A program made the translations under genes and the position numbers. From assembly GCA_015488685.1 (NCBI GenBank), contig WFNH01000074.1, positions 1 through 64,000 on the forward strand: a stretch of DNA of 64,000 nt. Reading direction: 5' to 3'. Below the pieces are notes generated by a model, which worked only from the letters and a program-made list of their open reading frames with translations, was not told the origin of the DNA and ran no database searches. Origin of the DNA: Marinosulfonomonas sp. Its GTDB lineage: Bacteria; Pseudomonadota; Alphaproteobacteria; Rhodobacterales; Rhodobacteraceae. Of the stretch, positions 1-64,000 are shown in pieces. Position 1 is the first letter of the stretch, and each line of letters opens with the position of its first letter.

Positions 1-372
1 CCAGGGGGGCGGTATAAACCGTCACCTTTTCCTGCGCATTCTGCATGAACTGCGCGCGGTCGGCCTCCATGGTGTTCTGGTAATACCGTAAACCGGCATA
101 AGACATCAGCCGCCCGCCCGTGGTGCTGATCGCCTCGTATTCCTGCACACATTTCAGCAGACCCGCGGCATCCAGATCCGCCAGCTTGCCCTCGTATTTC
201 GCTGCAAAATCCGCACATGCCTTTTCCAGCCACGCCATATCCCGCGCAAATTCCGGTGCGTCCGGCGCGGGGTAAAGATCACTCAAATCCCATTCCGGCA
301 GATCACCAAAATTACCGGTGCCACCGGCAGCAGAAGTTGCGTCAAAAACGGGGGCAGGGAGAGCATTGAACA
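1..372 (-). CDS. pepF: M3-family oligoendopeptidase F, N-terminal part (gene runs off the window)
   Basis: The minus-strand reading frame opens with ATG at 372 and stays open to base 1, giving about 124 residues. The start (MFNALPAP) and the stretches LPEWDLSDLYP and GLRYYQNTMEADRA match the N-terminal helical domain of the oligoendopeptidase F group of zinc metallopeptidases as known from Rhodobacterales. The HEXXH zinc site would lie beyond the window. These are cytoplasmic enzymes that cut oligopeptides. The gene is absent from the ORF track because it is cut by the edge. Its stop and C-terminus cannot be seen. Confidence 0.8.
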
Positions 373-485
373 TCAAGGGAACCTCTTTGTGACTGTTTCA
401 AACCACATAAGGGTGCACGGGTGTGCAGTGCAAGGGGGCTGCCCTTCTTCTTGCTGTAAATACCTGTGCCGCAGGCATCAGGCGA

Positions 486-524
486 GCCCCGTCAGGGGCG
501 AGCCTCGGGTGACGCCGTCAGGCG
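486..524. terminator. Two small GTCA-loop hairpins between pepF and kpsC
   Basis: GCCCC-GTCA-GGGGC and CGCC-GTCA-GGCG lie a few bases apart, just after the kpsC stop on the minus strand. Both have the same GTCA tetraloop. No T-tract follows, so a rho-independent terminator for kpsC is only possible. The rest of the 373-533 gap shows nothing recognisable. Confidence 0.3.
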
Positions 525-533
525 GCACAAATC

Positions 534-2579
534 CTACCGCTTGCGCCACAAATGCGCATAGCTGGCAAATATCCCCTGAACCTTGGCCAACAGGCGCAAC
601 CGCAACCGTTCAGGCGGCAATTCGCTGTGCTGCAAGCGCTCCACAATCACCTCGGGCGGGCAGGGCAGGTCGGCCACCGGATCATAGTATCGCGGATAAT
701 CGATTAGCACCGCATGAACCATCTGCGCCAGCGTGGGCGAAGCCTGCCGCCGCTCCGGCACCTCGGCCATATCCCGCGTCAGCCCCCACCCAGCATAAAA
801 CGGCATGCCCAGACAAGTCACAGATCGCCCGCGCAACAGCGCCTCGAATCCCAGCAGAGATGTCATGGTCCAGACCTCGTCCACCACATCAATCAGCGCT
901 ACAGGGTCGGCATCCTTTAGCACCAGATCTGCGTATTTCATTATATCCGTGGCCGTCACGGCCCCATCCCGCAGGCCCGCCTCGACATCTGGGTGGGGTT
1001 TGTACAGGATCACCGCATCTGGGTTCTCGCTTCGCACCCGTTTCAGCAAATCAAGGTTGCTGGAAATTTCGGAACAACCCTTGCGCATCGAGGCATCATC
1101 CTCGACCTGCCCCGGCACCAGTATCCGCCGCCCCTTGGGTAAGTCCGGCAGGCGGGCGCTACCAACGTTGTATTTGCTAACCCCCGCATGGGTCAGACAG
1201 GAAATCAGCCGTTTGGCGCGGTGCTGCTCGACCTCGCCCAAATGGACCGAGGCCGCGATCAGCCGTTCCAGACGGCTTTCCCGTGTCGGGTCGTAATAAA
1301 TCCCCAGATCATCCGCCACCAGCGACAGCGGTGCAGTCAGGTTCGCGCCCAACCCGCGCGAGCGCAGAAAGCCGTCCTCGATGCGCAACTGCGCTTCGTC
1401 CGACACGGTTTCCCGGCCTGCCCAAACCATCCGCTTTGCGCCACTTTGGTGGGCCAAAGCACGGGCCTTCTCGGCCCCCTTTGCAAACCGCATCTTGCAG
1501 TAACGTCCGTAAAACGCCTGCAACGGCGCGCGTTTCCACAGGCGCATGCCTGTCGCCACATAACCGCGCCGATCCTCGCGCCATGCCCGCACCTGTGCTT
1601 CCAGCGCATCGACAACATCTTCAAGCGCACACAGCCGGTCGCGGTAAGGATCATACCATTCCGGATACAGGATCATCGACGCCGCAAACAGTTGCGCACG
1701 GGTCAGCGTGCGCTGGCGCCGTGCCAACGGGGTTTCATCCTGCGTCAGCCCCCATCCGGCGTAAAACGGCGTGCCGAAAACGCGGGGTTTGTGGCCCGCC
1801 ATGATCGCCTCGAACCCCAGTTGCGAGGACACGGTGTAGACCGCAATAGCCCCGTCCATCAGCGCCCAAGGCGAGACCGGTTCGGTCAGCAAAGAAACCC
1901 GCCTGCTGGTATCCGCGGCACTGTAATATCCCTTGCGGTGGCCCGCCAGGGTTTCGGGGTGGGTTTTGATGATCACCTGCGCGCCGGGGTGCTCTTCCTG
2001 CGCGAATACCAGCATTTCCTGAAATCTGGCGCGGTCTGCCCCGCTGGCGGTGACCGAGGCATCGCCTTTGGTCTGATCAACCACTAACACATATCCGGGG
2101 GCGGGCAGGGGGATGTCGGGATCATGGGCGTTGTATTTTGACAGATCGGCCGCCTTGATCCGTGCCATCGCGTTACGGGCGCGGTTCAGCAGGGCGGTGT
2201 CGTCCAGCGGGTGTGTGGCCAGCAGTGTTTCCAGATCGCTGACGGTGGACGGGTCGAAATGCACGCCGCTTTTGTCCAGCAACAGGCCCAAAGGGGGTTC
2301 GCCCGACCGGCCCGGATGGATCGAGCGCAGGAACGCATCCTCGACCCGCAGGATGGGCGCGTCGGTGTGGCTGGCCACCGCTTCGCCGCGTGGCGATGTC
2401 GGGCTTTTGCCCCAGACCCCGACCATATCCCCGTCCGCGGGTTTACCCAGCTTGATGTCGTATCCGGCCAGTTGCAGGATACGTCTGATGCGGCTTTGGG
2501 TCAGGAACCCGCCGTTATATACAAAAAGCCGCCGGCGGGTTTCCCCGTCGGCGGCCTGTGTTTCATTATGCAGTGGCAT
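534..2579 (-). CDS. kpsC: Capsular polysaccharide beta-Kdo glycosyltransferase, KpsC type
   Basis: About 681 residues built of two related halves. Each contains the same ordered elements: R(V/I)EDxFLRS, a DxxGxxxDP segment, then SKYN, at about residues 80-155 and 400-475. Each half ends with the FYAGWGLT motif. This tandem Capsule_synth (PF05159) layout is that of KpsC, which builds the poly-Kdo linker joining capsule to its lipid anchor on the cytoplasmic side of the inner membrane. ATG at 2579 follows AGGGA. A TTG one codon earlier is the ORF-track start. It lies 6 bp downstream of the export lipoprotein gene, in one operon with kpsS. Confidence 0.88.
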   Translation of the reverse strand: MPLHNETQAADGETRRRLFVYNGGFLTQSRIRRILQLAGYDIKLGKPADGDMVGVWGKSPTSPRGEAVASHTDAPILRVEDAFLRSIHPGRSGEPPLGLLLDKSGVHFDPSTVSDLETLLATHPLDDTALLNRARNAMARIKAADLSKYNAHDPDIPLPAPGYVLVVDQTKGDASVTASGADRARFQEMLVFAQEEHPGAQVIIKTHPETLAGHRKGYYSAADTSRRVSLLTEPVSPWALMDGAIAVYTVSSQLGFEAIMAGHKPRVFGTPFYAGWGLTQDETPLARRQRTLTRAQLFAASMILYPEWYDPYRDRLCALEDVVDALEAQVRAWREDRRGYVATGMRLWKRAPLQAFYGRYCKMRFAKGAEKARALAHQSGAKRMVWAGRETVSDEAQLRIEDGFLRSRGLGANLTAPLSLVADDLGIYYDPTRESRLERLIAASVHLGEVEQHRAKRLISCLTHAGVSKYNVGSARLPDLPKGRRILVPGQVEDDASMRKGCSEISSNLDLLKRVRSENPDAVILYKPHPDVEAGLRDGAVTATDIMKYADLVLKDADPVALIDVVDEVWTMTSLLGFEALLRGRSVTCLGMPFYAGWGLTRDMAEVPERRQASPTLAQMVHAVLIDYPRYYDPVADLPCPPEVIVERLQHSELPPERLRLRLLAKVQGIFASYAHLWRKR

Positions 2580-2585
2580 CAATCC

Positions 2586-3716
2586 CTAATTGCCTGCCAA
2601 TGTATTGATCGTATTGGCAGAATTCAGGGTGCCCATCCATGCGGACAGGGTTTTGCTCCACTGAACGAAAGGTGCCTCGGTGATATAGATTGTATCACCA
2701 TCGTGGATCATGAAATCCCGAGCCATGAATATGCCGTTCGGCTTGGTCATGTCGAGGACATAGATCATGCGCTGGTCTCCGCGCAAATCCTTGCGGTTCA
2801 GGACAGCGTTTGCAATATCCGCATGTTCGGTGCGCAGGATAAACACGCCTTTCGGATCCGCAATATTCGAGCTTAGTCCCCCGACCTGTGCGATGGCTTC
2901 CATTGCTGACATATTTTGCGAAGCGAATTTGACACGGCTTTGCGCGCCTGTTGCGCCAAGGGCTGTAAAGTCGCGTGTATCCTGTTCAATCAGGATGCGA
3001 TCCCCGCCTCGTAGGGGGATGTCCAATTCCGGATGTTTATATAGATCCTCGAACCATATTTTACCTTGCCGTTTTCCGCGGATCACCGTGATTTGTGTGA
3101 CTTCGGGTTCGACGGAAATACCGCCCGCTTTAGCCAGCATTGTGCTTAAGGTGCGGGTCGGGCGTTCAATTGGATACACCCCTTGGCCCCCAACGCCACC
3201 TACGATGGATACTGTGGCCCCGTCACCTGCCAGCCGCCTGACAACAACCTGTGGGTCCGGTGTTTGTTTGTCCAGTTTCTGTGTGATAATCCGGCGCAAG
3301 GCTTCGGGTGAATTGCCGGCGGCACGTATGCGCCCCGCGTAAGGAATAAAGATAAACCCGGCACCATCTACCTGAATCTCTTGCAGGGGGGTCTCGCTAC
3401 TGCCTGGTGCGCCCAGTAAGGGATCATCAACATTTTCCCAAATGGTCAGGCCCAAAACATCCCCCGGATGGATCGTATCAGAACCGACAACGCCGGCATT
3501 GATGAAATCTTTGGAAAAACCCAACGCGGGAATAACATTGGTTTTACGGGTGACGTTGTCGTTAACGGTCACGACAAAAGCATTGCCATCCTTTTCAACC
3601 GAGCCTGAATAGATTTCGCGTTTGGTCGGGCCGGAACGCGGCAAACCACACGAAGAAACCACGGCAACTGCCGCAGTCAGGGCCACTGCTTTGGCCAGTT
3701 TTGAACCCGTAAACAT
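2586..3716 (-). CDS. Polysaccharide export lipoprotein (Wza/KpsD-type OPX protein)
   Basis: 376 residues starting with a lipoprotein signal: positively charged start, hydrophobic core and the lipobox VSSC with Cys23 as lipidated residue. A Poly_export domain follows at about residues 80-180 (GDVLGLTIWE), then SLBB-like beta-grasp segments (VSIVGGVGGQGVYPI and a later GGDRILIEQ). Such proteins form the outer-membrane/periplasmic channel for capsule or exopolysaccharide. It lies between kpsS and kpsC on the same strand, which points to capsule export. No kpsM/T/E genes are in the window, so the rest of the machinery must be elsewhere. Confidence 0.85.
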   Translation of the reverse strand: MFTGSKLAKAVALTAAVAVVSSCGLPRSGPTKREIYSGSVEKDGNAFVVTVNDNVTRKTNVIPALGFSKDFINAGVVGSDTIHPGDVLGLTIWENVDDPLLGAPGSSETPLQEIQVDGAGFIFIPYAGRIRAAGNSPEALRRIITQKLDKQTPDPQVVVRRLAGDGATVSIVGGVGGQGVYPIERPTRTLSTMLAKAGGISVEPEVTQITVIRGKRQGKIWFEDLYKHPELDIPLRGGDRILIEQDTRDFTALGATGAQSRVKFASQNMSAMEAIAQVGGLSSNIADPKGVFILRTEHADIANAVLNRKDLRGDQRMIYVLDMTKPNGIFMARDFMIHDGDTIYITEAPFVQWSKTLSAWMGTLNSANTINTLAGN

Positions 3717-3814
3717 TACGCCGGGTCTCCTTTATATTATTATTATCTGCCTCAAGATTGAGTGGCAAGTTACGGGAAACAGGTTATTTAATCCAGTCTT
3801 TGATTGCGACAAGG

Positions 3815-5107
3815 CTAGTTAACGATGTGCAACTGTTGCCTTGGTGCCGCGTTTCCCGCCTTAAGTGCATCGTATGGGTCTTGTGGTGCCAGCACCAGAT
3901 CAACCGCCAGTCGCATCAACTGATCCCGCCCCCGTGCCGAATAAAACCCGCCCGGAATTTGCGATGTTTCCAGCAAATACTGGCGATATTCCTTATAGGC
4001 GCGCACATCGGGGCGATCCGGTTTGCCAAAGAATTCGTCCAGCGGCAGGGTGGATACCAGTTCCGGTTTGTCAAAAACGGCCACCCCAAATACCTTCAGC
4101 GGAATTCCGCGTCGCAACACTTGCAAGGCGGCGGTGGAATTCACCGTCACAGCGCTTCGGGCGTGGTCCAGCAATTGTGCCAGTTTGCCGCCCGGCACAT
4201 AATGCACCCGACCGGCAACCCCGTGTTTTTCGGCCAGTTGCACCACCAGACGCCGCAAGGCAAGGCGGCCATTTTCCAGCGGATGCGCCTTGAAAACAAG
4301 GTGGTGATGGGTTGGCGCGCCTTTGGCAAAGCCCGCAATAACCAGCTCCAGAAAATCGGCCATCGATGTAAACGGGCTGTGCGCCTGAAAGCTGCTGTCA
4401 TGTTCCAGTTGTAGCAACGCCAGATGGTAAGGATACCCCCCGCGCATGATCCGCCGTGTTGCCACACGGCGGCTGACCCAATGGGCTGGCATCATCAGCA
4501 GGCGGCGTAGATACAGCCGGAATTCGGCCACCACCCCCAAATCGCGGTGTGGCTTGAAATGGCGATAGGCGCTGTTTTTGAACATCACGAACCAGTGGTA
4601 AAGCGCGCCGTAAAACACATGCTGGCGCATGTCGCCCCAATGGGCCGGTGCCTCGGGGCTGGTCAGTTCGGTGTCGGCCAGAACCTTGCGCATGTCATCG
4701 ACCGACATATCCATCAGGCGGGAATGACCGTTGCTGCCGCCGCGTTCATAGGTCACCCAGTAGGGGCGCAAATAGCCCTCTTCGAACACATGCACCGTCA
4801 GTCCGGCGGCTTTGGCGTATTTCACGGCCGCGGCGTGGATAAAACGGGTGTCACCATACAGAACGATGTCGGTCACGCCTTTTTCAGCCACAATCGCGGC
4901 AAACCGGGCGGGCCAGTTTTCCTGCGGTTCCTCAAAGGGAATGTAGCTGTTTGTATCAGCCCAGAACGCACGATCCCCCGCATTGAACCCGACCCGCCAC
5001 ACCTGCGCCCCGGCCGTGCGCAGCATTTTGCCCAGCCGGTTGAAAAAGGGTCCATGCGGCCCTTGAAGAAACAGAAAACAGCGATCCGCGCCGGTTGCCT
5101 TACCCAT
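3815..5107 (-). CDS. kpsS: Capsular polysaccharide biosynthesis protein, KpsS type
   Basis: 430 residues with one Capsule_synth unit (PF05159). FLQGPHGPFFNRLGKML at the N-terminus and the motifs FEEGYLRP and VNSTAALQVL are typical of KpsS/LipB. KpsS adds the first Kdo to phosphatidylglycerol, and KpsC then extends the linker, so finding both together fits a group-2-type capsule. ATG at 5107. It is the first gene of the minus-strand capsule block; a gap of about 100 bp to the export lipoprotein may carry an extra promoter. The 217-bp gap upstream (5108-5324) is shared with divergent ribE and holds no recognisable riboswitch. Confidence 0.85.
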   Translation of the reverse strand: MGKATGADRCFLFLQGPHGPFFNRLGKMLRTAGAQVWRVGFNAGDRAFWADTNSYIPFEEPQENWPARFAAIVAEKGVTDIVLYGDTRFIHAAAVKYAKAAGLTVHVFEEGYLRPYWVTYERGGSNGHSRLMDMSVDDMRKVLADTELTSPEAPAHWGDMRQHVFYGALYHWFVMFKNSAYRHFKPHRDLGVVAEFRLYLRRLLMMPAHWVSRRVATRRIMRGGYPYHLALLQLEHDSSFQAHSPFTSMADFLELVIAGFAKGAPTHHHLVFKAHPLENGRLALRRLVVQLAEKHGVAGRVHYVPGGKLAQLLDHARSAVTVNSTAALQVLRRGIPLKVFGVAVFDKPELVSTLPLDEFFGKPDRPDVRAYKEYRQYLLETSQIPGGFYSARGRDQLMRLAVDLVLAPQDPYDALKAGNAAPRQQLHIVN

Positions 5108-5324
5108 AACACCCTATAAATAACGATTACGCCTTTGGTTTTAACGAAAACTCGTGATCTGTCACGCAGTTTTCCGTCATTGTCCCGGGTTCCCCCGATT
5201 GTGTGGCGTTTTCCCTTTAATTGGGGTTAATCTGGTAACAATCCCTGCGGCAATTCGTATATTTCTTTGTATTGCGAGTCGGGGCGGCAGGGGCTAGGTC
5301 TGTCCGGCAAACAGGAGTGCGGCA

Positions 5325-5924
5325 ATGTTCACGGGGATTATCACGGATATAGGTCAGGTTCTGGCGGTCGAGATGCGCGGCGATATGCAGGCGCGGATCA
5401 GCACCGGCTATGACGTGGCGGGCATCGACATTGGTGCGTCCATTGCCTGTGATGGGGTCTGCCTGACGGTGGTGGCGCTGGGCGCGGATCCGCAAAACTG
5501 GTTTGACGTGCAGATTTCGGCGGAAACGCTGGACAAAGCCAACCTTGGCAAATGGGCCAGTGGCAAGCGCGTGAACCTTGAACGCGCGCTGAAGGTCGGG
5601 GACGAATTGGGCGGGCATATCGTGTCCGGCCATGTGGACGGGTTGGCCGAAATCATCGCCATGCAGGACGAAGGCGACAGCACCCGCGTTACCCTGCGCG
5701 CGCCCGATGCGCTGGCCGGTTTCATCGCCCCCAAAGGTTCGGTCGCGCTGAACGGCACGTCGCTGACGGTGAACGAGGTAAATGGCACCGATTTCGGCAT
5801 CAATTTCATCCCCCACACCAAAGCCGCCACCACATGGGGCGATGCGGTAGTGGGGGATATGGTCAATCTGGAGATCGACACGCTGGCCCGTTACGTTGCG
5901 CGATTGCGGGAGTGGGGCCAATGA
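5325..5924 (+). CDS. ribE: Riboflavin synthase, alpha subunit
   Basis: 199 residues starting MFTGII, the hallmark N-terminus. Two lumazine-binding repeats are present (first about 1-95, second about 97-190), with the paired motifs (A)CDGVCLTV and ALNGTSLTVNEV. The enzyme dismutates two 6,7-dimethyl-8-ribityllumazine molecules to riboflavin. ACAGGAG lies 8 bp before ATG. It heads a plus-strand operon continuing through ribB, ribH and nusB with ATGA-type overlaps. The ribD gene that often precedes it in this order is missing; divergent kpsS sits there instead. Confidence 0.95.
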   Translation: MFTGIITDIGQVLAVEMRGDMQARISTGYDVAGIDIGASIACDGVCLTVVALGADPQNWFDVQISAETLDKANLGKWASGKRVNLERALKVGDELGGHIVSGHVDGLAEIIAMQDEGDSTRVTLRAPDALAGFIAPKGSVALNGTSLTVNEVNGTDFGINFIPHTKAATTWGDAVVGDMVNLEIDTLARYVARLREWGQ

Positions 5925-6490
5925 CCCTTGGCCATAACAACGGCCCGACAATGGCCGCCGGTACGGGATTTCGCAAGTATTGCTGGAGCAAGGCCCGTGC
6001 CGACCTGCTGCCCAAACTGCCGATTGAGGTGATCCGCCGCCGTGTGAAACGCGCCGCGGAACTGGGGCTGGATTATAAATCCTACGCCTCGATCCGCGCC
6101 ACCAGTGGCCATGATGTGGTGGCGTTCCTGTTTTCCTCGAATGCGCTGCGCATGCTCAAGGCAAACGGTGGCCTGCCTGCGGAGCGGGGCGAAAAACTGG
6201 TCGCATTGCAACGCTGCGGTCGTCTGGTCGCCGTGCAATCGCCGCTGACCCCGCAGGATATGCAACGCGCCGCCGCCAAGGCCGACATCCCGCTGGACAC
6301 CATCATCACAGCACCCGGCCTGCACCATACATGGGGCCAGACCCGCGCCATTCTGCTGACCGCCCTTGACCCGCAAAACCTGCCCGCTGACCGCGTAGTG
6401 GCCATTGGCGACACCGCGCTTGAACGCGACTGGTGCGCCGCTGGCCGTCTGGCCGGATACCTAACTGCCGAAACCTTTTTCGGCGCCTGA
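5921..6490 (+). CDS. Conserved protein of unknown function inside the rib operon
   Basis: 189 residues from ATG at 5921, which overlaps the ribE stop (ATGA), so the ORF-track start at 5834 is too early. I recognise no catalytic motif. The N-terminus is basic (KYCWSK, IRRRVKRAAELG). A middle stretch, FLFSSNALRML, and a later IIT(A)PGLHHTWGQ are its most distinctive parts. Translational coupling to ribE and a 13-bp gap to ribB indicate co-expression with riboflavin genes. Homologues occur at this position in related Rhodobacterales as I recall, but no function is assigned here. Confidence 0.75.
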   Translation: MTLGHNNGPTMAAGTGFRKYCWSKARADLLPKLPIEVIRRRVKRAAELGLDYKSYASIRATSGHDVVAFLFSSNALRMLKANGGLPAERGEKLVALQRCGRLVAVQSPLTPQDMQRAAAKADIPLDTIITAPGLHHTWGQTRAILLTALDPQNLPADRVVAIGDTALERDWCAAGRLAGYLTAETFFGA

Positions 6491-6503
6491 ACAGGACATA
6501 TCA

Positions 6504-7601
6504 ATGACCGAAACCCCTACCGCCATTTCCCCGATCGAAGACATCATCGAGGACGCCCGCAACGGACGCATGTTCATTCTGGTGGATCACGAGGATCGCG
6601 AGAACGAGGGCGATCTGGTGATCCCCGCACAGATGGCCACCCCCGAGGCGATCAATTTCATGGCCAAACACGGCCGTGGTTTGGTGTGTCTGACCCTGAC
6701 CGGCGAGCGCATCGACGCACTGGGCCTGCCACAAATGGCGTCGGGCAATTCCAGCCGCTATGACACGCCCTTTACCGTGTCGATCGAGGCCCGCGAAGGC
6801 GTGACCACCGGCATTTCCGCCCATGACCGCGCCCGCACGGTGGCGGTGGCCATCGACCAAAGCAAAACCGCCGCCGACATCGCTATTCCCGGCCATATCT
6901 TTCCCCTGCGCGCCCGCGAAGGCGGGGTGCTGGTGCGCGCTGGCCACACCGAAGCCGCCGTGGACGTCAGCCGTCTGGCTGGTCTGAACCCCTCGGGCGT
7001 GATCTGCGAGATCATGAACGAGGACGGCAGCATGGCCCGTCTACCCGACCTGATCGAGTTCGCCAAAGCACATAATCTGAAAATCGGCACCATTTCCGAT
7101 CTGATCGCCTATCGCCGCCGCCATGACCATCTGGTGAATGAAACCGCCGTGCGGGCCGTGACAAGCGAATTTGGCGGTGACTGGATGATGCGGATTTTCA
7201 CCGATGAAACCCAAGGCGCCGAACATATCGTGCTGTCCAAGGGCGACATTACGGGTGATGATCCTGTGCTGGTGCGGATGCACGCCCTGAACCCGCTCGA
7301 GGATGTTCTGGGCCTTGGTCCCAGCCCTGCTTGCGAATTGCCTGCCGCCATGAAGATGATCGCGGACGAGGGGCGCGGGCTGATCGTGCTGCTGCGCGAT
7401 ACCGAAATGAAACTGTCGGACGAGGACGAACAGGCGCCACGCACCCTGAAGCAATACGGGCTGGGGGCGCAGATATTATCGGCGCTTGGCTTGAAACGTC
7501 TGGTGCTGGCCACCAATTCACCTTTGCCCAAGGTCGTCGGCCTTGAGGCTTACGGGTTGTCCATCGAGGGCACCCGCGCCATACCGAAGGAGATGATCTG
7601 A
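6504..7601 (+). CDS. ribB: 3,4-dihydroxy-2-butanone 4-phosphate synthase with degenerate GTP cyclohydrolase II-like C-terminus
   Basis: 365 residues. The N-terminal half (about 1-205) is a full DHBP synthase: DHEDRENEGDL is the acidic metal/substrate loop and RxGHTEA follows near 150. It converts ribulose 5-phosphate to the four-carbon riboflavin precursor. The C-terminal half (about 210-365) aligns with GTP cyclohydrolase II (YGLGAQIL, TNSPLPKVVGLEAYGL) but lacks the C-x(n)-C-x-C zinc cysteines, so it is unlikely to be an active cyclohydrolase. A separate ribA would then be needed. The stop overlaps ribH (TGATG). Confidence 0.92.
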   Translation: MTETPTAISPIEDIIEDARNGRMFILVDHEDRENEGDLVIPAQMATPEAINFMAKHGRGLVCLTLTGERIDALGLPQMASGNSSRYDTPFTVSIEAREGVTTGISAHDRARTVAVAIDQSKTAADIAIPGHIFPLRAREGGVLVRAGHTEAAVDVSRLAGLNPSGVICEIMNEDGSMARLPDLIEFAKAHNLKIGTISDLIAYRRRHDHLVNETAVRAVTSEFGGDWMMRIFTDETQGAEHIVLSKGDITGDDPVLVRMHALNPLEDVLGLGPSPACELPAAMKMIADEGRGLIVLLRDTEMKLSDEDEQAPRTLKQYGLGAQILSALGLKRLVLATNSPLPKVVGLEAYGLSIEGTRAIPKEMI

Positions 7602-8158
7602 TGGCCGCCAATGAACAGCACTACACCCCGCCGCTGCCCGCGTTCGAGAAACCCGTGAAGCTGCTGATCGTGGTTGCGCCTTATTACAAGGATATCGCCG
7701 ATAATCTGGTGGCCGGTGCCAAGGCTGCGATCAAGGGGGCGGGGGCCACCTTTGATCTGGTCGAGGTGCCCGGTGCGCTGGAAATTCCCACCGCCATTGC
7801 CATTGCCGATGCCACCAGCAATTTCGACGGTTTTGTCGCGCTGGGCTGTGTGATCCGTGGCGAAACCACCCATTACGACACTGTTTGCAACGACAGCAGC
7901 CGCGCCCTTTCGCATATGGGATTGCGCGGTATTTGCATCGGCAACGGCATCCTGACCGTGGAAAACCGCGAACAAGCCGAAGTGCGCGCCGACCCCGCTG
8001 ACCAGAACAAAGGTGGCGGTGCTGCAATTGCGGCCTTGCATCTGGTGGCATTGTCGCGCAAATGGGGCCGCGAGACAAAAGGGATCGGGTTTTTACCCGC
8101 CTCCGAAGAATTCCTGATGGCCGATGGCGGCCCCGACAATGGACCCGAGACAGCATGA
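7601..8158 (+). CDS. ribH: 6,7-dimethyl-8-ribityllumazine synthase
   Basis: 185 residues of the lumazine synthase family. IVVAPYYKDIADNLVAGA opens the fold, VEVPGALEIPTAI is the phosphate/substrate loop, and GCVIRGETTHYD carries the conserved glutamate and histidine region. It condenses the RibB product with 5-amino-6-ribitylamino-uracil. The enzyme forms pentamers or icosahedral shells. The protein is slightly longer than usual because of an N-terminal tail and a charged C-terminus. Its start overlaps the ribB stop by one base and its stop overlaps nusB. Confidence 0.93.
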   Translation: MAANEQHYTPPLPAFEKPVKLLIVVAPYYKDIADNLVAGAKAAIKGAGATFDLVEVPGALEIPTAIAIADATSNFDGFVALGCVIRGETTHYDTVCNDSSRALSHMGLRGICIGNGILTVENREQAEVRADPADQNKGGGAAIAALHLVALSRKWGRETKGIGFLPASEEFLMADGGPDNGPETA

Positions 8159-8610
8159 CCGATAAACGCCAAATGAAATCTGCCGCCCGCCTTTATGCAG
8201 TGCAGGCGCTGTTTCAGATGGAACACTCCGCCCAAACCATCGACGCCGTGCGTCAGGAATTCGAAGATCATCGTTTCGGTGCCACCTATGACGGTGACGA
8301 AATGGCCGAAGGCAACGCCAACCTGTTCCGCGATCTGTTGGAAAATGCGGTGGATGCGCAAGGACCAATCGACCAGATGACCGACCGCGCGCTGGTGGCA
8401 AAATGGCCGCTGAAACGCATTGACCCGACCCTGCGCGCGCTGTTTCGCGCCGCCGGTGCCGAACTGCTGCGCATGGACACGCCGCCCAAGGTGGTGATCA
8501 ATGAATATGTGGATGTCGCCAAGGCATTCTTTCCCGATGGCCGCGAACCCAAATTCGTCAACGCCGTGCTGGACCACATGGCGCGCGAGGCCAAGCCGGA
8601 AGCGTTTTAA
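8155..8610 (+). CDS. nusB: Transcription antitermination factor NusB
   Basis: 151 residues from ATG at 8155, overlapping the ribH stop; the ORF-track start at 8062 lies inside ribH. SAARLYAVQALFQME at the start and INEYVDVAKAF...FVNAVLD at the end are the conserved NusB helices. NusB binds the boxA element of rRNA leaders together with NusE and prevents premature termination. Linkage with ribH is common in proteobacteria. It is the last gene of the rib operon. Confidence 0.93.
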   Translation: MTDKRQMKSAARLYAVQALFQMEHSAQTIDAVRQEFEDHRFGATYDGDEMAEGNANLFRDLLENAVDAQGPIDQMTDRALVAKWPLKRIDPTLRALFRAAGAELLRMDTPPKVVINEYVDVAKAFFPDGREPKFVNAVLDHMAREAKPEAF

Positions 8611-8702
8611 GCGGCTTTCGCCCAATGCGACAAGAAACCGCTTGGAATCATTCCAACCTTTGCTAAACTGCCCGTAGCGCATCTAGCCAAGGAATGTGAC
8701 CA

Positions 8703-9017
8703 ATGCCCAAACTGATCAGCCTTTATATCCGCAATGTCCTGTTCGGCTTTGCCCTGTCCGGCGTTTTTGTCGGCGCAATGCTGTATCTGAACATCGCGAA
8801 TATGTGGCATCTGGTCAGCACCTCCAGCATGGGCTGGGTGGCGGCGCTGATGCTGTTCATGTTCAACGGCATTGTGTTCGCCGGCGTGCAATTCGCCATC
8901 GTGATCATGCGGATGGAAAAGGATGACGACCCCAAAGGCGGCAAGCGTGATCCGTTGATTGTGGAACTGCAACCGATTGCCATTCCGGTGGACGAGGGGC
9001 AGGGACCGCGCCGGTAA
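8703..9017 (+). CDS. Small two-helix membrane protein, unknown function
   Basis: 104 residues with two hydrophobic helices (about 10-32 and 45-68) and a charged cytoplasmic tail rich in D and K. AGGAATGTGACCA precedes ATG. No known motif is seen. It stands alone downstream of nusB, about 90 bp away, in the same direction. Similar small proteins occur in related Rhodobacterales from memory; the role is unknown. Confidence 0.6.
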   Translation: MPKLISLYIRNVLFGFALSGVFVGAMLYLNIANMWHLVSTSSMGWVAALMLFMFNGIVFAGVQFAIVIMRMEKDDDPKGGKRDPLIVELQPIAIPVDEGQGPRR

Positions 9018-9246
9018 GGGCTTGGAGCGTTAGGTGTTTGGGGACCGCAATGTCCTTATCCGCAAAATAGCCATATTGTGGGCTTACCTGCCATTCGGGT
9101 TTTGAAATCTTGTAGATGTCACCATTAAAGAGATCATTTGTGTCCACCGTTAAGAACTTAGAGAATCCAAGCTATCGAGGATGGTCAACTTCGGATCATT
9201 GGTTGGCTATTAAAAACCACGCATAAGCTTTTCAGAAAGCACATAA

Positions 9247-9459
9247 ATGAAGTATATATATAGTGCCTTCGGTGTGATTTTTATGCTGTGGTTGTTTTTC
9301 AAAGTATTTTATGCGGTGCTGTCACCAGGCGTGACAGCCTCCTGTCTTACACGCGCACGAGAGGCCGCAGATAGAAATGACCCCGAACTTATCGCCAAAT
9401 ATTTCGCGTCAAGCTGCGCGCCCATAATGTTAGAAGACCAGCTGAAACTCCGTAATTGA
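9247..9459 (+). CDS. Short hypothetical protein with N-terminal membrane anchor
   Basis: 70 residues: a hydrophobic N-terminus (FGVIFMLWLFFKVFYAVL) then a short soluble part with two cysteines (SCLTRAREAADRNDPEL, SSCAP). The segment is more A+T-rich than its neighbours. The start is weakly supported (AAAGC upstream). It may be a secreted or anchored small protein, or a chance ORF. The flanks (9018-9246 and 9460-9834) hold no other gene I can support. Confidence 0.4.
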   Translation: MKYIYSAFGVIFMLWLFFKVFYAVLSPGVTASCLTRAREAADRNDPELIAKYFASSCAPIMLEDQLKLRN

Positions 9460-9834
9460 CGCGCATAGGTGATGTGGAGTTATTATTGCCGCTCTGCAGA
9501 AGATTTCCAGAAATGGCTCATAGCTGCTACCCATTAACCTGAACCCCACACCCAAAACCAGTCTACCCAACTCGTTTAGAGAAAGGATGTGTTTTCTGCC
9601 AATAAACTCAAATGTGGCGGGCCCGCGCAGGCCGTGGGGTGCGTAAATTCCCGAGAACCTGTATGTACAGGTGGGTGCCGGGTAAATGGACCAGGATCCA
9701 GACAGAGCCAGCTCCCTTTCGGTTGAGTAAGGCCACCGGAATTGAACCCCGTTTACGAGAAAGGCAGAACCCGCCACTGCTTAACCTAGGGGGCAGGGGG
9801 GCTGCATACAAGGGCCGCCCGACCGCAAGACATC

Positions 9835-9861
9835 AAAAAGGCGGCATAATTTGCCGCCTTT
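9835..9861 (-). terminator. Rho-independent terminator of rpoH
   Basis: On the minus strand AAAGGCGGCA and TGCCGCCTTT form a 10-bp stem with a 5-base loop, followed by a run of T. It lies about 48 bp after the rpoH stop. Confidence 0.85.
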
Positions 9862-9908
9862 GTCAGTTAATGCAGTTTCGCGGGATTTATGGGTCTGGCC
9901 CTGACAGC

Positions 9909-10805
9909 CTATGCGGGTTCCAGCAGGCCTTTTTCCTTGGCCAACTCGCGCATCCGTTTCTGGATTTTTTCGAACGCTCGCACCTCGATCTGGCGGATAC
10001 GTTCGCGCGATACATCGTATTGGCCCGACAGTTCTTCCAGCGTCACCGGCTTGTCGCGCAGGCGTCGTTGTTCCAGAATGTCCTTTTCACGGTCATTCAG
10101 AACGTCCATCGCCTGCACCAGCAATTCGCGGCGCACGTCCAATTCGTCCTTCTTCTCGTAATCGCCTGCCTGATCGGCGTTTTCATCTTCCAGCCAATCC
10201 TGCCATTGCATGGTGCCTTCGCCCTCGGACCCGACCACTGCGTTCAGCGAGGCATCCGAGCCTGCCATCCGCTGGTTCATCGAGATCACCTCTTTTTCGG
10301 TGACCCCCAGATCAGTGGCAATGCGTTTGACGTTATCGGGGTGCATATCCCCTTCTTCCAGCGCACCGATGCGCGCCTTGGCCTTGCGCAGGTTGAAGAA
10401 CAGCTTTTTCTGTGCGCTGGTGGTGCCCAGTTTCACCAAGGACCACGACCGCAGCACATATTCCTGAATACTGGCACGGATCCACCACATCGCATAGGTC
10501 GCCAGACGGAAGCCTTTTTCCGGATCAAAACGTTTCACCGCCTGCATCAGGCCGACGTTGGCCTCGGAAATCACCTCGGCCGTGGGCAGGCCATAGCCGC
10601 GATAGCCCATGGCGATTTTGGCCGCCAGCCGCAGATGCGACGTCACCAACTTGTGCGCCGCTTCCGAATCCTCGGTTTCGGCCCAGCGTTTGGCCAGCAT
10701 GTATTCCTCTTCCGGCTCCAGCATCGGGAATTTGCGGATTTCCTGCAAATAGCGGTTCAACCCCCCTTCAGGGGTCGGCGCGGGAAGATTTGTGTAATTG
10801 CCCAA
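9909..10805 (-). CDS. rpoH: RNA polymerase heat-shock sigma factor (sigma-32)
   Basis: 298 residues. NLPAPTPEGGLNRYLQEIRKFPML and the region-2 motif YAMWWIRASIQEY identify an alphaproteobacterial RpoH. The RpoH box lies near residues 130-140 (SAQKKLFFNLRK). Region 4.2 is at the end (TLEELSGQYDVSRERIRQIE). It directs RNA polymerase to heat-shock promoters. The reading frame begins with TTG at 10805, about 9 bp after GAGGG; no in-frame ATG fits the family start, so a weak TTG start is probable. The A+T-rich 10806-10963 gap should hold its promoter. Confidence 0.93.
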   Translation of the reverse strand: MGNYTNLPAPTPEGGLNRYLQEIRKFPMLEPEEEYMLAKRWAETEDSEAAHKLVTSHLRLAAKIAMGYRGYGLPTAEVISEANVGLMQAVKRFDPEKGFRLATYAMWWIRASIQEYVLRSWSLVKLGTTSAQKKLFFNLRKAKARIGALEEGDMHPDNVKRIATDLGVTEKEVISMNQRMAGSDASLNAVVGSEGEGTMQWQDWLEDENADQAGDYEKKDELDVRRELLVQAMDVLNDREKDILEQRRLRDKPVTLEELSGQYDVSRERIRQIEVRAFEKIQKRMRELAKEKGLLEPA

Positions 10806-10963
10806 GTTCAGTGCCCTCTTCGCAGTTATGTTTAGTGCGTTAACATTCAGGTAGTCACGATTTCGCAGATTTCAAGTTTCTTTCCTGCTTATCGTCAATA
10901 TTCAGTCCTCGTTAACTCTATATGAATATAACATGAAAAAACGTCCATCTTTGTGACAAAACC

Positions 10964-12013
10964 TCACGTTGATGTGCTTTTGCGTGTCAGATCGGCAATC
11001 AGTTTCGCCATATCCTCGGGCATTTCTGCCTCAAACCGCATGTTTTCGCCGCTTACGGGGTGTTTGAACCCCAATGTTGCGGCATGTAGGGCCTGTCGTG
11101 GAAAGGCACGCGCGGCGGCCTGTCCGGCCTCGCCAACCGCCTTGACCGACAGCTTGCGCCGCCCGCCGTAGGTGGGATCGCCAATCAGGCTGTGACCGGC
11201 ATGGGCCATATGCACGCGGATTTGATGGGTGCGGCCGGTTTCCAGCCAACATTCGATCAGGGATGCCACCACAGGTTCGCCTATGGTTTGGATGATCCGC
11301 GAACGTGTCACCGCATGGCGCCCCGAGCCGAACAGCACCGCTTGTCGTTGGCGATCCGTTTTGTGGCGGGCCAATTGCGTGGTGATGCGCATGATGTTTC
11401 CGGCCTCGAAATTCACACCCTTCACGCCCCGCACCCGTGGGTCGGATGCATCCGGTGCGCCGTAAACCACCGCCAGATAACGCCGTTCAACCGTGTGTTT
11501 TTCAAACTGCGCCGCCAGCCCCTGATGTGCCACATCCGATTTGGCGACCACCAGCAGGCCCGAGGTGTCCTTGTCGATCCGGTGCACAATGCCGGGCCGC
11601 GCCACGCCGCCCACACCCGATAGCCGGTCGCCGCAATAATGCATCAGGGCGTTGACCAAAGTGCCGTTTGGCGTGCCGGGGGCAGGGTGCACCACCATTC
11701 CGGCGGGCTTGTTGATGACGATCAGATCGTCGTCCTCGAACACCACGGTCAGGGGAATATCCTCGGCCTCGATATGGCTTTCGCTGGCAACCGGCACGGT
11801 GATTTCCACCACATCCCCTTCGACCACTTTAGCCTTCTGGTTCACCTCGACCACCCCGTTCAGACGCACCATACCGGCGGCGATCAGTTTGGCCAGACGC
11901 GAACGGCTAAGGTTCGCGCCCTCTGGCACATCCCTTGATAACGCCTTATCAAGACGCGGAAACGGGTTTGGCCCGATTTCGACGGTTACTGTATCAGAGG
12001 ATGTTTCAGCCAT
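10964..12013 (-). CDS. rluD: 23S rRNA pseudouridine synthase, RluD family
   Basis: 349 residues from ATG at 12013; the ORF-track start at 12235 lies in the opposing gene. An S4 RNA-binding domain (about 10-75, SRSRLAKLIAAGMVRLNG) precedes the catalytic domain with HRIDKDTSGLLVVAK, which carries the catalytic aspartate. Later motifs are ETGRTHQIRVHMAH and IGDPTYGG. Enzymes of this family modify uridines of helix 69 in 23S rRNA. The start codon overlaps that of the divergent DUF6476 gene by two bases, so each promoter must lie inside the other gene. Confidence 0.9.
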   Translation of the reverse strand: MAETSSDTVTVEIGPNPFPRLDKALSRDVPEGANLSRSRLAKLIAAGMVRLNGVVEVNQKAKVVEGDVVEITVPVASESHIEAEDIPLTVVFEDDDLIVINKPAGMVVHPAPGTPNGTLVNALMHYCGDRLSGVGGVARPGIVHRIDKDTSGLLVVAKSDVAHQGLAAQFEKHTVERRYLAVVYGAPDASDPRVRGVKGVNFEAGNIMRITTQLARHKTDRQRQAVLFGSGRHAVTRSRIIQTIGEPVVASLIECWLETGRTHQIRVHMAHAGHSLIGDPTYGGRRKLSVKAVGEAGQAAARAFPRQALHAATLGFKHPVSGENMRFEAEMPEDMAKLIADLTRKSTST

Positions 12014-12329
12014 GAATGACGCCCCGCTTGAGCCGGAAGAGCCGGCCAACCTGAAATTCCTGCGCCGGTTGGTGACAATCCTGACCGGCACAATGATTGT
12101 GGGCGTTGTAGTGATCATCGGCCTGCTTGTCATGCGGATTAATGGCAAACCCGCGCCGGTGGCCACCGGACCGGAACTGCCTGCCAGTATAACTTTGCCT
12201 GAAGGTGCCCAAGCCACCGCATTTACGATGGGCAAGGGGTGGTATGCAGTGGTGACGGACGGGGACGCGATTTTGATCTATGATGCAGATAGTGGCGCAT
12301 TGCGGCAGACAATTCAGGTAGAGCGTTAG
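12012..12329 (+). CDS. DUF6476 family membrane protein
   Basis: 105 residues: an acidic N-terminus, one membrane helix (about 22-44, LVTILTGTMIVGVVVIIGLL) and a periplasmic tail ending MGKGWYAVVTDGDAILIYDADSG. This matches the small DUF6476 proteins found next to rluD in Rhodobacterales. Function unknown. Its last 114 bases are repeated in degenerate form at 14162-14275, flanking the LRR/DUF805 islet, so the present 3' end may have been supplied by inserted DNA. Confidence 0.8.
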   Translation: MNDAPLEPEEPANLKFLRRLVTILTGTMIVGVVVIIGLLVMRINGKPAPVATGPELPASITLPEGAQATAFTMGKGWYAVVTDGDAILIYDADSGALRQTIQVER

Positions 12330-12409
12330 AAAAATTGGGGCGCGGGATTTGACAACATCTGTTTGGTTTGTCACGCTCCCTGCACAGGGTTTCGGAGAAA
12401 AGGGTTTTC

Positions 12410-13417
12410 ATGCTAATATCAAATCAACAACGTGCATTTCCGCGGGTCGAATTTGGGGGCAACACTATTCGCAACCTTGCCCTTTGCATTGTTACTATCG
12501 CGACTATCGGTGTGGCTTCTGCGGTCTTAGCTGGGTCATTGCCCGCGCCTGATTGCAAAACGGATAAAGATGAAATCGGCTACACCATCGAAGGTAAATG
12601 TTACCCAGAAAAAGCCAAGGTGGTTGTAATACAGCATGATTTCGACCTGTCGCCACTGGCTGGTCTTGCCGATCTTGAGGTGCTTGTTATCTCTAGAACC
12701 CGAGTTAGCGATTTGTCACCATTGGCTGGTTTGACAAACCTTAAAGACATAGAGGCTGCTGGCAGCAAAGTTGCCGATCTGTCACCTTTGGCAAATCTGA
12801 TAAATCTTAACGCAATTGATATCGGCTATACTCAGGTCCAAGATCTGTCGCCATTGGCCATGTTAACAAATCTTGAAGCTATCAATGCTTCCGAAACACG
12901 AATTGACGATCTGAAGCCTCTAGTAAGGCTGACAAATCTTAAACTGTTTTTTATCTCCGGAACAAATGTGCATGATTTGTCACCAATGGCCGGTATGAAA
13001 AACCTTGTCTATTTTTTTGGGGACAAAACCAAAATCCGTGACCTTACAGCGTTGCGGGGACTGGTCGACCTTAAGCAGCTAATTATTAACAATACCAAAG
13101 TTAACGATTTGTCTGCATTGGCAGGTCTGATGAACCTTGAAACGCTTTCTATCCGGGAAACCAAAGTCGGTGATTTGTCACCACTTGCCGGGTTGACCCA
13201 TCTTACAACTTTTGATGCCTATAAAACCCCAATCAGTGATCTATCCCCACTGGCTGGTCTTGAAAGCCTTTCAACGCTTGGTCTCTCGGACACCCGCGTT
13301 AAAGACCTGTCGCCGCTGGCCGGTCTGAAGAACCTTGATCTTCTAATCACACCTGATGGCAATTCGCATCGCGGGAAAGAACCCGTGCAAAACGCCATCA
13401 AAGCATGGTCGCCCTGA
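12410..13417 (+). CDS. Exported leucine-rich-repeat protein
   Basis: 335 residues from ATG at 12410, behind GGAGAAAAGGG. A basic N-terminus and a hydrophobic helix (about 22-42) form a signal peptide or anchor. A short cysteine-bearing segment follows, then 11 internalin-like 22-residue repeats with the core DLSPLAGLxNLxxLxxxxTxV. One repeat (HDLSPMAGM) and the cap deviate. Such solenoids mediate protein binding outside the cytoplasm. Codon use and lower G+C differ from the host genes around it. It lies in the islet between the two DUF6476 3' ends. The ligand is unknown. Confidence 0.8.
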   Translation: MLISNQQRAFPRVEFGGNTIRNLALCIVTIATIGVASAVLAGSLPAPDCKTDKDEIGYTIEGKCYPEKAKVVVIQHDFDLSPLAGLADLEVLVISRTRVSDLSPLAGLTNLKDIEAAGSKVADLSPLANLINLNAIDIGYTQVQDLSPLAMLTNLEAINASETRIDDLKPLVRLTNLKLFFISGTNVHDLSPMAGMKNLVYFFGDKTKIRDLTALRGLVDLKQLIINNTKVNDLSALAGLMNLETLSIRETKVGDLSPLAGLTHLTTFDAYKTPISDLSPLAGLESLSTLGLSDTRVKDLSPLAGLKNLDLLITPDGNSHRGKEPVQNAIKAWSP

Positions 13418-13540
13418 ATTCAGGAATGCGGTCGGGTAATATTTGCTGCCATTGCAATCCGAATAAATTTGATTTTGCTCCGATGGGCGTTACAGCTATT
13501 GGTGTATTAATGACTGTTACGCATTTAACAGGAGCAATCA

Positions 13541-14062
13541 ATGGACCTTTTCACATCATTTGACGGACGAATTTCGCGCAGTTCCTTCTGGCTGGGGATT
13601 CTCGGGCTGATACTGATTTCTTTTTTATTCATCTTTATTCTTGGTTCCACTATGGCCGTAACAGGCCAAATGCATCAATCGGTATCGCTTATCATTTCGC
13701 TTATACTGCTATATCCCGCAGCGGCCATCACCGTAAAACGCCTGCATGATCGCAACAAACCGGCAATGCCGTGGCTGCTGATCTTCTTTTTTCCCGGAAT
13801 TGTTTCAAATCTGATGAAGGCTTTCAAAATAGATTACACTGTTGTGGATATGAAAGAAGCCATTGAAACCGGTGGCATGATGGGCGTGGGCCGGATGCGA
13901 TCGATGTTTGGAATGGGCGAATTCGAAATGCTTGTTCCAGGGTCAATCGCGATGGCTGTCAGTTTAATTTCTTTTGTGGTTGGAATATGGGCTTTGATTG
14001 AGTTGGGGTTTCTGAAAGGCACAACAGGCGAAAACGACTTTGGGCCTGATCCGCTGGGCTAG
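13541..14062 (+). CDS. DUF805 family integral membrane protein
   Basis: 173 residues. FTSFDGRISRSSFWLG at the N-terminus and AAAITVKRLHDRNKPAMPW are the family signatures of DUF805. Four hydrophobic segments are visible (about 16-40, 50-66, 80-95, 135-160). Unusually, a methionine-rich hydrophilic insert (about 105-130, MMGVGRMRSMFGMGEFEM) sits before the last helix. AGGAGCAATCA precedes ATG. It follows the LRR gene by 123 bp and is closed by a terminator. Function unknown. Confidence 0.85.
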   Translation: MDLFTSFDGRISRSSFWLGILGLILISFLFIFILGSTMAVTGQMHQSVSLIISLILLYPAAAITVKRLHDRNKPAMPWLLIFFFPGIVSNLMKAFKIDYTVVDMKEAIETGGMMGVGRMRSMFGMGEFEMLVPGSIAMAVSLISFVVGIWALIELGFLKGTTGENDFGPDPLG

Positions 14063-14085
14063 CTATGTCAACGCTTGAGAAAACA

Positions 14086-14117
14086 AAGGGCGCGTCTTGC
14101 ATAACGCGCCTTTTTTG
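14086..14117 (+). terminator. Rho-independent terminator after the DUF805 gene
   Basis: GGCGCGT and ACGCGCC form a 7-bp stem (8-base loop), followed by TTTTTT. It closes the LRR/DUF805 islet on the plus strand. Confidence 0.85.
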
Positions 14118-14161
14118 TATCCTTGCCTGTGGCTAGGTCCGTCTCTTACCCATCGGTTTAG

Positions 14162-14275
14162 ACGTTTTTTATGATGGGTAAGGGCTGGTATAAAGTGGTG
14201 ACGGACAAGGGCGAGATTTTGATCTATGATGCAGATAGCGGGGCGTTGCGGCAGACTGTCAGGATTGAACACTAG
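14162..14275 (+). pseudogene. Degenerate second copy of the DUF6476 gene 3' end
   Basis: Translation gives MMGKGWYKVVTDKGEILIYDADSG and ends at TAG, closely matching the last 37 codons of the DUF6476 gene (12216-12329). A 24-base core (GATTTTGATCTATGATGCAG plus ATAG) is identical at 12269-12292 and 14215-14238. No start or membrane helix precedes it. It is a direct-repeat remnant, probably the original gene end displaced when the islet arrived. Confidence 0.85.
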
Positions 14276-14306
14276 CCATACGGATGGGTTATTTCAGGAG
14301 GATGCG

Positions 14307-15146
14307 ATGAAACTGGTAAGATACGGCGAACGGGGCGCGGAAAAGCCCGGTGCGATTGACGAAAATGGCGATCTGCGCGATCTGTCAGGCGTGGTTGCCG
14401 ACATTGCGGGTGACGTGCTGGCCAATCTGGACCGGCTGAAATCGCTGGACCTGTCCACCCAGCCCAAGGTCAATGGCACCCCGCGCCTTGGGGCTTGTGT
14501 CGGACGGCCAAGCAAATTCATGGGTATTGGCCTGAATTATTCCGACCACGCCGCCGAGACGGGCCTAAAGGTGCCCTCGGAGCCTGTGCTGTTCATGAAG
14601 GCCATCAGCGCCATTTGTGGCCCCAATGACCCGATCATCGTGCCGCGCGGCTCGACAAAAACCGATTGGTAGGTGGAACTGGGCGTGGTCATCGGCAAAG
14701 CCGCAAAATACGTGGATAAGGCCGACGCGCTGGACCATGTGGCAGGGTATTGCGTGATCAACGATGTATCCGAGCGTGCCTTTCAGATTGAAATGGAAGG
14801 GCAGTGGTGCAAGGGCAAGGGATGCGACAACTTTGGGCCGGTTGGCCCGTATCTGGTGACCGCCGATCAGGTGCCGGACCCGCAAAACCTGAAACTGTGG
14901 CTGGACCTGAACGGGGATCGAAAACAGGACGGCAGCACCGCGACAATGGCCTATGGGGTTGCGCATCTGGTCAGCTATCTTAGCCGGTTTTTCACCCTGC
15001 ATCCGGGTGATATTATATCAACCGGCACCCCTCCGGGTGTTGGTATGGGGCAAAAGCCACCGCGTTTTCTAAAGGCCGGAGATGTGGTGACGTTGGGTAT
15101 TGAAGGGCTGGGCGAACAAAGGCAGGATGTGGTGGATGATATTTAG
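14307..15146 (+). pseudogene. Fumarylacetoacetate hydrolase-family gene interrupted by an amber codon
   Basis: A single reading frame of 280 codons with AGGAGG before ATG, broken once by TAG at 14670-14672. Both halves belong to one FAH-family enzyme: LNYSDHAAETG and VLFMKA before the break; VELGVVIGK, NDVSERAFQ and DIISTGTPPGVGMG after it. The TAG replaces the first Glu of the E-x-E metal pair (DW-stop-VELG). A G-to-T change would explain it. The first fragment would be only 121 residues and lacks the metal site. Either a recent pseudogene or a sequence error. Family members hydrolyse 2,4-diketo acids or related compounds. Confidence 0.85.
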
Positions 15147-15194
15147 AGTCAGGACTCGCTGCGCCACCGAATAAAGGCCATCCGAAACAGTAAT

Positions 15195-15214
15195 GCGGGG
15201 CTTGGGCACCCCGC
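15195..15214 (-). terminator. Possible terminator of the DEAD-box helicase gene
   Basis: GCGGGG and CCCCGC pair across an 8-base loop about 10 bp after the helicase stop on the minus strand. No clean T-run follows, so the assignment is weak. Confidence 0.4.
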
Positions 15215-15224
15215 GCCTGCGTTC

Positions 15225-17345
15225 TTACTTTCCCTTGGGTTTATAGGTCTTTTTCTTGCCTGAAGGTTTGGCAAACTTGCCCTTGCCGCTGTCTTTGTGA
15301 CGCGGTTTACGCGCCCCGCCCCGATCATTGGCGCCTAAATTTTTGGGCCGTGGCTTGCCCCCTTTGCGTTTGGGCATCGCATCCGCTTCGCCCCCGAATT
15401 TCGGCGCAAAATCAGACTTGGGCGCCTCTTTGTGACGTGGCTTGCTGTCGTATTTCGTCGCCGACTTTGGCTTGCCCTTGCCGGCCGGTTTGTCGCCGCC
15501 CGTATCCCACTTGGATTTACCCTTGTAGGGTGTGCGTGTGCTTTCGCTATCGTCGCTATCCCATTTCTTTTTGCCCTTATAGGCCGGTTTGCCACCATCG
15601 CGGTCGCCCTTGCCCTTGTAAGCGGGCTTGCCGCCATCGCGATCGCTGTCCCACTTTTTCCTGCCTTTATAGGCGGGTCGCTCATCCCCGCCTTCGCGGC
15701 GTTTGTAGGGGCGTTTTTTGCCACCTTGGGGTTTGCCGCGTGGCTGCGGGCCAAGGTCTGGAGGGGTGTCGAGCACCGTCACCTTGATGCCTTCTTCCAG
15801 TTCTTTCTTGCCGCCCAGTGCCTTCATGAAATCATTGGCGATCTGCGCGTTCAACTGCACGAATGTTTCGTCCGGCTGCATGCGGATTGCCCCGATGTCG
15901 CGTTTGGTGATGTCACCGGCGCGGCACAGCATCGGCAACAGCCAGCGTGGCTCGGCCTTTTGGTTGCGACCGATGGTCAGGGATATCCATGTGCTTTCGG
16001 CAAATTCGTCACGCGGGCTGCGCACGTCCGGTCCTGTGACCGAAACGGTTTGCAGTTCTTCTGGCGCCGAGCGCTGTTCGCGATACTGGGTGATATAGGC
16101 CGCTGCAATCTGCTCGGGCGTATAGGCCGCCAGCAGTTTTGCCACGAATTCCTGATCCACTTCGCCGCTGACCTTGAAGCCTTCCAACAAGCGTTCGTTA
16201 TCGCGTTCCTCGACCTGTTTGGCGGTGGGCGGTGTGTCCCATTTTGCGGTAACCTTGGCCCAGCCCAACAGGCGTTCGGCTTTTTTGCGCTGGCTCATCG
16301 GCACGATCAGGGCCGAAACCCCTTTGGACCCCGCCCGACCGGTGCGGCCCGAGCGGTGCAACAGCGCCTCTTTGTTTTGTGGCAGGTCCGCGTGGATCAC
16401 CAGATCAAGACCCGGCAGGTCAATCCCGCGCGCGGCGACATCGGTGGCGATACAGACCCGTGCGCGTCCATCACGCATGGATTGCAGCGCGTGGGTGCGT
16501 TCGTTCTGGCTTAACTCGCCAGACAGCGCCACAACCGACATGCCGCGATTGTTGAATTTCGCGGTCATATGGTTCACGGCGGCGCGGGTGGAACAGAACA
16601 CCAGCGCATTTTGCGCCTCGTAATAACGCAGCAGATTGACGATCGCGTTTTCCTTGTCGGCCGGTTTCACCACCAGCGCGCGATATTCGATATCACTGTG
16701 TTGCTTGGTGTCGCCCTTGGTTTCGATCCGCACTGCGTCGTGCTGATAAGTCTTGGCCAGCACCGCAATCGGGCGTGAAACCGTGGCGGAAAACAGCAGG
16801 GTGCGGCGATCCTTCGGTGCTTCGTCCAGAATGAATTCCAGATCTTCGCGAAAGCCCAGATCAAGCATTTCGTCGGCCTCGTCCAGCACCACACAGGCGC
16901 AATCGGACAGGTCCAGCGCGCCGCGCGTCAGGTGATCGCGCAGACGGCCCGGCGTGCCGACAACGATGTGAACACCGCGATCCAGCGTGCGCCGTTCGGT
17001 GCGGGCGTCCATGCCGCCCACACAAGAGCCGAATCGCGCACCGGTTTCGGCATACAGCCATTGCAATTCTCGCATCACCTGCAAGGCCAGTTCGCGCGTT
17101 GGCGCAATGATCAGCGCCTTGGGGGCGCCGGCGCGGCCAAAACTTTCGCCACCATCCAGCAATGTCGCGGCCATCGCAATCCCGAAGGCCACGGTTTTTC
17201 CCGAACCGGTCTGCGCCGATACCAATGCATCGCGCCCCACCAGATCAGGATCCGACATCGCCTGTTGCACAGGGGTCAGTGTTTCATAGCCTTTGCGCGA
17301 GAGCGCGCGGGCCAGCGGGGTTATCAGGTCGGATAGGTCGGTCAC
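15225..17345 (-). CDS. DEAD-box ATP-dependent RNA helicase with DbpA-like RNA-binding domain
   Basis: About 706 residues from GTG at 17345; the ORF-track start at 17411 is possible. Motifs in order: AQTGSGKT (Walker A), PTRELALQV, VLDEADEML, FSAT, then the helicase C domain with ATDVAARGID and HRSGRTGRAG. A DbpA-type RNA-binding domain lies near 470-550. A long lysine/glycine-rich tail contains repeats of PAYKGK(K)KWDSD type. Such helicases (DeaD/CsdA type) remodel RNA in ribosome assembly and cold adaptation. It is transcribed alone. Confidence 0.92.
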   Translation of the reverse strand: MTDLSDLITPLARALSRKGYETLTPVQQAMSDPDLVGRDALVSAQTGSGKTVAFGIAMAATLLDGGESFGRAGAPKALIIAPTRELALQVMRELQWLYAETGARFGSCVGGMDARTERRTLDRGVHIVVGTPGRLRDHLTRGALDLSDCACVVLDEADEMLDLGFREDLEFILDEAPKDRRTLLFSATVSRPIAVLAKTYQHDAVRIETKGDTKQHSDIEYRALVVKPADKENAIVNLLRYYEAQNALVFCSTRAAVNHMTAKFNNRGMSVVALSGELSQNERTHALQSMRDGRARVCIATDVAARGIDLPGLDLVIHADLPQNKEALLHRSGRTGRAGSKGVSALIVPMSQRKKAERLLGWAKVTAKWDTPPTAKQVEERDNERLLEGFKVSGEVDQEFVAKLLAAYTPEQIAAAYITQYREQRSAPEELQTVSVTGPDVRSPRDEFAESTWISLTIGRNQKAEPRWLLPMLCRAGDITKRDIGAIRMQPDETFVQLNAQIANDFMKALGGKKELEEGIKVTVLDTPPDLGPQPRGKPQGGKKRPYKRREGGDERPAYKGRKKWDSDRDGGKPAYKGKGDRDGGKPAYKGKKKWDSDDSESTRTPYKGKSKWDTGGDKPAGKGKPKSATKYDSKPRHKEAPKSDFAPKFGGEADAMPKRKGGKPRPKNLGANDRGGARKPRHKDSGKGKFAKPSGKKKTYKPKGK

Positions 17346-17481
17346 GGATTTTTCTTTCAGATTGCAAATTGGGCGGAACGGCGTGTCGCGGTTGTACCCG
17401 AAGCGTGCCACCTAGGCATTAACAAAAGAAAAGGCAACCGGAGTTCACGGCAAAACGGTGCAATAACCCTGAATTATGTGA

Positions 17482-18663
17482 TTATACCCTATCTATTTGA
17501 CCAATCCGGTGTGTCAGCCCCCAAAGTCCAAGGCTGGCGATGGCCAGTAACGGCAAAGCCCCGGCAAGGATCGCACCCCATCCGATGCCCGCAAACAACA
17601 CGCCAGACAGCAGAGATGCGCAAAAGGAGGCGATTGCCAGAAAAGTATCGTTCACCCCCTGCACAATAGGGCGTTCTTGCTCGCTCAGGACCGATTGGAG
17701 CATATGGGTGCCACCAATGAAGCCAAAATTCCAACCCACCCCCAGCAACACAAGCGATATGTAAAAATATCCAAGGCCCGTCCCGCCAAGTGCCACCATT
17801 GCCGAGGCCCCAAGCGTGAGCAGCCCTGCGGCAATGATCTTGCCCGCACCGAAGCGCCGTATCAGCGGCCCCGTCACGAACCCCGGTGCGAACATCGCAA
17901 TCACATGCCAGCGGATCACATCCGCCGCCTGCCCCTGTTCGAACCCGCAAGCCACCATCGCCAGCGGTGTAGGCGTCATCAACAAGACCATAATCGCTTG
18001 CGATAGCGCCGCAGCACAAATCGCCAACGCCACGTCCGGCCGCCGCGCGATAACGTGCCATGTATCCCCCGTGTGTTTGGATTTTGCCCCTCCCCTTTGC
18101 TCTAACACTCCTGATAAGAACAAAACGGGGATCGCGCCGATAATAGCCAAGACACAAATCGCCAAATAGGCCCCCGCAAATGAAACAGGCGCGAAATAGT
18201 CGTTGCTAAACGAAAATACCGCTGGTCCGACATATGCAGCCACAATCCCAGAAGCCAGCGTCAGGGAAATGGCACTGGCTTTGCGCTCGGCGGGGACGGA
18301 CTCGGCAGCGGCAAAGCGAAAATAGTTAACCGCAATTAGTGCAGCACCCATCAGAAAATGGGCCAGACACAGGATAACAAACCACCCCTTAACCAGCGCA
18401 ACAGCCCCCATTAAACCGCCACTCACCAACAAGTTTGCCCCCAACAAAAAACCTGCCTTGCGGCCGAACCGCCCCATAAACAATGAAATCGGAGCCGCCA
18501 CCAGAATGCCTGACAACATTTGGATCGATGGTGGCAGCGTTGCCAGAAACGGGCTGGGAGCCAATTGCGCCCCGGCCAGACCACCAGTGATGATCAGGAT
18601 CGGCATGGCCGACCCCAGAATGATATTGGCAAGCAGGATAAGGGTGAAATTGCGGGTAAACAT
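17482..18663 (-). CDS. MFS transporter
   Basis: 393 residues with about 12 hydrophobic helices and the loop motif FMGRFGRKAGF between helices 2 and 3, typical of major facilitator proteins of the drug-exporter type. The substrate cannot be read from sequence. It is divergent from the GlxA-type regulator, 77 bp apart, so that protein is the likely regulator. AGGAGCC-like sequence (reverse of ggctcctt) precedes ATG. Confidence 0.88.
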   Translation of the reverse strand: MFTRNFTLILLANIILGSAMPILIITGGLAGAQLAPSPFLATLPPSIQMLSGILVAAPISLFMGRFGRKAGFLLGANLLVSGGLMGAVALVKGWFVILCLAHFLMGAALIAVNYFRFAAAESVPAERKASAISLTLASGIVAAYVGPAVFSFSNDYFAPVSFAGAYLAICVLAIIGAIPVLFLSGVLEQRGGAKSKHTGDTWHVIARRPDVALAICAAALSQAIMVLLMTPTPLAMVACGFEQGQAADVIRWHVIAMFAPGFVTGPLIRRFGAGKIIAAGLLTLGASAMVALGGTGLGYFYISLVLLGVGWNFGFIGGTHMLQSVLSEQERPIVQGVNDTFLAIASFCASLLSGVLFAGIGWGAILAGALPLLAIASLGLWGLTHRIGQIDRV

Positions 18664-18740
18664 AAGGGCTCCTTTTACAATGCCGTGTTGCCAGATTAAT
18701 CATTGCCAAGTTTGTCCGAAATGTCATATCATCATCAAAT

Positions 18741-19751
18741 ATGGACAAAACGCCCCGCTACATCGACTTGCTGATCTATGATGATGCCAATATCGTTGAT
18801 ATTGCCGGACCAGCGCAGGTGTTTTCCTCGGCCTTGCGCGACGACACTCCGGCCTATTCCGTCAGATATGTTTCAACGAATGGTCAACCAGTGCGCAGCT
18901 CTTGCGGGTTGTGTTTGATGGCTGACGCGCCCTTGTCCCCCGATAGTATGGCGGATGATCTTCTGATCCCCGGCGGCAATGGCACGGATCATATGCTGGG
19001 CGATGAAACCACATTAAACATTATCGGCAATTGGCAATCCACCCGCCCCCACGGGCGTCTGATCTCGGTCTGCTCCGGCGCTTTGATTTTGGCGGGCGCG
19101 GGTATGTTGGATGGGCGGCGCGCTACAACCCACTGGAACCGCAAAGGTCAGGCACACCGCCTGTTTCCCGCAGTGGATTGGCAGATAGGGCAGCTATATT
19201 TCGCCGATCCTCCGGTGATGACATCGGCGGGGGTGGCCTCGGGTATTGATCTTGCATTGGCCGTGGTGCGGCGTGATTGCGGCGCGGCCAGCGCCTTGAC
19301 TGTGGCACGCGAGATGGTGGTCTATCTACAGCGGGCAGGTGGGCAAAGCCAGTTTGCCGATATACTGGAAGCACAATTTTGCGCCGACACCGGCCTGCAA
19401 AAACTGCTGGATCAGATCGTCCAATCCCCACAACATGAATGGACCCTGAACAGCATGGCCGATGTTGCCGGGATGACACCGCGCACCCTGTCGCGCCGTT
19501 TCGTCAAAGAAGCCGGTGTGGCACCTGCGCAGTTTCTGGAACGCCTGCGGGTGAAACGTGCCAGTGACATCATCGCGGCAGGCAGCACCGCGGCCAAAGC
19601 CATCGGCCTTGCGGGGTTCAGCAATTATCAGCACATGCAGCGCGCCTTCAAACGGCAGCTAAACGTCACCATCGGCGCGTATGAAGCGCGCTTTCGCAGC
19701 CCAATATTGGATCGTCAGGAAAATTTGGATGGTACCAGCGCCCCGAATTGA
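18741..19751 (+). CDS. GlxA-type transcriptional regulator (DJ-1/PfpI domain plus AraC HTH)
   Basis: 336 residues. The N-terminal half (about 6-175) is a DJ-1/PfpI-like domain: DLLIYDDANIVDIAGP, then SVCSGALILAGAGMLDGRRATTHW with the nucleophile-position Cys near 113. The C-terminal AraC/XylS domain (about 220-318) has two HTH units (NSMADVAGMTPRTLSRRF; AKAIGLAGFSNYQHMQRAFKR). It probably controls the divergent MFS gene. The last seven codons overlap the tRNA-His gene on the other strand. Confidence 0.9.
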   Translation: MDKTPRYIDLLIYDDANIVDIAGPAQVFSSALRDDTPAYSVRYVSTNGQPVRSSCGLCLMADAPLSPDSMADDLLIPGGNGTDHMLGDETTLNIIGNWQSTRPHGRLISVCSGALILAGAGMLDGRRATTHWNRKGQAHRLFPAVDWQIGQLYFADPPVMTSAGVASGIDLALAVVRRDCGAASALTVAREMVVYLQRAGGQSQFADILEAQFCADTGLQKLLDQIVQSPQHEWTLNSMADVAGMTPRTLSRRFVKEAGVAPAQFLERLRVKRASDIIAAGSTAAKAIGLAGFSNYQHMQRAFKRQLNVTIGAYEARFRSPILDRQENLDGTSAPN

Positions 19752-19806
19752 ACGGGGGACCTCTTGATCCACAATCAAGCGCTCTAACCAACTGAGCTAC
19801 GCCGGC
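19730..19806 (-). tRNA. tRNA-His (anticodon GTG)
   Basis: A 77-nt minus-strand cloverleaf: acceptor GCCGGCG, D-arm GCTCAGTTGGTTAGAGC, anticodon arm CTTGA-TTGTGGA-TCAAG, T-arm CCCCG-TTCAATT-CGGGG and an encoded CCA. The anticodon complement is at 19770-19772. The discriminator is A and no extra G(-1) pairs with C73, as known for alphaproteobacterial tRNA-His. It overlaps the 3' end of the glxA-type gene by 22 bp. Confidence 0.95.
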
Positions 19807-19912
19807 ACACGGTGTCCAATTAGCGCCCGATTGTGCGCTTTGCAAGAGGCCATGCTTGAAAAAGCGGATGAATCTGCGTATCGCTGTCCTTCATTCAACC
19901 GGAGACCCGAAT

Positions 19913-20098
19913 ATGAGCATCGACAGCGAAAGCGATATCACTGCAAATATCCAGATCGGCCCCACCTCGCTGGGCATGGTCCGCATCTATATCGAGGCCG
20001 AAGGGATCGACCTGCCAATGGATTTCTCGCCAGAAGAGGCGCTGGAAATCGCCGAGGAACTGACAGCGGCGGCGAAAACCGTTACGGGTGGAAAATAG
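19913..20098 (+). CDS. DUF6324 family protein
   Basis: 61 residues from ATG at 19913, behind GGAG. The pattern MSIDSESDITANIQIGPT, GMVRIYIEAEG and LPMDFSPEEA matches the short conserved DUF6324 proteins of Rhodobacterales. Function unknown. The 3' end overlaps convergent mmcB by 17 bp. Confidence 0.75.
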   Translation: MSIDSESDITANIQIGPTSLGMVRIYIEAEGIDLPMDFSPEEALEIAEELTAAAKTVTGGK

Positions 20099-20531
20099 CG
20101 CCTGCATCGGGGTCTTGCAGACGTTGCAAACGGGCGGCGGCATGGCGGGCAAATTTGCGTGTCAGGGCGCTGCGACGCGCGGCGGGCAGTTTGGTTTGCG
20201 GACCGTTTCGAATGATTTTGGCATCGAAAGCGTCGGCAATGATCAGGCCGGTTTCGGTTGGTAGCAGATCGGTGTCAAAGTCCTGATCCACCGCCCAGAA
20301 ATACCGGTCACACCATTCCAGATAGCCCTGCCATTTCTGATCGGCCTGAAAATCGGCACGGGATGATTTGCACTCGACCACCCAGATTTCACCCTTTGGC
20401 CCCAGCGCCATCACATCCACCCGCAAGCCCCGCGCGGGCACCAGTTCGGTGACGCAGGCATAGCCCAGATCGCGCAGATGGCGGCAAGTGCCACGCGCCA
20501 GAAGCTGGCCGGGTTGAAGGCTGGATATCAT
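20082..20531 (-). CDS. mmcB: MmcB family DNA repair protein
   Basis: 149 residues from ATG at 20531. MISSLQPGQLLARGTCRHL, LRVDVMALGPKGEIWVVECKSS and DRYFWAVD are family features. ECKS with the preceding D resembles a PD-(D/E)XK nuclease core, an inference. In Caulobacter mmcB is SOS-induced and contributes to mitomycin C tolerance. A LexA-type box precedes the gene here. Confidence 0.85.
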   Translation of the reverse strand: MISSLQPGQLLARGTCRHLRDLGYACVTELVPARGLRVDVMALGPKGEIWVVECKSSRADFQADQKWQGYLEWCDRYFWAVDQDFDTDLLPTETGLIIADAFDAKIIRNGPQTKLPAARRSALTRKFARHAAARLQRLQDPDAGAIFHP

Positions 20532-20542
20532 TCCGCGATCAT

Positions 20543-20557
20543 GAACAATAGGTGAAC
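20543..20557 (-). promoter_or_regulatory. LexA (SOS) box of mmcB
   Basis: GAACAATAGGTGAAC fits the alphaproteobacterial LexA site GAAC-N7-GAAC exactly. It lies 12 bp upstream of the mmcB ATG, where binding would block transcription. Confidence 0.8.
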
Positions 20558-20610
20558 AAAATGCAATTGCGAAAATAGCAAAACAAAGGAAGTGGTTGGG
20601 GTTTATTAAG

Positions 20611-21087
20611 TTAACCAAGCCAATGGCGGGGCAAAGTTCTCCTGTGAACTTTTATCTGATGTTTAAGGCTGACTATTTGTTCAGTTACAGCAAGAACTAT
20701 CTCTTTATCAATCTTACGATCTGGATCGCCAAAATCTTTACCACTTGCTGTCTTGATGATTTCTTTTATTGATTTCTTGTTGTCTTCTTTATGATCGATA
20801 TCACATCGAAATAATTCGGAATTTATTAGGGTTAGTAATTTTAAATTAGCGGTAATGATAGCTTGCAGTTCTATCTCTTTAGTCCCAAGGTCTTTTGGAT
20901 TTTCGAGCCACATTCTCACACAGCACTTTTGAATACCATCTAGAGCATCGCAAAAAGCTGCAAGATCAACATCCTTGCGTTTTTCAGCTTCAGCACCAAT
21001 GGTAAATTGGCGGTCAATAAATTTCGCGACGAAATGAGCGGTGAAAGCACCAGCTGCTCCTGCACCAAAAGTAACCCACGAAAACAT
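20611..21087 (-). CDS. Membrane-anchored protein of the GHKL/STAS cassette
   Basis: 158 residues from the ATG that opens FSWVTFGAGAAGAF. A short hydrophobic N-terminus (about 3-22) anchors a helical cytoplasmic part rich in K, D and E, with ITANLKLLTLINSEL and VTEQIVSLKHQIKVH. No family is recognised. The gene begins 4 bp after the STAS-like gene stops, so the three are one operon. Codon use and A+T-richness match the cassette rather than mmcB, 80 bp downstream. Confidence 0.65.
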   Translation of the reverse strand: MFSWVTFGAGAAGAFTAHFVAKFIDRQFTIGAEAEKRKDVDLAAFCDALDGIQKCCVRMWLENPKDLGTKEIELQAIITANLKLLTLINSELFRCDIDHKEDNKKSIKEIIKTASGKDFGDPDRKIDKEIVLAVTEQIVSLKHQIKVHRRTLPRHWLG

Positions 21088-21091
21088 ATTA

Positions 21092-21424
21092 TTATGGTTC
21101 TGCCATATGATTTGCTGCGTCCTGAATATACTCCCATGCAAGATCAGAATATACAGAATAAAGATCATTCTCTGCTTTAATAGTTAGTACGCGTTCGAGT
21201 TCCACTAAGGAATATCCTTTTTCCCGTACAAGCCCCCCAAATGCTTCCTCTAAGAAGGAGGCTGGGTATCCGGCAACATCATCCAAATATACCGTAACTT
21301 TGTTCTCACTTTCCAGAGCAGGCCCAAGAATGGTTTCGCGAAATTCTTCACCACTTCCGTTTCCGTGTCTGCGATATCTTCCGCCAGGGAATTTAGTATA
21401 GTCTGCTATGCGTATATTTGTCAT
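21092..21424 (-). CDS. STAS-like (DUF4325) domain protein
   Basis: 110 residues from ATG at 21424; an upstream ATG at 21454 overlaps the preceding gene. The motif GxGSGEEFRETILGPAL, the strand VTVYLDDVAGYPASFLEEAFGGL and the following glycine turn are those of DUF4325, a STAS-related fold seen beside GHKL ATPases. STAS domains classically bind GHKL kinases, as SpoIIAA/SpoIIAB do. By analogy it may partner the upstream ATPase; that is an inference. Confidence 0.75.
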   Translation of the reverse strand: MTNIRIADYTKFPGGRYRRHGNGSGEEFRETILGPALESENKVTVYLDDVAGYPASFLEEAFGGLVREKGYSLVELERVLTIKAENDLYSVYSDLAWEYIQDAANHMAEP

Positions 21425-21440
21425 GATCCTATCTATACTA

Positions 21441-22502
21441 TCAAAATGCATCAATGGGTATACTCCATTCTACCAGTGTCCCACCTATATGGGCAGGAAG
21501 TTGCTGTTTTTCACTATTGCGGCTACAATTATACTTCACATCTCCTTTACCACTAACAATACGGATGTATGCATTATCTGCAATTTCAGTGGCTTCTCTC
21601 ATTTGATTTAACCCACGTCCTCGACCATCTATTCCAGTGCTTGTACGCCCAATTTCGAATGCACCATCGATTGTAGTCGCATCATTTGACATGCTTATAC
21701 CTGGAATTTTTGATAATGCTTGCCGCCAATCGGCTTTCTCTCCAATAGTTCTTGGAATGCCTACCCCTTGATCGTAGATGAAAAATCTTAACGAATTGTT
21801 TCGCATGTCAACGCAGGCTGTTGCCCACCATCGGTGCCCCGCATATGAGTATTTGGGTCTGATTGCTCCCATGTCAGGGTAAGCGTGGTCAATACAGTTG
21901 TTGGCAGCTTCTAATAATCCTTGGTAGATTTTGGGGTTTGCAACGAATGCCTGAAATATCCGTGATAAATCTAATTGCAGTTGTTGAAGCTCTTGGCCAT
22001 TAGACTTTTCTCCAGATCTCAGTTTTAGAACAGTGATGTTCTCCTGATATTTTTGCGTGGTTGGGTAAACTCTTTGCGCTCCAACAAGCTCAAAACAGCC
22101 TAAATCAGCCAGCAAGCTTTTAACTCGAGGCTCCCAAGATGATAGATTTCTAGCGCGTAAGTGTGTGTTTTGAAGCCGTCGCCATCTATCAAGTTCCGCT
22201 GATAGTATTACTGCTGCGGGAACGGAAATGCGTGTGATCCTTGATAGGTCTATGTAGGCTGATGCAGTTTTCCATCTCCCCCTTTTTTGGATTTTTTTCT
22301 TTGTGAATACGGCGCTTTTAAATTCGTCAAAGAAGTTTATTGTACCAGAAGGGTTCATTGATATGCTGAGGATTGTTGGGGCATTTACGATAATTTCTTG
22401 ATGAATGCTTTTAAATTTCTCGCTTCGGGAAAGTACAATTTCTCGACGGCGTCTTTTCACTTTCAACCATCTATGGTGATCTCCCAATATTAATTTCTTC
22501 AT
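21441..22502 (-). CDS. STAS-like / GHKL ATPase fusion protein
   Basis: 353 residues. The basic N-terminus is followed by a STAS-like strand-helix segment (about 78-140, SAYIDLSRITRISVPAA). The C-terminal half is a GHKL ATP-binding domain: N-box E198..NN..DH206, G1 box YDQGVGIP (244-250), G2 box GRGRGL (293-298) and G3 GGT (340-342). No histidine phosphoacceptor or receiver domain is present, so it is not a standard sensor kinase. It leads the three-gene cassette and has a promoter-like region of its own. The gene is clearly A+T-richer than the host and phage genes. Confidence 0.75.
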   Translation of the reverse strand: MKKLILGDHHRWLKVKRRRREIVLSRSEKFKSIHQEIIVNAPTILSISMNPSGTINFFDEFKSAVFTKKKIQKRGRWKTASAYIDLSRITRISVPAAVILSAELDRWRRLQNTHLRARNLSSWEPRVKSLLADLGCFELVGAQRVYPTTQKYQENITVLKLRSGEKSNGQELQQLQLDLSRIFQAFVANPKIYQGLLEAANNCIDHAYPDMGAIRPKYSYAGHRWWATACVDMRNNSLRFFIYDQGVGIPRTIGEKADWRQALSKIPGISMSNDATTIDGAFEIGRTSTGIDGRGRGLNQMREATEIADNAYIRIVSGKGDVKYNCSRNSEKQQLPAHIGGTLVEWSIPIDAF

Positions 22503-22532
22503 GCGACTCGTTTCTTTCGATTAGGGCCTTTA

Positions 22533-22576
22533 TAAATATTCGCCTTTTAAACTATCGGCAATGTAAATAAACATTG
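22533..22576 (-). promoter_or_regulatory. Promoter-like region and palindrome upstream of the ATPase cassette
   Basis: On the minus strand TTGCCG and TATTTA are 17 bp apart, a sigma-70-like pair. CAATGT-AAATAA-ACATTG, an inverted repeat with 6-bp arms, overlaps the -35 side at 22559-22576 and could be an operator. Confidence 0.45.
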
Positions 22577-22679
22577 TTATTCTTTACTTTAAGTGGTGCC
22601 TATCCAGCAATAACTCTCCCGTTTGGTTGTCTGTCAGAAATACCTAGCTATCCAATATTCAGTGACAGCGCATAAACGC

Positions 22680-22718
22680 TTGCGTGGCGAGCTACACACA
22701 GTGTAGCTCGCCACGCAA
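22680..22718. terminator. Perfect 18-bp hairpin between prophage late genes and the ATPase cassette
   Basis: TTGCGTGGCGAGCTACAC and its exact complement are separated by only 3 bases, followed by ATTTTAC on the plus strand and GCGTTTATG on the minus strand. It sits 60-100 bp after the Dam gene stop, so it could end phage late transcription; the T-tract is better in the plus direction. Confidence 0.55.
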
Positions 22719-22781
22719 TTTTACAGTGTTTGCCACAGATATTTACAGCAGAAGGTTTTTGGGGGCATTAGGGTTTGCTCC

Positions 22782-23597
22782 TTATTGTGACGGCAGATCG
22801 TAATTTGCAATCAGAACCTCGCCGCGTTCGCCGCGTGCTTCGCTCTTCAATCCGATTGTATAGGTGGTTTTGATCTGCGCGATATTGAACCGCCCAAAGG
22901 TTTCACGCACCCCTTCAACATCATTTAATGACATTATGAAGCGGCCTTTAATGGCCGATAGAACATCTGCCAACCGGGTGAAATCCGCGCGGGTGAACAC
23001 CTCTTTGCCGTAATCGTTCTCGCAGCCCCAGTATGGCGGGTCCAGATAGAACAGCGTCTTGCGGCTGTCGTAACGTGGGATGAAGTCACCGAAGTCCAGA
23101 CACTCGATCACCACGCCCGTCAGGCGGCTGTGCAGATCCTCGAGCATTGGTTCCAGCGTGGTCAGGTTGAACCGTGCCGGACGGTCCTTGGACACGCCGA
23201 AATTGCGGCCCGAAACCTTGCCGCCAAAGGCTGTGCGCTGCAGATAAAGGAAACGTGCGGCACGCTCCAGATCGGTCAGGGTGGCCGGATCGGTATCGAG
23301 CAGGCGCTGGAACTCGACGCGGGTGGTCAACTGGAAGCGCAGGTGGTCCAGAAACTGCGGGTAGTGGCGTTGCAGAATCCGGAACAGATTGGCCACGTCG
23401 CGGCTGTAGTCATTGATGACCTCGGCGCGTGGCTGACGGGTGCGCCGCAGGAAGATACCGCCCATGCCGACAAACGGTTCGGCATAGGTGCGGTGGTCAT
23501 CTGCATCAATCAGGGCGCAAATGCGCTTGGCAAGATTGCGCTTGCCGCCCAGATACGGGGCGACTGGGGCGGTTTTCTGGATGGAATGTGTAGACAT
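22782..23597 (-). CDS. DNA adenine (N6) methyltransferase, Dam/D12 class
   Basis: 271 residues from ATG opening STHSIQKTAP. The SAM motif FVGMGG is at 42-47 and the catalytic DPPY at 186-189, with PYLGGKR at the N-terminus, in the order of the D12 class. The target sequence is unknown; GATC is only a guess. It is the last gene of the phage right end, where Mu carries its DNA modification gene mom, so protection of phage DNA from restriction is the likely role. A 140-bp gap, with an AGGGTG-CACCCT hairpin, separates it from the fibre gene. Confidence 0.88.
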   Translation of the reverse strand: MSTHSIQKTAPVAPYLGGKRNLAKRICALIDADDHRTYAEPFVGMGGIFLRRTRQPRAEVINDYSRDVANLFRILQRHYPQFLDHLRFQLTTRVEFQRLLDTDPATLTDLERAARFLYLQRTAFGGKVSGRNFGVSKDRPARFNLTTLEPMLEDLHSRLTGVVIECLDFGDFIPRYDSRKTLFYLDPPYWGCENDYGKEVFTRADFTRLADVLSAIKGRFIMSLNDVEGVRETFGRFNIAQIKTTYTIGLKSEARGERGEVLIANYDLPSQ

Positions 23598-23737
23598 AAT
23601 TAACCGAATCGTTTCTAGATTGGCGCTCCCTCGAGGGACAGGAGCGGCCTTGATCTTGTTGGGGTCGGCGGGGTTAGCTGTGAGAGGTTTGGCCCCGTGT
23701 CGGAGGGTGTGTCTAGCACCCTTTGACCTCCTGCTAT

Positions 23738-25897
23738 TTAGAAAAATAAACCAGTAACCCACGCACTGACCGTTAGGGTCGCAGCCCCGCTTTCAATGCT
23801 ATCATATTCGATCTCGCCAGCCGCGCTTAACCCCGCAGTAAACTCGGCCTGTCTTGGCTCGCTGTCCGGCACACCGCGAACATTCAATTCATGGAAGTTG
23901 GCCGAGGTCGCATAATCAGGGTGGTGAATGCGAAACCGGGGCCGCGCCGCAGTTGCTGCGGCTGATCCTGTGTCGGCCATTTTGAAACGCATTCGAGCAG
24001 ATATGGGGCCTATGCCCCCAACGGTTTTGTATTTGGGGAAATCGGTAGCAAGGTCAATCATTGCCCCGCTATTAGTCGCTACGGTTCCAACAGCCTTTGC
24101 TGACCAGCCCGTCACAAGCTCCGGCAGACTATAGGTCGTATTGAATTCTGACAGGTCCAATTCCGTTCGGGACATGCCGTTCAGGTCAATCACGCCGGAA
24201 CTGAACATGGCCGGTTTTTTGACCCGCACAGATTTGCAGGAGGCGTCAAATTTAATCGGCACACCACCAGCAGCTGTTTGTGAAAAGCGCCCGACAATAT
24301 CCACCTCGGACAGATTTTCCAATACCAGTCCGACCGCCGCGCCACCATTGATGCCTACCGATCCCAGATCTAGATCAAACTGCACAGAACCCTGCCCGCG
24401 TTTGATACGGTCACGCAAGCGGACACCAACTGCCCCTGCTGCGCCGGAACCGCTTTCGAAATGGTTCGCGCCTTTTATCTTAAAATTCTGCCATGTCGGG
24501 TTCTGCACGATATAGGCTGCGTTGCCCTCGATCACAGCCGTTGCCCCGCTGGTTCCGCCAGTCAGAGTTTCACCTGCGACAAAGTTAGCCACCGACTTGT
24601 CTGTTCCAACCAGCCACGTTAATGGTTGTGCAATTTGGAAGGGGAAAGGATGCGTATACATTTCGGCAACCAGCATTGTTGCACCACTCGCCGCGCCGGT
24701 AACGGTCTCGCCCGCCGTGAACGCGCCTGTGACCGTGTTAACCCCAATCAGGACGGACCGCTCAATATCCAATGCGGCAACGTGTGCAGCGCCAGTTCCA
24801 AGGTTAAATGAGACATCCCTGACTTCACTATCTGCCAACGGTAAGTATGATTTGATCGCAGGGGTTGTTACATTTGCATGGCTGTTGTGGATGTTGTGTA
24901 TGTTGACCAGCAGTGGCCCACCGATAGCAGACCAAGGCGGGAACAGGATATTGTGCTGGCAGTTGTATGATTTGAATTCACCCACCCGCAGCGTGTCTTT
25001 GCCACCCATAATGATATTGGTATGGAACCCCTCGAAATGCGCAGGTCGCAGGGTGGAGTTGCGGAAACCCATCCACCGGAACGCGGCGGCCTTTGTCGGG
25101 CTGGCCAATGTGCATTTGAAATTCCCACCGGTCCAGTTGAAATTCTGGCGGCTTTCGTTGTCGCTATAGGTCGGATCAGCCTTTGCGTTCAGATCAAACA
25201 TCAGAATGTCGTTCGCGGTTTCAAAAGTAGCCCCACGCGCGTCAATGTGCATTCCATGAGGGTCTGCGATGTAACAGCCGCTTGTTAGCGTATAATGTCC
25301 GCAGATTCTCACGGCCTTGTTGGTGGCGACGCTGGCATAATCGAACATAGCCTGAAAGGCTGGGCCATCCGGTGTTGTCCCGAAATGCTCCGGGGTGACA
25401 ACGCCATATGGTTCGAAACCAGATAGTGCAGGTAATCCTGAAGCGCCTGAAACAGAAATGAACGGAGCACCTCCTGCCAATACAATTGTGCCCGCAACCC
25501 ACTGAACACCCCGCGCAACAGCCTCCTCGAACCGTTGCAAACTGGTGAAAGTATTTCCCGATTCATACAGCTTGATGCCGCCAGATGTTGTTTCATGTTG
25601 ATCTGTGGCGGTAGAGGACGCCACTTCGAGAATGTACCCGCCCACTGAAATCAGATCTCCCTGAGACACAGTGCCGGGCTGATCCAGCGAGTATGTCATC
25701 AAATTATCAACGGTTAGTGCTTGATGGTTGCCGAAACCGGCCCTGATTGGCAATGTATCAAATGCCCCACCTGATTTTAATTGTTGTGCCATATCCGGCA
25801 CAAGTATTTTTACGGTCGTCCCCGCAAAATTGCCAAGAAGGGAATCCAGCGTTGCAGATTCAAGCAGGTCTGTTGTCTTTACGCCGTTTTGTGCCAT
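23738..25897 (-). CDS. Phage tail fibre/tailspike with beta-helix
   Basis: 719 residues. The N-terminal part (about 1-140) should attach to the tail tip. FGTTPDGPAFQAMFDYAS and later GCYIADPHGMHIDARGATFETAND are typical of pectate-lyase-like right-handed beta-helices in tailspikes. Two related GET(V/L)TG(A/G)xSGAT segments lie near 395-450. It sits at the distal end of the tail genes, 12 bp after TipJ. It probably binds or cleaves a surface polysaccharide; no catalytic residues are assigned. Confidence 0.75.
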   Translation of the reverse strand: MAQNGVKTTDLLESATLDSLLGNFAGTTVKILVPDMAQQLKSGGAFDTLPIRAGFGNHQALTVDNLMTYSLDQPGTVSQGDLISVGGYILEVASSTATDQHETTSGGIKLYESGNTFTSLQRFEEAVARGVQWVAGTIVLAGGAPFISVSGASGLPALSGFEPYGVVTPEHFGTTPDGPAFQAMFDYASVATNKAVRICGHYTLTSGCYIADPHGMHIDARGATFETANDILMFDLNAKADPTYSDNESRQNFNWTGGNFKCTLASPTKAAAFRWMGFRNSTLRPAHFEGFHTNIIMGGKDTLRVGEFKSYNCQHNILFPPWSAIGGPLLVNIHNIHNSHANVTTPAIKSYLPLADSEVRDVSFNLGTGAAHVAALDIERSVLIGVNTVTGAFTAGETVTGAASGATMLVAEMYTHPFPFQIAQPLTWLVGTDKSVANFVAGETLTGGTSGATAVIEGNAAYIVQNPTWQNFKIKGANHFESGSGAAGAVGVRLRDRIKRGQGSVQFDLDLGSVGINGGAAVGLVLENLSEVDIVGRFSQTAAGGVPIKFDASCKSVRVKKPAMFSSGVIDLNGMSRTELDLSEFNTTYSLPELVTGWSAKAVGTVATNSGAMIDLATDFPKYKTVGGIGPISARMRFKMADTGSAAATAARPRFRIHHPDYATSANFHELNVRGVPDSEPRQAEFTAGLSAAGEIEYDSIESGAATLTVSAWVTGLFF

Positions 25898-25909
25898 AGT
25901 ATGAACACC

Positions 25910-28900
25910 CTATTCAATCTGTGTGGTTATAGGCCCCGATAATGGCCCGGGCAGCACTTGGGATAAGCCCCCAAGGGTTTGCGGTTCCAGATAGTAATCA
26001 TAAAGACCCGAGGCGATGCAGACGGGCGTTTCCATGAAGGTCACCACATCATCAACAGAGCCGTCGAAGTCGGATGAGGCGACCAGCTCGAACGTCGCAT
26101 TGCCCGTGGCTGCTTGAATGCGATCGAGCGCCAGACCGTTCACAGCAACAGCAGTGCCATCGACAACCGATCCACCGGACAGCCGTGGAGTTACGGTTCC
26201 TGCCGTCCGCCCCGAAACGGTAAGCGCAATCCGGTAATATTCCCCAGCCGTCACATTGACCGGTTGGTGCAGGCTGTCAGCCGCGCCCGTAAAGTGAACC
26301 GCATGACCATCTGTCACCGTCCAGTTCGTATCTGCCACCCAAGTGGCGGCTGTTGTAAACTCGCCATTGTCCAGCAGGTTTGACCGTGTGCCATCCCCGT
26401 CGATGTAGACAGCCGTTGTGCCGGGGCTGACCGGGAAGGGATCGCCAACCGCATGCAGTGTGCGATCCAGAGCAACGCCTGTCGGGGCGCGAAACAGCTG
26501 GATTTGCTCCGGCGGATTGACTGTCCCGATAGCCACGGTCACAGCTGCACTGCCCATACTGCCGCGAATAACAATCGAGCTGATCGGCATAAAGTTCGGG
26601 ATCCACGGATCATTCGCCCCGATCATTACGGATATTACAGGCGTGTACGGGCCTTGCTGCCCGTCATCTCCGATAGCCGAGGCGCGCAATTCGACCGTGG
26701 CACCGCTGGTATAGCTTTCAATCAGCACACCTCCATCAGCCACAGGCACATCAACGGGTGTCCAGACCGAGTCCCCTTCTAACCTGTGTTCTATTTTCAG
26801 GGTTTTTACTGTTGCGGTTGATCCCGCCCCGACCCCGACCAACACACGAATATGGTCAGCATTGCCCGTGCCGTCCAGCCCTGTTGCTATCGTCCGGAAT
26901 TCAGGTGCGGCAGGGGCCGGTGGCGGGGTTGTAGGAACAAGGGATGAGCCGACCCGACCGTCCCACGAGGGCGGGATTTCCGCATCTGCCAGATCTTCGA
27001 TTTCAGGCGCGGCCGCAACCATATTCAGGATGCTGGAAAAATTCTCGCCCGCCTCGACCCCCTTGATCTTCAGGGCAATGCTTTCGGTTGTCTTGATCCC
27101 GAAATGCACCAGATCACCCACTTGCGGGCCGCTCTGGCCGGATTGCAGGCGTAGGGCAGAGGTTTCCCCAATCGCCCCTGCCACCGCACGCACGATGGAT
27201 TGGCCGATCGTATCCGCAGCCCCGAACACCCGGAACCGGATGGCATAGTTTTTGTCCGGCTCGATTGTGACAGTTTCGTCCAGAATGATCAGATCATCCC
27301 TGACCTCGAGCACCCGTGCGGCTGCCTGACTGCGTTCCAGCGCATCAAAGCTGCCCATGATCGTGTCTCCACGGGTGGCAACACGCACCGCGCCATCCTG
27401 CATTGCGGTAAACACATCCGGTCTGTGCATCAGCTCGTACATGCGGCGGCGCGCCTCAATCCAGATTTCGTCCGGGTCCGTCTTGCCCGGCAGGTTCAGG
27501 GCCTCGGTCAGGGTGATATCGCCGGTATGGCCGACCCACGGCACAATGCGTTCAGCATCCTGATAGTCGTTTGTTTCATCAAAGAATTTCACACGGAAGG
27601 CATGGGGCGGGTCAAAATACGAACGGCTCCATGTGAAGTCCGTGCTGTTGCGCGGATTGATGTGATCCACAATCAGATCGTCGGGACGGTCCACCACAAC
27701 TCCCCAACGCAACCCGTCATGGCGCGGGGTTGCCCGGCCAGCCGCGCAGATTTTCAATAGCATGTCGGAGAGGGTTTCGGCGGACTGGTGCACATAGTCG
27801 TATTTCAGACCTTTGGCGGTGCAGTATTCATGCCAGCGGGCCAGCATATCCCAGTCGATTTCGCTGTCGGAAACCGGATAGGGATTTGATGGCCCCGCCA
27901 GCGCCTGAATATAGGCTGTGGCAGGGTTGCGGGACAGGTTTTCTATCCATTCCGACCCATTCCAGTCCCGCGCATAACGCTGGACGATAGCATTGAAATT
28001 ATCCAGTGCGCCGTTCAACTGGTATGTCGCCCTGATACGCATGGCGACAAGGGCTACGGGTTTGTCAAAATTGATCGGATATTCCGGGCGGATCGACTGG
28101 ATTGCCGACAGGTAGGATCGGGTCGATGCACTGGAGGATGTCGACTCGGCCGTCATTCTGGTGACCTCGATCTGCCAGCGGCCGCGCGATGGCAATTTCC
28201 ATGTATGCTGGCGAAAGAAACCTGACCGTTCGCTCGCCGAGATCGACAGGGTTTCAACATCTTGCCAGCTTACATCCCCTACCAGACGTTGCCGGATTCT
28301 GATTTCCACGGTTGCAGCGCGGACTTTGCCTTTGCCATCGACCCAGAACAGCCCACTGGGAAATGCCAGAATGACCGATGCGGTTTCTGTATCCACCGCA
28401 GTATAGCGGCGGATCGGGGTTTCGATCGGTGTGCCTCCGGGTACATATTCACCCGCATCATCACGCGGATATGGACGGGTCAGCTCGATGCTGGTTGGAT
28501 CCTCGAGCACCTGATTTGGATACAGTGTTATGGGCGCATCACCCTCCACACCTTCACGCACCTCGATATCGACATCCCTGTAATCGTCGATCAGGGTTTC
28601 TCCCAGTTTGAAACCGCTTAAGGACAAACGGCCATAGCCAAAACAGAACAAGGCGCGGATATACTGCTGGTCCCCCACGATCTCGGTGTAGGACATCGCA
28701 CCGTATGGCGGCGCAAACCGGTGTTTTCCCAGAACCAGAGGAACGGGTTCATCCCGGCGCAGGGCGTTCTGCAAACCGGAAATCGAATAGGTGTTCTTTT
28801 TGCTGATATCATCGGGTGTCGGCACCGGTATCAGTGCATTCAAAAGCAGCGACCCGACCACATTTAGACCGGCAGCGATCAGACTGATCCCCAGTTTGCT

Positions 28901-29239
28901 GGTGATCCCGAAAAAACCCGCAACTGCAGGTGCAAAGGCCAGTGCCACCACCGAAATAACAACGGTCAGGATGCTGCGCAGGGCCGACTTGCCCGGAATC
29001 AGCCGGATGATGACCTGCACGCCGGTGCATGGGCGGGTGCAGTGCCAGAACCGGCGCTCGATGATTTGTGCCCCGTTGGCGGTCACCAGACAGAGCCGCA
29101 AATTCTCGTGCTCGTAAACCGGCAGGTCCGGCATCGTGCGCTTTACCATTTCCAACAAGGTCAGCCCCTCGGGCAAGGCAGCATTGATGCGGCCCTGTCC
29201 GGGATCAAGCAGCGGGGAGGCCATTACAGGGACCGTCAT
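25910..29239 (-). CDS. TipJ-type phage tail tip / host-specificity protein
   Basis: 1109 residues, the size class of lambda J-like central tip proteins. The N-terminus has GLTLLEMVKRTMPDLP followed by a hydrophobic segment (about 85-140) characteristic of TipJ proteins. SGLQNALRRDEPVPLVLGKHRFAP is the conserved tip motif. The C-terminal part (from about 760) has fibronectin/Ig-like beta repeats. It lies directly after NlpC/P60, in the usual order for a non-contractile tail. It would contact the receptor together with the fibre. Confidence 0.85.
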   Translation of the reverse strand: MTVPVMASPLLDPGQGRINAALPEGLTLLEMVKRTMPDLPVYEHENLRLCLVTANGAQIIERRFWHCTRPCTGVQVIIRLIPGKSALRSILTVVISVVALAFAPAVAGFFGITSKLGISLIAAGLNVVGSLLLNALIPVPTPDDISKKNTYSISGLQNALRRDEPVPLVLGKHRFAPPYGAMSYTEIVGDQQYIRALFCFGYGRLSLSGFKLGETLIDDYRDVDIEVREGVEGDAPITLYPNQVLEDPTSIELTRPYPRDDAGEYVPGGTPIETPIRRYTAVDTETASVILAFPSGLFWVDGKGKVRAATVEIRIRQRLVGDVSWQDVETLSISASERSGFFRQHTWKLPSRGRWQIEVTRMTAESTSSSASTRSYLSAIQSIRPEYPINFDKPVALVAMRIRATYQLNGALDNFNAIVQRYARDWNGSEWIENLSRNPATAYIQALAGPSNPYPVSDSEIDWDMLARWHEYCTAKGLKYDYVHQSAETLSDMLLKICAAGRATPRHDGLRWGVVVDRPDDLIVDHINPRNSTDFTWSRSYFDPPHAFRVKFFDETNDYQDAERIVPWVGHTGDITLTEALNLPGKTDPDEIWIEARRRMYELMHRPDVFTAMQDGAVRVATRGDTIMGSFDALERSQAAARVLEVRDDLIILDETVTIEPDKNYAIRFRVFGAADTIGQSIVRAVAGAIGETSALRLQSGQSGPQVGDLVHFGIKTTESIALKIKGVEAGENFSSILNMVAAAPEIEDLADAEIPPSWDGRVGSSLVPTTPPPAPAAPEFRTIATGLDGTGNADHIRVLVGVGAGSTATVKTLKIEHRLEGDSVWTPVDVPVADGGVLIESYTSGATVELRASAIGDDGQQGPYTPVISVMIGANDPWIPNFMPISSIVIRGSMGSAAVTVAIGTVNPPEQIQLFRAPTGVALDRTLHAVGDPFPVSPGTTAVYIDGDGTRSNLLDNGEFTTAATWVADTNWTVTDGHAVHFTGAADSLHQPVNVTAGEYYRIALTVSGRTAGTVTPRLSGGSVVDGTAVAVNGLALDRIQAATGNATFELVASSDFDGSVDDVVTFMETPVCIASGLYDYYLEPQTLGGLSQVLPGPLSGPITTQIE

Positions 29240-29656
29240 TCAATCCTCCTTTAACCGGGTTTGAATATGGCGATAAACGCCGACAAAACGCGATACCCAG
29301 CGCGGATCTGTGCGGTCCTCGATCTTGGCTGCATCATCGGACTGGATATGCAACATCCAGCGATCATCGATCACGATGGCCACATGGGTCGACAACCGCC
29401 CGTGCCGGTACAGGATCAGATCGAACGGACGCGGGTTTTCGACCGGCTGCCATATCTGTTTGTCATGGCGGCGATCCAGCAAAGCGGCGACTTCTGCGGC
29501 TTCCTCGGCGCTGGAATAGCTTTCTGTGTAGGATGGCAGGGCGATCCCCAGTTCCCGCGCATAGACCAGCCGTGCCAGTCCCCAGCAATCGCACCCGTCA
29601 AAGCCGCGCCCCCGATCAGCATAGGGGATGCCGATATATCCGTCGGACCACGCCAT
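29240..29656 (-). CDS. NlpC/P60-family peptidase of the tail tip
   Basis: 138 residues forming one NlpC/P60 domain: Cys24 in GCDCWGLARL, His91 in LSTHVAIV and His103 in WMLHIQS make a plausible catalytic triad. In siphophages this protein (lambda K-like) cleaves peptidoglycan stem peptides during DNA entry. The gene abuts DUF1833 upstream and TipJ downstream without gaps. Confidence 0.88.
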   Translation of the reverse strand: MAWSDGYIGIPYADRGRGFDGCDCWGLARLVYARELGIALPSYTESYSSAEEAAEVAALLDRRHDKQIWQPVENPRPFDLILYRHGRLSTHVAIVIDDRWMLHIQSDDAAKIEDRTDPRWVSRFVGVYRHIQTRLKED

Positions 29657-30180
29657 CAGCGGAACAGCCCCGGAAAACGGTCTTTGGTAAATCTGTCCAT
29701 CGGCACGGATTCCTCCTCGATGGGCGCGCGGGAAATCGAGATCGAGACCTCGCCTGCATTGCCGTCTACACCGATGATGTTCAGGTTGCGGTATTCCGCC
29801 TCGACCAGATCGGGCGAGGAGGCCAGAACCACCGCCATATGCACCACAGGCCGGTCGGTGAAACTGCGCAACAGATGCGCGATTTCATTGTCGACATTTT
29901 CCAGCACCAATGTGGCCGCAGCGGGTGCGTCTTCCAGATCGGACGGGAACTCGGCCGAGGCCAGAATGAACAGATAAGGGTCGGTCTGCGGGTCCGCCCC
30001 GGACCAGCTGGATCGGGTGCCATAAAGCAGTGGATCGATCGACAGGCGTTCGGTCGGATCGGTTGACAGGCGCACAGGGGCGGGTAACTCCGGATGCTCG
30101 ACGGTCAGCAGAACGACCTCGACTTCGGGGCTGCTGGCTTCTTCAAGGGCCGCACGGGCGTTTAGTGAAACCCGTCTCAT
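29656..30180 (-). CDS. DUF1833-type phage minor tail protein
   Basis: 174 residues from ATG opening RRVSLNARAALEEA; the longer ORF-track start lies in the preceding gene. EVEVVLLTVEHPELPAPVRLSTDP and LVLENVDNEIAHLLRSF fit DUF1833, a minor tail component (lambda L-like position). Four-base overlaps with both neighbours indicate translational coupling. Confidence 0.78.
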   Translation of the reverse strand: MRRVSLNARAALEEASSPEVEVVLLTVEHPELPAPVRLSTDPTERLSIDPLLYGTRSSWSGADPQTDPYLFILASAEFPSDLEDAPAAATLVLENVDNEIAHLLRSFTDRPVVHMAVVLASSPDLVEAEYRNLNIIGVDGNAGEVSISISRAPIEEESVPMDRFTKDRFPGLFR

Positions 30181-30599
30181 GGCAGCACCGAGATCTGGAA
30201 TGCGATCCGGAACCGGATGCCCTTGACGGTTTCGCGCGGGGTCGATGCACCGAACAGGCACAGCCAGCGGGCCGACAAAAGCAGCGGCGCGCCGCTGCCA
30301 GTCAGCAACGGGTTGCCGCTGGCATCCAGCATTGACCAGCCATCGGTTGTCGGGTCGGGCATCCAGAACGGTTTGGTGCCCAGTTTTGTTGCTGTCCGGT
30401 AAAAATTGTCAAAGACCGCTTTCTCGGATCGCGGCACGTCAATCGTCATTGAATATTCCCGCACCACGCTGGAAAAACGTCGCCGGTATGCGGGTGGGCC
30501 GGTTTCACCGGATTTGCTTTTGCGTCCGTCCTGCAGCTGTGACTGGAACCCGTTTCGCATCGGGCGCGGCAGGCTCTCGGGCCAAGTGGCAATGTTCAT
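30177..30599 (-). CDS. Phage minor tail protein (lambda M-like position)
   Basis: 140 residues. WPESLPRPMRNGFQSQ near the N-terminus and a core with VVREYSMTIDV and FWMPDP fit the small tail-tip proteins that lie between tape measure and the DUF1833 gene. The start overlaps the tape-measure stop (ATGA). The exact Pfam family was not identified. Confidence 0.7.
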   Translation of the reverse strand: MNIATWPESLPRPMRNGFQSQLQDGRKSKSGETGPPAYRRRFSSVVREYSMTIDVPRSEKAVFDNFYRTATKLGTKPFWMPDPTTDGWSMLDASGNPLLTGSGAPLLLSARWLCLFGASTPRETVKGIRFRIAFQISVLP

Positions 30600-33280
30600 C
30601 GTAAGGCCCCCCCGGGCCGCAACCCGTATTTACGCTTCAGAACGCGATCGGCCCCGCCTCCGGCCGTGGTCATGGCATCCCCCACGGCATCGGCCAGCAC
30701 CAGCTTGTGCGATCGCCGCCCGCTGCTGTCGACGGATTCCTCGACTTCGCCGTGAACCGGTGTAGAGGACTGGTTTTCGATCACGATCAGCGGAGCCTGT
30801 GACACAGCACCGGACGCACCCTGACCGCGCATATAGGCAGGGGCAACCAGCCCACCGGCGGCAAGGCCCGGAATGTCATTACCCGCATTGATCAGTTCCA
30901 GCAGCCCGCGATGTTTTTTGGTTGCGGCGGCATTGACCATAAATTCGCCACTGCTGCCCCACATCAGCACATCATCCGACGTACCGGACCCGGGGCCGTA
31001 GATCATGCCGCCATCGGCATTCGCCGGAATGGAGGCGGGTTTCAGCCCGGGGAAAGCCGCTCCCAAAACCATACCGATCAGCCCGCCCGAGCCGCCCGTG
31101 CCCAACAGGGCGGCCAGCGGGCCTTCCCCTAGCAGAATGGCTTTCAACGCGGCCGCCTCTATGCTCTGGGCTACATTGTCCATCACATCGGCCAATGTAT
31201 TGCCTTGCAAGATCAGACCATCCAGCGCGTTATAGGTTGTGTCGGTCAGAAGATCCCATGTTTCCTTTTGCTGTTCCAGCGTCCGGGTCTCGTTGTTGCG
31301 CTGTGCGATCAGATCGGCGATGGTCTGCTTTTCCGCCGCTGTTGCATGCGCCAGTGCCTCGCGGTTGCGCAGCATTTCCTTTTGCACCGGATCGGTTTCC
31401 CGCAGGACCGCCAGTTCGTCCTTCAGACTCTGGATCAGCTTTTTGGCCGCATCTTCCTGTTTGCGGCTTCCACCGCCACCACCGCGATGTTTGCGGGGCG
31501 GCTTCCAGTTTTCAAGGAACACGATGGCATCTTTATTCTGCCAGTCCGAAATACTGCCGCCCTGTTTGCGTGGATCACCACCGCGACCGGCACCCGCGCC
31601 GGATTGTCCCATTGCAGCGATCTGGGCGGCGGTTTGCAAGGAAATACCAAGGGCAGCGGCCAGCCTTTCGGCCTCTGCAGCTGCACTTGAAACTCCGCCT
31701 GCCATATTGAGTGAAGCCAGCGCCTGGCCTTTCTCAAACGCCGCCAGCAGTTCAGCCTTCAGATCGGCAGACACATTCATTGTGTCCAGCGTATTCTCGA
31801 ATACCTGACGCTCGGATTGCGCGCGCAATTGTGCAACCTGCGCCGATCCTTCACCATACCGCAGGATCGCGGCACGGATCGCGTTTTCCTGCTGCAGAGT
31901 TTGCAGCATCTTTTGGGCCGAGGCGGCTTCCTGATAATTTGATTTCACCCGGGCAGAGGCATATTCATATGCACTTGCTGCCCATTCCGCCATCGGGTTC
32001 CGGGGCTGGTTGGCCTTGTCCCATGTGGCCATCAGCGTGGCCTTCAATTCTTTGGCCACCCCCAGTTCTTCAACCTTCTGCGCATAAATTTCGCGCTCGT
32101 GCGCCAGTCGCAGGTTCGCCACTTGTGCGCTGTCAGCCCCGAATTGTGCTGTTGCCTCGTTGATCTGGACCTCGCGCTCCAGTTCGGCCAGCATATCCCT
32201 TTGCTTTGAAACCTGCGCATCTGCCGCACGTTTGCTGGCCTCGTCCAGCGCCAACAATTCCTGAAGACGCAAGATCTGTTCCGCGATCAGACTAAGGTGC
32301 TTGTTCTCGCTATCAGACACACCGTCAACGGCCTCGGCCGCTTTGGATGTAACATCATAGGTGCGTTGCCATGCGGCGATCTGTTTTTCAATCGTATCAT
32401 TGGTTGTTGCATCGATTTCTGCATAGGCTGCCCCAACCTCCTTCACGAGATTTTGGCGCAGATCGTTTCCAATTCGATCCGTCCCCAATCCAAACTGGGC
32501 GGCGATGTCGCGTTGGCTAAATTGATCGGCATAGGCGGCAGAACCACGGCCCACAGTTACTTTCTCTGCAATGGCCCCTGTTTTCAGCAAAGCCTCTCGA
32601 CGGCGCACCTCGGTTAGCGCCTCCAGATATTTGCGCGCTTCTGTTGCTCCAGAACCAAAACGTTCGATCAAAGAGGCCGTGTCCATCCGCGCGTCATGCA
32701 CCGATGCGCGATAGCGGTCTATGCCCTCTGACAGGCTGTCGATGCGTTCTTCCAGCGACATTGCCGCAGGGCCTGACTCCCGGAACCATCCAACCAGCGC
32801 AGCCCCGGCCGCAATCGCGCCAATGGTGATAAAATTGATCGGGCTTAACATCGACACAAACGCCGATCCCAGCGCATTGACCGCCCCTGCCGCACCCATC
32901 GGTCCGATCACCTGCGTGATCTGGGTGCCTTGCTGCAGGGCCAGTTGCAACGGGTTCTGCCCTGCCGCCATCATGACACCAACGTCATTGAACTGGGCAA
33001 CCAGATTGCCGACGCTGCCTGCAGCTGCTTTGTTTGCTGCCCCCAGCTTGCCAACAGTATTGGCGGCGGCAACCTCGGCAGCGGAAAGCTGCCTCACTTG
33101 CGTCTTAGCAACTACCGCACTGACCCCGAGCGCTTTGGTTCCGATAGTTGCAGCTTTGCCTTTCCGGCCCAGATTTTCGGTGGACTTGGTTACGGTGTCG
33201 GTGGCTTTACCGGTAGCGGTCAACTCGGCCTTGGCCTGACGAGCGTCGGCCTTCAGCAACATAGACATATTAATGGTCAT
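30596..33280 (-). CDS. Tail tape measure protein
   Basis: 894 residues, mostly helical. The N-terminus has the KADARQAKAELT repeat pattern. A glycine/alanine-rich hydrophobic region (about 90-170, VGNLVAQFNDVGVMMAAGQNPLQL) is the classical tape-measure motif. Coiled-coil segments follow, and a C-terminal GSSGEFMVNAAATKKHRGLLELINAG is common in such proteins. It sets tail length and passes through the envelope at injection. At about 0.15 nm per residue a tail near 130 nm would be expected (inference). Confidence 0.9.
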   Translation of the reverse strand: MTINMSMLLKADARQAKAELTATGKATDTVTKSTENLGRKGKAATIGTKALGVSAVVAKTQVRQLSAAEVAAANTVGKLGAANKAAAGSVGNLVAQFNDVGVMMAAGQNPLQLALQQGTQITQVIGPMGAAGAVNALGSAFVSMLSPINFITIGAIAAGAALVGWFRESGPAAMSLEERIDSLSEGIDRYRASVHDARMDTASLIERFGSGATEARKYLEALTEVRRREALLKTGAIAEKVTVGRGSAAYADQFSQRDIAAQFGLGTDRIGNDLRQNLVKEVGAAYAEIDATTNDTIEKQIAAWQRTYDVTSKAAEAVDGVSDSENKHLSLIAEQILRLQELLALDEASKRAADAQVSKQRDMLAELEREVQINEATAQFGADSAQVANLRLAHEREIYAQKVEELGVAKELKATLMATWDKANQPRNPMAEWAASAYEYASARVKSNYQEAASAQKMLQTLQQENAIRAAILRYGEGSAQVAQLRAQSERQVFENTLDTMNVSADLKAELLAAFEKGQALASLNMAGGVSSAAAEAERLAAALGISLQTAAQIAAMGQSGAGAGRGGDPRKQGGSISDWQNKDAIVFLENWKPPRKHRGGGGGSRKQEDAAKKLIQSLKDELAVLRETDPVQKEMLRNREALAHATAAEKQTIADLIAQRNNETRTLEQQKETWDLLTDTTYNALDGLILQGNTLADVMDNVAQSIEAAALKAILLGEGPLAALLGTGGSGGLIGMVLGAAFPGLKPASIPANADGGMIYGPGSGTSDDVLMWGSSGEFMVNAAATKKHRGLLELINAGNDIPGLAAGGLVAPAYMRGQGASGAVSQAPLIVIENQSSTPVHGEVEESVDSSGRRSHKLVLADAVGDAMTTAGGGADRVLKRKYGLRPGGALR

Positions 33281-33638
33281 TGCCGCCCTCCGTTCATTTC
33301 CGCGCGTGCCGCCCGTTCAATCACTCTCAATTCCGCCCAGCCTTCCGGCTTCAGTTTGATGCCGGCCATTTTCAGGCCGACCTTGACGCCGCAATAGTCC
33401 AGACCCGTGGCGATCAGGCTGCCGTCCGGCCGACAAACCGTGCGCCATTGTGATTGCACGGCCAGAAAGGCCTCGAGTGCCCGTTTGTTTTCCGGCCAGA
33501 CACCGTCAGCACCATCCGGTTCCAGATCGGCCGCTTGCAGATCAAGACCCAGCTGGCGCGCATCGGACAATGCCCCATCCTGTTCTTCGGATTTCGGGCC
33601 AAGCGATCCGTTTGCCCACGCCCGCCCGGCCCATTCTA
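33277..33638 (-). CDS. DUF1799-type tail assembly chaperone extension, made by -1 frameshift
   Basis: The -1 frame is open from CTA at 33639 to the stop at 33277 (about 120 codons). It contains WPENKRALEAFLAVQSQWRT and GLDYCGVKVGL, typical of DUF1799, the T half of a G/GT pair. The ORF track starts it at a TTG (33570) with no good ribosome site. It is most likely expressed by fusion to the upstream chaperone through GGGAAAC, giving about 229 residues. The stop overlaps the tape-measure ATG. Confidence 0.8.
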
Positions 33639-33965
33639 GTTTCCCACGCGCGCTTTCATCACGGCGCGCAGGTATGCATTCACCAATGCGATCCGCACAA
33701 AATACAGGCCCAGAAGCCGGTCGCGCAGCGCGTCGTTGTAAGGCAGCGGTTTTTTGTTGTCATCGACCACATCCTCGATCGAAACAATGACCTCCTTCAG
33801 AAAGTCTGTTGTGCCCTCGGCGGTATTCAGATCGAATGTCTCGGCGGCATCGGCTGGCAAAACGCGAAACCGCACAGACATGGTATCTTCCTTGTGCCCC
33901 CCGTCGACGGGAACCATGACAGGAACCTGATGGGTGAACTCGGGGCTGGTGGCAATTTGAAACAT
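33636..33965 (-). CDS. Tail assembly chaperone (G-like)
   Basis: 109 residues. VRFRVLPADAAETFDLNT and FLKEVIVSIEDVVDDNKKPLPYND describe a small acidic tail protein placed between tail tube and tape measure, the location of lambda gpG. Its last two codons, GGA AAC, form the slippery site just before TAG. Most ribosomes would stop here; a fraction would shift into the DUF1799 frame. Confidence 0.8.
   Translation of the reverse strand: MFQIATSPEFTHQVPVMVPVDGGHKEDTMSVRFRVLPADAAETFDLNTAEGTTDFLKEVIVSIEDVVDDNKKPLPYNDALRDRLLGLYFVRIALVNAYLRAVMKARVGN
33639..33645 (-). promoter_or_regulatory. Programmed -1 ribosomal frameshift site GGGAAAC
   Basis: The zero frame reads GTG GGA AAC TAG. The heptamer G GGA AAC is a canonical X-XXY-YYZ slippery sequence immediately before the stop. 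Slipping one base back gives GGG AAA CTA GAA TGG, which enters the open DUF1799 frame. Lambda G/GT uses the closely related GGGAAAG. Confidence 0.82.
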
Positions 33966-33986
33966 GGTTTTTCCTTTTGAAGTTTA

Positions 33987-34916
33987 TCAGGTCAGCGTCA
34001 GGGTCCACTGGTCATTTCCGACCGTGGGAACCGGCACCATGCGCAAGGGCCATTCGGTAATGTCCTGTGCATTTTCCAAGCCCTGCGGGCGCTGCATCTG
34101 GGCTGTCGGCAGCGACAGCGTGGCGATCTTGCCCGCCCCGACACCATGAACCAGAGAAACCGGCACGGACGACTGATCATTGGCCATCTGGTATGGATCC
34201 AGCGTTGTCAGCGGTACGGCTTCGACTGTCGCTTCGACAGATTCCGATTTATCCGTGATCAGGATGCCTTCCGAGCCGACCAGAAAACGCGGCTCGACCG
34301 CGTTGCCAAGGTTCAGCATACAGCTGCGCATCACCAGTGACGTGCCGTTGATTGTGAACGTCGTGGTGTTGGCGCTGGTGACGACCTGCGGCTTCTGGAA
34401 TGCATTCAGCGCGGGGGCGACACGGGGTTGTTCGCTGGGCAGTTTGAACAGCCCGGTGAATTCGAATTTCAGATACGGGATGCCTTGTGCGGTGAATTCC
34501 ATCGTGCATGTGCCACGGGTGCCCAACATCACATATTGCGTCCCGCCGATCCAGACATAGAGCGCGATGCTTTCGTGGCTGTCGGATACGGGATTATAGG
34601 TCACCGAGGTGCTGGCAACGATTGTTTCTGCAACCGCACAGGCCCGCAGCAACGGACCCCACGCAGGTGCTGTGCCTGCCGTGCCGCTGGGAGCCAGTTC
34701 GACGTTGAATGCCAGTTTGGAGTGCAGTTCGACAGGCACGGTGCCCTGTGCGCCGAGATACGGCAATTCCAGTTCACGGTCGACGTCATTGCCTTCCATT
34801 GGCGTCAGGGTCACTTGCGTGGCCAGAATGCCGTTTGCGCCAGTCGGGGTCGGATCCACGCCATAGGCGGATTCGATCTTTGCCAGCAGGATTTTACTGC
34901 GCCATTTAATAGCCAT
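33987..34916 (-). CDS. Major tail (tube) protein
   Basis: 309 residues starting MAIKWRSKILLAKIESAYG. It is rich in beta structure and small residues, with ELPYLGAQGTVPVELHSKL and CTMEFTAQGIPYLKFEFTG. This matches tail tube proteins of non-contractile Mu-like phages. No sheath gene follows, supporting a siphovirus-type tail. The start lies directly after the 50-residue gene. Confidence 0.82.
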   Translation of the reverse strand: MAIKWRSKILLAKIESAYGVDPTPTGANGILATQVTLTPMEGNDVDRELELPYLGAQGTVPVELHSKLAFNVELAPSGTAGTAPAWGPLLRACAVAETIVASTSVTYNPVSDSHESIALYVWIGGTQYVMLGTRGTCTMEFTAQGIPYLKFEFTGLFKLPSEQPRVAPALNAFQKPQVVTSANTTTFTINGTSLVMRSCMLNLGNAVEPRFLVGSEGILITDKSESVEATVEAVPLTTLDPYQMANDQSSVPVSLVHGVGAGKIATLSLPTAQMQRPQGLENAQDITEWPLRMVPVPTVGNDQWTLTLT

Positions 34917-35069
34917 TTAAGCCTCCTTTTTTGCTGGCTTGGAAACCGCCGGTTTTACGGGGGCATCAGCCGGTTTTGTCTGATCGTCAGGGTTGGGTTT
35001 CAGCGAACCATCCTTGGCACGCAGGAAACTGCCGCCGGTCTGTGGCAATGCATGGGGGGGCTTTGTCAT
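34917..35069 (-). CDS. Small 50-residue phage protein between gp37 and tail tube
   Basis: ATG at 35069 to TAA at 34917, missed by the ORF track. The sequence starts MTKPPHALPQTGGSFLRAKDG and ends in a lysine/proline/alanine tail (KPAVSKPAKKEA). It overlaps the gp37 stop by four bases, and its stop abuts the tail tube ATG, with AAAAAGGAGGC just before. The position corresponds to the small Mu gp38-type gene. Role unknown. Confidence 0.75.
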   Translation of the reverse strand: MTKPPHALPQTGGSFLRAKDGSLKPNPDDQTKPADAPVKPAVSKPAKKEA

Positions 35070-35497
35070 GGCGTAATCCTCAACTGGTCCTTGATGTTGA
35101 AATCGATCTGGTAGATCACTGTGCCCGCCTTCATGGTGACAAGGTTACCGCGCGCCAGCCGGAACACGCCGACCTCGTCATTCGGTCCCCATCCGGCAAT
35201 CGCGACAATCACCTGATCCAGCAACCCCTCGATATCGTCCAGAATACGGTCGGCCGTGGCGTCATAGCTTTTGAAGGTCAGCACCACCGCAATCGCCCGA
35301 TCAAACAACTGGGTGTAAAATCCGGCACCGGCCTCGCTTTGACCGCCCTGCAGCCCAAGACCAAGTACATAGGCTGACGGGGTCTGTTTGGGCAGCGTGT
35401 TGGTGCGCATCAGGTTGGCAAAATCAGCTGCACCGTAGATCCGGTTGTTCAATGCCGGAACCTTGGATTGCAGGCGGGCCATCACATCGGCAATCAT
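35066..35497 (-). CDS. Mu gp37-like tail terminator family protein
   Basis: 143 residues. MIADVMARLQSKVPAL and the middle FKSYDATADRILDDIEGLLD fit the DUF1834/gp37 group that caps the tail at the head-tail junction. One-base overlap with gp36 upstream and four with the next gene. Confidence 0.78.
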   Translation of the reverse strand: MIADVMARLQSKVPALNNRIYGAADFANLMRTNTLPKQTPSAYVLGLGLQGGQSEAGAGFYTQLFDRAIAVVLTFKSYDATADRILDDIEGLLDQVIVAIAGWGPNDEVGVFRLARGNLVTMKAGTVIYQIDFNIKDQLRITP

Positions 35498-35925
35498 CAG
35501 ATGAACCCCTTCAGATTGTCGGCGGTCAGGGGACGTTCACGATCGGTAATACGCACTCCGGTGCCGCCGGTTCCCGCAGGCTCGGCCCCTGCAACATCCA
35601 GACGGATGGTGCCTGACGCGATATCCTTCAGGGTGCGGATGGCTGCGTCATAGTCCTTTTCGATCTTGGGTTCGGCATCAGAGACATGCAGCTTCCAGAT
35701 TGCGATTGCCTCGGCCAACTCCTCGATCAGGCGGGGCGTGGCTGTGAGCGGCAAGCTGTACCGCGCGGCCAGATAGCCGTCGATCATGGCCTCTGCACCC
35801 GTAATGGCACTGTCCACCACAGCCGTATCGATTACACCGTTGGCAATCTCGGCCCGATCGGTCAGCGCAATCAGCATGCGCTCTCCGTATCGCTCGGTCA
35901 GTTTTGCAAGTGTTGTATAGGCCAC
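35497..35925 (-). CDS. Mu gp36-like protein (DUF1320)
   Basis: 142 residues. YTTLAKLTERYGERMLIALTDR at the start and AEAMIDGYLAARYSLPL, with a helical core, are diagnostic of DUF1320, a head-tail connector component. It lies between the FluMu-type protein and gp37, the usual Mu order. Confidence 0.85.
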   Translation of the reverse strand: MAYTTLAKLTERYGERMLIALTDRAEIANGVIDTAVVDSAITGAEAMIDGYLAARYSLPLTATPRLIEELAEAIAIWKLHVSDAEPKIEKDYDAAIRTLKDIASGTIRLDVAGAEPAGTGGTGVRITDRERPLTADNLKGFI

Positions 35926-35960
35926 GACGGGTTTCCTTGACGGGGTTTAATTGCGGATGG

Positions 35961-36479
35961 TTATTCGTCACCTTCAAGCGTGGTGACAGTCAGGGCCGGA
36001 TCCAGACGGATTGCGGCCATCTCGTCCTCGGTCAGATCGGCCAAAGGGATCAGTGTGGCCTCGGCCGTGAAATGCCGACCCGCCCGCCAGCGGCCACGCT
36101 TGGGGCCAACAATCGAGACACAGGGGCCTGTGATGCCCGTATCCCCGCCTTCAGGGCTGTCGGGGCCGGTGGCAGAATTCACCGGCCCCTCATTTGCCGC
36201 AGGTTCACCTGCGGCCACCGGGGGGGTATTGGTATTCGGGGCGGGTGCGACCGCAGATCCGTTCGCACCCTCATCCGACGGCCCGGCAGTATCAGGGTCC
36301 GAGGGGAAATTCCCGGCTTCGGGCAAACCGCCACCGGTCACACGGGTATCGGTCGAGTGGGCTTGCGCATCATTGATCCGCTTTTCCAGCTTGGCATCGC
36401 CAATATTCGCAGGAAATTTCAGGCCCAATGCATTGGCCTGCGCTTCCAGTTCCAAACGCTCTTTAGATTTGGTCGACAT
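35961..36479 (-). CDS. FluMu-type phage protein with HeH-like N-terminus
   Basis: 172 residues. A helix-extended-helix-like N-terminus (LEAQANALGLKFPANIGDAKLEKRI) is followed by a low-complexity linker rich in G, P, A and N (about 45-115). A compact C-terminal domain has GPKRGRWRAGRHFTAEAT and DLTEDEMAAIRLDP. The position after the major head gene matches the Mu gp35/FluMu family. Probably a minor capsid-associated protein. Confidence 0.65.
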   Translation of the reverse strand: MSTKSKERLELEAQANALGLKFPANIGDAKLEKRINDAQAHSTDTRVTGGGLPEAGNFPSDPDTAGPSDEGANGSAVAPAPNTNTPPVAAGEPAANEGPVNSATGPDSPEGGDTGITGPCVSIVGPKRGRWRAGRHFTAEATLIPLADLTEDEMAAIRLDPALTVTTLEGDE

Positions 36480-36551
36480 GTTCCGGCTCCTTATTGATTT
36501 GATAAAGCGGCCCAGCCCTGCCGGGCCGCTCTAAAAATCAACGTGCGGGGA

Positions 36552-37445
36552 TTAGGCCAGCCACGGAACGACCAGCAATTCGGCGGTGCCTTTCCAGACA
36601 TTGGTGGCACCGGCAGCGTCACGCTCGGCGTTCAGCAACATCATGCCCGCCTCTTCCAATGCAGGCGGAACCACCAGCAGGTTCGGTGTGATCCCCATCG
36701 GGGTGCCATAATCGCCCTTCATGCTCTGCAGCGCGCTGCGGGCCGTTTTGTAATGGGCGGCATCCAGCGTCTGTTTTGAACCCCACGCCATATGCGGGAA
36801 ACCATAGCCAACCGCGCAACGGCTTTCCGCGCCATAGATGAATTTGCGGTTCATGAACACATTGTCGTCGGTCTGGCGATCCTTGGCCACAAATGTCGGG
36901 GCTTTGCGTTGCTGGAAGATGATCGGCTTGACCACCTCGTTTGTGGCCAACAGGAACCACGGGGTGCCGGACCCACCATCAGTATTGGCAAAGGTGGTCA
37001 TCTTCTCATCCTCACCAATCACAGGATGATCGGTGTCAAAGAAGTACTGGCCATCATAGCATTCGGAGGTGAAGCCGTTTTTCAACGCATCCCAAACCAG
37101 TTGTTCGGGGTGGCGCGCGGCAGTGCGGCCCATGATCTCGAACCGCTTGGTATACATGCCGAAGGTATCATCTTCGATATCATTACGATCCACGCCGACG
37201 GTTTGTTCCCAGTCGCGGTTCTTGATGCGGTAATCATGGCTTTTCAGGTTCTGGACCACACGGGGGCCAAGCCATTCCTTCATGCTGGGCAGTTCTCCCA
37301 GCCAGCCATAGATATTTTCGCCGGTGCTGGATGGCACGGTTTCGGATACCGCATCGCGCATGGTTGGCACCGCATCGAATGCGCCTTGATAGGCTGTGCT
37401 AAAGCCGACGCGCAGGGCATTGATATTTGCAGAGTTGATAATCAT
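36552..37445 (-). CDS. Major head protein, Mu gpT family
   Basis: 297 residues. INSANINALRVGFSTAYQGAFD at the start, WLGELPSMKEWLGPRVV and YFFDTDHPVIG in the middle are strong gpT signatures (PF10124). The protein forms the icosahedral shell. A 12-bp gap separates it from the upstream decoration-like gene. RBS GGAGTCC precedes ATG. Confidence 0.92.
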   Translation of the reverse strand: MIINSANINALRVGFSTAYQGAFDAVPTMRDAVSETVPSSTGENIYGWLGELPSMKEWLGPRVVQNLKSHDYRIKNRDWEQTVGVDRNDIEDDTFGMYTKRFEIMGRTAARHPEQLVWDALKNGFTSECYDGQYFFDTDHPVIGEDEKMTTFANTDGGSGTPWFLLATNEVVKPIIFQQRKAPTFVAKDRQTDDNVFMNRKFIYGAESRCAVGYGFPHMAWGSKQTLDAAHYKTARSALQSMKGDYGTPMGITPNLLVVPPALEEAGMMLLNAERDAAGATNVWKGTAELLVVPWLA

Positions 37446-37457
37446 TGCTGGGACTCC

Positions 37458-37907
37458 TTAAGGTGCAGCGATTTTGGTGATGGCTTCGTCAAAACGGACC
37501 CAGACGCCAAGAGGATCCACATCCTCGATCAGCCCGGCTGCAGAGCGGGGCATGCCGACACCAGTGCCGTCTGTCTTGGCAACCGTTTGGTCGTCGTCGA
37601 TCCATGCGACCGCGCCGATATCAGCGACGGTGATCTGATCGGCTGGCGATGCCGAATTTTCATAGCGGAAAATGCCCGGATCAAAACGCACAGTCAGATC
37701 ACCGTCGGCACCAGTGGAATTGTCGACAGGTTCATGGGCGCGACCAACGCCGTGCGATCCGGCGACTGCCTGACCATTCACCAGATATCCGGCGGCATTA
37801 CGCATCAGCATCGCCCCCGCGAAAATCTTGGTGGAGGCCGCGACAAGGCCGACACGGTTGTCACCCAAGCTTTGCGGTGTGTTACGGTCTTCGGTCAGTG
37901 CAGTCAT
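37458..37907 (-). CDS. Probable capsid decoration protein
   Basis: 149 residues, glycine/alanine-rich with predicted beta structure (VAASTKIFAGAMLMRNAAGYLV, DLTVRFDPGIFRYENS). It lies between protease/scaffold and the major head gene, where many phages encode a decoration or head-fibre protein. No family was recognised with certainty. Its start overlaps the protease stop by one base. Confidence 0.6.
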   Translation of the reverse strand: MTALTEDRNTPQSLGDNRVGLVAASTKIFAGAMLMRNAAGYLVNGQAVAGSHGVGRAHEPVDNSTGADGDLTVRFDPGIFRYENSASPADQITVADIGAVAWIDDDQTVAKTDGTGVGMPRSAAGLIEDVDPLGVWVRFDEAITKIAAP

Positions 37908-38533
37908 TACAGGGCCTCCTCGGCTGCGCGCTCTTCAGCGAGCGTTTTTGCGTAATCTTCAGGATCAATGCCCAACTGCACAGCAATCTTGGTCTGCTCG
38001 GCATTCAGGGCAATTTTGCCATCCGTTGTCTCGGGCGGGACGATCATGGTGGTGGTTCCGTTCAAAACCGGCATTGCGCCGATTTCCTTCTGGACCCGGT
38101 CCGCATCTTCCATGTGCATGGCAATATAGTGGTCCCGCAGCGGCTTGACCCCGACGCGCCCTTCGGCAATTGCCGCATCGACAAATGCAGTGGCCTTGTC
38201 GCGGGCAGTTGTTTCGCTGATTGCGTTCAACTGTTTGGTCAGGTCGCTGATTTCCGATTGCAGCGCGACAATTTCTTCGGGCGCGGCGGAACCATTCTCG
38301 GATTTTGCCTTGGCGGCATCCAGAATGGCGTCAATATCCGCGTCCGCATCGACACCCAGCGCAACACCGATCTCGCCGATCTGCGACTGCAGCGCCTTGG
38401 CATCCTTGCCCTTATCGCCATCTGCATCGGACCCCTTTGCCGACAGCTTTGTTTTGACTGCGGCTTTGACCTGATCTTCGGTCGCATCCGCTTCCAGCCC
38501 CAGAAGGCCGGTCAGAAACTTCATCCAGTCCAT
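37907..38533 (-). CDS. Nested scaffold protein (Mu Z-like), internal start in the protease gene
   Basis: An in-frame ATG (38533, residue 160 of the protease) is preceded by AACAGGAAAATCAA, a good ribosome site. The product would be 208 residues, MDWMKFLTGLLGLEAD onward, acidic and coiled-coil-like. This copies the I/Z arrangement of Mu, in which the scaffold is translated from an internal start. Confidence 0.7.
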   Translation of the reverse strand: MDWMKFLTGLLGLEADATEDQVKAAVKTKLSAKGSDADGDKGKDAKALQSQIGEIGVALGVDADADIDAILDAAKAKSENGSAAPEEIVALQSEISDLTKQLNAISETTARDKATAFVDAAIAEGRVGVKPLRDHYIAMHMEDADRVQKEIGAMPVLNGTTTMIVPPETTDGKIALNAEQTKIAVQLGIDPEDYAKTLAEERAAEEAL

Positions 38534-39010
38534 TTGATTTTCCTGTTGTTGATGAAGCGCGGTCAGACCGCGCAGGTTGGGTTTGTTCACAAGGCTGACC
38601 CGCAGAATGCTGCGGATCACGTTGTTGCTATCGTGAAGAATGACCGGGGACAGGCCGCGATAGGCACGATCCCCGACCAGCTGGTGGCCGCTCTTGGTCC
38701 ATTCGACCTTGCCCCAGATGCCGTCTTCGCGCGCCTGCATCTCCACAATCCAGCCATGTGCAGGCGCAGGCTCGCCGCGCGGGGCGGCCAGATCGGTTGA
38801 GTGATTTTCATCAATCGGCAAGCGCGGGGCGGTGGCAAAGCTGGCCGCGATGACCTTTTGTGCATCATAGCGGTAGGGGCCGCGCGCATCGCCCGTGCCC
38901 ACTGTTCCTTTTGGCAGGATATGCACCCACTCGGGCACATCCGTTGCATCGGCGGTGTCCGGCAGGCTGCAGGCGCTCATAAGGGCAATGGTATGGTGGC
39001 GTTTTGTCAT
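37907..39010 (-). CDS. Mu gpI-like prohead protease with scaffold C-terminus
   Basis: 367 residues. The N-terminal half (about 20-150) is the Mu I protease: PIDENHSTDLA carries the catalytic histidine region, and later YRGLSPVIL and LVNKPNLRGL follow. The C-terminal half is acidic and helical, suited to scaffolding. In Mu the I gene contains a nested Z scaffold gene; the same layout is visible here. A hairpin terminator lies just upstream. Confidence 0.85.
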   Translation of the reverse strand: MTKRHHTIALMSACSLPDTADATDVPEWVHILPKGTVGTGDARGPYRYDAQKVIAASFATAPRLPIDENHSTDLAAPRGEPAPAHGWIVEMQAREDGIWGKVEWTKSGHQLVGDRAYRGLSPVILHDSNNVIRSILRVSLVNKPNLRGLTALHQQQENQMDWMKFLTGLLGLEADATEDQVKAAVKTKLSAKGSDADGDKGKDAKALQSQIGEIGVALGVDADADIDAILDAAKAKSENGSAAPEEIVALQSEISDLTKQLNAISETTARDKATAFVDAAIAEGRVGVKPLRDHYIAMHMEDADRVQKEIGAMPVLNGTTTMIVPPETTDGKIALNAEQTKIAVQLGIDPEDYAKTLAEERAAEEAL

Positions 39011-39039
39011 GCAGCGATAATCGCGTTGCAGGACGGCTC

Positions 39040-39064
39040 AAAACACCCACAACGGCTTGCGGGT
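39040..39064 (-). terminator. Terminator between gpG gene and protease gene
   Basis: On the minus strand ACCCGCAA-GCCG-TTGTGGGT (8 bp, one G-U) is followed by GTTTTG. It closely resembles the hairpin at 47131-47156. It lies after gpG and before the protease, so the structural genes may be at least two transcription units, or the site may give partial termination. Confidence 0.65.
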
Positions 39065-39111
39065 GGCGGTGATCACGGCCTCTTACAAGATGGCCGAGGC
39101 ATTGGGCTGCG

Positions 39112-39618
39112 TCAATCCTTTGTCTCGATGACCTGCTCCAGCCACTCTTCGACTTCCGCTGTGATATTCTCGCGGTCCGTATCGGATATGCCCAGAAACG
39201 GACGGGCGGGGATGGTGCCCCACGGGACCGGATGCCCCTTGCTGTCGGATCCGAACGCGCCTTTGCCAGCCCCGGACTGCATGACGGCTGCATAAATCTT
39301 GTTGGTTCCGATCTCGACAAAATCGGGACCATAATTGCGAAAGAAACTAGAGCGCAGCGGCATGCCATCCGCGTTCGGCCCGAACAGCGGACGGAAGTCC
39401 ACCGGCTGGCCGCGCCGTATATAGGCCTCGATTGTGGTTTGCGATTTCGGTGCCCAGGGGATGCCGTCTGGTGAAACACCCTGATCAAACCGCTGTTCAG
39501 TCTGGTATTCCAGCTGCTCGCCGATCGCATTCATCGGCTGCGACATGTCCGTCATGTGGCTGGCAAGGCGTTGCAGCGCGGCCGTGATCTCGTCATCCTT
39601 GATTTCAATAGTGATCAT
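39112..39618 (-). CDS. Virion morphogenesis protein, Mu gpG family
   Basis: 168 residues from ATG opening ITIEIKDDEITAALQRL, behind AAAGGAAATA. The motifs LEYQTEQRFDQGVSPDGIPW and RPFLGISDTDRENI are typical of the Mu gpG/P2 gpS tail completion group. It follows the MuF gene as in Mu. Confidence 0.85.
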   Translation of the reverse strand: MITIEIKDDEITAALQRLASHMTDMSQPMNAIGEQLEYQTEQRFDQGVSPDGIPWAPKSQTTIEAYIRRGQPVDFRPLFGPNADGMPLRSSFFRNYGPDFVEIGTNKIYAAVMQSGAGKGAFGSDSKGHPVPWGTIPARPFLGISDTDRENITAEVEEWLEQVIETKD

Positions 39619-39687
39619 GCCTATATTTCCTTTCAGGCACCATAGAAACACTGTCTCGTACACAGCACGGGTTCTGGCCGTTGAGTA

Positions 39688-40932
39688 CTAGGGTGCCTTT
39701 CCAACAAATATCCGCATCGACACCAGTGACAACATCCGGCGTTTCCGGCGGGCTTCGAATATTGCAACGTACCGTTCATTGCCGAATAGCCCCTCGATCA
39801 GAACCTGTGCCCCGTCAATTCTGAAGGATGCCGGGTTATTCAGCATCAAAGCCAGCCGGGCATAATCCGATGGAACAACCGCACGCTGGCCGCGTGGCCC
39901 CTCCACCTTCTGGTCACCGTGTTTGCTGAATATATGCCGGATGGCATATTCGGATATCGTATAGTCGTATCCTTCGGATTCGATCCCGAGTGACCGGAGT
40001 TTTTGGACATCACGGGATGCCAACCGCCCGAATGTCCGGTATGGCTGGATCACCGGCCCGTTGGTCACAGCCCCGCTTTGCTTTGCCAATACCCGTTCGA
40101 CATAGCGGCGGGTCTCGTCAGCCAGTGACGGTGAGGCGCGATAGGCTGTAACAAAATCATCCACTACACTTTCCGGCAGGCTGTCCATATAAGCCTTGGC
40201 CAGTTCGAATGGCCAATTGACTGTTTTACGGGTCATTGTGTTGATTACCGGAGCCACGCTGCGCCCCGGGGCGTAGTCCCACCCTTTGCCAATGCCTACC
40301 GGTGTGCCTGACTTGGGATCAATGTTGTTCCAGTTGTCGGGCAACGGTTTGTCCGGATCGCCCCCGACACGGCGTGCACCTGCCAATGTGTGCGCACCAC
40401 GCACCTTGCAGCCGCAGCCCCAGCCGTTGGGCGGGTAATGCGTTTGCCAGAATTCGTGATCGAACGGCAGCACCATTTTATCCCATGACAAGTGGTCCAG
40501 TCGCGGGTGGGCCGCACCGCTGTGCTGGTAGATCAGGTATTTGAATTTGCCATCCACCAGTTGCGCCCAGCGACCGGCAGCCATCGAGGTGGCCATGTTG
40601 GTGCGATAAATCACCTTGGTGCGCCATGCCTCGCCCTTGGCCGATCCTTCGCCGGTCCAGCCGTGCCAGCCGTGGCGGGCGACGATCTCGCGGAAATCCG
40701 CACGGAAAGCCTCGATGCCGGTGCCCTCGGCGATGGCCTTGTCCACGGCCGCACCCAGATCGGCCAGCAGGTCGGCTTTCATTGCCCCGGCAACCATGAA
40801 CCCGCGATCATGTGCGCTGTGCTGCAGGTCATCCCACGCCGAGGTGGGCACCAGATTGCCCAGCCGCAACCGGAATGCGGCAACCTGCTCTGTGAAGGGC
40901 TTACGGAATGTGGCGCGGATCGGTTCAGCCAC
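39688..40932 (-). CDS. MuF minor head protein with C-terminal nuclease-like (PBECR-type) domain
   Basis: 414 residues from GTG at 40932, behind GGAGGAAG and overlapping the portal stop; the ORF-track start is too early. Residues 1-230 are the MuF domain: IYRTNMATSMAAGRW, then FDHEFWQTHYPPNGWGCGC (158-175), which holds the conserved Trp/Cys motif. The tail from about 290 (ASRDVQKLRSL, AIRHIFSKHGD at 330-340, VVPSDYARLALMLNNP, YVAIFEARRKRR) resembles the barnase/EndoU/colicin/RelE-like nucleases fused to MuF proteins. It may be injected with the DNA. No immunity gene is obvious beside it. Confidence 0.82.
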   Translation of the reverse strand: MAEPIRATFRKPFTEQVAAFRLRLGNLVPTSAWDDLQHSAHDRGFMVAGAMKADLLADLGAAVDKAIAEGTGIEAFRADFREIVARHGWHGWTGEGSAKGEAWRTKVIYRTNMATSMAAGRWAQLVDGKFKYLIYQHSGAAHPRLDHLSWDKMVLPFDHEFWQTHYPPNGWGCGCKVRGAHTLAGARRVGGDPDKPLPDNWNNIDPKSGTPVGIGKGWDYAPGRSVAPVINTMTRKTVNWPFELAKAYMDSLPESVVDDFVTAYRASPSLADETRRYVERVLAKQSGAVTNGPVIQPYRTFGRLASRDVQKLRSLGIESEGYDYTISEYAIRHIFSKHGDQKVEGPRGQRAVVPSDYARLALMLNNPASFRIDGAQVLIEGLFGNERYVAIFEARRKRRMLSLVSMRIFVGKAP

Positions 40933-42568
40933 GGTCTTCCTCCACCAGCACCCGCCCGCCTGCCTCGGCGGCAGCAAGCGCCTCGGCCATGATTTTGGCC
41001 AGTGCAGAAGCGTCCAGATTGTCAAATCCGTTACGCAGCATTTCGGCAAACTCGTCCAGCGATCCGGCGGCATCCAGCATCGCCAAAACGGTTTCGATCA
41101 TGTCCCCGACTGCTGGCTGTGCCTCCCGGGTCAATCTGTCCGCCAGAATGTCCTCCGGCGCGTCCTCTGGAAATTGCCCGTCTGTCGGCGTTTGGGCCTG
41201 TAGCGCTCCAATGTATCCTGAAAAGCCGTTCCGGCCCTTTAAGTGGTGTTTAACGGCGCTCTGGGGCGCAATTTGATCCCCGTTGCCATCTGCATTTCCC
41301 GCGCTCGGCTTTAGATCTGGGGCCTGACCCAGAATTTCGTCGCCTTCTTTGGGTTCGGCAAGAGCAAAGCGATCCCGCACTTCGCTGGCACTGACCCGAA
41401 GTCCTATCGGCACCAGAGTGCCCAGAGCACTTGCCAGAGCGGTCAGGTCTTCGGCCTCGGGCCGAGCGATGACCAGACGCGGATAGCTGGACTGTGGCCC
41501 GTATTCCAGATCGATCCACGGACGGACCAGATCGCGGTTCAGGATGGCCGACAGGGCGCGGGCATCCGCGCGTTCCAGATCTTCCTGAACCTCGCGATGT
41601 TCCTTTCCTGACCCCAACCCGCCTGTCACCGAATCCGTTGTGCCGGTCTGGCCCAGCACCGCTTTTGAAATCTGCTGATCCAGCCAGTCGGACCGCTCTT
41701 TGTAAAGCTGGTGGGCCGATCCGACATTCTTTGACTCGATGAAATCAACGGTCATGCTTTCGGGCATGATGGCGGCGCAATCACCGGCAATATTGGCCAC
41801 CGCGTTGAACAGGGTGGCTTTGTCCTCTTCCGAGGCACCCGCCGCCCATTTGCCGATCCGCAACGGCTGGCCATAGGTTTGTGTGAATATCGCCCAGTCG
41901 CGCTGGGTGAATGCCTTGAACATCCAGCCCCATGTTGCCACCCGCGCCAGACCGGCGCGCAGAGCCAGCCCCGACTTGGCCTTGATGTTGGCATAGATGA
42001 ATTTGAAAGGGTCCAGTGGCACCTGCTGGCCGCTGTCGTTCAGCATTTGCGGTGTGGCCAGATCCACGCGATCAAACCGGAACCAGCGGGGATCGCGCCA
42101 TTCCAGCCGGTTGGGGCGCCATTGGCCTTCGGATGTGTCCCAGATGATTTCGGTGAAGGAATACCCCTTGCCGATGCAATCGAGGATATCGAACACCTCC
42201 TCGGTCAGCTCGTCACGCTTGAGCCATCCACGCACCATATCCGCCATTTCAACATCACGCCGGTCATCGCTTGCAGCCTCGACGGTGATATCGATTTGTC
42301 CGACCGAGCGTTTGCGGGTCGATAAAACCGCCAGATAATGCGGATCGCGCTCCTCAATGACCTCGGCCAGTTCCAGATACTGGACCGGATCGCCCTGATC
42401 GGCGGCACGCAGGATGTTGGCCAGCCGAACCGGGTTCAGCCCGTCTGCCGGATGACCGGACAGGGGCGAGCGCACCCCGCCAAGAGTGGGGGCCGAGATT
42501 TCCTCGGCCAGACTGGAGCGTTTGACGGGTTTGCCCCATCGGTCAAGCAGCTGTGGTTTGCGATCCAT
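40925..42568 (-). CDS. Portal protein, Mu gp29 family (DUF935)
   Basis: 547 residues from ATG at 42568, which overlaps the terminase stop (TAATG). GVRSPLSGHPADGLNPVRLANILRAADQGD and HYLAVLSTRKRSV are hallmark DUF935 sequences, and GKGYSFTEIIWD lies in the clip/stem region. It forms the dodecameric portal through which DNA is packed. The order terminase, portal, MuF, gpG is that of Mu. Confidence 0.92.
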   Translation of the reverse strand: MDRKPQLLDRWGKPVKRSSLAEEISAPTLGGVRSPLSGHPADGLNPVRLANILRAADQGDPVQYLELAEVIEERDPHYLAVLSTRKRSVGQIDITVEAASDDRRDVEMADMVRGWLKRDELTEEVFDILDCIGKGYSFTEIIWDTSEGQWRPNRLEWRDPRWFRFDRVDLATPQMLNDSGQQVPLDPFKFIYANIKAKSGLALRAGLARVATWGWMFKAFTQRDWAIFTQTYGQPLRIGKWAAGASEEDKATLFNAVANIAGDCAAIMPESMTVDFIESKNVGSAHQLYKERSDWLDQQISKAVLGQTGTTDSVTGGLGSGKEHREVQEDLERADARALSAILNRDLVRPWIDLEYGPQSSYPRLVIARPEAEDLTALASALGTLVPIGLRVSASEVRDRFALAEPKEGDEILGQAPDLKPSAGNADGNGDQIAPQSAVKHHLKGRNGFSGYIGALQAQTPTDGQFPEDAPEDILADRLTREAQPAVGDMIETVLAMLDAAGSLDEFAEMLRNGFDNLDASALAKIMAEALAAAEAGGRVLVEEDRG

Positions 42569-44241
42569 TAGATATTTCCTCTCAATCCGGCCCCGAGCGG
42601 TGTTCTCCACCAATTCCGACGGCGGGAACCATTGTCGGACGGGGGCAGGTCGTGTAACTGGCCGTCGTCACCACCCCGCGCAGGTCCAGCCCCTTGATAG
42701 CCGTATTCCACATGCCGCTGTCGACTGGCAAAATGGGCCAGTGCCAGCGCGATCAGATAATCGCCGTGGCGTTTCTTTCCGGTTTGCCCCTCGCGGGTGG
42801 GCGGGACACGCGGTGTGCCGCGAATGACCTTGGCCACGCGGATATCGGACAGGTGGTCGTCATCCGGAGCGATGGCAATCTTGTCGTCCTCGAATGCGGC
42901 CTTCAGGGGCGGCATGTTGATGCGATACCATTCTTCGGTAAACTTGATGGCCCAGATCAGGCCCGCCCCATCCTCGCTTTCGCGCAACCCGAACCGCCGC
43001 CCCATTTCCTCGGCCACGATCCAGCCCATGCCGGTGGCATCGAACGCAGCACCGGTCAGGCGTGGTTTTACATGCTCAAGAACCATGCCGACGATTGCAA
43101 TCTGCTCTTTGCCCGGCACTCCGCGCATTTCAACCGACAGGGTTTCACGCCGTTTTAACCGCTGTTCAATACCGATTAAATCCAGCACTGAAAGGTCCGA
43201 CACCCGGGCAAAGTCGAAACCGGCTGCATAGCGCAGCGACATATCCATCCCGCCCAATGCCTCCTCCAGTTCCTCCATGAATGGCGCAATCAGGTTCTTT
43301 TGCTCCAGATCGGGGCGCTGCAAATAATCGGCAGGCAGTTCCAGCCGCAGGATCGGTGCGGATTTTTCGGTCATCCGCGCCTCGATCAAGGGTGCGGGTA
43401 TCCATGCGCCGGTGCCAAGGGACGGAATGCAGAACAGTTCTTCATCCGCGCCGTCACCGTAAAAATCGATAATGTCCTGTCGCCATTTCGCTTCGGCTTC
43501 GGGCGACCATTCGGCTCCGGTTACAAGTGCAATCCGCTGATACAAACCGTCACGCAGCGCATCGTCTAGATCGATGCGGATGTGTTCATAGGGCAGGCGT
43601 TCGGCCAGAATATCCTGTATCTGGGAATTGAAATAGTTTTCGGCCCCGTTGTGGGTCGAGCAGACAATCACCTGACCACCCCACATCAAAAACGCCATTG
43701 CCGCTTTTTGCAACTCGGCCAGATCGTCGACAAACGCGGCCTCGTCGATGATCACCACACCCTGTTTGCCGCGCAGGGATCGCGGGGCGGAACTGAGGGC
43801 CATGATTTCGAAACCGGATGCGAACCGGATGCGGAACGCCGCAATCGAGCGATCCCCGTTTTTGTCCGTATCCGGGAACAGGGTTTCCTCGGCATCATGT
43901 GCGGCAACCGAAAAGGCCCGCGCCCACATTGCACATGCGTCGACAAACTCGCGGGTCATTTCTTGGCTGAACGAAATATACATCACGTCCATCCCGCCCG
44001 CAGATTTGTCCCGTCCGGCGCGCAAAACGGCATAGGCCGCCAGCCCCCATGTCAGGCCGATCCGGCGGGATTTCTCGACAAACAATGCACGGGTCGAGGC
44101 CGAGTCCAGCAATGATACCACCCGCGCCTGATAGGGCAGCAGGATTTTGGGCAGGCCCACATCCTCGATCAGCTCGGGCATTGCCTCGGTGGCTTCGCGC
44201 CGCTGGCGCTCCCATTCTTCTTGTGAAATCGGGGCGGTCAT
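42568..44241 (-). CDS. Terminase large subunit, Mu gp28 family
   Basis: 557 residues from ATG at 44241. An atypical Walker A (EKSRRIGLTWG) is followed by Walker B GVVIIDEAAFVDDL and coupling motif VCSTHNG. The nuclease half carries AAGFDFARVSDLSVLDLIG, AAFDATGMG and a late KRHGDYLIALALA. It cuts and packs phage DNA by headful, starting in Mu from the integrated left end. The ORF-track extension upstream belongs to the small membrane gene. Confidence 0.92.
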   Translation of the reverse strand: MTAPISQEEWERQRREATEAMPELIEDVGLPKILLPYQARVVSLLDSASTRALFVEKSRRIGLTWGLAAYAVLRAGRDKSAGGMDVMYISFSQEMTREFVDACAMWARAFSVAAHDAEETLFPDTDKNGDRSIAAFRIRFASGFEIMALSSAPRSLRGKQGVVIIDEAAFVDDLAELQKAAMAFLMWGGQVIVCSTHNGAENYFNSQIQDILAERLPYEHIRIDLDDALRDGLYQRIALVTGAEWSPEAEAKWRQDIIDFYGDGADEELFCIPSLGTGAWIPAPLIEARMTEKSAPILRLELPADYLQRPDLEQKNLIAPFMEELEEALGGMDMSLRYAAGFDFARVSDLSVLDLIGIEQRLKRRETLSVEMRGVPGKEQIAIVGMVLEHVKPRLTGAAFDATGMGWIVAEEMGRRFGLRESEDGAGLIWAIKFTEEWYRINMPPLKAAFEDDKIAIAPDDDHLSDIRVAKVIRGTPRVPPTREGQTGKKRHGDYLIALALAHFASRQRHVEYGYQGAGPARGGDDGQLHDLPPSDNGSRRRNWWRTPLGAGLRGNI

Positions 44242-44414
44242 TACGGACCACCGAAGCATTGAATGGTAGATCCTGTAATGCCGAAAATAACAAGCATCAC
44301 CCCGGCAATAATGAAGGACACGCCAAACATCTGGAAATCGGAACCATGCGGTGCTTTTGCAGTTAACAACCAACCCGCGATAAAAAGTAAAACTCCGGCA
44401 TATAACAAAATCAT
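44241..44414 (-). CDS. Small two-helix membrane protein in the packaging cluster
   Basis: 57 residues, too short for the ORF track. ATG at 44414 overlaps the DUF3486 stop (ATGA) and the TAA overlaps the terminase ATG. Two hydrophobic helices (LLYAGVLLFIAGWLL and FGVSFIIAGVMLVIFGI) are linked by a short polar loop. Function unknown. Tight coupling on both sides argues that it is real. A role in lysis or membrane exclusion is speculative. Confidence 0.7.
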   Translation of the reverse strand: MILLYAGVLLFIAGWLLTAKAPHGSDFQMFGVSFIIAGVMLVIFGITGSTIQCFGGP

Positions 44415-44977
44415 ACTTCCACCCCCAGAATTTCAGCCTTGATGCCCTCGACAGTCGCCGCCGTCATGCCCGCTTTCTTGGCGATCTTTTCAACCATCGA
44501 GGCTGCGCGGTTGCGCTCCTCTTCCTGAATGCGTTCTTTCTCTTTGGCGATCAGCTGCTCGCGGATGCCGGAGCTGGCCATGATGTCCTTCATCATCCGG
44601 CCGATGAAGTGCAGTTCCTTGGGGTCGACCTCGCGGCCATCCTCCATCTGGCTTTTCATGAACTTGAACGCCAGTGTGGTCAGCATCTGGAACAGAACCC
44701 CGTGGCGGCTTGCCTCTTCCTCCAGCCCCTGATCATTGATCCAGTCCGCCGCCCATGCACCGGCTTCTTCCTGATATTTGACGAACTCCCGATATTCCGA
44801 GCCGAACCGCTGTGCGCCGGATTTGGAAATGCGTAGGGAATACCCGGCCTCCTCGAGGCGGGCATTCAGATCATCCGCGATCTGTTCATAGCCGGAAAAC
44901 CCGCCATCCTTCAGGGCCTGCTTGAACCAGTCCTTCATTTCGGCAGGCAACAGATCGGTTTTGCGAGGTGGCGGCAT
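44411..44977 (-). CDS. DUF3486 family protein (Mu gp27), small terminase-like
   Basis: 188 residues from ATG opening PPPRKTDLLPAEMKDWF. The HTH-like N-terminus (LKDGGFSGYEQIADDLNARL) and a long helical centre fit DUF3486, which acts with gp28 as the small terminase subunit. ATGA overlap with the next gene. Confidence 0.82.
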   Translation of the reverse strand: MPPPRKTDLLPAEMKDWFKQALKDGGFSGYEQIADDLNARLEEAGYSLRISKSGAQRFGSEYREFVKYQEEAGAWAADWINDQGLEEEASRHGVLFQMLTTLAFKFMKSQMEDGREVDPKELHFIGRMMKDIMASSGIREQLIAKEKERIQEEERNRAASMVEKIAKKAGMTAATVEGIKAEILGVEV

Positions 44978-44978
44978 A

Positions 44979-45200
44979 TTATCCTCCCTTTCCGGGCAGG
45001 GCCTTGCGGCGGGCGATTTCGTCAGACAGGCATTCAATGGCTTTTTCCAGATCCTCGACGGGCTTGCCCTTGAGATCGCAGCGCCAGATATATTTGACCG
45101 CGCTGCCCAAATTGAAATTCATATGGCGGGTGATTTCGCGGCATTCCACACCGGAGGGGTGCGAGGTGTAATGGGCCGGGCTATGAACGCGGTGATACAT
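44979..45200 (-). CDS. DUF3310 domain protein
   Basis: 73 residues. HYTSHPSGVECREITRHMNFNLGSAVKYIWR is the standard DUF3310 pattern found in many phages, often with nucleotide-metabolism genes. Function unknown. It has one base between its stop and the DUF3486 start. Confidence 0.82.
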   Translation of the reverse strand: MYHRVHSPAHYTSHPSGVECREITRHMNFNLGSAVKYIWRCDLKGKPVEDLEKAIECLSDEIARRKALPGKGG

Positions 45201-45209
45201 CCTGCGCTC

Positions 45210-45509
45210 CTACTGTCCGGGTCGCGGACGCTGCACGCCTTCATGGCGCGCCTTGCCCTCGGCGATTTCAACACCGCGCTGGGTGGCCGTCACCACGATA
45301 AAATCACCCTTGCCGTCATAGCTGACAAAACCTTGCTCGCGCAGCCATTCCAGATCGGTGATCACCTGATCGCGGTTTGATGTGACCCCGAACTCGTTGC
45401 AGACCTCTTCAAGGATTGACACGTTGGATGTGTATTCCGGACTGTCAGCCAGAAACCGCAGAATTGTCAGGCGGCGGTGACGGGACAGGGTTTCGACATA
45501 ATCGCTCAT
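45210..45509 (-). CDS. ArsR-like winged-helix phage protein
   Basis: 99 residues. RHRRLTILRFLADSPEYTSNVSILEEV, then ITDLEWLREQGFVSYD and VTATQRGVEIA, form a small winged helix. It corresponds to the Mu gp26-position proteins annotated as ArsR-like. Probably structural or regulatory for the late region. Its start overlaps the DUF2730 stop. Confidence 0.75.
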   Translation of the reverse strand: MSDYVETLSRHRRLTILRFLADSPEYTSNVSILEEVCNEFGVTSNRDQVITDLEWLREQGFVSYDGKGDFIVVTATQRGVEIAEGKARHEGVQRPRPGQ

Positions 45510-45853
45510 CGGTTCTTATTCCCCTCGATCAGGTGGTCCTCGTGGCGGCTGACAATGGTCTCCAGCCGCTCCATTATTTTGGCGTTGCCCTCCATCACCG
45601 CCTGCATTTCGCTCAACCGCCCGACCATGCGGGTCATTTCGATCTGCAGATTGTGCATATCGTCCTTGTCCGGCATGGCGGTCACTGTTTGCTCAAGGAC
45701 TGTCAGCCGTTTGTCGTGGCGATCCATTCGATCCGATCCAGCCTTGAATTTGTCATCTACGTTATGGTTGCGGGTGCGGAACCACGCAAAGACCATCACA
45801 ATCACCGACAGGATCAGGTTCATTGTAATGGTCGGGTTGAATTCGAAACTCAT
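45506..45853 (-). CDS. DUF2730 family protein with N-terminal membrane helix (Mu gp25-like)
   Basis: 115 residues: one N-terminal hydrophobic helix (MNLILSVIVMVFAWF) then a long charged coiled coil (about 45-105). This is the DUF2730 layout in Mu-like phages, directly after the lysis genes. It may be a spanin-like or membrane-linked protein, which is speculative. Confidence 0.75.
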   Translation of the reverse strand: MSFEFNPTITMNLILSVIVMVFAWFRTRNHNVDDKFKAGSDRMDRHDKRLTVLEQTVTAMPDKDDMHNLQIEMTRMVGRLSEMQAVMEGNAKIMERLETIVSRHEDHLIEGNKNR

Positions 45854-45877
45854 GCAATCATATCCAGTTTTATTGTG

Positions 45878-46474
45878 TCATTTTGCGGCGCGCCATGCCG
45901 CTTCCCAATCTGCCAGCGCGGGGTTGGCCTCGCTGGTCAGCGCGTCCAGTTCGGCAGACGCATCCGTGCCCGTGCTGGCCGTGCCCGGGGTGGCAGGGTG
46001 GTCGGGGCGCATCTCTTCAAGCTCGGATATGGTTTGAAGTACCGCAGGCACACCGGCGGCAACACTTGCCAGCCGCGCCTGCATCTCGTTCGCCTTGGTC
46101 TGGTAGCGCCCCCCGAAATAGAACGTCACAATCGCCAGAACCACATACCAGAACTCGGTCGGGATGATGGCCCAGCTGGTAAACACCTGTGCGGCGGCAA
46201 TCGGGTCAATCGATGTCCAGACCAGAATGCCGAAAACCCCCAGCACCAGCAGCGGTCGCGGCATCCGGTTCACGCCATCCATCATCCGGTCGAACGCGCC
46301 CCGCTGGCGTGTGCCCGAAAATTCTGCCGCCATCTGGTTTAGTGTGGCCGTGTCCAGATCGAACCCGCGCTTTGATTGTGCTTCGGCATTGGGCCGAAAT
46401 ACCTCGACGGTTTCCTTCATCACATTTTTTCCGCTACCGAACAGCACCCTAAAAACATCCGTGATCAGCCCCAT
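45878..46474 (-). CDS. Holin, three-helix type
   Basis: 198 residues. RMPRPLLVLGVFGILVW (about 72-90) and FWYVVLAIVTFYFGGRYQTK (about 108-126) are the membrane helices and motif of the 3TM holin family also used for gene transfer agent release. A polar alanine-rich tail follows. The start overlaps the endolysin stop by 10 bp, the usual lysis pair. Confidence 0.85.
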   Translation of the reverse strand: MGLITDVFRVLFGSGKNVMKETVEVFRPNAEAQSKRGFDLDTATLNQMAAEFSGTRQRGAFDRMMDGVNRMPRPLLVLGVFGILVWTSIDPIAAAQVFTSWAIIPTEFWYVVLAIVTFYFGGRYQTKANEMQARLASVAAGVPAVLQTISELEEMRPDHPATPGTASTGTDASAELDALTSEANPALADWEAAWRAAK

Positions 46475-47076
46475 TTTGAAACCCTCGCTTTGAACTGCGC
46501 GTCGGTCAGGTGGTAACGCGGGGAAATGAATTCCTCGGCCCGCTTGATCCAGCCGCCTTTCCCACCGGCACGGGTGCGGGCATATTTGCGCGAGGCCGGG
46601 CGGCTATCGGCCAGCCGGAAGTAATAATTGCGCCGCTCGATTCCGTAGGCATCGGCCAGATAGCCGGGCGCGTCGGCAAATGCTGCTTTTGCAGCCTTGA
46701 TGGTTTTGGGGCCGATTGCACCGTCGACAGATATGTTGTGACCCATTTTGCGCAACAGACGTTGCAGGATTTTGACGGCATTTCTGCCCGCATTGACATA
46801 CATGTCGAAAACAGTTGCCCGCAGCGGTTCCGGCAGCTGGTAGATGCGGGGCCTGCGATAATAATGTTTGATGAATATCTGTTCGGCGTCTGCCCGTGTC
46901 AGGGCGCGTACATCTGCCACCGTCACCCGCCCGTCACCGGTCTTGTCCAGCCCCAAACGGCGCATGGTGCCGATGGTTACGCCGTATTTGGTTGCCCCGC
47001 CCGGGTCGGATGGATCATTCACGAACCCGCCTTCGCGCGCGACGATTTCCTTGGCGATTTCCGATACGGTTTTCAT
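46465..47076 (-). CDS. Endolysin, GH108 N-acetylmuramidase with peptidoglycan-binding domain
   Basis: 203 residues. EGGFVNDPSDPGGATKYG carries the catalytic Glu15 of GH108. VTVADVRALTRADAEQIFIKHYY and FDMYVNAGRNAVKILQRLL continue the domain, and VDGAIGPKTIKAAKAA is the C-terminal PG_binding_3 motif. No signal peptide is seen, so release depends on the holin. First gene of the late block after the terminator at 47131. Confidence 0.92.
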   Translation of the reverse strand: MKTVSEIAKEIVAREGGFVNDPSDPGGATKYGVTIGTMRRLGLDKTGDGRVTVADVRALTRADAEQIFIKHYYRRPRIYQLPEPLRATVFDMYVNAGRNAVKILQRLLRKMGHNISVDGAIGPKTIKAAKAAFADAPGYLADAYGIERRNYYFRLADSRPASRKYARTRAGGKGGWIKRAEEFISPRYHLTDAQFKARVSKWG

Positions 47077-47130
47077 TGGCTGCTCCAGCTGTGCTTGCTG
47101 AAAACAGAATGCTCTTTAACGAGGCGTTAA

Positions 47131-47156
47131 AAACACCCGCAAGGGTTTGTGGTGGC
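47131..47156 (-). terminator. Terminator between the early/middle region and the lysis genes
   Basis: On the minus strand CACCACAA-ACCC-TTGCGGGTG pairs over 8 bp with one bulge and is followed by TTTTT. It lies right after the HTH gene stop and before the endolysin gene, where phage late transcription should begin. Confidence 0.7.
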
Positions 47157-47157
47157 G

Positions 47158-47532
47158 TTAGAGCGGCAGCATACCCTGCCGCTGGTCCAATGCAGGCCCC
47201 ATGCCGGATTTTTTCAACCAACTGCGCACGGACACGTCGCTGGAGTGCAGTTTGCGGGCAATTTCGGCCGTAGGCAAGCCTTTTGATTTCAGCACTGCGG
47301 CAATCCACGGCTTTGCGGTAGGAATACGTTTAGGCAGGCGTTCGGATACCTTTGCCAGCTCAATAGCCTTTTCCGTGCCGACGAACTGCGCCAGCCGGTT
47401 GCGGCTTTTCGGGGTGGCGGTCAAATACAGCTCTGCCCCGCCGAACTCGAGTAGAAAATCGACTGTTCCGTCGGCCCCCAGAACATCAACATAAAGCGCG
47501 ATGTGGGCGGGTGGTTTGGGGGTGTCAGTCAT
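47158..47532 (-). CDS. HTH protein at the Mor position
   Basis: 124 residues from ATG opening TDTPKPPAHIALY. The N-terminal half includes VDFLLEFGGAELYLTATP. The C-terminal HTH is GLPTAEIARKLHSSDVSVRSWLKK. It is the last gene before the terminator and lysis genes, where Mu encodes the middle/late activator Mor. It is not a clear Mor homologue; a role as late activator is inferred from place and HTH only. Confidence 0.65.
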   Translation of the reverse strand: MTDTPKPPAHIALYVDVLGADGTVDFLLEFGGAELYLTATPKSRNRLAQFVGTEKAIELAKVSERLPKRIPTAKPWIAAVLKSKGLPTAEIARKLHSSDVSVRSWLKKSGMGPALDQRQGMLPL

Positions 47533-48142
47533 GTCCAGCCCCCTTTGCAAACTTATCGACCTCGTTGCCCCAGACATCGTTTCCGGCCCAAGGCTCGCGG
47601 GCAAACAATTCCACCTTGTAGGCGCGCGGCAACAACCGGTCGATCATTTGGCGCATCTGGACGGGCTTGCGTGAATGTCCCTCGCGGATGGCCTCGATCT
47701 TGTCGGACATGCGCAGTGGGATGCGCGGTGCATCAATCACGTTGCGTTCGGATTTCGATTTCACTTGCGGGCTGTTCAGCTTGCCAACCAGATACGGCTC
47801 GCTGGCCGAGCGCTGGATGTATCCGGTCCCGAATGACAGCTTCCAGTTCTTGGTGCGCTTGATCCATGCCCCACCAGTGACATAGGTAAATCCCCAAGCC
47901 TGCATGACCTGTAGCGCCTGATCCAGATGTGGCCATGTCGACCACATGAACAACAGGCAGTCCGGTCCGGCCAGATCGGCAACAGGCAGGGCCTTGATCT
48001 GCTCCAGTGGCATCGTGTCGTAATGGGCCTCTGGTGATTTCTCGTATCCTTTATCCGAGCGCATGGCATAGGCCCACGGCGGATCGGCAAGGATCGCGCC
48101 GTATTTCATCGGAGTGAGTGTATCGAAGGGCCAGTCAGTCAC
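47525..48142 (-). CDS. MT-A70 family adenine methyltransferase
   Basis: 205 residues from GTG at 48142, with GGAGGG 8 bp upstream; ATG at 48160 is the alternative. DPPWAY (about 20-25) is the catalytic motif of the MT-A70 class. MPLEQIKALPV, CLLFMWST and EGHSRKPVQMRQMIDRLLP are the usual surrounding elements. It would methylate adenine N6 in phage DNA. A second, unrelated adenine methylase lies at the right end. Confidence 0.88.
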   Translation of the reverse strand: MTDWPFDTLTPMKYGAILADPPWAYAMRSDKGYEKSPEAHYDTMPLEQIKALPVADLAGPDCLLFMWSTWPHLDQALQVMQAWGFTYVTGGAWIKRTKNWKLSFGTGYIQRSASEPYLVGKLNSPQVKSKSERNVIDAPRIPLRMSDKIEAIREGHSRKPVQMRQMIDRLLPRAYKVELFAREPWAGNDVWGNEVDKFAKGAGHD

Positions 48143-48380
48143 GTCTAACCCTCCGTCCACGCCGGATATCCGGACGGCTGACGGTGGTGATTGTCACAAC
48201 CGATCTGTTTTCCATCCGGTATTGGTAGCCGTCCATCTTCACCGAACTGGCCTGACCCGAAGTCCGCGCTGCAATCTCGTGCCCGATCTGGCGGCGCAGG
48301 GTCTCGATGTCATAACCCAGCACCCGTTCCAGATAGCGGATCAGCGCATGGTCGGTGACATGGATGGCGGGCTTTTTCAT
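48135..48380 (-). CDS. Hypothetical phage protein downstream of gemA
   Basis: 81 residues from ATG at 48380, which overlaps the gemA stop. KPAIHVTDHALIRYLERVLGYDIE is reminiscent of small phage proteins with a DHAxxRYxER motif; the rest is basic (RRGRRVRRD at the end). Function unknown. The 3' end overlaps the methylase gene. Confidence 0.7.
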   Translation of the reverse strand: MKKPAIHVTDHALIRYLERVLGYDIETLRRQIGHEIAARTSGQASSVKMDGYQYRMENRSVVTITTVSRPDIRRGRRVRRD

Positions 48381-48823
48381 TTGCGCAGCTCGATTCCGGC
48401 ACGGGTGCACCATGCTTTCAATGCGCGGACCACAGCATTGATCTTGTCTGCATCTCGCAGGGTGTCGATGTCGATCGGAACCGACCCCCATTTGGCCGCA
48501 AACTGCGTGCGCACGAATGTGTTCAGTCCGGCTCGGGTCGGCTGGTCGAGTTCTCCGGCAGACCCCAGTTTGCCCCACAGCACATGCACCAGCCGCAGAT
48601 CCGCGCGGCGGGCGGCGGGATAGCGTTTCCTGCCTGCCCGTTTGTCCGGCGCAAACCCGCGCGCTTTAAGGGCGTCAACGACCTGTTTCAGATCCTCCTC
48701 GTCCATCTCGGTCATCGAGGCCTTGCCACAGGCCACCAACTGCAACGCACGGCGGGTGTCACTGTCGATGCCCAATTCGCGGCAGCCGACATGGATCAGT
48801 TTTTGCAGGCGGCGGGTGGTCAT
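48377..48823 (-). CDS. gemA: Regulatory protein GemA (Mu gp16, DUF1018)
   Basis: 148 residues. LQKLIHVGCRELGIDSDTRRALQ and LKQVVDALKARGF are the conserved core of DUF1018, and RLVHVLWGKLGSAGEL continues it. In Mu GemA alters host gene expression and DNA topology. The position between early regulators and methylase matches Mu-like genomes. Confidence 0.87.
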   Translation of the reverse strand: MTTRRLQKLIHVGCRELGIDSDTRRALQLVACGKASMTEMDEEDLKQVVDALKARGFAPDKRAGRKRYPAARRADLRLVHVLWGKLGSAGELDQPTRAGLNTFVRTQFAAKWGSVPIDIDTLRDADKINAVVRALKAWCTRAGIELRK

Positions 48824-48853
48824 GCTGGCACCCGATGAACGATGATGAGGTGA

Positions 48854-49441
48854 TTATGTTTTGATAATCTCCAGTTTTTTACCAAGCAACCAGCTGAAAA
48901 ACTGTATAAGGGTAGGAAATTCCTCACCAGAGTAAATCTGGTCAACACCAGTTGGGTGCGTAGTTTCTGGATTAATCTGGTTCCAACATTTTGGGAGTTC
49001 CTTTTCAGGAATGCCACCAACCCGCCTAGCGCCGTTAATAGAATAGCTACCACGGATTTTACAATAACAGCCCCAATCTTTTGGTGGGTAATGAATCTGC
49101 CAAAATGCATGATGCGGTGGCAATATAAGACCGTTAAATTGGTGATGATTTGGGACGGGACAATCGCGATCGGCTCCAAATACCCAAAATTTGCAACCAT
49201 CATTGATTTGTTTTCTGCGCAGCTCCCACAAACTGCGCCGCTCAAGATGACCACGCAGCATTCTAATACGCGACCTGAAAGCACTTTTGTCTTCAGGGCG
49301 AAGTATTTTTTGCCAAGAATACTCTGCGCAGAATGCCAAAACCTCCCGTTCAAAGTCAGTGAAGCCACTATTGAGGTTGCGGGTAATGATCCTTTCGAAC
49401 TCATCCCACTCTTTGGATTTGATTTGCAGGCGCTCATACAT
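48854..49441 (-). CDS. Stand-alone MuF-related protein in the early region
   Basis: 195 residues. Residues about 95-175 (PPHHAFWQIHYPPKDWGCYC, then INGARRVGGIPEKELPKCWNQINPET) match the MuF domain of the true minor head protein (FWQTHYPPNGWGCGC, AGARRVGGDPDKPLPDNWNNIDP). The N-terminal 90 residues are charged and differ from MuF. The gene is distinctly A+T-rich against phage neighbours, with about 30-bp and 65-bp flanking gaps, so it looks like a later insertion. Function unknown. Confidence 0.75.
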   Translation of the reverse strand: MYERLQIKSKEWDEFERIITRNLNSGFTDFEREVLAFCAEYSWQKILRPEDKSAFRSRIRMLRGHLERRSLWELRRKQINDGCKFWVFGADRDCPVPNHHQFNGLILPPHHAFWQIHYPPKDWGCYCKIRGSYSINGARRVGGIPEKELPKCWNQINPETTHPTGVDQIYSGEEFPTLIQFFSWLLGKKLEIIKT

Positions 49442-49508
49442 TTTTGATTCGTCCCAATTGGTTCGAATGTATTTTGATTAAGCGTTTTATTAAATTGCAA
49501 GGATTGCA

Positions 49509-49754
49509 TCACACGAACCCCGCAGCTTCCATTCCGGCACGGAAATTCCGGATCATGTCCAGCGCCTCGAGACTGCTTTCAGCCTCGGTCACTCCGGGGA
49601 CATGCATCCGTCCGGCATCGTATTCGGCAGCCTCATAAAGCCGATTCATAAACGCACTGTCACCGCGCCCGACCAAGGGCTGGCTCATTGCGCTCTGTGG
49701 TCCATCATATACTTTGATCTCGCCATCACCGGTGGCATATGCAAAATATTCCAT
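49509..49754 (-). CDS. Hypothetical phage early protein
   Basis: 81 residues from ATG at 49754 (MEYFAYATGDGEIKVYDGP); a GTG two codons earlier is possible. An acidic, small protein with LVGRGDSAFMNRLYEAAEYD. No family recognised. It directly follows DUF3164. Confidence 0.6.
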   Translation of the reverse strand: MEYFAYATGDGEIKVYDGPQSAMSQPLVGRGDSAFMNRLYEAAEYDAGRMHVPGVTEAESSLEALDMIRNFRAGMEAAGFV

Positions 49755-49756
49755 GA

Positions 49757-50368
49757 TCACACCCCCGCCAGATCAAGCGGGATTGCTGTGCGCACGCCCG
49801 TTTCAGGATCACGTTGATAAAACCGGATATAGGTCTTGGAGCTGTCGGTGCGCACCGCATCCGAAATCGCCTCCATCGCGCGCTGCCATTCGCCATCCTT
49901 GATGTCCAGACGCCGCAGGCCCAGCACACGTCCGGTGTCGATCCGGCCCTCCTTGTTGACCTGAAACGCATGGTTGACCAGTGCATGGATGTTGTCGTTC
50001 AGACCCTCGCTCCAGCGCTCGACACAGCGGTCGATCAATTCCTTGGCGGCATGCAATTCTGGCCCGAATGTCAGCCGGTCAGACACGGCGACCTGCATTT
50101 CAAACGCACCGTCATAGGATTTCAGGGTCATATTGCCCTTTTTCCCACCGATGGTCGCGCCGTAATTCTGCGCCACCATATCGCGCAAGGCCTGTGCTTC
50201 GGACAGGGCGGTTTCCTTGAACGTCGCAAGGGTTTCATTCAATTTAAGCGCTGACATGGCAAGGCGGCGCACCAGTTCGTCTTCCAGCTTGTGTTCCGGC
50301 TTGACCTTTTCTTGCGGCACAAGGTTGCCTTGGGCATCCTGCATATATCCTTCGGGGGTGTCTTTCAT
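49757..50368 (-). CDS. DUF3164 family protein
   Basis: 203 residues. GYMQDAQGNLVPQEKVKPEHKLEDELV and FKETALSEAQALRDMVAQNYG are DUF3164 signatures, common in early regions of Mu-like phages. ELIDRCVERWSEG and IDTGRVLGLRRLDI follow. The role is not established. RBS GGAGATT precedes ATG. Confidence 0.85.
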   Translation of the reverse strand: MKDTPEGYMQDAQGNLVPQEKVKPEHKLEDELVRRLAMSALKLNETLATFKETALSEAQALRDMVAQNYGATIGGKKGNMTLKSYDGAFEMQVAVSDRLTFGPELHAAKELIDRCVERWSEGLNDNIHALVNHAFQVNKEGRIDTGRVLGLRRLDIKDGEWQRAMEAISDAVRTDSSKTYIRFYQRDPETGVRTAIPLDLAGV

Positions 50369-50371
50369 TTT

Positions 50372-50578
50372 TCAATCTCCTTTGTTCGGTTGATTGGCGG
50401 CGGATACGGGTGGTTCGGTGGGGTTCAGCCCCAGACAAACCAGCAGCGTTGCCATTGCCTCGATCTCGGCCATTGTCACCAGCGTGACACCGCGTTTACC
50501 AAAGTAATCGACCTTGCCGACACCATTGGCAGCCAGTGCCAGCATTTCGGTCTCTGTCATTGGGGCAGGATCAGTCAT
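50372..50578 (-). CDS. Small phage early protein
   Basis: 68 residues from ATG at 50578, overlapping the preceding stop. TETEMLALAANGVGKVDYFGKRGVTL and IEAMATLLVCLGLNP; acidic. No family recognised. Part of the coupled early operon. Confidence 0.6.
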   Translation of the reverse strand: MTDPAPMTETEMLALAANGVGKVDYFGKRGVTLVTMAEIEAMATLLVCLGLNPTEPPVSAANQPNKGD

Positions 50579-50900
50579 CACATCCTCCGTCATCCAGAAT
50601 GGCGTCGACCAGATCATCGCGAGCGACCTCGGCCAGCAAACGCTTTGCCAGAACGCGCAGCGGGATGCCCCTGCGATCAGCGTGCGGGCGCAGGGCGGCG
50701 GCAGTCTCATGGTTGATATGCGCGTAACCGGCTGTTTGGTTGGGTCTGCCATTGGTGAATTTCGGGATGCGCATTCCGGCGCGGCGGGCGGCACTGATAT
50801 ACTGGTAAACCGTGTCCGGTGCGCAATTCAGGCGCACCGCAATATCGCAGGGCTGGACGCGCTGGTGTGCCAGATCTATGACGCGTTGCTTGGTGCTCAT
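50571..50900 (-). CDS. HTH-type phage regulator
   Basis: 109 residues from ATG at 50900. An HTH near the N-terminus (PCDIAVRLNCAPDTVYQYISAARRAG) precedes a ribbon-like basic middle and an acidic end (DDLVDAILDD). Overlaps its neighbours by 1-8 bp. Probably a small DNA-binding early protein. Confidence 0.65.
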   Translation of the reverse strand: MSTKQRVIDLAHQRVQPCDIAVRLNCAPDTVYQYISAARRAGMRIPKFTNGRPNQTAGYAHINHETAAALRPHADRRGIPLRVLAKRLLAEVARDDLVDAILDDGGCDD

Positions 50901-51268
50901 CACACGCCCCCTTTCTGGTTGCGCGGGCAGCGCGCACAGGCGCGGTACATCCGCACCCGCATCGCATTGACATTGACGAACCGGCGGGCCTTCATGCGCC
51001 AGTCCTGACAATCGTTGGCCGGTATCCGCCCCAATGCAGGGCACTCGATAACGGCCGACATGAACACCCCTTGAACCAGTTCTTCAACGGCACTTAAATC
51101 GCCGGGGTATTTGCGCCGCAGAACCTGACTGATCATTGCGGCAGAACGGTTCATGGCCTTGGCCACCCTGTTTTGTGAGGTTGCTGCGCATTCCAGTGCG
51201 AGGCGTTCCACCCAATCCGGCAGATCGTCCCCCCATGCCTTATGGGCTGTTTCGACAGGGCCGCTCAT
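50900..51268 (-). CDS. HTH protein with C-terminal four-cysteine region
   Basis: 122 residues. An HTH at about 28-55 (TSQNRVAKAMNRSAAMISQVLRRKY), then cysteines in IECPAL, NDCQDW and ACARCPRN that could bind a metal. Such proteins recur in Mu-like early regions. The target is unknown. Confidence 0.7.
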   Translation of the reverse strand: MSGPVETAHKAWGDDLPDWVERLALECAATSQNRVAKAMNRSAAMISQVLRRKYPGDLSAVEELVQGVFMSAVIECPALGRIPANDCQDWRMKARRFVNVNAMRVRMYRACARCPRNQKGGV

Positions 51269-51837
51269 AGCCGGCCACCGGCGATATGGGTGAATTCGTC
51301 ACGATTGGAATCGTATACAGCACGGATGCGCTTCTCGACGGGTGGTTTGGGACCGGTGTTGTTGATCAGCCGGTACAGCGGGTCGCGCCGCCCGGGAATG
51401 GCCTTTTCCACCACCCGCAAGTAACCGGCGCGCAGCAACATGCGGCAATATTCCTTCGCGGCCTGATCGGTTACATCCACTTCGTCTGTGGTGGAGTGGA
51501 TGGCCAGGTCGACAGGTGAAAACTGTTTCATCATCCGCATTGTCCGCCATAGGTTGCCCTGAATGGTCTGGTTCGGAACCGCACTCATATCCGTGCGAAA
51601 GCTGGGTGGCAGTGGCGCATGTTTGCCGGTCACCCTGTAAAACCGCTTCTTGTGTTCCGATCTGACAATCCGGATCAGTTTTTCTTTTTCCCACTGGTAA
51701 ATCCAGTTCTGCGCGGTCGAGGCGGCACAACCGGTTGCACGGGCAATGTCCTCGGCCCTGAACTCTGTCTGGCTCTGGATATAATCCCATGCGGCCTCCC
51801 GAAGGCCGGTTTTGTTCTGGTCTGGAATAATGGTCAT
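51265..51837 (-). CDS. Winged-helix phage protein downstream of MuB
   Basis: 190 residues with an N-terminal winged helix (FRAEDIARATGCAASTAQNWIYQWEKEKLIRIV) and a second HTH-like region (DVTDQAAKEYCRMLLRAGYLRVVEK). It has ATGA overlaps with MuB and the next gene. Likely early regulation or replication; function not known. Confidence 0.7.
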   Translation of the reverse strand: MTIIPDQNKTGLREAAWDYIQSQTEFRAEDIARATGCAASTAQNWIYQWEKEKLIRIVRSEHKKRFYRVTGKHAPLPPSFRTDMSAVPNQTIQGNLWRTMRMMKQFSPVDLAIHSTTDEVDVTDQAAKEYCRMLLRAGYLRVVEKAIPGRRDPLYRLINNTGPKPPVEKRIRAVYDSNRDEFTHIAGGRL

Positions 51838-52577
51838 GCCAGTTTCCTCCGTGGTGCCGGAGCCTCGCCGGTAAAGAAGGTGGCGCTGCCCCAGTCTGCC
51901 TGACTGACAGCCTTCAGACCGCGCGTTTGTGCAAATTCATGGACGCGGCCCAGATTGATGCACATGCGGCGGATCGATTTGTTGCTGACTTTCAGCAGGT
52001 GGGATTTCAGCCCCTCCGACAAATTGATGCCGGGGCAATAAAGCGGGGCCAGATGTTCCAGATCGTCCGCATTTCCGGGCAGAGCGCCAACCCAGTCCAG
52101 CATCCGGCCGTGAACCCGTTCCCATGCCTGCAGTTTTTGCGGTAACAGTTCCTCTCCGATCAAAATGACTGTCGCGCCAGAACCCTCGTAGATATCGCGC
52201 ACAATCTCGACCATGTTGCGGGTGACCAGATGGTCGGCCTCGTCGATCAGCAGCGGGCGTCCTGTGCGCGCCAGCTCCTCTGAAACCTGATCCACCATAT
52301 CGGCAATTGTGCGGGCCGGTTTTACGCCTTGGTCGATCAGGATCGCTTCGCACAGCTTCTTTGCCGTCCATGCCGATTTCACCTGCACCTGATAGGCGTC
52401 AAACTTGTTGGCTGCATAGATGGCGGCGGTGGTTTTGCCATAGCCGCTCGGGCCATAGAATACCGCCATCCCCGGCAGGCCGACCATCCGCGTCTCGACA
52501 CGGTTGATCAGCGCCACCAGCGCCGCCACATTGCGCAGCGGGGCCACACTGTTGAATAATCTGGTATCGTCTGTCAT
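51834..52577 (-). CDS. Transposition target-selection ATPase, MuB-like
   Basis: 247 residues from ATG at 52577; the long ORF-track start extends into MuA. AAA+ motifs: Walker A GPSGYGKTT (about 38-46), Walker B PLLIDEADHL (about 108-117) and sensor VILIGEE. MuB-type proteins bind DNA, choose target sites and give target immunity. The 13-bp gap to MuA matches Mu A-B order. Confidence 0.9.
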   Translation of the reverse strand: MTDDTRLFNSVAPLRNVAALVALINRVETRMVGLPGMAVFYGPSGYGKTTAAIYAANKFDAYQVQVKSAWTAKKLCEAILIDQGVKPARTIADMVDQVSEELARTGRPLLIDEADHLVTRNMVEIVRDIYEGSGATVILIGEELLPQKLQAWERVHGRMLDWVGALPGNADDLEHLAPLYCPGINLSEGLKSHLLKVSNKSIRRMCINLGRVHEFAQTRGLKAVSQADWGSATFFTGEAPAPRRKLA

Positions 52578-52590
52578 TATTACCTCCGTA

Positions 52591-54783
52591 CTACTGCTCA
52601 ATATCGCCGCCGCTGGGCCTCTGACCGCCCACGGCGGCACCTCTTGCGAGATACCTGTCCCCGAAATCCTCCCACATGCCGCGCTCGGCTGCGTATTCGG
52701 GCTGTGTCTGATAAATGGATAGCCAGCGCTGCTGGTCGGCCGTGACCGGCTCTCCGGCCTCAAGGCGGCGCTCAAGCTGCAATGCCCGACTAAACCGCTC
52801 CTTTGGGGTCTCTACCGGATCAGGCTGGTCACGATGCGCGGCGATATCGGCAACAATCGCCGCTTGTGCGGCTGCCACATCTGCCCCCACCGGCTCCGGC
52901 TTGCTGATCTTTGCCGGTTTGTCGAAAACCGGACGCACAACCTTGGCCTCGACCGGATCGGCAGCGGGCATGGCGACCGCATCCAGCGCATTGCCGATTT
53001 CGGCAGCGCGCAGTTTGCGATGTGCGGCAAGGGCGTCCTTCTCGGCACGCAGCCAGTTCTTGCGCGCTTTGGAATGCGCGCGGGCCTCGGCCATATCGAA
53101 GAAACCGGCCTTCAGTTTGCATGGTGCAAAGCCCAGATAGGCGTTGTCAGCGGAATAGATGTGGATGCCGGAAAACAGATCGGCCGGATCAAAGCGGGCA
53201 ATGATGCGCTCACCGGCAATGTCCTGCATCCATTCGGCGTAATATTCGTTTTTCTGGAATTTGACCAACCCTGTGCTGCTGTTGGCGCGCAGGCCCTCGG
53301 CTCCCAGCAGCCACAACCGGCGCTGTTCGGCAGTCGCCTTGCGGATCGGTGCCGTGGCATAGCTTTCATCGAACACCTCGGCAAATGACCGGCCCCATGC
53401 AACCTCGGACCTGCGCCCTTGGCGGGTGTTGTGTTCCTCGATGCCTTCGGCCAGCACTGTCAGGAATTCGTCCAGATCAATCGCACGCGAGCCGTAATCC
53501 TCGGGCTTGGCATCGGGCCGGTTGCCGGTATAGGCCCCGTCGAACCTCGGATCCTTGGCGATGTTGTCACACATGTCGCGGAACGCCCGCTCGATGGGTT
53601 TTGACTGGCCGGAATAGGGTGTGGCCCAATGGACCTCGCTGCCCATCGCCACAAACAGGCCCTGCACATCATCCTCGCGGACGCGAAACCGGTAACGTGT
53701 CGGGGTGCCGCCAGTCAGGGCTTTGGCAGCAAATTCACGGCCGTTATCCAGCAGGATATGATCCGGAATTCCGAAATCCTCGATCATATCGCCAAAACAT
53801 AGGGTCACGGCGGCAGAGTTCGGCGTCATATCCACGCGCCACGACAGTATCCGGCCCGAAAATATATCCTGAAACGCCACCATTTGCGGGCGGGTGACCA
53901 GACCTTCGCCGGAATTGCTTCCCGGCTCGGCGGGCCATCGCACAAACACGTCGAATTTGTGGAAATCAGCATTGACTGCCTCAAGAGCATGCAATGCGGT
54001 CTTGTCGCGGGTCTGGCTGGGATACAGCCGTTTGAGGGCGTCCACCCCTTTGCGGGCCAGCACCATTGTTGGTTGGCTGACCTCCTGTTTCAACCAGCGG
54101 CGCAGGGTGCGCTCCGGCGCGATGGCCCAGCCATTGGATTTGGCCACTCGTACAGCGCGGCGGTAGCAACTTGAAAAGCTTGGGCCTGCGGGGCGCAGGT
54201 AGTCTGATTTCAACTGATCCCAGAATTCCAGACTGAATTCGGTCTTCTTGGCCGGTTTGCGGGCAGCGGCACGGTGGCGCGGGGCAAGGTGTGGCAGGCG
54301 GTCATCCGCCCGCACACCTTCGATCAGTGCGAACCAGTTCCACAGGGTCTTTTCCGAGACGCCTGTCACACCGGCCACTTCCGATACCGCCAAAAACTTG
54401 GTGGTGCCGCTGGCAACCATTGCTTCGACCATCTGGACCCGCCGCAACCGGTCTGCGGCCTTCGATTTCACACTGTCCGGCAGCTCGTCATACCACGCCC
54501 AGATATCGTCGCGGCTTAGGGCTGCCGTTGCGGGTTTGACCCGATCCTGCGGGGCCGCTTCGGCCAGCAGCTTCTTTTGTGCGGCGATCGGGAATAGTTT
54601 CCAGTGATATTCCCAGCCACCGCCCCGTCCGGCCCGACGACGCGCATGCTGCGGATCATTGCGCCAGCCCTGTTTCTTGACCTGATTTTCGACGCCCTGA
54701 CGACTGGAAGGCATGTCCGGCAGGCGGGCGGCGGCGATCTCGGCGGCTGTCCACCAGATTTGTGTCGGGGCGGCGGCACTCAT
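52591..54783 (-). CDS. Transposase, MuA family
   Basis: 730 residues. The N-terminal DNA-binding region begins WWTAAEIAAARLPDMPSSRQG as in MuA. The DDE core is D273 (NADFHKFDVF), D346 (LLDNGREF) and E398 (SKPIERAFRDM). A beta-barrel and C-terminal part follow (RARKNWLRAEKDALAAHRKL), ending with a helical B-interacting tail. It catalyses integration and replicative transposition. The ATG overlaps the ParB-like gene stop. Confidence 0.93.
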   Translation of the reverse strand: MSAAAPTQIWWTAAEIAAARLPDMPSSRQGVENQVKKQGWRNDPQHARRRAGRGGGWEYHWKLFPIAAQKKLLAEAAPQDRVKPATAALSRDDIWAWYDELPDSVKSKAADRLRRVQMVEAMVASGTTKFLAVSEVAGVTGVSEKTLWNWFALIEGVRADDRLPHLAPRHRAAARKPAKKTEFSLEFWDQLKSDYLRPAGPSFSSCYRRAVRVAKSNGWAIAPERTLRRWLKQEVSQPTMVLARKGVDALKRLYPSQTRDKTALHALEAVNADFHKFDVFVRWPAEPGSNSGEGLVTRPQMVAFQDIFSGRILSWRVDMTPNSAAVTLCFGDMIEDFGIPDHILLDNGREFAAKALTGGTPTRYRFRVREDDVQGLFVAMGSEVHWATPYSGQSKPIERAFRDMCDNIAKDPRFDGAYTGNRPDAKPEDYGSRAIDLDEFLTVLAEGIEEHNTRQGRRSEVAWGRSFAEVFDESYATAPIRKATAEQRRLWLLGAEGLRANSSTGLVKFQKNEYYAEWMQDIAGERIIARFDPADLFSGIHIYSADNAYLGFAPCKLKAGFFDMAEARAHSKARKNWLRAEKDALAAHRKLRAAEIGNALDAVAMPAADPVEAKVVRPVFDKPAKISKPEPVGADVAAAQAAIVADIAAHRDQPDPVETPKERFSRALQLERRLEAGEPVTADQQRWLSIYQTQPEYAAERGMWEDFGDRYLARGAAVGGQRPSGGDIEQ

Positions 54784-55655
54784 TCTGTGTCGCCTCCGTC
54801 AACGGAATCGCAAAGCGGATCCCAGACCAGTTCGTAAAGCTCAGTTCCAGCAGCACCCACAAACCGGCGCTTGGCCGCTTTCGGGGCGCGTTTCCAAGCG
54901 GTTAACAGGGCTTTGAAACTGTCTTCAACAGGGTCTTTAACAACGGGTTTTTCGCCATTGCTTACAGCGGCAAAATTCCGGCGGGCGGTGGCGGCATTCT
55001 TCACATGACCACCCGCCAGCATTTTGACGATATAGTCGCGCTCCTGCGGGTCAGTGGCTTTCCCGATTTCTGCCAAATCTTTCAATGCAACCGGTTTGCT
55101 GGCAGACCGCAAGGTTGCCACTTCCGCTGGCAGAAGATTGCTGCCAGCCGATACCAACCGGTGTATCTGTCGCTCTGACAGCCCGAATTTCTCGGCTGTC
55201 GATGTGGTGAATGACACGATGTCAGGGACCAGATTTCCAGTATGCTGATTGCCGCGAAATCCGCCCTGCGCCATTTCCGGATGCAGCTTTTCAAAGAGGC
55301 GTTTGCGTTCTGCGAGAAAAACAGCACTATCAAGCGCGCCCAGTTCTGCACCGGCCAGATTGTCATCCAGCTCCATCATCCGCGCCCAATCGTCAGAGCA
55401 GTCATAAATCTTTGCCGGAACCTTGCGACCCGTGCGGCGACAGGCTTCTAACCGGTGTGCTCCGGCGACCAATACCAACCGGTTGTCCTGATGACGGACC
55501 TTCCGCACGATGATTTCATCTTTCAATAGATGCAATGCCTCGACAGAGGCCATCACGCTTTGAACGCCGGACTCTGACACCGGACGCAGACGGTTCTCTA
55601 CAGCGACAACTTCCGGATCCAGTTCTGTCACCTCGATCAGTCGTGCTTCACGCAT
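54780..55655 (-). CDS. ParB-like N-domain protein of the early region
   Basis: 291 residues. The ParB/sulfiredoxin fold is visible: NRLRPVSESGVQSVMASV, then LVAGAHRLEACRRTG with the GxHRxxA box. A middle HTH (FGLSERQIHRLVSAGSNL) follows. Homologues are found upstream of MuA in Rhodobacterales Mu-like phages from memory. Possible DNA-binding or CTPase role; not established here. Confidence 0.8.
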   Translation of the reverse strand: MREARLIEVTELDPEVVAVENRLRPVSESGVQSVMASVEALHLLKDEIIVRKVRHQDNRLVLVAGAHRLEACRRTGRKVPAKIYDCSDDWARMMELDDNLAGAELGALDSAVFLAERKRLFEKLHPEMAQGGFRGNQHTGNLVPDIVSFTTSTAEKFGLSERQIHRLVSAGSNLLPAEVATLRSASKPVALKDLAEIGKATDPQERDYIVKMLAGGHVKNAATARRNFAAVSNGEKPVVKDPVEDSFKALLTAWKRAPKAAKRRFVGAAGTELYELVWDPLCDSVDGGDTE

Positions 55656-55878
55656 CCTTCGGCCCTTCCAACATCGTATAATAAAACCGGCGCGATCCGT
55701 TTACGATCCGCGCCTCGCAGTCGATCACCGCGCCGTGCTGGCGCAGCTCCGCCACACAGGCATTCACCGCCATCACATGTGCCCGCCGCACGATGTCGCG
55801 CGTTGTATGGGGCTGGCCGTCCTTCAGTAGACGCAGAACCCGTTGCAGGCGGGGAGATGTCAGCGTTGCAGCGTGCAT
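55648..55878 (-). CDS. Small winged-helix-like early protein
   Basis: 76 residues. LTSPRLQRVLRLLKDGQPHTTRDIVRRAHVMAVNACVAELRQHG resembles a winged helix for DNA binding. Overlaps both neighbours (8 and 19 bp). Function unknown. Confidence 0.65.
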   Translation of the reverse strand: MHAATLTSPRLQRVLRLLKDGQPHTTRDIVRRAHVMAVNACVAELRQHGAVIDCEARIVNGSRRFYYTMLEGPKDA

Positions 55879-56153
55879 GGATCAATCATCTCCTTGCCCA
55901 GCCCGTTATGACCACAATTGCGACACAACCGGTTGTGAATGCCCTCGGACAAAAACGTGTTGCCGCAACACATGCACTTGCGCTTGGTGGTGGCTTCGCG
56001 TTTTTTCTTGTCGCGGTTCAGCGTGTCGCAATAGCTTTCGGCCAGTGGCCGTCCGGTGTAAAATCCGCTCTCGCGTTCATTGGTGCTGCCGTTGTAAACA
56101 GCGTATTCAACACGCCCGTTTCGCCTGACCCCGCGAACCTCGAAATCCTTCAT
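55860..56153 (-). CDS. Small zinc-ribbon-like early protein
   Basis: 97 residues. A four-cysteine site (KCMCCGNTFLSEGIHNRLCRNCG, near 59-81) is likely to bind zinc. The N-terminus (VEYAVYNGSTNERESGFYTGRPLAE) is unrecognised. ATGA overlap upstream. Might bind DNA or host protein. Confidence 0.7.
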   Translation of the reverse strand: MKDFEVRGVRRNGRVEYAVYNGSTNERESGFYTGRPLAESYCDTLNRDKKKREATTKRKCMCCGNTFLSEGIHNRLCRNCGHNGLGKEMIDPCTLQR

Positions 56154-56383
56154 TTCGGCCCCCCGTATGTTACTGCCAGAAATTCAGCGAGATCATCGAG
56201 AACACCGGCCGTGGCCAGTGCGTTAAGCTCGACCATGATCCGGTCAACCGCGCGGGTGTAATCCTTGATCGCCTGATCCAGCTCGCCCCGATGCAGGCTT
56301 GTATCCATGATATGCTTGGCTGTGATCGCCTTCACCCGCTCGCAACAGATGGTCGCAAACCGGCCTTCCGGACAAATGCTCAT
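56150..56383 (-). CDS. Small early protein, unknown function
   Basis: 77 residues from ATG at 56383; the longer ORF-track version reads through the upstream gene in another frame. Helical (HRGELDQAIKDYTRAVDRIMVELNAL), with two cysteines near the start. ATGA overlaps on both sides. Confidence 0.65.
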   Translation of the reverse strand: MSICPEGRFATICCERVKAITAKHIMDTSLHRGELDQAIKDYTRAVDRIMVELNALATAGVLDDLAEFLAVTYGGPK

Positions 56384-56661
56384 GACAAAACCCACCCGAT
56401 AAGCAGAAACCCGTAGATCGCAGCCGCCAGAGACAGCAACGCCAGCACATCCCCGACCCAGCTGTCCTCGATCCGGCGGGCAGCCCCAGCCACCCACCGC
56501 CAGCCCGCCCTCAGGGAGGGGAAGGACGGGCCAGCAACGCCGCGCAAGCGCGGGTCCGGAGTGGATGGGGGTGAAAGATCGGCAGCCTCTAGTTCTGCCC
56601 GCCGTTTTGCGGCATAGTCCTTGGCTGCCTGCAAATCGAAAAATCCTGCTTTCAACATCAT
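56380..56661 (-). CDS. Early protein with C-terminal membrane helix
   Basis: 93 residues from ATG at 56661. The N-terminus MMLKAGFFDLQAAKDYAAKRRAE resembles a short stretch of the phage MuA tail (LKAGFFDMAEARAHSKARK). A proline-rich linker precedes a C-terminal hydrophobic helix (GDVLALLSLAAAIYGFLLIGWVL). Function unknown. Confidence 0.65.
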   Translation of the reverse strand: MMLKAGFFDLQAAKDYAAKRRAELEAADLSPPSTPDPRLRGVAGPSFPSLRAGWRWVAGAARRIEDSWVGDVLALLSLAAAIYGFLLIGWVLS

Positions 56662-56864
56662 CCACACTCCATCTCGAAGGCCGCGCGACACAGCATATGC
56701 CCGTGTCGGCCGATTTCATTCGAGGCGGCAGCGATTGCCCCGCCCAGTTTTGCGTCATGAATGCCGGTGATGATCTCGGTGGCGAAGGCGATCTTTTCCC
56801 GATCGCTCATCCCCTCAAGCGCCACATGCGCCATTGTCACAGCCGGAACCTTGCGGATTAACAT
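56658..56864 (-). CDS. Small early protein, unknown function
   Basis: 68 residues from ATG at 56864 behind AAGGAGGTGGCGTG. LIRKVPAVTMAHVALEGMSDREKIAFA and a helical end with three cysteine/histidine residues. TGATG-type overlap with the gene upstream. No family recognised. Confidence 0.6.
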   Translation of the reverse strand: MLIRKVPAVTMAHVALEGMSDREKIAFATEIITGIHDAKLGGAIAAASNEIGRHGHMLCRAAFEMECG

Positions 56865-57295
56865 CACGCCACCTCCTTTTGCTTGTCTGATTTCGGGGGG
56901 CGTGGAATACCTTCTGGCCATTCCAGACTTTCAGGCCATTTTTCGGAGAACAGGGCTAGGGATTTGAAATAATACTTTTCCCGACACCCACTTAACTTGT
57001 CACGACTCAGCCTCTTCAACAGCCCGAACACAGCGTATGCGTCGTAATAATCAAGGACATCAGAGTTTATTGGAGCGCCGCGTCCGCTCTTTATATCCCG
57101 CCAGCAAAGCTCTCTCCCGCGATGAACCCCAATAATACGGGCAATAGTGCGCAGGTGATCAGCCATCTCTAGCTGTTTCGCCTCGTTTGGAGTGCGCATA
57201 ATACGGGGCTGCGGGCGAACTGGGCGTGCAAGCTCTAGAATTTCCCGCCCAAGCTCCGGACATACCCAAAAGGCGATCCTGCGACGTATACCCAT
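56864..57295 (-). CDS. Early protein sharing its C-terminal tail with the neighbouring gene
   Basis: 143 residues from ATG at 57295 behind AGGAGG. The last 28 residues (FSEKWPESLEWPEGIPRPPK) nearly repeat those of the upstream gene; the first 110 do not. The junction with the next start (AGGAGGTGGCGTGATG-like) is repeated as well. Suggests duplication and domain exchange. Function unknown. Confidence 0.65.
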   Translation of the reverse strand: MGIRRRIAFWVCPELGREILELARPVRPQPRIMRTPNEAKQLEMADHLRTIARIIGVHRGRELCWRDIKSGRGAPINSDVLDYYDAYAVFGLLKRLSRDKLSGCREKYYFKSLALFSEKWPESLEWPEGIPRPPKSDKQKEVA

Positions 57296-57552
57296 CACGC
57301 CACCTCCTGCTTCTGTTCTGATTTCGGGGTGCGTGGAATACCTTCCGGCCATTCCAGATCTTCAGGCCAGTGGTCCGAAAACCACTGGAACAACCTGCTG
57401 GCTGTCCGCGTGCGACAATCGCCGTTTGGCTTCATCAGGTTTTTGAAGAAATCGCCTTTTCCAAGCGCCCGCATAGAGATTGCAAAATGCGTAACCCCTT
57501 CGTGCGCGGCCATCTGCTCGGCCAGTTTTATAAGTGCGTTTTTCTGTTCCAT
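57295..57552 (-). CDS. First early gene, divergent from the repressor; possible Cro/Ner analogue
   Basis: 85 residues, starting 9 bp from operator copy 1. VTHFAISMRALGKGDFFKNLMKPNGDCRTRTASRLFQWFS has an arrangement compatible with an HTH, then the WPEDLEWPEGIPRTPK tail. By position it is where Mu has ner, the early negative regulator; the assignment is from place only. Confidence 0.65.
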   Translation of the reverse strand: MEQKNALIKLAEQMAAHEGVTHFAISMRALGKGDFFKNLMKPNGDCRTRTASRLFQWFSDHWPEDLEWPEGIPRTPKSEQKQEVA

Positions 57553-57560
57553 ACCGCCTT

Positions 57561-57632
57561 ATAGCCTGTAGCGGCCCTCGCAGTCAAGCCGCTACAGGCT
57601 ATTGCATTGCTGTTTTAGCCGCTACAGGCTAT
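57561..57632. promoter_or_regulatory. Triple 15-bp operator between repressor and early genes
   Basis: GCCGCTACAGGCTAT occurs at 57588-57602 and 57618-57632 in direct orientation (30-bp period) and inverted at 57561-57575 (12-bp gap). All three are identical. They fill the 88-bp gap between divergent start codons at 57552 and 57641, as expected for binding sites of the lysogenic repressor controlling both directions. Confidence 0.88.
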
Positions 57633-57640
57633 TAAGCGAT

Positions 57641-58321
57641 ATGGACCCGATTCTAACTGCCATAGATGATGCCTTGAAAAAAAAGGGATTAAGCGATGCG
57701 GCTGCTTCAAAGCTTGCTGTTGGGCACCCTTCTTTAATTAAGAATTTCCGCGCGCCTCGATCCGGTGAGAAACGCTATAATGTGGCAGGCCTCCAAAAAC
57801 TGGCCGATGTTCTTGACCTCGAATTCTATTTCGGCCCCAAGCGGGATGCAGAGCCTGAACTGGTCACCTCAATCGCCTCTGAAGACTTTACCCCGGTGCG
57901 GGTTTACACGGCCGAGGCCTCGGCAGGCCCCGGGCTGCTGAACCCCGAGGATGACCGGATCGGCACTCTGGCGTTCAAGAGGACGTGGTTGCAGCAAATC
58001 GGCCTGAACCCCGCCAAGGCAAGCATCCTGCGGGTCAAGGGTGACAGTATGGAACCGACCATCAAAGATGGCTCGATTGTCCTTGTGGACGAACAGAAAA
58101 AGCAACCTGTTGGCAACAGCATATTCGCGTTCATCGAGGATGATGAATTGCGGATCAAGCGGCTGGATGTGATCGATGGTGGCAAAAGCAAGGTGCTGAC
58201 CATCACCAGCGACAACCCGGACTATCCATCCGAGGTTCGTATAAACTCGGACATAAATAGGCTGCGCATATTGGGGCAGGTTGTCTGGACTGGGTATAAT
58301 TTGAAGGAAGGCGATAAATGA
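57641..58321 (+). CDS. Phage repressor with S24 (LexA-like) autoproteolytic domain
   Basis: 226 residues from ATG at 57641. The N-terminal DNA-binding part (1-65: LSDAAASKLAVGHPSLIKNF, LQKLADVLDLEF) is an HTH. The C-terminal S24 domain has Ser136 in GDSMEPT and Lys173 in RIKRL, with a probable Ala95-Gly96 cleavage site. RecA-stimulated cleavage would induce the phage on DNA damage. No Shine-Dalgarno is seen and operator 3 ends 8 bp before ATG, so the mRNA may be leaderless or autoregulated. Confidence 0.9.
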   Translation: MDPILTAIDDALKKKGLSDAAASKLAVGHPSLIKNFRAPRSGEKRYNVAGLQKLADVLDLEFYFGPKRDAEPELVTSIASEDFTPVRVYTAEASAGPGLLNPEDDRIGTLAFKRTWLQQIGLNPAKASILRVKGDSMEPTIKDGSIVLVDEQKKQPVGNSIFAFIEDDELRIKRLDVIDGGKSKVLTITSDNPDYPSEVRINSDINRLRILGQVVWTGYNLKEGDK

Positions 58322-58449
58322 GCAAGGAAACAAAACCGGCGTCCAGTAAGCGCTCGCAGCAACCGCTGACCAAAGTCATCAATTCCCAGCAGCCATCGAA
58401 AAACACATCCGAATTGAAACCGCCACCGCCCCCAAAGGAGAAAGAATAA
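58318..58449 (+). CDS. 43-residue basic protein coupled to the repressor gene
   Basis: ATG at 58318 overlaps the repressor stop (ATGA); TAA at 58447. Too short for the ORF track. The product is rich in K, S, Q and P (MSKETKPASSKRSQQPLTK, ending PPPPPKEKE), probably disordered. Coupling suggests it is translated with the repressor; it may modulate immunity, which is speculative. Confidence 0.55.
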   Translation: MSKETKPASSKRSQQPLTKVINSQQPSKNTSELKPPPPPKEKE

Positions 58450-58450
58450 C

Positions 58451-59059
58451 CTATTTTGTTCTTAATTTAATCAGGGCAACATCATCAGCCGGAACGACAG
58501 TGATCATGTCGCCGAATGGGTCGCGCAGATTTTCGACCTCTTCCCATTCATCTGCCCGGCGGATATGTGTGACATAAAGAGCCACCGATCCGTCCTCGCC
58601 AAACCAGTGCGGGCCAGTGGCTGTATCTTCGAAGTCTTTGGTATTATCGCACATCAGATCGGTTCCATTGCTGCGTTGCACGATAATCTGCCTGACTTCG
58701 ATACTCTCTCTTTTGACCACCGACTTCAGCGCCGTATTGTGACCGTCCGCCATCGAGACCTTCGCCTTTCGAAGTGCGCGAAAGGTTAATTCCTGTCCCC
58801 ACCGCCGCCATCCTGCAGCAGCCAGCAACGCCATGACCAGCCCCGCAGTGATCCCGCACCATTGAGGCCATTCCATCGCGCCAGCCAGAGCCATCATGGC
58901 GCGCGCTATCAGGCCGAATACCAGACTGCGGAACACCACATCGACGGCTTGAAGGTTCTCGTCCTTGCCAATATAGGCCAGCCGGTATCCTAGATATCCG
59001 GCCACCAGCATGGTCAATGTGTCTATCGGCAGGGAAAGAAGGATGATAGCATCCTGCAT
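58451..59059 (-). CDS. Membrane protein next to the repressor
   Basis: 202 residues. Three or four hydrophobic helices occupy the first 90 residues (LLSLPIDTLTMLVAGYLGYRL, LVFGLIARAMMALAGAM, CGITAGLVMALLAAAGW). A soluble C-terminal domain follows (about 110-202, IVQRSNGTDLMCDN, HWFGEDGSVALYVTHI). It is convergent with the repressor, one base from the 43-residue gene. Likely expressed in the lysogen; possibly immunity or superinfection exclusion. No family recognised. Confidence 0.6.
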   Translation of the reverse strand: MQDAIILLSLPIDTLTMLVAGYLGYRLAYIGKDENLQAVDVVFRSLVFGLIARAMMALAGAMEWPQWCGITAGLVMALLAAAGWRRWGQELTFRALRKAKVSMADGHNTALKSVVKRESIEVRQIIVQRSNGTDLMCDNTKDFEDTATGPHWFGEDGSVALYVTHIRRADEWEEVENLRDPFGDMITVVPADDVALIKLRTK

Positions 59060-59120
59060 TGTGACATCTCCTGTGGTTTCAGAAGTATCCTATCAGGCCG
59101 GATGGCATGTGTGTATCCGC

Positions 59121-59420
59121 TTATTCTCCGCGTTTCAGTTGCTTAATTCTTTCCGCCATTTCGACCATTTCCGGTGTATCCATCTGCATCGAAGGAAGTA
59201 TACTCGGCATCTTGCTTTCCTTTTCAAGCTTTGGCGCAACCGCATCCCGGATTTCCACAAGGGTGTCGATGATCTTGTCCAGTGCGGAAAACAGAACACC
59301 TGCAATCAGGGCCGACATGGCTGGCACCAGATAAAGGGCAATACCGGCGTTGAACATCGCGAATGCGAGGATGGCCGCAGCTGCGTAACAGGCCAGTGAC
59401 ATATACATCAGTATCAGCAT
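59121..59420 (-). CDS. Small membrane protein near the phage left end
   Basis: 99 residues: two hydrophobic helices (YMSLACYAAAAILAFAMF, LYLVPAMSALIAGVLFS), then a charged coiled C-terminus (DKIIDTLVEIRDAVAPKLEKESK, EMVEMAERIKQLKRGE). No family recognised. Like the adjacent 202-residue protein it could be a lysogenic conversion gene. Confidence 0.55.
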   Translation of the reverse strand: MLILMYMSLACYAAAAILAFAMFNAGIALYLVPAMSALIAGVLFSALDKIIDTLVEIRDAVAPKLEKESKMPSILPSMQMDTPEMVEMAERIKQLKRGE

Positions 59421-59504
59421 AGTTTTCGCTCCATAAGAATTCTACTCTGGCGTGATCCTGACAGATTGAAATCTATTGGTCCATCCAGATTGGAAGCAAA
59501 ATCG

Positions 59505-59632
59505 TTTGCATGTTCGTGATTAGTGTCGCGCCCTCATTGGAAGCATAATATTTATAAATAACAATGATTTGCGCCGAACATGCAACTGGCGAACAAACAT
59601 GCAAGCCGATTTGCATGTTCCATTTGCGCCGA
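59505..59632. repeat. Array of TTGCATGTTC motifs near the presumed phage left end
   Basis: TTGCATGTTC(G) or its complement appears at 59506-59516, 59575-59585, 59596-59604 (partial) and 59610-59620. The last two form an inverted repeat AACATGCAA-GCCGAT-TTGCATGTT. ATTTGCGCCGA occurs at 59567-59577 and 59622-59632. In Mu the left end carries several transposase-binding sites, so this array may be the same, or an operator. The rest of 59421-59946 has two CGTTAAA(A/C)GCCCT repeats (about 59649 and 59709) and no gene I can support. Confidence 0.6.
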
Positions 59633-59946
59633 TTGTGCTGGAACACCCCGTTAAAAGCCCTTTCAAGCCTTGTTTTATAGGGTCTTCAAGGTTGGCGCCG
59701 ATCCCCACGTTAAACGCCCTCACGCTCCGCTGCACCGCCCTACATGCCAGTTTTCCGGATTACTGCAATGTCACCGCAAAACCACCTGTTCTCCTGCTAC
59801 CCATGCCGTAATCCCTTTATTTATAAGGCCTCAACCCACTTAAGCCCAGAACATCCCGGATAAACCCAGTTACTGTAATAATCTCTGTCAACGCACACAC
59901 AGCTTGCACAACGCCCCATTGACCCGAATCCTGCTTGTCGCTATTA

Positions 59947-59964
59947 ATTGAACAATCGTTCAAT
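59947..59964. promoter_or_regulatory. Palindrome upstream of ivd, possible TetR-type operator
   Basis: ATTGAAC-AATC-GTTCAAT is an inverted repeat with 7-bp arms lying 19 bp before the ivd start. Position and form suit a repressor site; which regulator binds is unknown. Confidence 0.5.
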
Positions 59965-59982
59965 AATGTAAGCGAGGCCGCC

Positions 59983-61146
59983 ATGTTCAATGCTGTGATG
60001 AATTTCGATTTGGGTGAAGATGTTAACGCCATCCGCGACATGGTGCATCGCTGGGCGCAAGACCGGATCAAACCAATCGCCGCCGAGGTGGACGAAAAGA
60101 ACGAATTCCCCAATGATCTGTGGCGCGAGTTTGGCGAAATGGGCCTGTTGGGGGTGACGACGCCCGAAGAATACGGCGGGGCGGATATGTCCTATCTGGC
60201 GCATGTGATTGCGGTCGAGGAAATCGCGCGGGCGTCGGCCTCTATTGCGCTGTCTTATGGCGCGCATTCCAATCTGTGTGTGAACCAGATCAAAAGGAAC
60301 GGTACGGAAGAGCAGAAGATGAAATACCTGCCCAAACTGATCTCGGGCGAGCATATCGGCGCGCTTGCGATGTCCGAGGCGGGTGCGGGGTCGGACGTGG
60401 TTTCGATGAAGCTGAAGGCCGAGAAAAAGAACGGCTATTACACCCTGTCGGGCACCAAATACTGGATCACCAACGGGCCGGATGCCGACACGATCGTGGT
60501 TTACGCCAAAACCGACCCCGATGCCGGTGCGCGCGGGATCACGGCGTTTATTGTGGAAACCGACACCAAGGGGTTCTCGACCTCGCCGCATTTTGACAAG
60601 CTGGGGATGCGGGGCAGTAACACCGCCGAGCTGATTTTCGAAAATGTCGAAGTGCCGTTTGAAAACGTGCTGGGGGAAGAGGGGCGCGGGGTTGCCGTGC
60701 TGATGTCCGGTCTGGATTACGAGCGCGTGGTTTTGTCGGGTATCGGCACCGGCATCATGGCTGCCTGCATGGACGAGGTGATGCCCTATATCGCCGAGCG
60801 CAAGCAGTTCGGCCAGCCGATCGGGAATTTCCAGCTGATGCAGGCCAAGGTGGCCGATATGTATACCGCGATGAACTCCGCCCGTGCCTACACCTACGAG
60901 GTGGCCAAGGCCTGTGATCGCGGCGAGGTCACGCGGCAGGACGCGGCGGCCTGTGTGCTCTATGCGTCCGAGCAGGCGATGGTACAGGCGCATCAGGCCG
61001 TGCAGGCGATGGGCGGCACGGGGTATATGAACGAAAGCACCGTTTCGCGCCTGATGCGGGATGCCAAACTGATGGAGATCGGGGCAGGGACAAGTGAAAT
61101 CCGCCGGATGCTGATCGGGCGCGAGTTGATGGGGGCGATGGGGTGA
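59983..61146 (+). CDS. ivd: Isovaleryl-CoA dehydrogenase
   Basis: 387 residues from ATG at 59983; the ORF-track start at 59935 would include the palindrome. Acyl-CoA dehydrogenase features: MSEAGAGSDVVSMKLKA, YWITNGPDADTIVVYAKT, and SGLDYERVVLSG with the glutamate at the isovaleryl-specific catalytic position, ending MGGTGYMNES and GTSEIRRMLIGREL. It is an FAD enzyme oxidising isovaleryl-CoA to 3-methylcrotonyl-CoA in leucine breakdown. The carboxylase for its product follows 1.6 kb downstream. Confidence 0.92.
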   Translation: MFNAVMNFDLGEDVNAIRDMVHRWAQDRIKPIAAEVDEKNEFPNDLWREFGEMGLLGVTTPEEYGGADMSYLAHVIAVEEIARASASIALSYGAHSNLCVNQIKRNGTEEQKMKYLPKLISGEHIGALAMSEAGAGSDVVSMKLKAEKKNGYYTLSGTKYWITNGPDADTIVVYAKTDPDAGARGITAFIVETDTKGFSTSPHFDKLGMRGSNTAELIFENVEVPFENVLGEEGRGVAVLMSGLDYERVVLSGIGTGIMAACMDEVMPYIAERKQFGQPIGNFQLMQAKVADMYTAMNSARAYTYEVAKACDRGEVTRQDAAACVLYASEQAMVQAHQAVQAMGGTGYMNESTVSRLMRDAKLMEIGAGTSEIRRMLIGRELMGAMG

Positions 61147-61254
61147 TGGGTATTCCAACCTGCTGCAAGATTATGCATCCCGCTCCTTGTTCTGTTCAAT
61201 TCGATTGCGACGATCTCCAATGCCGATCCAGAATTCCGACAAGAGTGGAAGTCC

Positions 61255-61698
61255 ATGATCACTAAAATGGACAAATGTTTTCAACAAAACGAGGTGTCGG
61301 CCTCTGTTTGCGTTGTTGGTATCCGTAATCAGTGTGTCAGTGATTTTAAGGCAGGGCGTGCGATTGCAGACTGGGGAACCCCTCGCTATTGTACAGATAT
61401 ATTAGTGCAATATGCGGAGGCGTTATTAGAGCAAGAGATTGTGCAAAACCTTGCTTGGGCCAGAAAAGAAAAGCTAAGGTTCCCTTTGACTTACGATAAT
61501 ACCTTTAATGATTTTATGCGTGCCGAAGTGAGTTGGAATGATTACATAGGGTCATATTGCCATGCGGTTACAAGCGAATATTCCAATGGAACAGCGCGTG
61601 GCGGATACATTCAAATTTGCCGTCTCAGATTGATTGTTAGCCGTGTTGTTGAAATGCGAACGTTTGGGCCGGAAAACGCGAGAGGAGCGATAAAGTGA
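61255..61698 (+). CDS. LprI-like periplasmic protein, 5' end possibly frameshifted
   Basis: 147 residues from ATG at 61255. The C-terminal half (EVSWNDYIGSYCHAVTSEYS...YIQICRLRLIVSRV) has the W-x(2)-Y...C...C pattern of DUF1311/LprI. In-frame codons upstream of ATG encode a signal-peptide-like stretch (CIPLLVLFNSIATISNADPEF) but no start codon before the TGA at 61147. So either the true start was lost by an indel or the internal ATG is used. Codon use is A+T-richer than the flanking genes. Confidence 0.6.
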   Translation: MITKMDKCFQQNEVSASVCVVGIRNQCVSDFKAGRAIADWGTPRYCTDILVQYAEALLEQEIVQNLAWARKEKLRFPLTYDNTFNDFMRAEVSWNDYIGSYCHAVTSEYSNGTARGGYIQICRLRLIVSRVVEMRTFGPENARGAIK

Positions 61699-62201
61699 AA
61701 CGAACTGTATTAGTAATGAGTATTCTTGCAACCCCCCTTTGGGCAGAGGAAAGCATAGTCAAACGCTATGGCCCCTTGCTGACCCAATGCTATGCGCAAG
61801 CCGCAGATACCGCCGCGCTGAAGGACTGTATCGGTGCGATGTCGGGCAACTGCATGGCCAAAGAGGATCAGGGTGAAACTACCTATGGCATGGCGACTTG
61901 CACCTCGTCCGAGACCGAGGTCTGGGACGGGTTTCTGAACAATGAATATCGCCAGACAATGACCTACTTCAAGGTGCAGGATATGGACGAGGCCGAATTA
62001 TTTCCCGAATTTGCCAACCGCGCCAATGCATTGAAAAAAGCGCAGCGGGCATGGCTGGTCTATCGGGATGCCGCCTGTGATCTGGAATATGCGCTGCCGG
62101 GGGCCGGGTCTATCCGGCAGCTGACCGGAACGGGGTGTATGTTGCAGATGACAGCCGAACGCACGATCGAGTTGAAGCAGATGCGGGAGGGCGAGAATTG
62201 A
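61695..62201 (+). CDS. LprI-like (DUF1311-type) periplasmic protein
   Basis: 168 residues from GTG at 61695, behind AGAGGAG, overlapping the previous stop. A signal peptide (VLVMSILATPLWAEE) is followed by eight or so cysteines and the motif LKKAQRAWLVYRDAACDLEY, then GTGCMLQMTAERTIEL, typical of the lysozyme-inhibitor LprI N-terminal family. Predicted periplasmic; the target is not shown. Confidence 0.72.
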   Translation: MKRTVLVMSILATPLWAEESIVKRYGPLLTQCYAQAADTAALKDCIGAMSGNCMAKEDQGETTYGMATCTSSETEVWDGFLNNEYRQTMTYFKVQDMDEAELFPEFANRANALKKAQRAWLVYRDAACDLEYALPGAGSIRQLTGTGCMLQMTAERTIELKQMREGEN

Positions 62202-62707
62202 GACGGAACGGTTTGAAATATGCAGCACCCGCGTTGCTGGCCCTGTGGACTGGGGCGGGGGCAGTTGCCGCACAAGAGTTGGTCTTTTCGATGCAAGCCA
62301 GCGAAAGTTGTCTGTCGGAAATGTCGGGTGATACGGACCCTTTGGCGTGCCTGGGCAATTCGGCAAGCCGGTGCATGGAGGAAACCGATGGCGGTTACTC
62401 CCGACTGGGAACACTCGGGTGTATTCAGGCAGAGTTGGTCGGGTGGGAAGACCGGATGAACGGCAGTTTCGCACAAATGCAGGTAAAAGATCAGATTGCC
62501 GATACCGAAGAGGGTGCGCAGGAGGTGTTCGGGCCAATGCTGCAAAAGATGCAGCGTGAATGGCTGGATTACCGCAATGCGCGTTGTGATTACATCGGTG
62601 CCAAAGAAGGCGGGGACGAGGCCTTTGAAGAGCGGCGCGATTGGTGCCGGCTGGAAATGACCGGCCTGCAAACGCTTCTTTTGCGCGATCTGGTGCGGAA
62701 TTATTAG
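62198..62707 (+). CDS. LprI-like (DUF1311-type) periplasmic protein
   Basis: 169 residues from TTG at 62198, with GGAGGG 8 bp upstream, overlapping the preceding stop (TTGA). The signal peptide runs [39 protein letters not shown] and [14 protein letters not shown] match its upstream paralogue. Third of a coupled trio; an envelope role is likely. Confidence 0.72.
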
Positions 62708-62781
62708 GGAGTGGGTGCGGGAATGACAGGGTGTCAGCCGGTGGTTTTGGGAATGAATATTACAGGAAAGAGAGCTGGAAT

Positions 62782-64000
62782 ATGTCGAAACTGAACAGCA
62801 CGGCTTTGCCGTCCTCCGAAACTTTCCAGACCAACCGCAAGGGGCATCTTGCGGCCTTGGCGGTGATCAGCGAGGCGGCGGCTTTGGCCGCAGCGGGCGG
62901 TGGTGAACGGTCGCGAGACCGGCATTTGTCGCGGGGCAAGATGTTGCCGCGCGAACGGGTGGCGAACCTGCTGGATGCGGGCAGCCCTTTTCTGGAAATC
63001 GGCGCCACGGCGGCGCATGGCATGTATGGTGGTGCGGCCCCTTGTGCCGGTGTGATCGCAGGTGTCGGGCAGGTGCATGGCCGCGATGTGATGGTGGTTT
63101 GCAATGACGCCACCGTCAAGGGTGGCACCTATTATCCGATGACCGTGAAAAAGCACCTGCGTGCGCAAGAGATTGCCGAGGAGTGCAATCTGCCCTGTGT
63201 CTATCTGGTCGATAGCGGCGGGGCCAACCTGCCCAATCAGGACGAAGTATTCCCCGATCGCGACCATTTCGGGCGGATTTTCTATAATCAGGCGCAGATG
63301 TCTGCCAAGGGCATTGCCCAGATCGCCGTGGTGATGGGGTCTTGCACCGCGGGCGGGGCCTATGTGCCGGCGATGTCGGATGTGTCGATTATCGTTAAGG
63401 AGCAAGGCACGATCTTTCTGGCGGGGCCACCGCTGGTCAAGGCGGCAACAGGCGAAGTGGTGACGGCCGAGGATCTGGGCGGCGGGGACGTGCATACCCG
63501 CCTGTCCGGTGTGGCGGATTATCTGGCCGAAGATGATACACACGCGCTGGCGCTGGCACGGGAAGCGGTGCGGAACCTGAACGGGGGCGGCGGGGTGAAC
63601 CCCGCCCTACGGATGATTGCGCCCGAGGCGCCTGCCTATGATCCCGAGGAACTGTTGGGGGTGGTGCCAGCGGATTTGCGCACGCCTTATGACATTCGCG
63701 AGGTAATCGCGCGGGTGGTGGATGGCAGCCGGTTTGATGAATTCAAGGCACGGTTTGGTGAAACGCTGGTGACGGGGTTTGCGCATCTTAAGGGCTGTCC
63801 TGTCGGGATCATTGCCAACAACGGGGTGCTGTTTAGTGAGGCCGCACAGAAGGGTGCGCATTTTGTCGAGCTGTGCAGCCAGCGGAATATCCCGCTGATT
63901 TTCCTGCAAAACATCACCGGTTTCATGGTGGGTCGCAAATACGAAAACGAGGGCATCGCGCGCCACGGGGCCAAGCTGGTAACAGCCGTGGCAACCACCA
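62782..64000 (+). CDS. mccB: Methylcrotonyl-CoA carboxylase, carboxyltransferase (beta) subunit, 3' end outside window
   Basis: ATG at 62782 opens a frame to the last base (about 406 residues), missing from the ORF track because it has no stop. [55 protein letters not shown] and [14 protein letters not shown] are typical of the MCC beta subunit of carboxyltransferases. It carboxylates 3-methylcrotonyl-CoA, the ivd product, using biotin carried by the alpha subunit, which probably lies downstream. Confidence 0.92.

Follow-up and report, generated by a model that had tools for sequence, protein, structure and literature searches.

A prophage-borne GHKL–DUF4325 cassette with a membrane-type third gene, related to the VapKSC switch

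Introduction

What is the function of three close-packed, A+T-rich genes that encode a kinase-like protein, a DUF4325 protein and a helical protein at the edge of a prophage? The genes lie in a 64,000-nucleotide stretch of Marinosulfonomonas sp. DNA (contig WFNH01000074.1, positions 1 to 64,000), here called the window. A sequence-only reading of this stretch had suggested a phage-borne moron or a defence or signalling module. We call the three genes K, S and M, and ask where they lie, whether they belong together across genomes, what each product resembles and which known system comes closest to the whole.

Results

Layout of the cassette in the window

Based on the ORF list and the sequence, K, S and M are close-packed on the minus strand from 22502 to 20611 (Table 1). 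The intergenic gaps are 16 bp between K and S and 4 bp between S and M, and the GC content of the cassette is 43% as compared with ~58% in the surroundings; the tight linkage and A+T richness described for the three genes are thus present as stated. The cassette had also been credited with its own promoter-like site containing a palindrome. The palindrome exists, but promoter-like matches were no more frequent than in shuffled sequence. A D12-class adenine methyltransferase gene (22782-23762) adjoins the cassette near the right end of the prophage, and a perfect hairpin lies between this gene and the cassette promoter region.

Table 1. Coordinates of the cassette and of associated features in the window
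Feature	Position	Strand	Basis
K, STAS-like–GHKL serine-kinase-like protein, 353 aa	21441..22502	-	ORF, Pfam, PHROG, alignment, AlphaFold2 model
S, DUF4325 STAS-like switch protein, 110 aa, invariant Ser56	21092..21424	-	Pfam PF14213, E 5.5e-10
M, N-terminal membrane segment and helical bundle, 158 aa	20611..21087	-	family hydrophobicity, predicted model
Ser56 codon of S, predicted phosphorylation site	21257..21259	-	alignment; inference
Palindrome CAATGT-N6-ACATTG upstream of K, possible operator	22559..22576		sequence; function inferred
Perfect hairpin, 16-bp inverted repeat, 3-bp loop	22682..22716		read from sequence
Mu-like prophage, inserted, cassette at right end	20567..59905		empty site in congener; MuA Pfam DDE_2, 1.5e-49

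The cassette is part of a Mu-like prophage

The boundaries of the prophage were given by an empty site in the congener G004 (L187), which joins window position 20566 to 59906. In this congener the mmcB side (to 20566) and the acyl-CoA dehydrogenase side (from 59906) are only about 10 bp apart, and therefore the interval 20567–59905 is a single inserted element. The element encodes a Mu transposase (DDE_2, E 1.5e-49), a MuB-like AAA protein, a ParB-like protein and an S24 repressor, and M ends about 45 bp inside its end. The cassette had been placed beside the prophage, between mmcB and the phage end. The empty site shows this placement to be wrong: the cassette is inside the element, at its extreme right end. 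The suggestion of a phage-borne moron or a defence or signalling module is supported. In a second congener, G001, this site holds a related prophage in reverse orientation; its methyltransferase gene is shortened and the cassette is absent, which would fit a cassette carried as optional cargo. This copy of the prophage itself appears shortened.

The site upstream of mmcB holds two related Mu-like prophages, in two congeners and in opposite orientations (window 20543-20566; L186 3780-4000; L187 3336-3346). The insertion lies about 10 bp beyond a GAAC-N7-GAAC direct repeat of LexA type, and the repeat is left intact.

K is a STAS-like–GHKL protein that resembles serine kinases

The AlphaFold2 model of K (pLDDT 88) consists of a basic N-terminal helix (residues ~5–29), a STAS-like part (~37–140) and a GHKL domain (~150–350). 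The match to Pfam HATPase_c is weak and below the cut-off (E 4e-4). PHROG family 3364 matches K from end to end (E 9e-44), so the protein is already known from phages. As a single-sequence query against viral contigs K gave no matches, and the S profile was needed to find the relatives. In 64 aligned homologues, the GHKL residues E198, N202, Y208, D244, G246, G295, G297, G341 and T342 never vary, and H206 is almost always kept. The N, G1, G2 and G3 boxes of the GHKL superfamily are all kept; the fusion of a STAS-like part to a GHKL domain with these boxes is real, and the homologues show no loss of them. The Pfam search yielded neither a HisKA nor a receiver match, in agreement with the earlier statement that K has no histidine kinase dimerisation or receiver domain, and we reject the reading of K as a two-component histidine kinase.

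In the PDB, a profile built from 70 K homologues matched RsbW and SpoIIAB (E 0.001–0.004) and nothing else, which supports the likeness to anti-sigma/antagonist switches pointed out at first reading. In a fold search with the K model, SpoIIAB was found at a probability of 1.0, and the GHKL domains of TRAP1/Hsp90 scored better by E-value. As that reading had also observed, no sigma factor is near: none was seen among the window ORFs around the cassette or in the annotated neighbourhoods that we looked at. Judged by homology and conserved residues, K is probably the Ser/Thr kinase that acts on S.

A tree of 50 kinases, which has some long branches, places the 38 K proteins of the membrane type, that is, those linked to an M-type third gene, in one group (SH-aLRT 99) and the VapK-type kinases in another (SH-aLRT 98). 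Trp225 is invariant in 64 of 64 membrane-type kinases. These proteins carry about 54 residues ahead of the STAS part with a median net charge of +13, whereas in four VapK-like proteins the net charge over residues 1–45 is –6 to +2. The aromatic residue implicated in activation by single-stranded DNA is W68 in CapK and F54 in VapK (PMC13373217). The presumed matching column of the K family, with the equivalence drawn through W53 of the Deinococcus VapK, holds R, E, Q, S or N, and R91 in the window. Because this aromatic is not conserved, the trigger of K may differ from the ssDNA that acts on VapK and CapK. A relative of the cassette at L171 (G035:C45:12053-13087) has its kinase frame broken by one in-frame stop, while its S and M are open.

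S is a DUF4325 protein with a conserved serine

S scored 39.2 bits against DUF4325 (PF14213), for which the gathering cut-off is 23 (E 5.5e-10), confirming the family named for the second gene. At 110 residues, S has only a STAS-like domain, and a DNA-binding domain is absent. Against the PDB, the S profile had a sole and weak match, Escherichia VapS (9z7o, E 0.47). This match is supported by the reverse search, in which VapS found plasmid proteins annotated as STAS-like/DUF4325. One of these sits in an operon of HTH, STAS-GHKL, DUF4325 and PIN genes, whose K and S were recognised by our own K and S profiles with 34 bits and 20 bits, respectively.

The invariance of Ser56 in 167 loci was discounted because the scan pattern demanded that serine. 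We therefore re-tested it on sequences from a pattern-free search, and Ser56 was present in 17 of 17 relatives. It aligns with Ser58 of SpoIIAA; Ser48 of VapS aligns one column ahead. This preceding column, 55, is Ser in 148 of the 167 loci and Ala in the S of the window.

M is a helical protein of a membrane-type family

M has no match in Pfam, PHROG or PADLOC and no credible match in NCBIfam, and as a tblastn query against plasmids and phages it found nothing. The predicted model (pLDDT 95) shows a long N-terminal helix running into a helical bundle, and the family alignment shows a C-terminal motif of the TGGxF…R..D type. The third gene had been described as encoding a membrane-anchored helical protein. 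The helical part of this description holds; the hydrophobic N-terminal membrane segment is clear in most of the family but weak in the M of the window (Kyte-Doolittle ~1.1 over 19 residues). Fold searches returned only generic helical bundles and no match indicating toxicity. The weak matches include receptor sensor domains at E values above 0.2, which are not significant.

K, S and M form a linked unit

Scans of genome contigs with the S profile and a short S pattern found 272 relatives; in viral contigs they found 264. K was directly upstream of S in 152 of the 167 S-family loci examined. Where a downstream ORF was present, the third gene belonged to a single M family in 154 of 165 loci, the M of the window included (E 1.6e-22). 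The linkage was re-tested without the S pattern in 399 genomes of the same phylum. Pfam DUF4325 occurred in 29 of these genomes (~7%) and strong M matches in eight (~2%), and every one of the eight adjoins S. Four further M matches near E 1e-5 are probably due to chance. Seven of the nine strong K matches had M; the remaining two have S, followed by a divergent membrane-type third gene in G133 and with no third gene seen in G161. K is shortened in a further genome, G189. Homologues scattered as single, unlinked genes are thus not what was found, and K-S-M is a conserved mobile unit. In keeping with mobility, the cassette was present in only 3 of 61 near relatives. Cassette L148 as a DNA query had no match in E. 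coli genomes.

The DUF4325/GHKL loci in a census were of the membrane type, fused into a single chain, linked to a PIN gene, or paired with no third gene. The PIN identity was read by eye from the sequence at L198 and L200 and is annotated at L168. The loci L192, L194, L195 and L203 encode single-chain HTH–GHKL–DUF4325 proteins of ~335–350 aa; they make up an uncharacterised branch of this switch, apart from the others. GHKL and DUF4325 gene pairs without a membrane gene are found at L206 (1417-2651), L208 (1441-2615) and L191 (689-2746); the last pair is followed by a 221-aa gene which, by eye, we take to resemble the plasmid pRiA4b ORF-3 family.

The unit travels on phages and plasmids

Marinobacter phage AS1 carries K, S and M in the same order beside CI/Cro. 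The same order occurs on plasmids of Leptospira, Acinetobacter and two Vibrio species, and a Novosphingobium plasmid has M as an unannotated third gene. The gene table of Francisella phage KIRK lists the three products of the cassette right after a CI-type repressor (PMC7924643). With contig ends as a proxy for prophage ends, the cassette was no more than 5 kb from an end in 28 of 53 IMG/VR contigs, as compared with 12.5 expected.

It had been proposed that co-occurrence with prophages or defence genes be tabulated. Carriage on phages and plasmids was evident; for defence genes the enrichment was only suggestive. Around the cassettes 110 PADLOC models were matched, versus 49 in the random control; the models overlap, and the 15 loci behind the count are too small a sample to support a claim. 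Integrase families accounted for 2–3 ORFs near the cassettes and for none in the top 25 of the control, and the matched random neighbourhoods contain methylases too. The three cassette proteins themselves had no model match in PADLOC-DB 2.0 up to E 1.

Discussion

The K-S-M cassette is a real, widespread and undescribed variant of a newly described switch. CapK is an ssDNA-activated STAS–GHKL kinase that phosphorylates CapS (PMC13373217, EMBO J 2026). The same paper describes VapKSC, composed of the STAS-GHKL kinase VapK, the STAS antitoxin VapS and the PIN toxin VapC. VapS restrains VapC until VapK acts, and phosphorylated VapS releases the toxin. VapKSC protects E. coli against one coliphage, Bas42, by ~2-log, and the protection requires S48 of VapS and D28 of VapC (PMC13373217). 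The main text of this paper mentions neither DUF4325 nor a transmembrane protein. We found no functional account of DUF4325 in the literature searched, and STAS and DUF4325 are absent from the main text of the DefensePredictor and E. coli functional selection papers.

Then, how might K-S-M work? At rest, S would bind the cytosolic helical bundle of M and hold M inactive. The basic tail and the STAS-GHKL groove of K would serve to detect infection or damage. Once activated, it would transfer the phosphate of ATP to Ser56 of S, as the SpoIIAB/AA, CapK/S and VapK/S pairs suggest. By analogy with VapKSC, phosphorylated S would then release M, and the freed M, acting at the inner membrane, may arrest growth or block an incoming phage. 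We give an even chance to this reading as a whole, a self-contained phage-borne partner-switching module in which M is released for abortive infection or superinfection defence. For M as the released effector we judge the balance slightly favourable because of the analogy with VapC and the strict linkage. Anti-phage defence as the selected benefit is likewise favoured by a little, because of VapKSC, the carriage by prophages at cargo positions and the weak neighbourhood evidence. Against the reading stand the fold matches of M, none of which points to toxicity, the non-aromatic column of K, the one-column offset between Ser56 and Ser48 of VapS, and the lack of a PADLOC match for any of the three proteins. 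The broader proposal, an undescribed and widespread class of phage-borne immunity in which a dedicated serine kinase phosphorylates a STAS antitoxin and so frees a membrane effector, the kinase having a sensor of its own (the basic tail and invariant Trp225 in place of the VapK ssDNA site), is tentative and would fall somewhat short of even chances.

The most pertinent alternative concerns M, which could be a sensor or membrane anchor that signals to K and S when the envelope is disturbed, for instance by phage adsorption or depolarisation, with a host or phage target outside the cassette as the output. Partner switches often have sensory partners, as in the RsbR/S/T stressosomes, and both the single N-terminal membrane helix of M and the receptor sensor domains among the fold matches of its bundle would suit such a part. 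Those matches, however, are not significant, no conserved fourth gene was seen, and the third gene of VapKSC is an effector (PMC13373217); we regard a sensory M as unlikely. It is also improbable that the cassette is an addiction or stability module of prophages and plasmids, with M freed on loss of the element and defence incidental. The presence on both kinds of element and the layout reminiscent of toxin–antitoxin systems point that way, but a three-protein kinase switch exceeds what plain addiction needs, and VapKSC, the nearest tested relative, answers a signal through its kinase (PMC13373217).

Control of lysis–lysogeny or induction, in which the module senses SOS or another stress and regulates the prophage, would fit the neighbours in AS1 and KIRK as well as the sensing of ssDNA by CapK (PMC13373217). 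In the window, however, the repressor (57602–58321) and the cassette lie at opposite ends of the prophage, cassettes are also found on plasmids, and S has no domain with which to bind DNA, so that we consider such control rather improbable. The similarity of K to SpoIIAB and RsbW raises the possibility that K is a true anti-sigma factor acting on a host sigma factor, with S as the antagonist and M as unrelated cargo. This is very improbable, since no sigma factor is linked, M is tied to the module across many hosts, and K-S is closer to VapK-S, whose target is not a sigma factor.

The partner-switching module with M as its output has consequences beyond this locus. It gives DUF4325, which has had no assigned function, a testable one, that of a phospho-switch in mobile modules. 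At least two alternative third genes occur on the DUF4325 switch, a PIN nuclease and the membrane protein M. If the broader proposal is true, GHKL-DUF4325 would be a general switch to which different killers are attached; and should M be a membrane effector, killing at the membrane under the control of phosphorylation would be a logic of phage defence for which we found no description in the literature searched.

Comparison with known systems

Several known systems share parts of this architecture. SpoIIAB–SpoIIAA and RsbW–RsbV likewise pair a GHKL serine kinase with a STAS partner, but the K of the cassette has in addition a STAS-like domain and a basic tail, and the cassette has a fixed third gene and no sigma factor nearby. 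CapK and CapS resemble K and S in combining a STAS–GHKL kinase with a STAS substrate, and CapKS is linked to immunity genes (PMC13373217). CapK, however, begins with an HTH and CapS ends with a winged HTH (PMC13373217), whereas K starts with a basic helix and the 110-aa S is without a DNA-binding domain. The HTH–GHKL–DUF4325 single chains and the GHKL and DUF4325 pairs contain the same two domains, but M is absent from them and they fall on separate tree branches.

VapKSC is the closest described system. Like K-S-M, it is a three-gene operon of a STAS–GHKL kinase, a single-domain STAS/DUF4325-like protein and an output gene; its K and S are detectably homologous to those of the cassette, and both appear to have a conserved Ser where the second STAS helix begins. 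In contrast to VapK, the K of the cassette has a basic N-terminal tail and the invariant Trp225, lacks the ssDNA-site aromatic and belongs to a separate clade (99%), and the conserved Ser of S is one column later than S48 of VapS. The third gene of VapKSC encodes a PIN nuclease, whereas M is a helical protein with a membrane segment and without a PIN match. Because the census separates the PIN-linked operons, the pairs, the fusions and the membrane type, the cassette is a sibling of VapKSC and not a member of it; it looks like a VapKSC relative with a membrane protein in the place of the killer enzyme.
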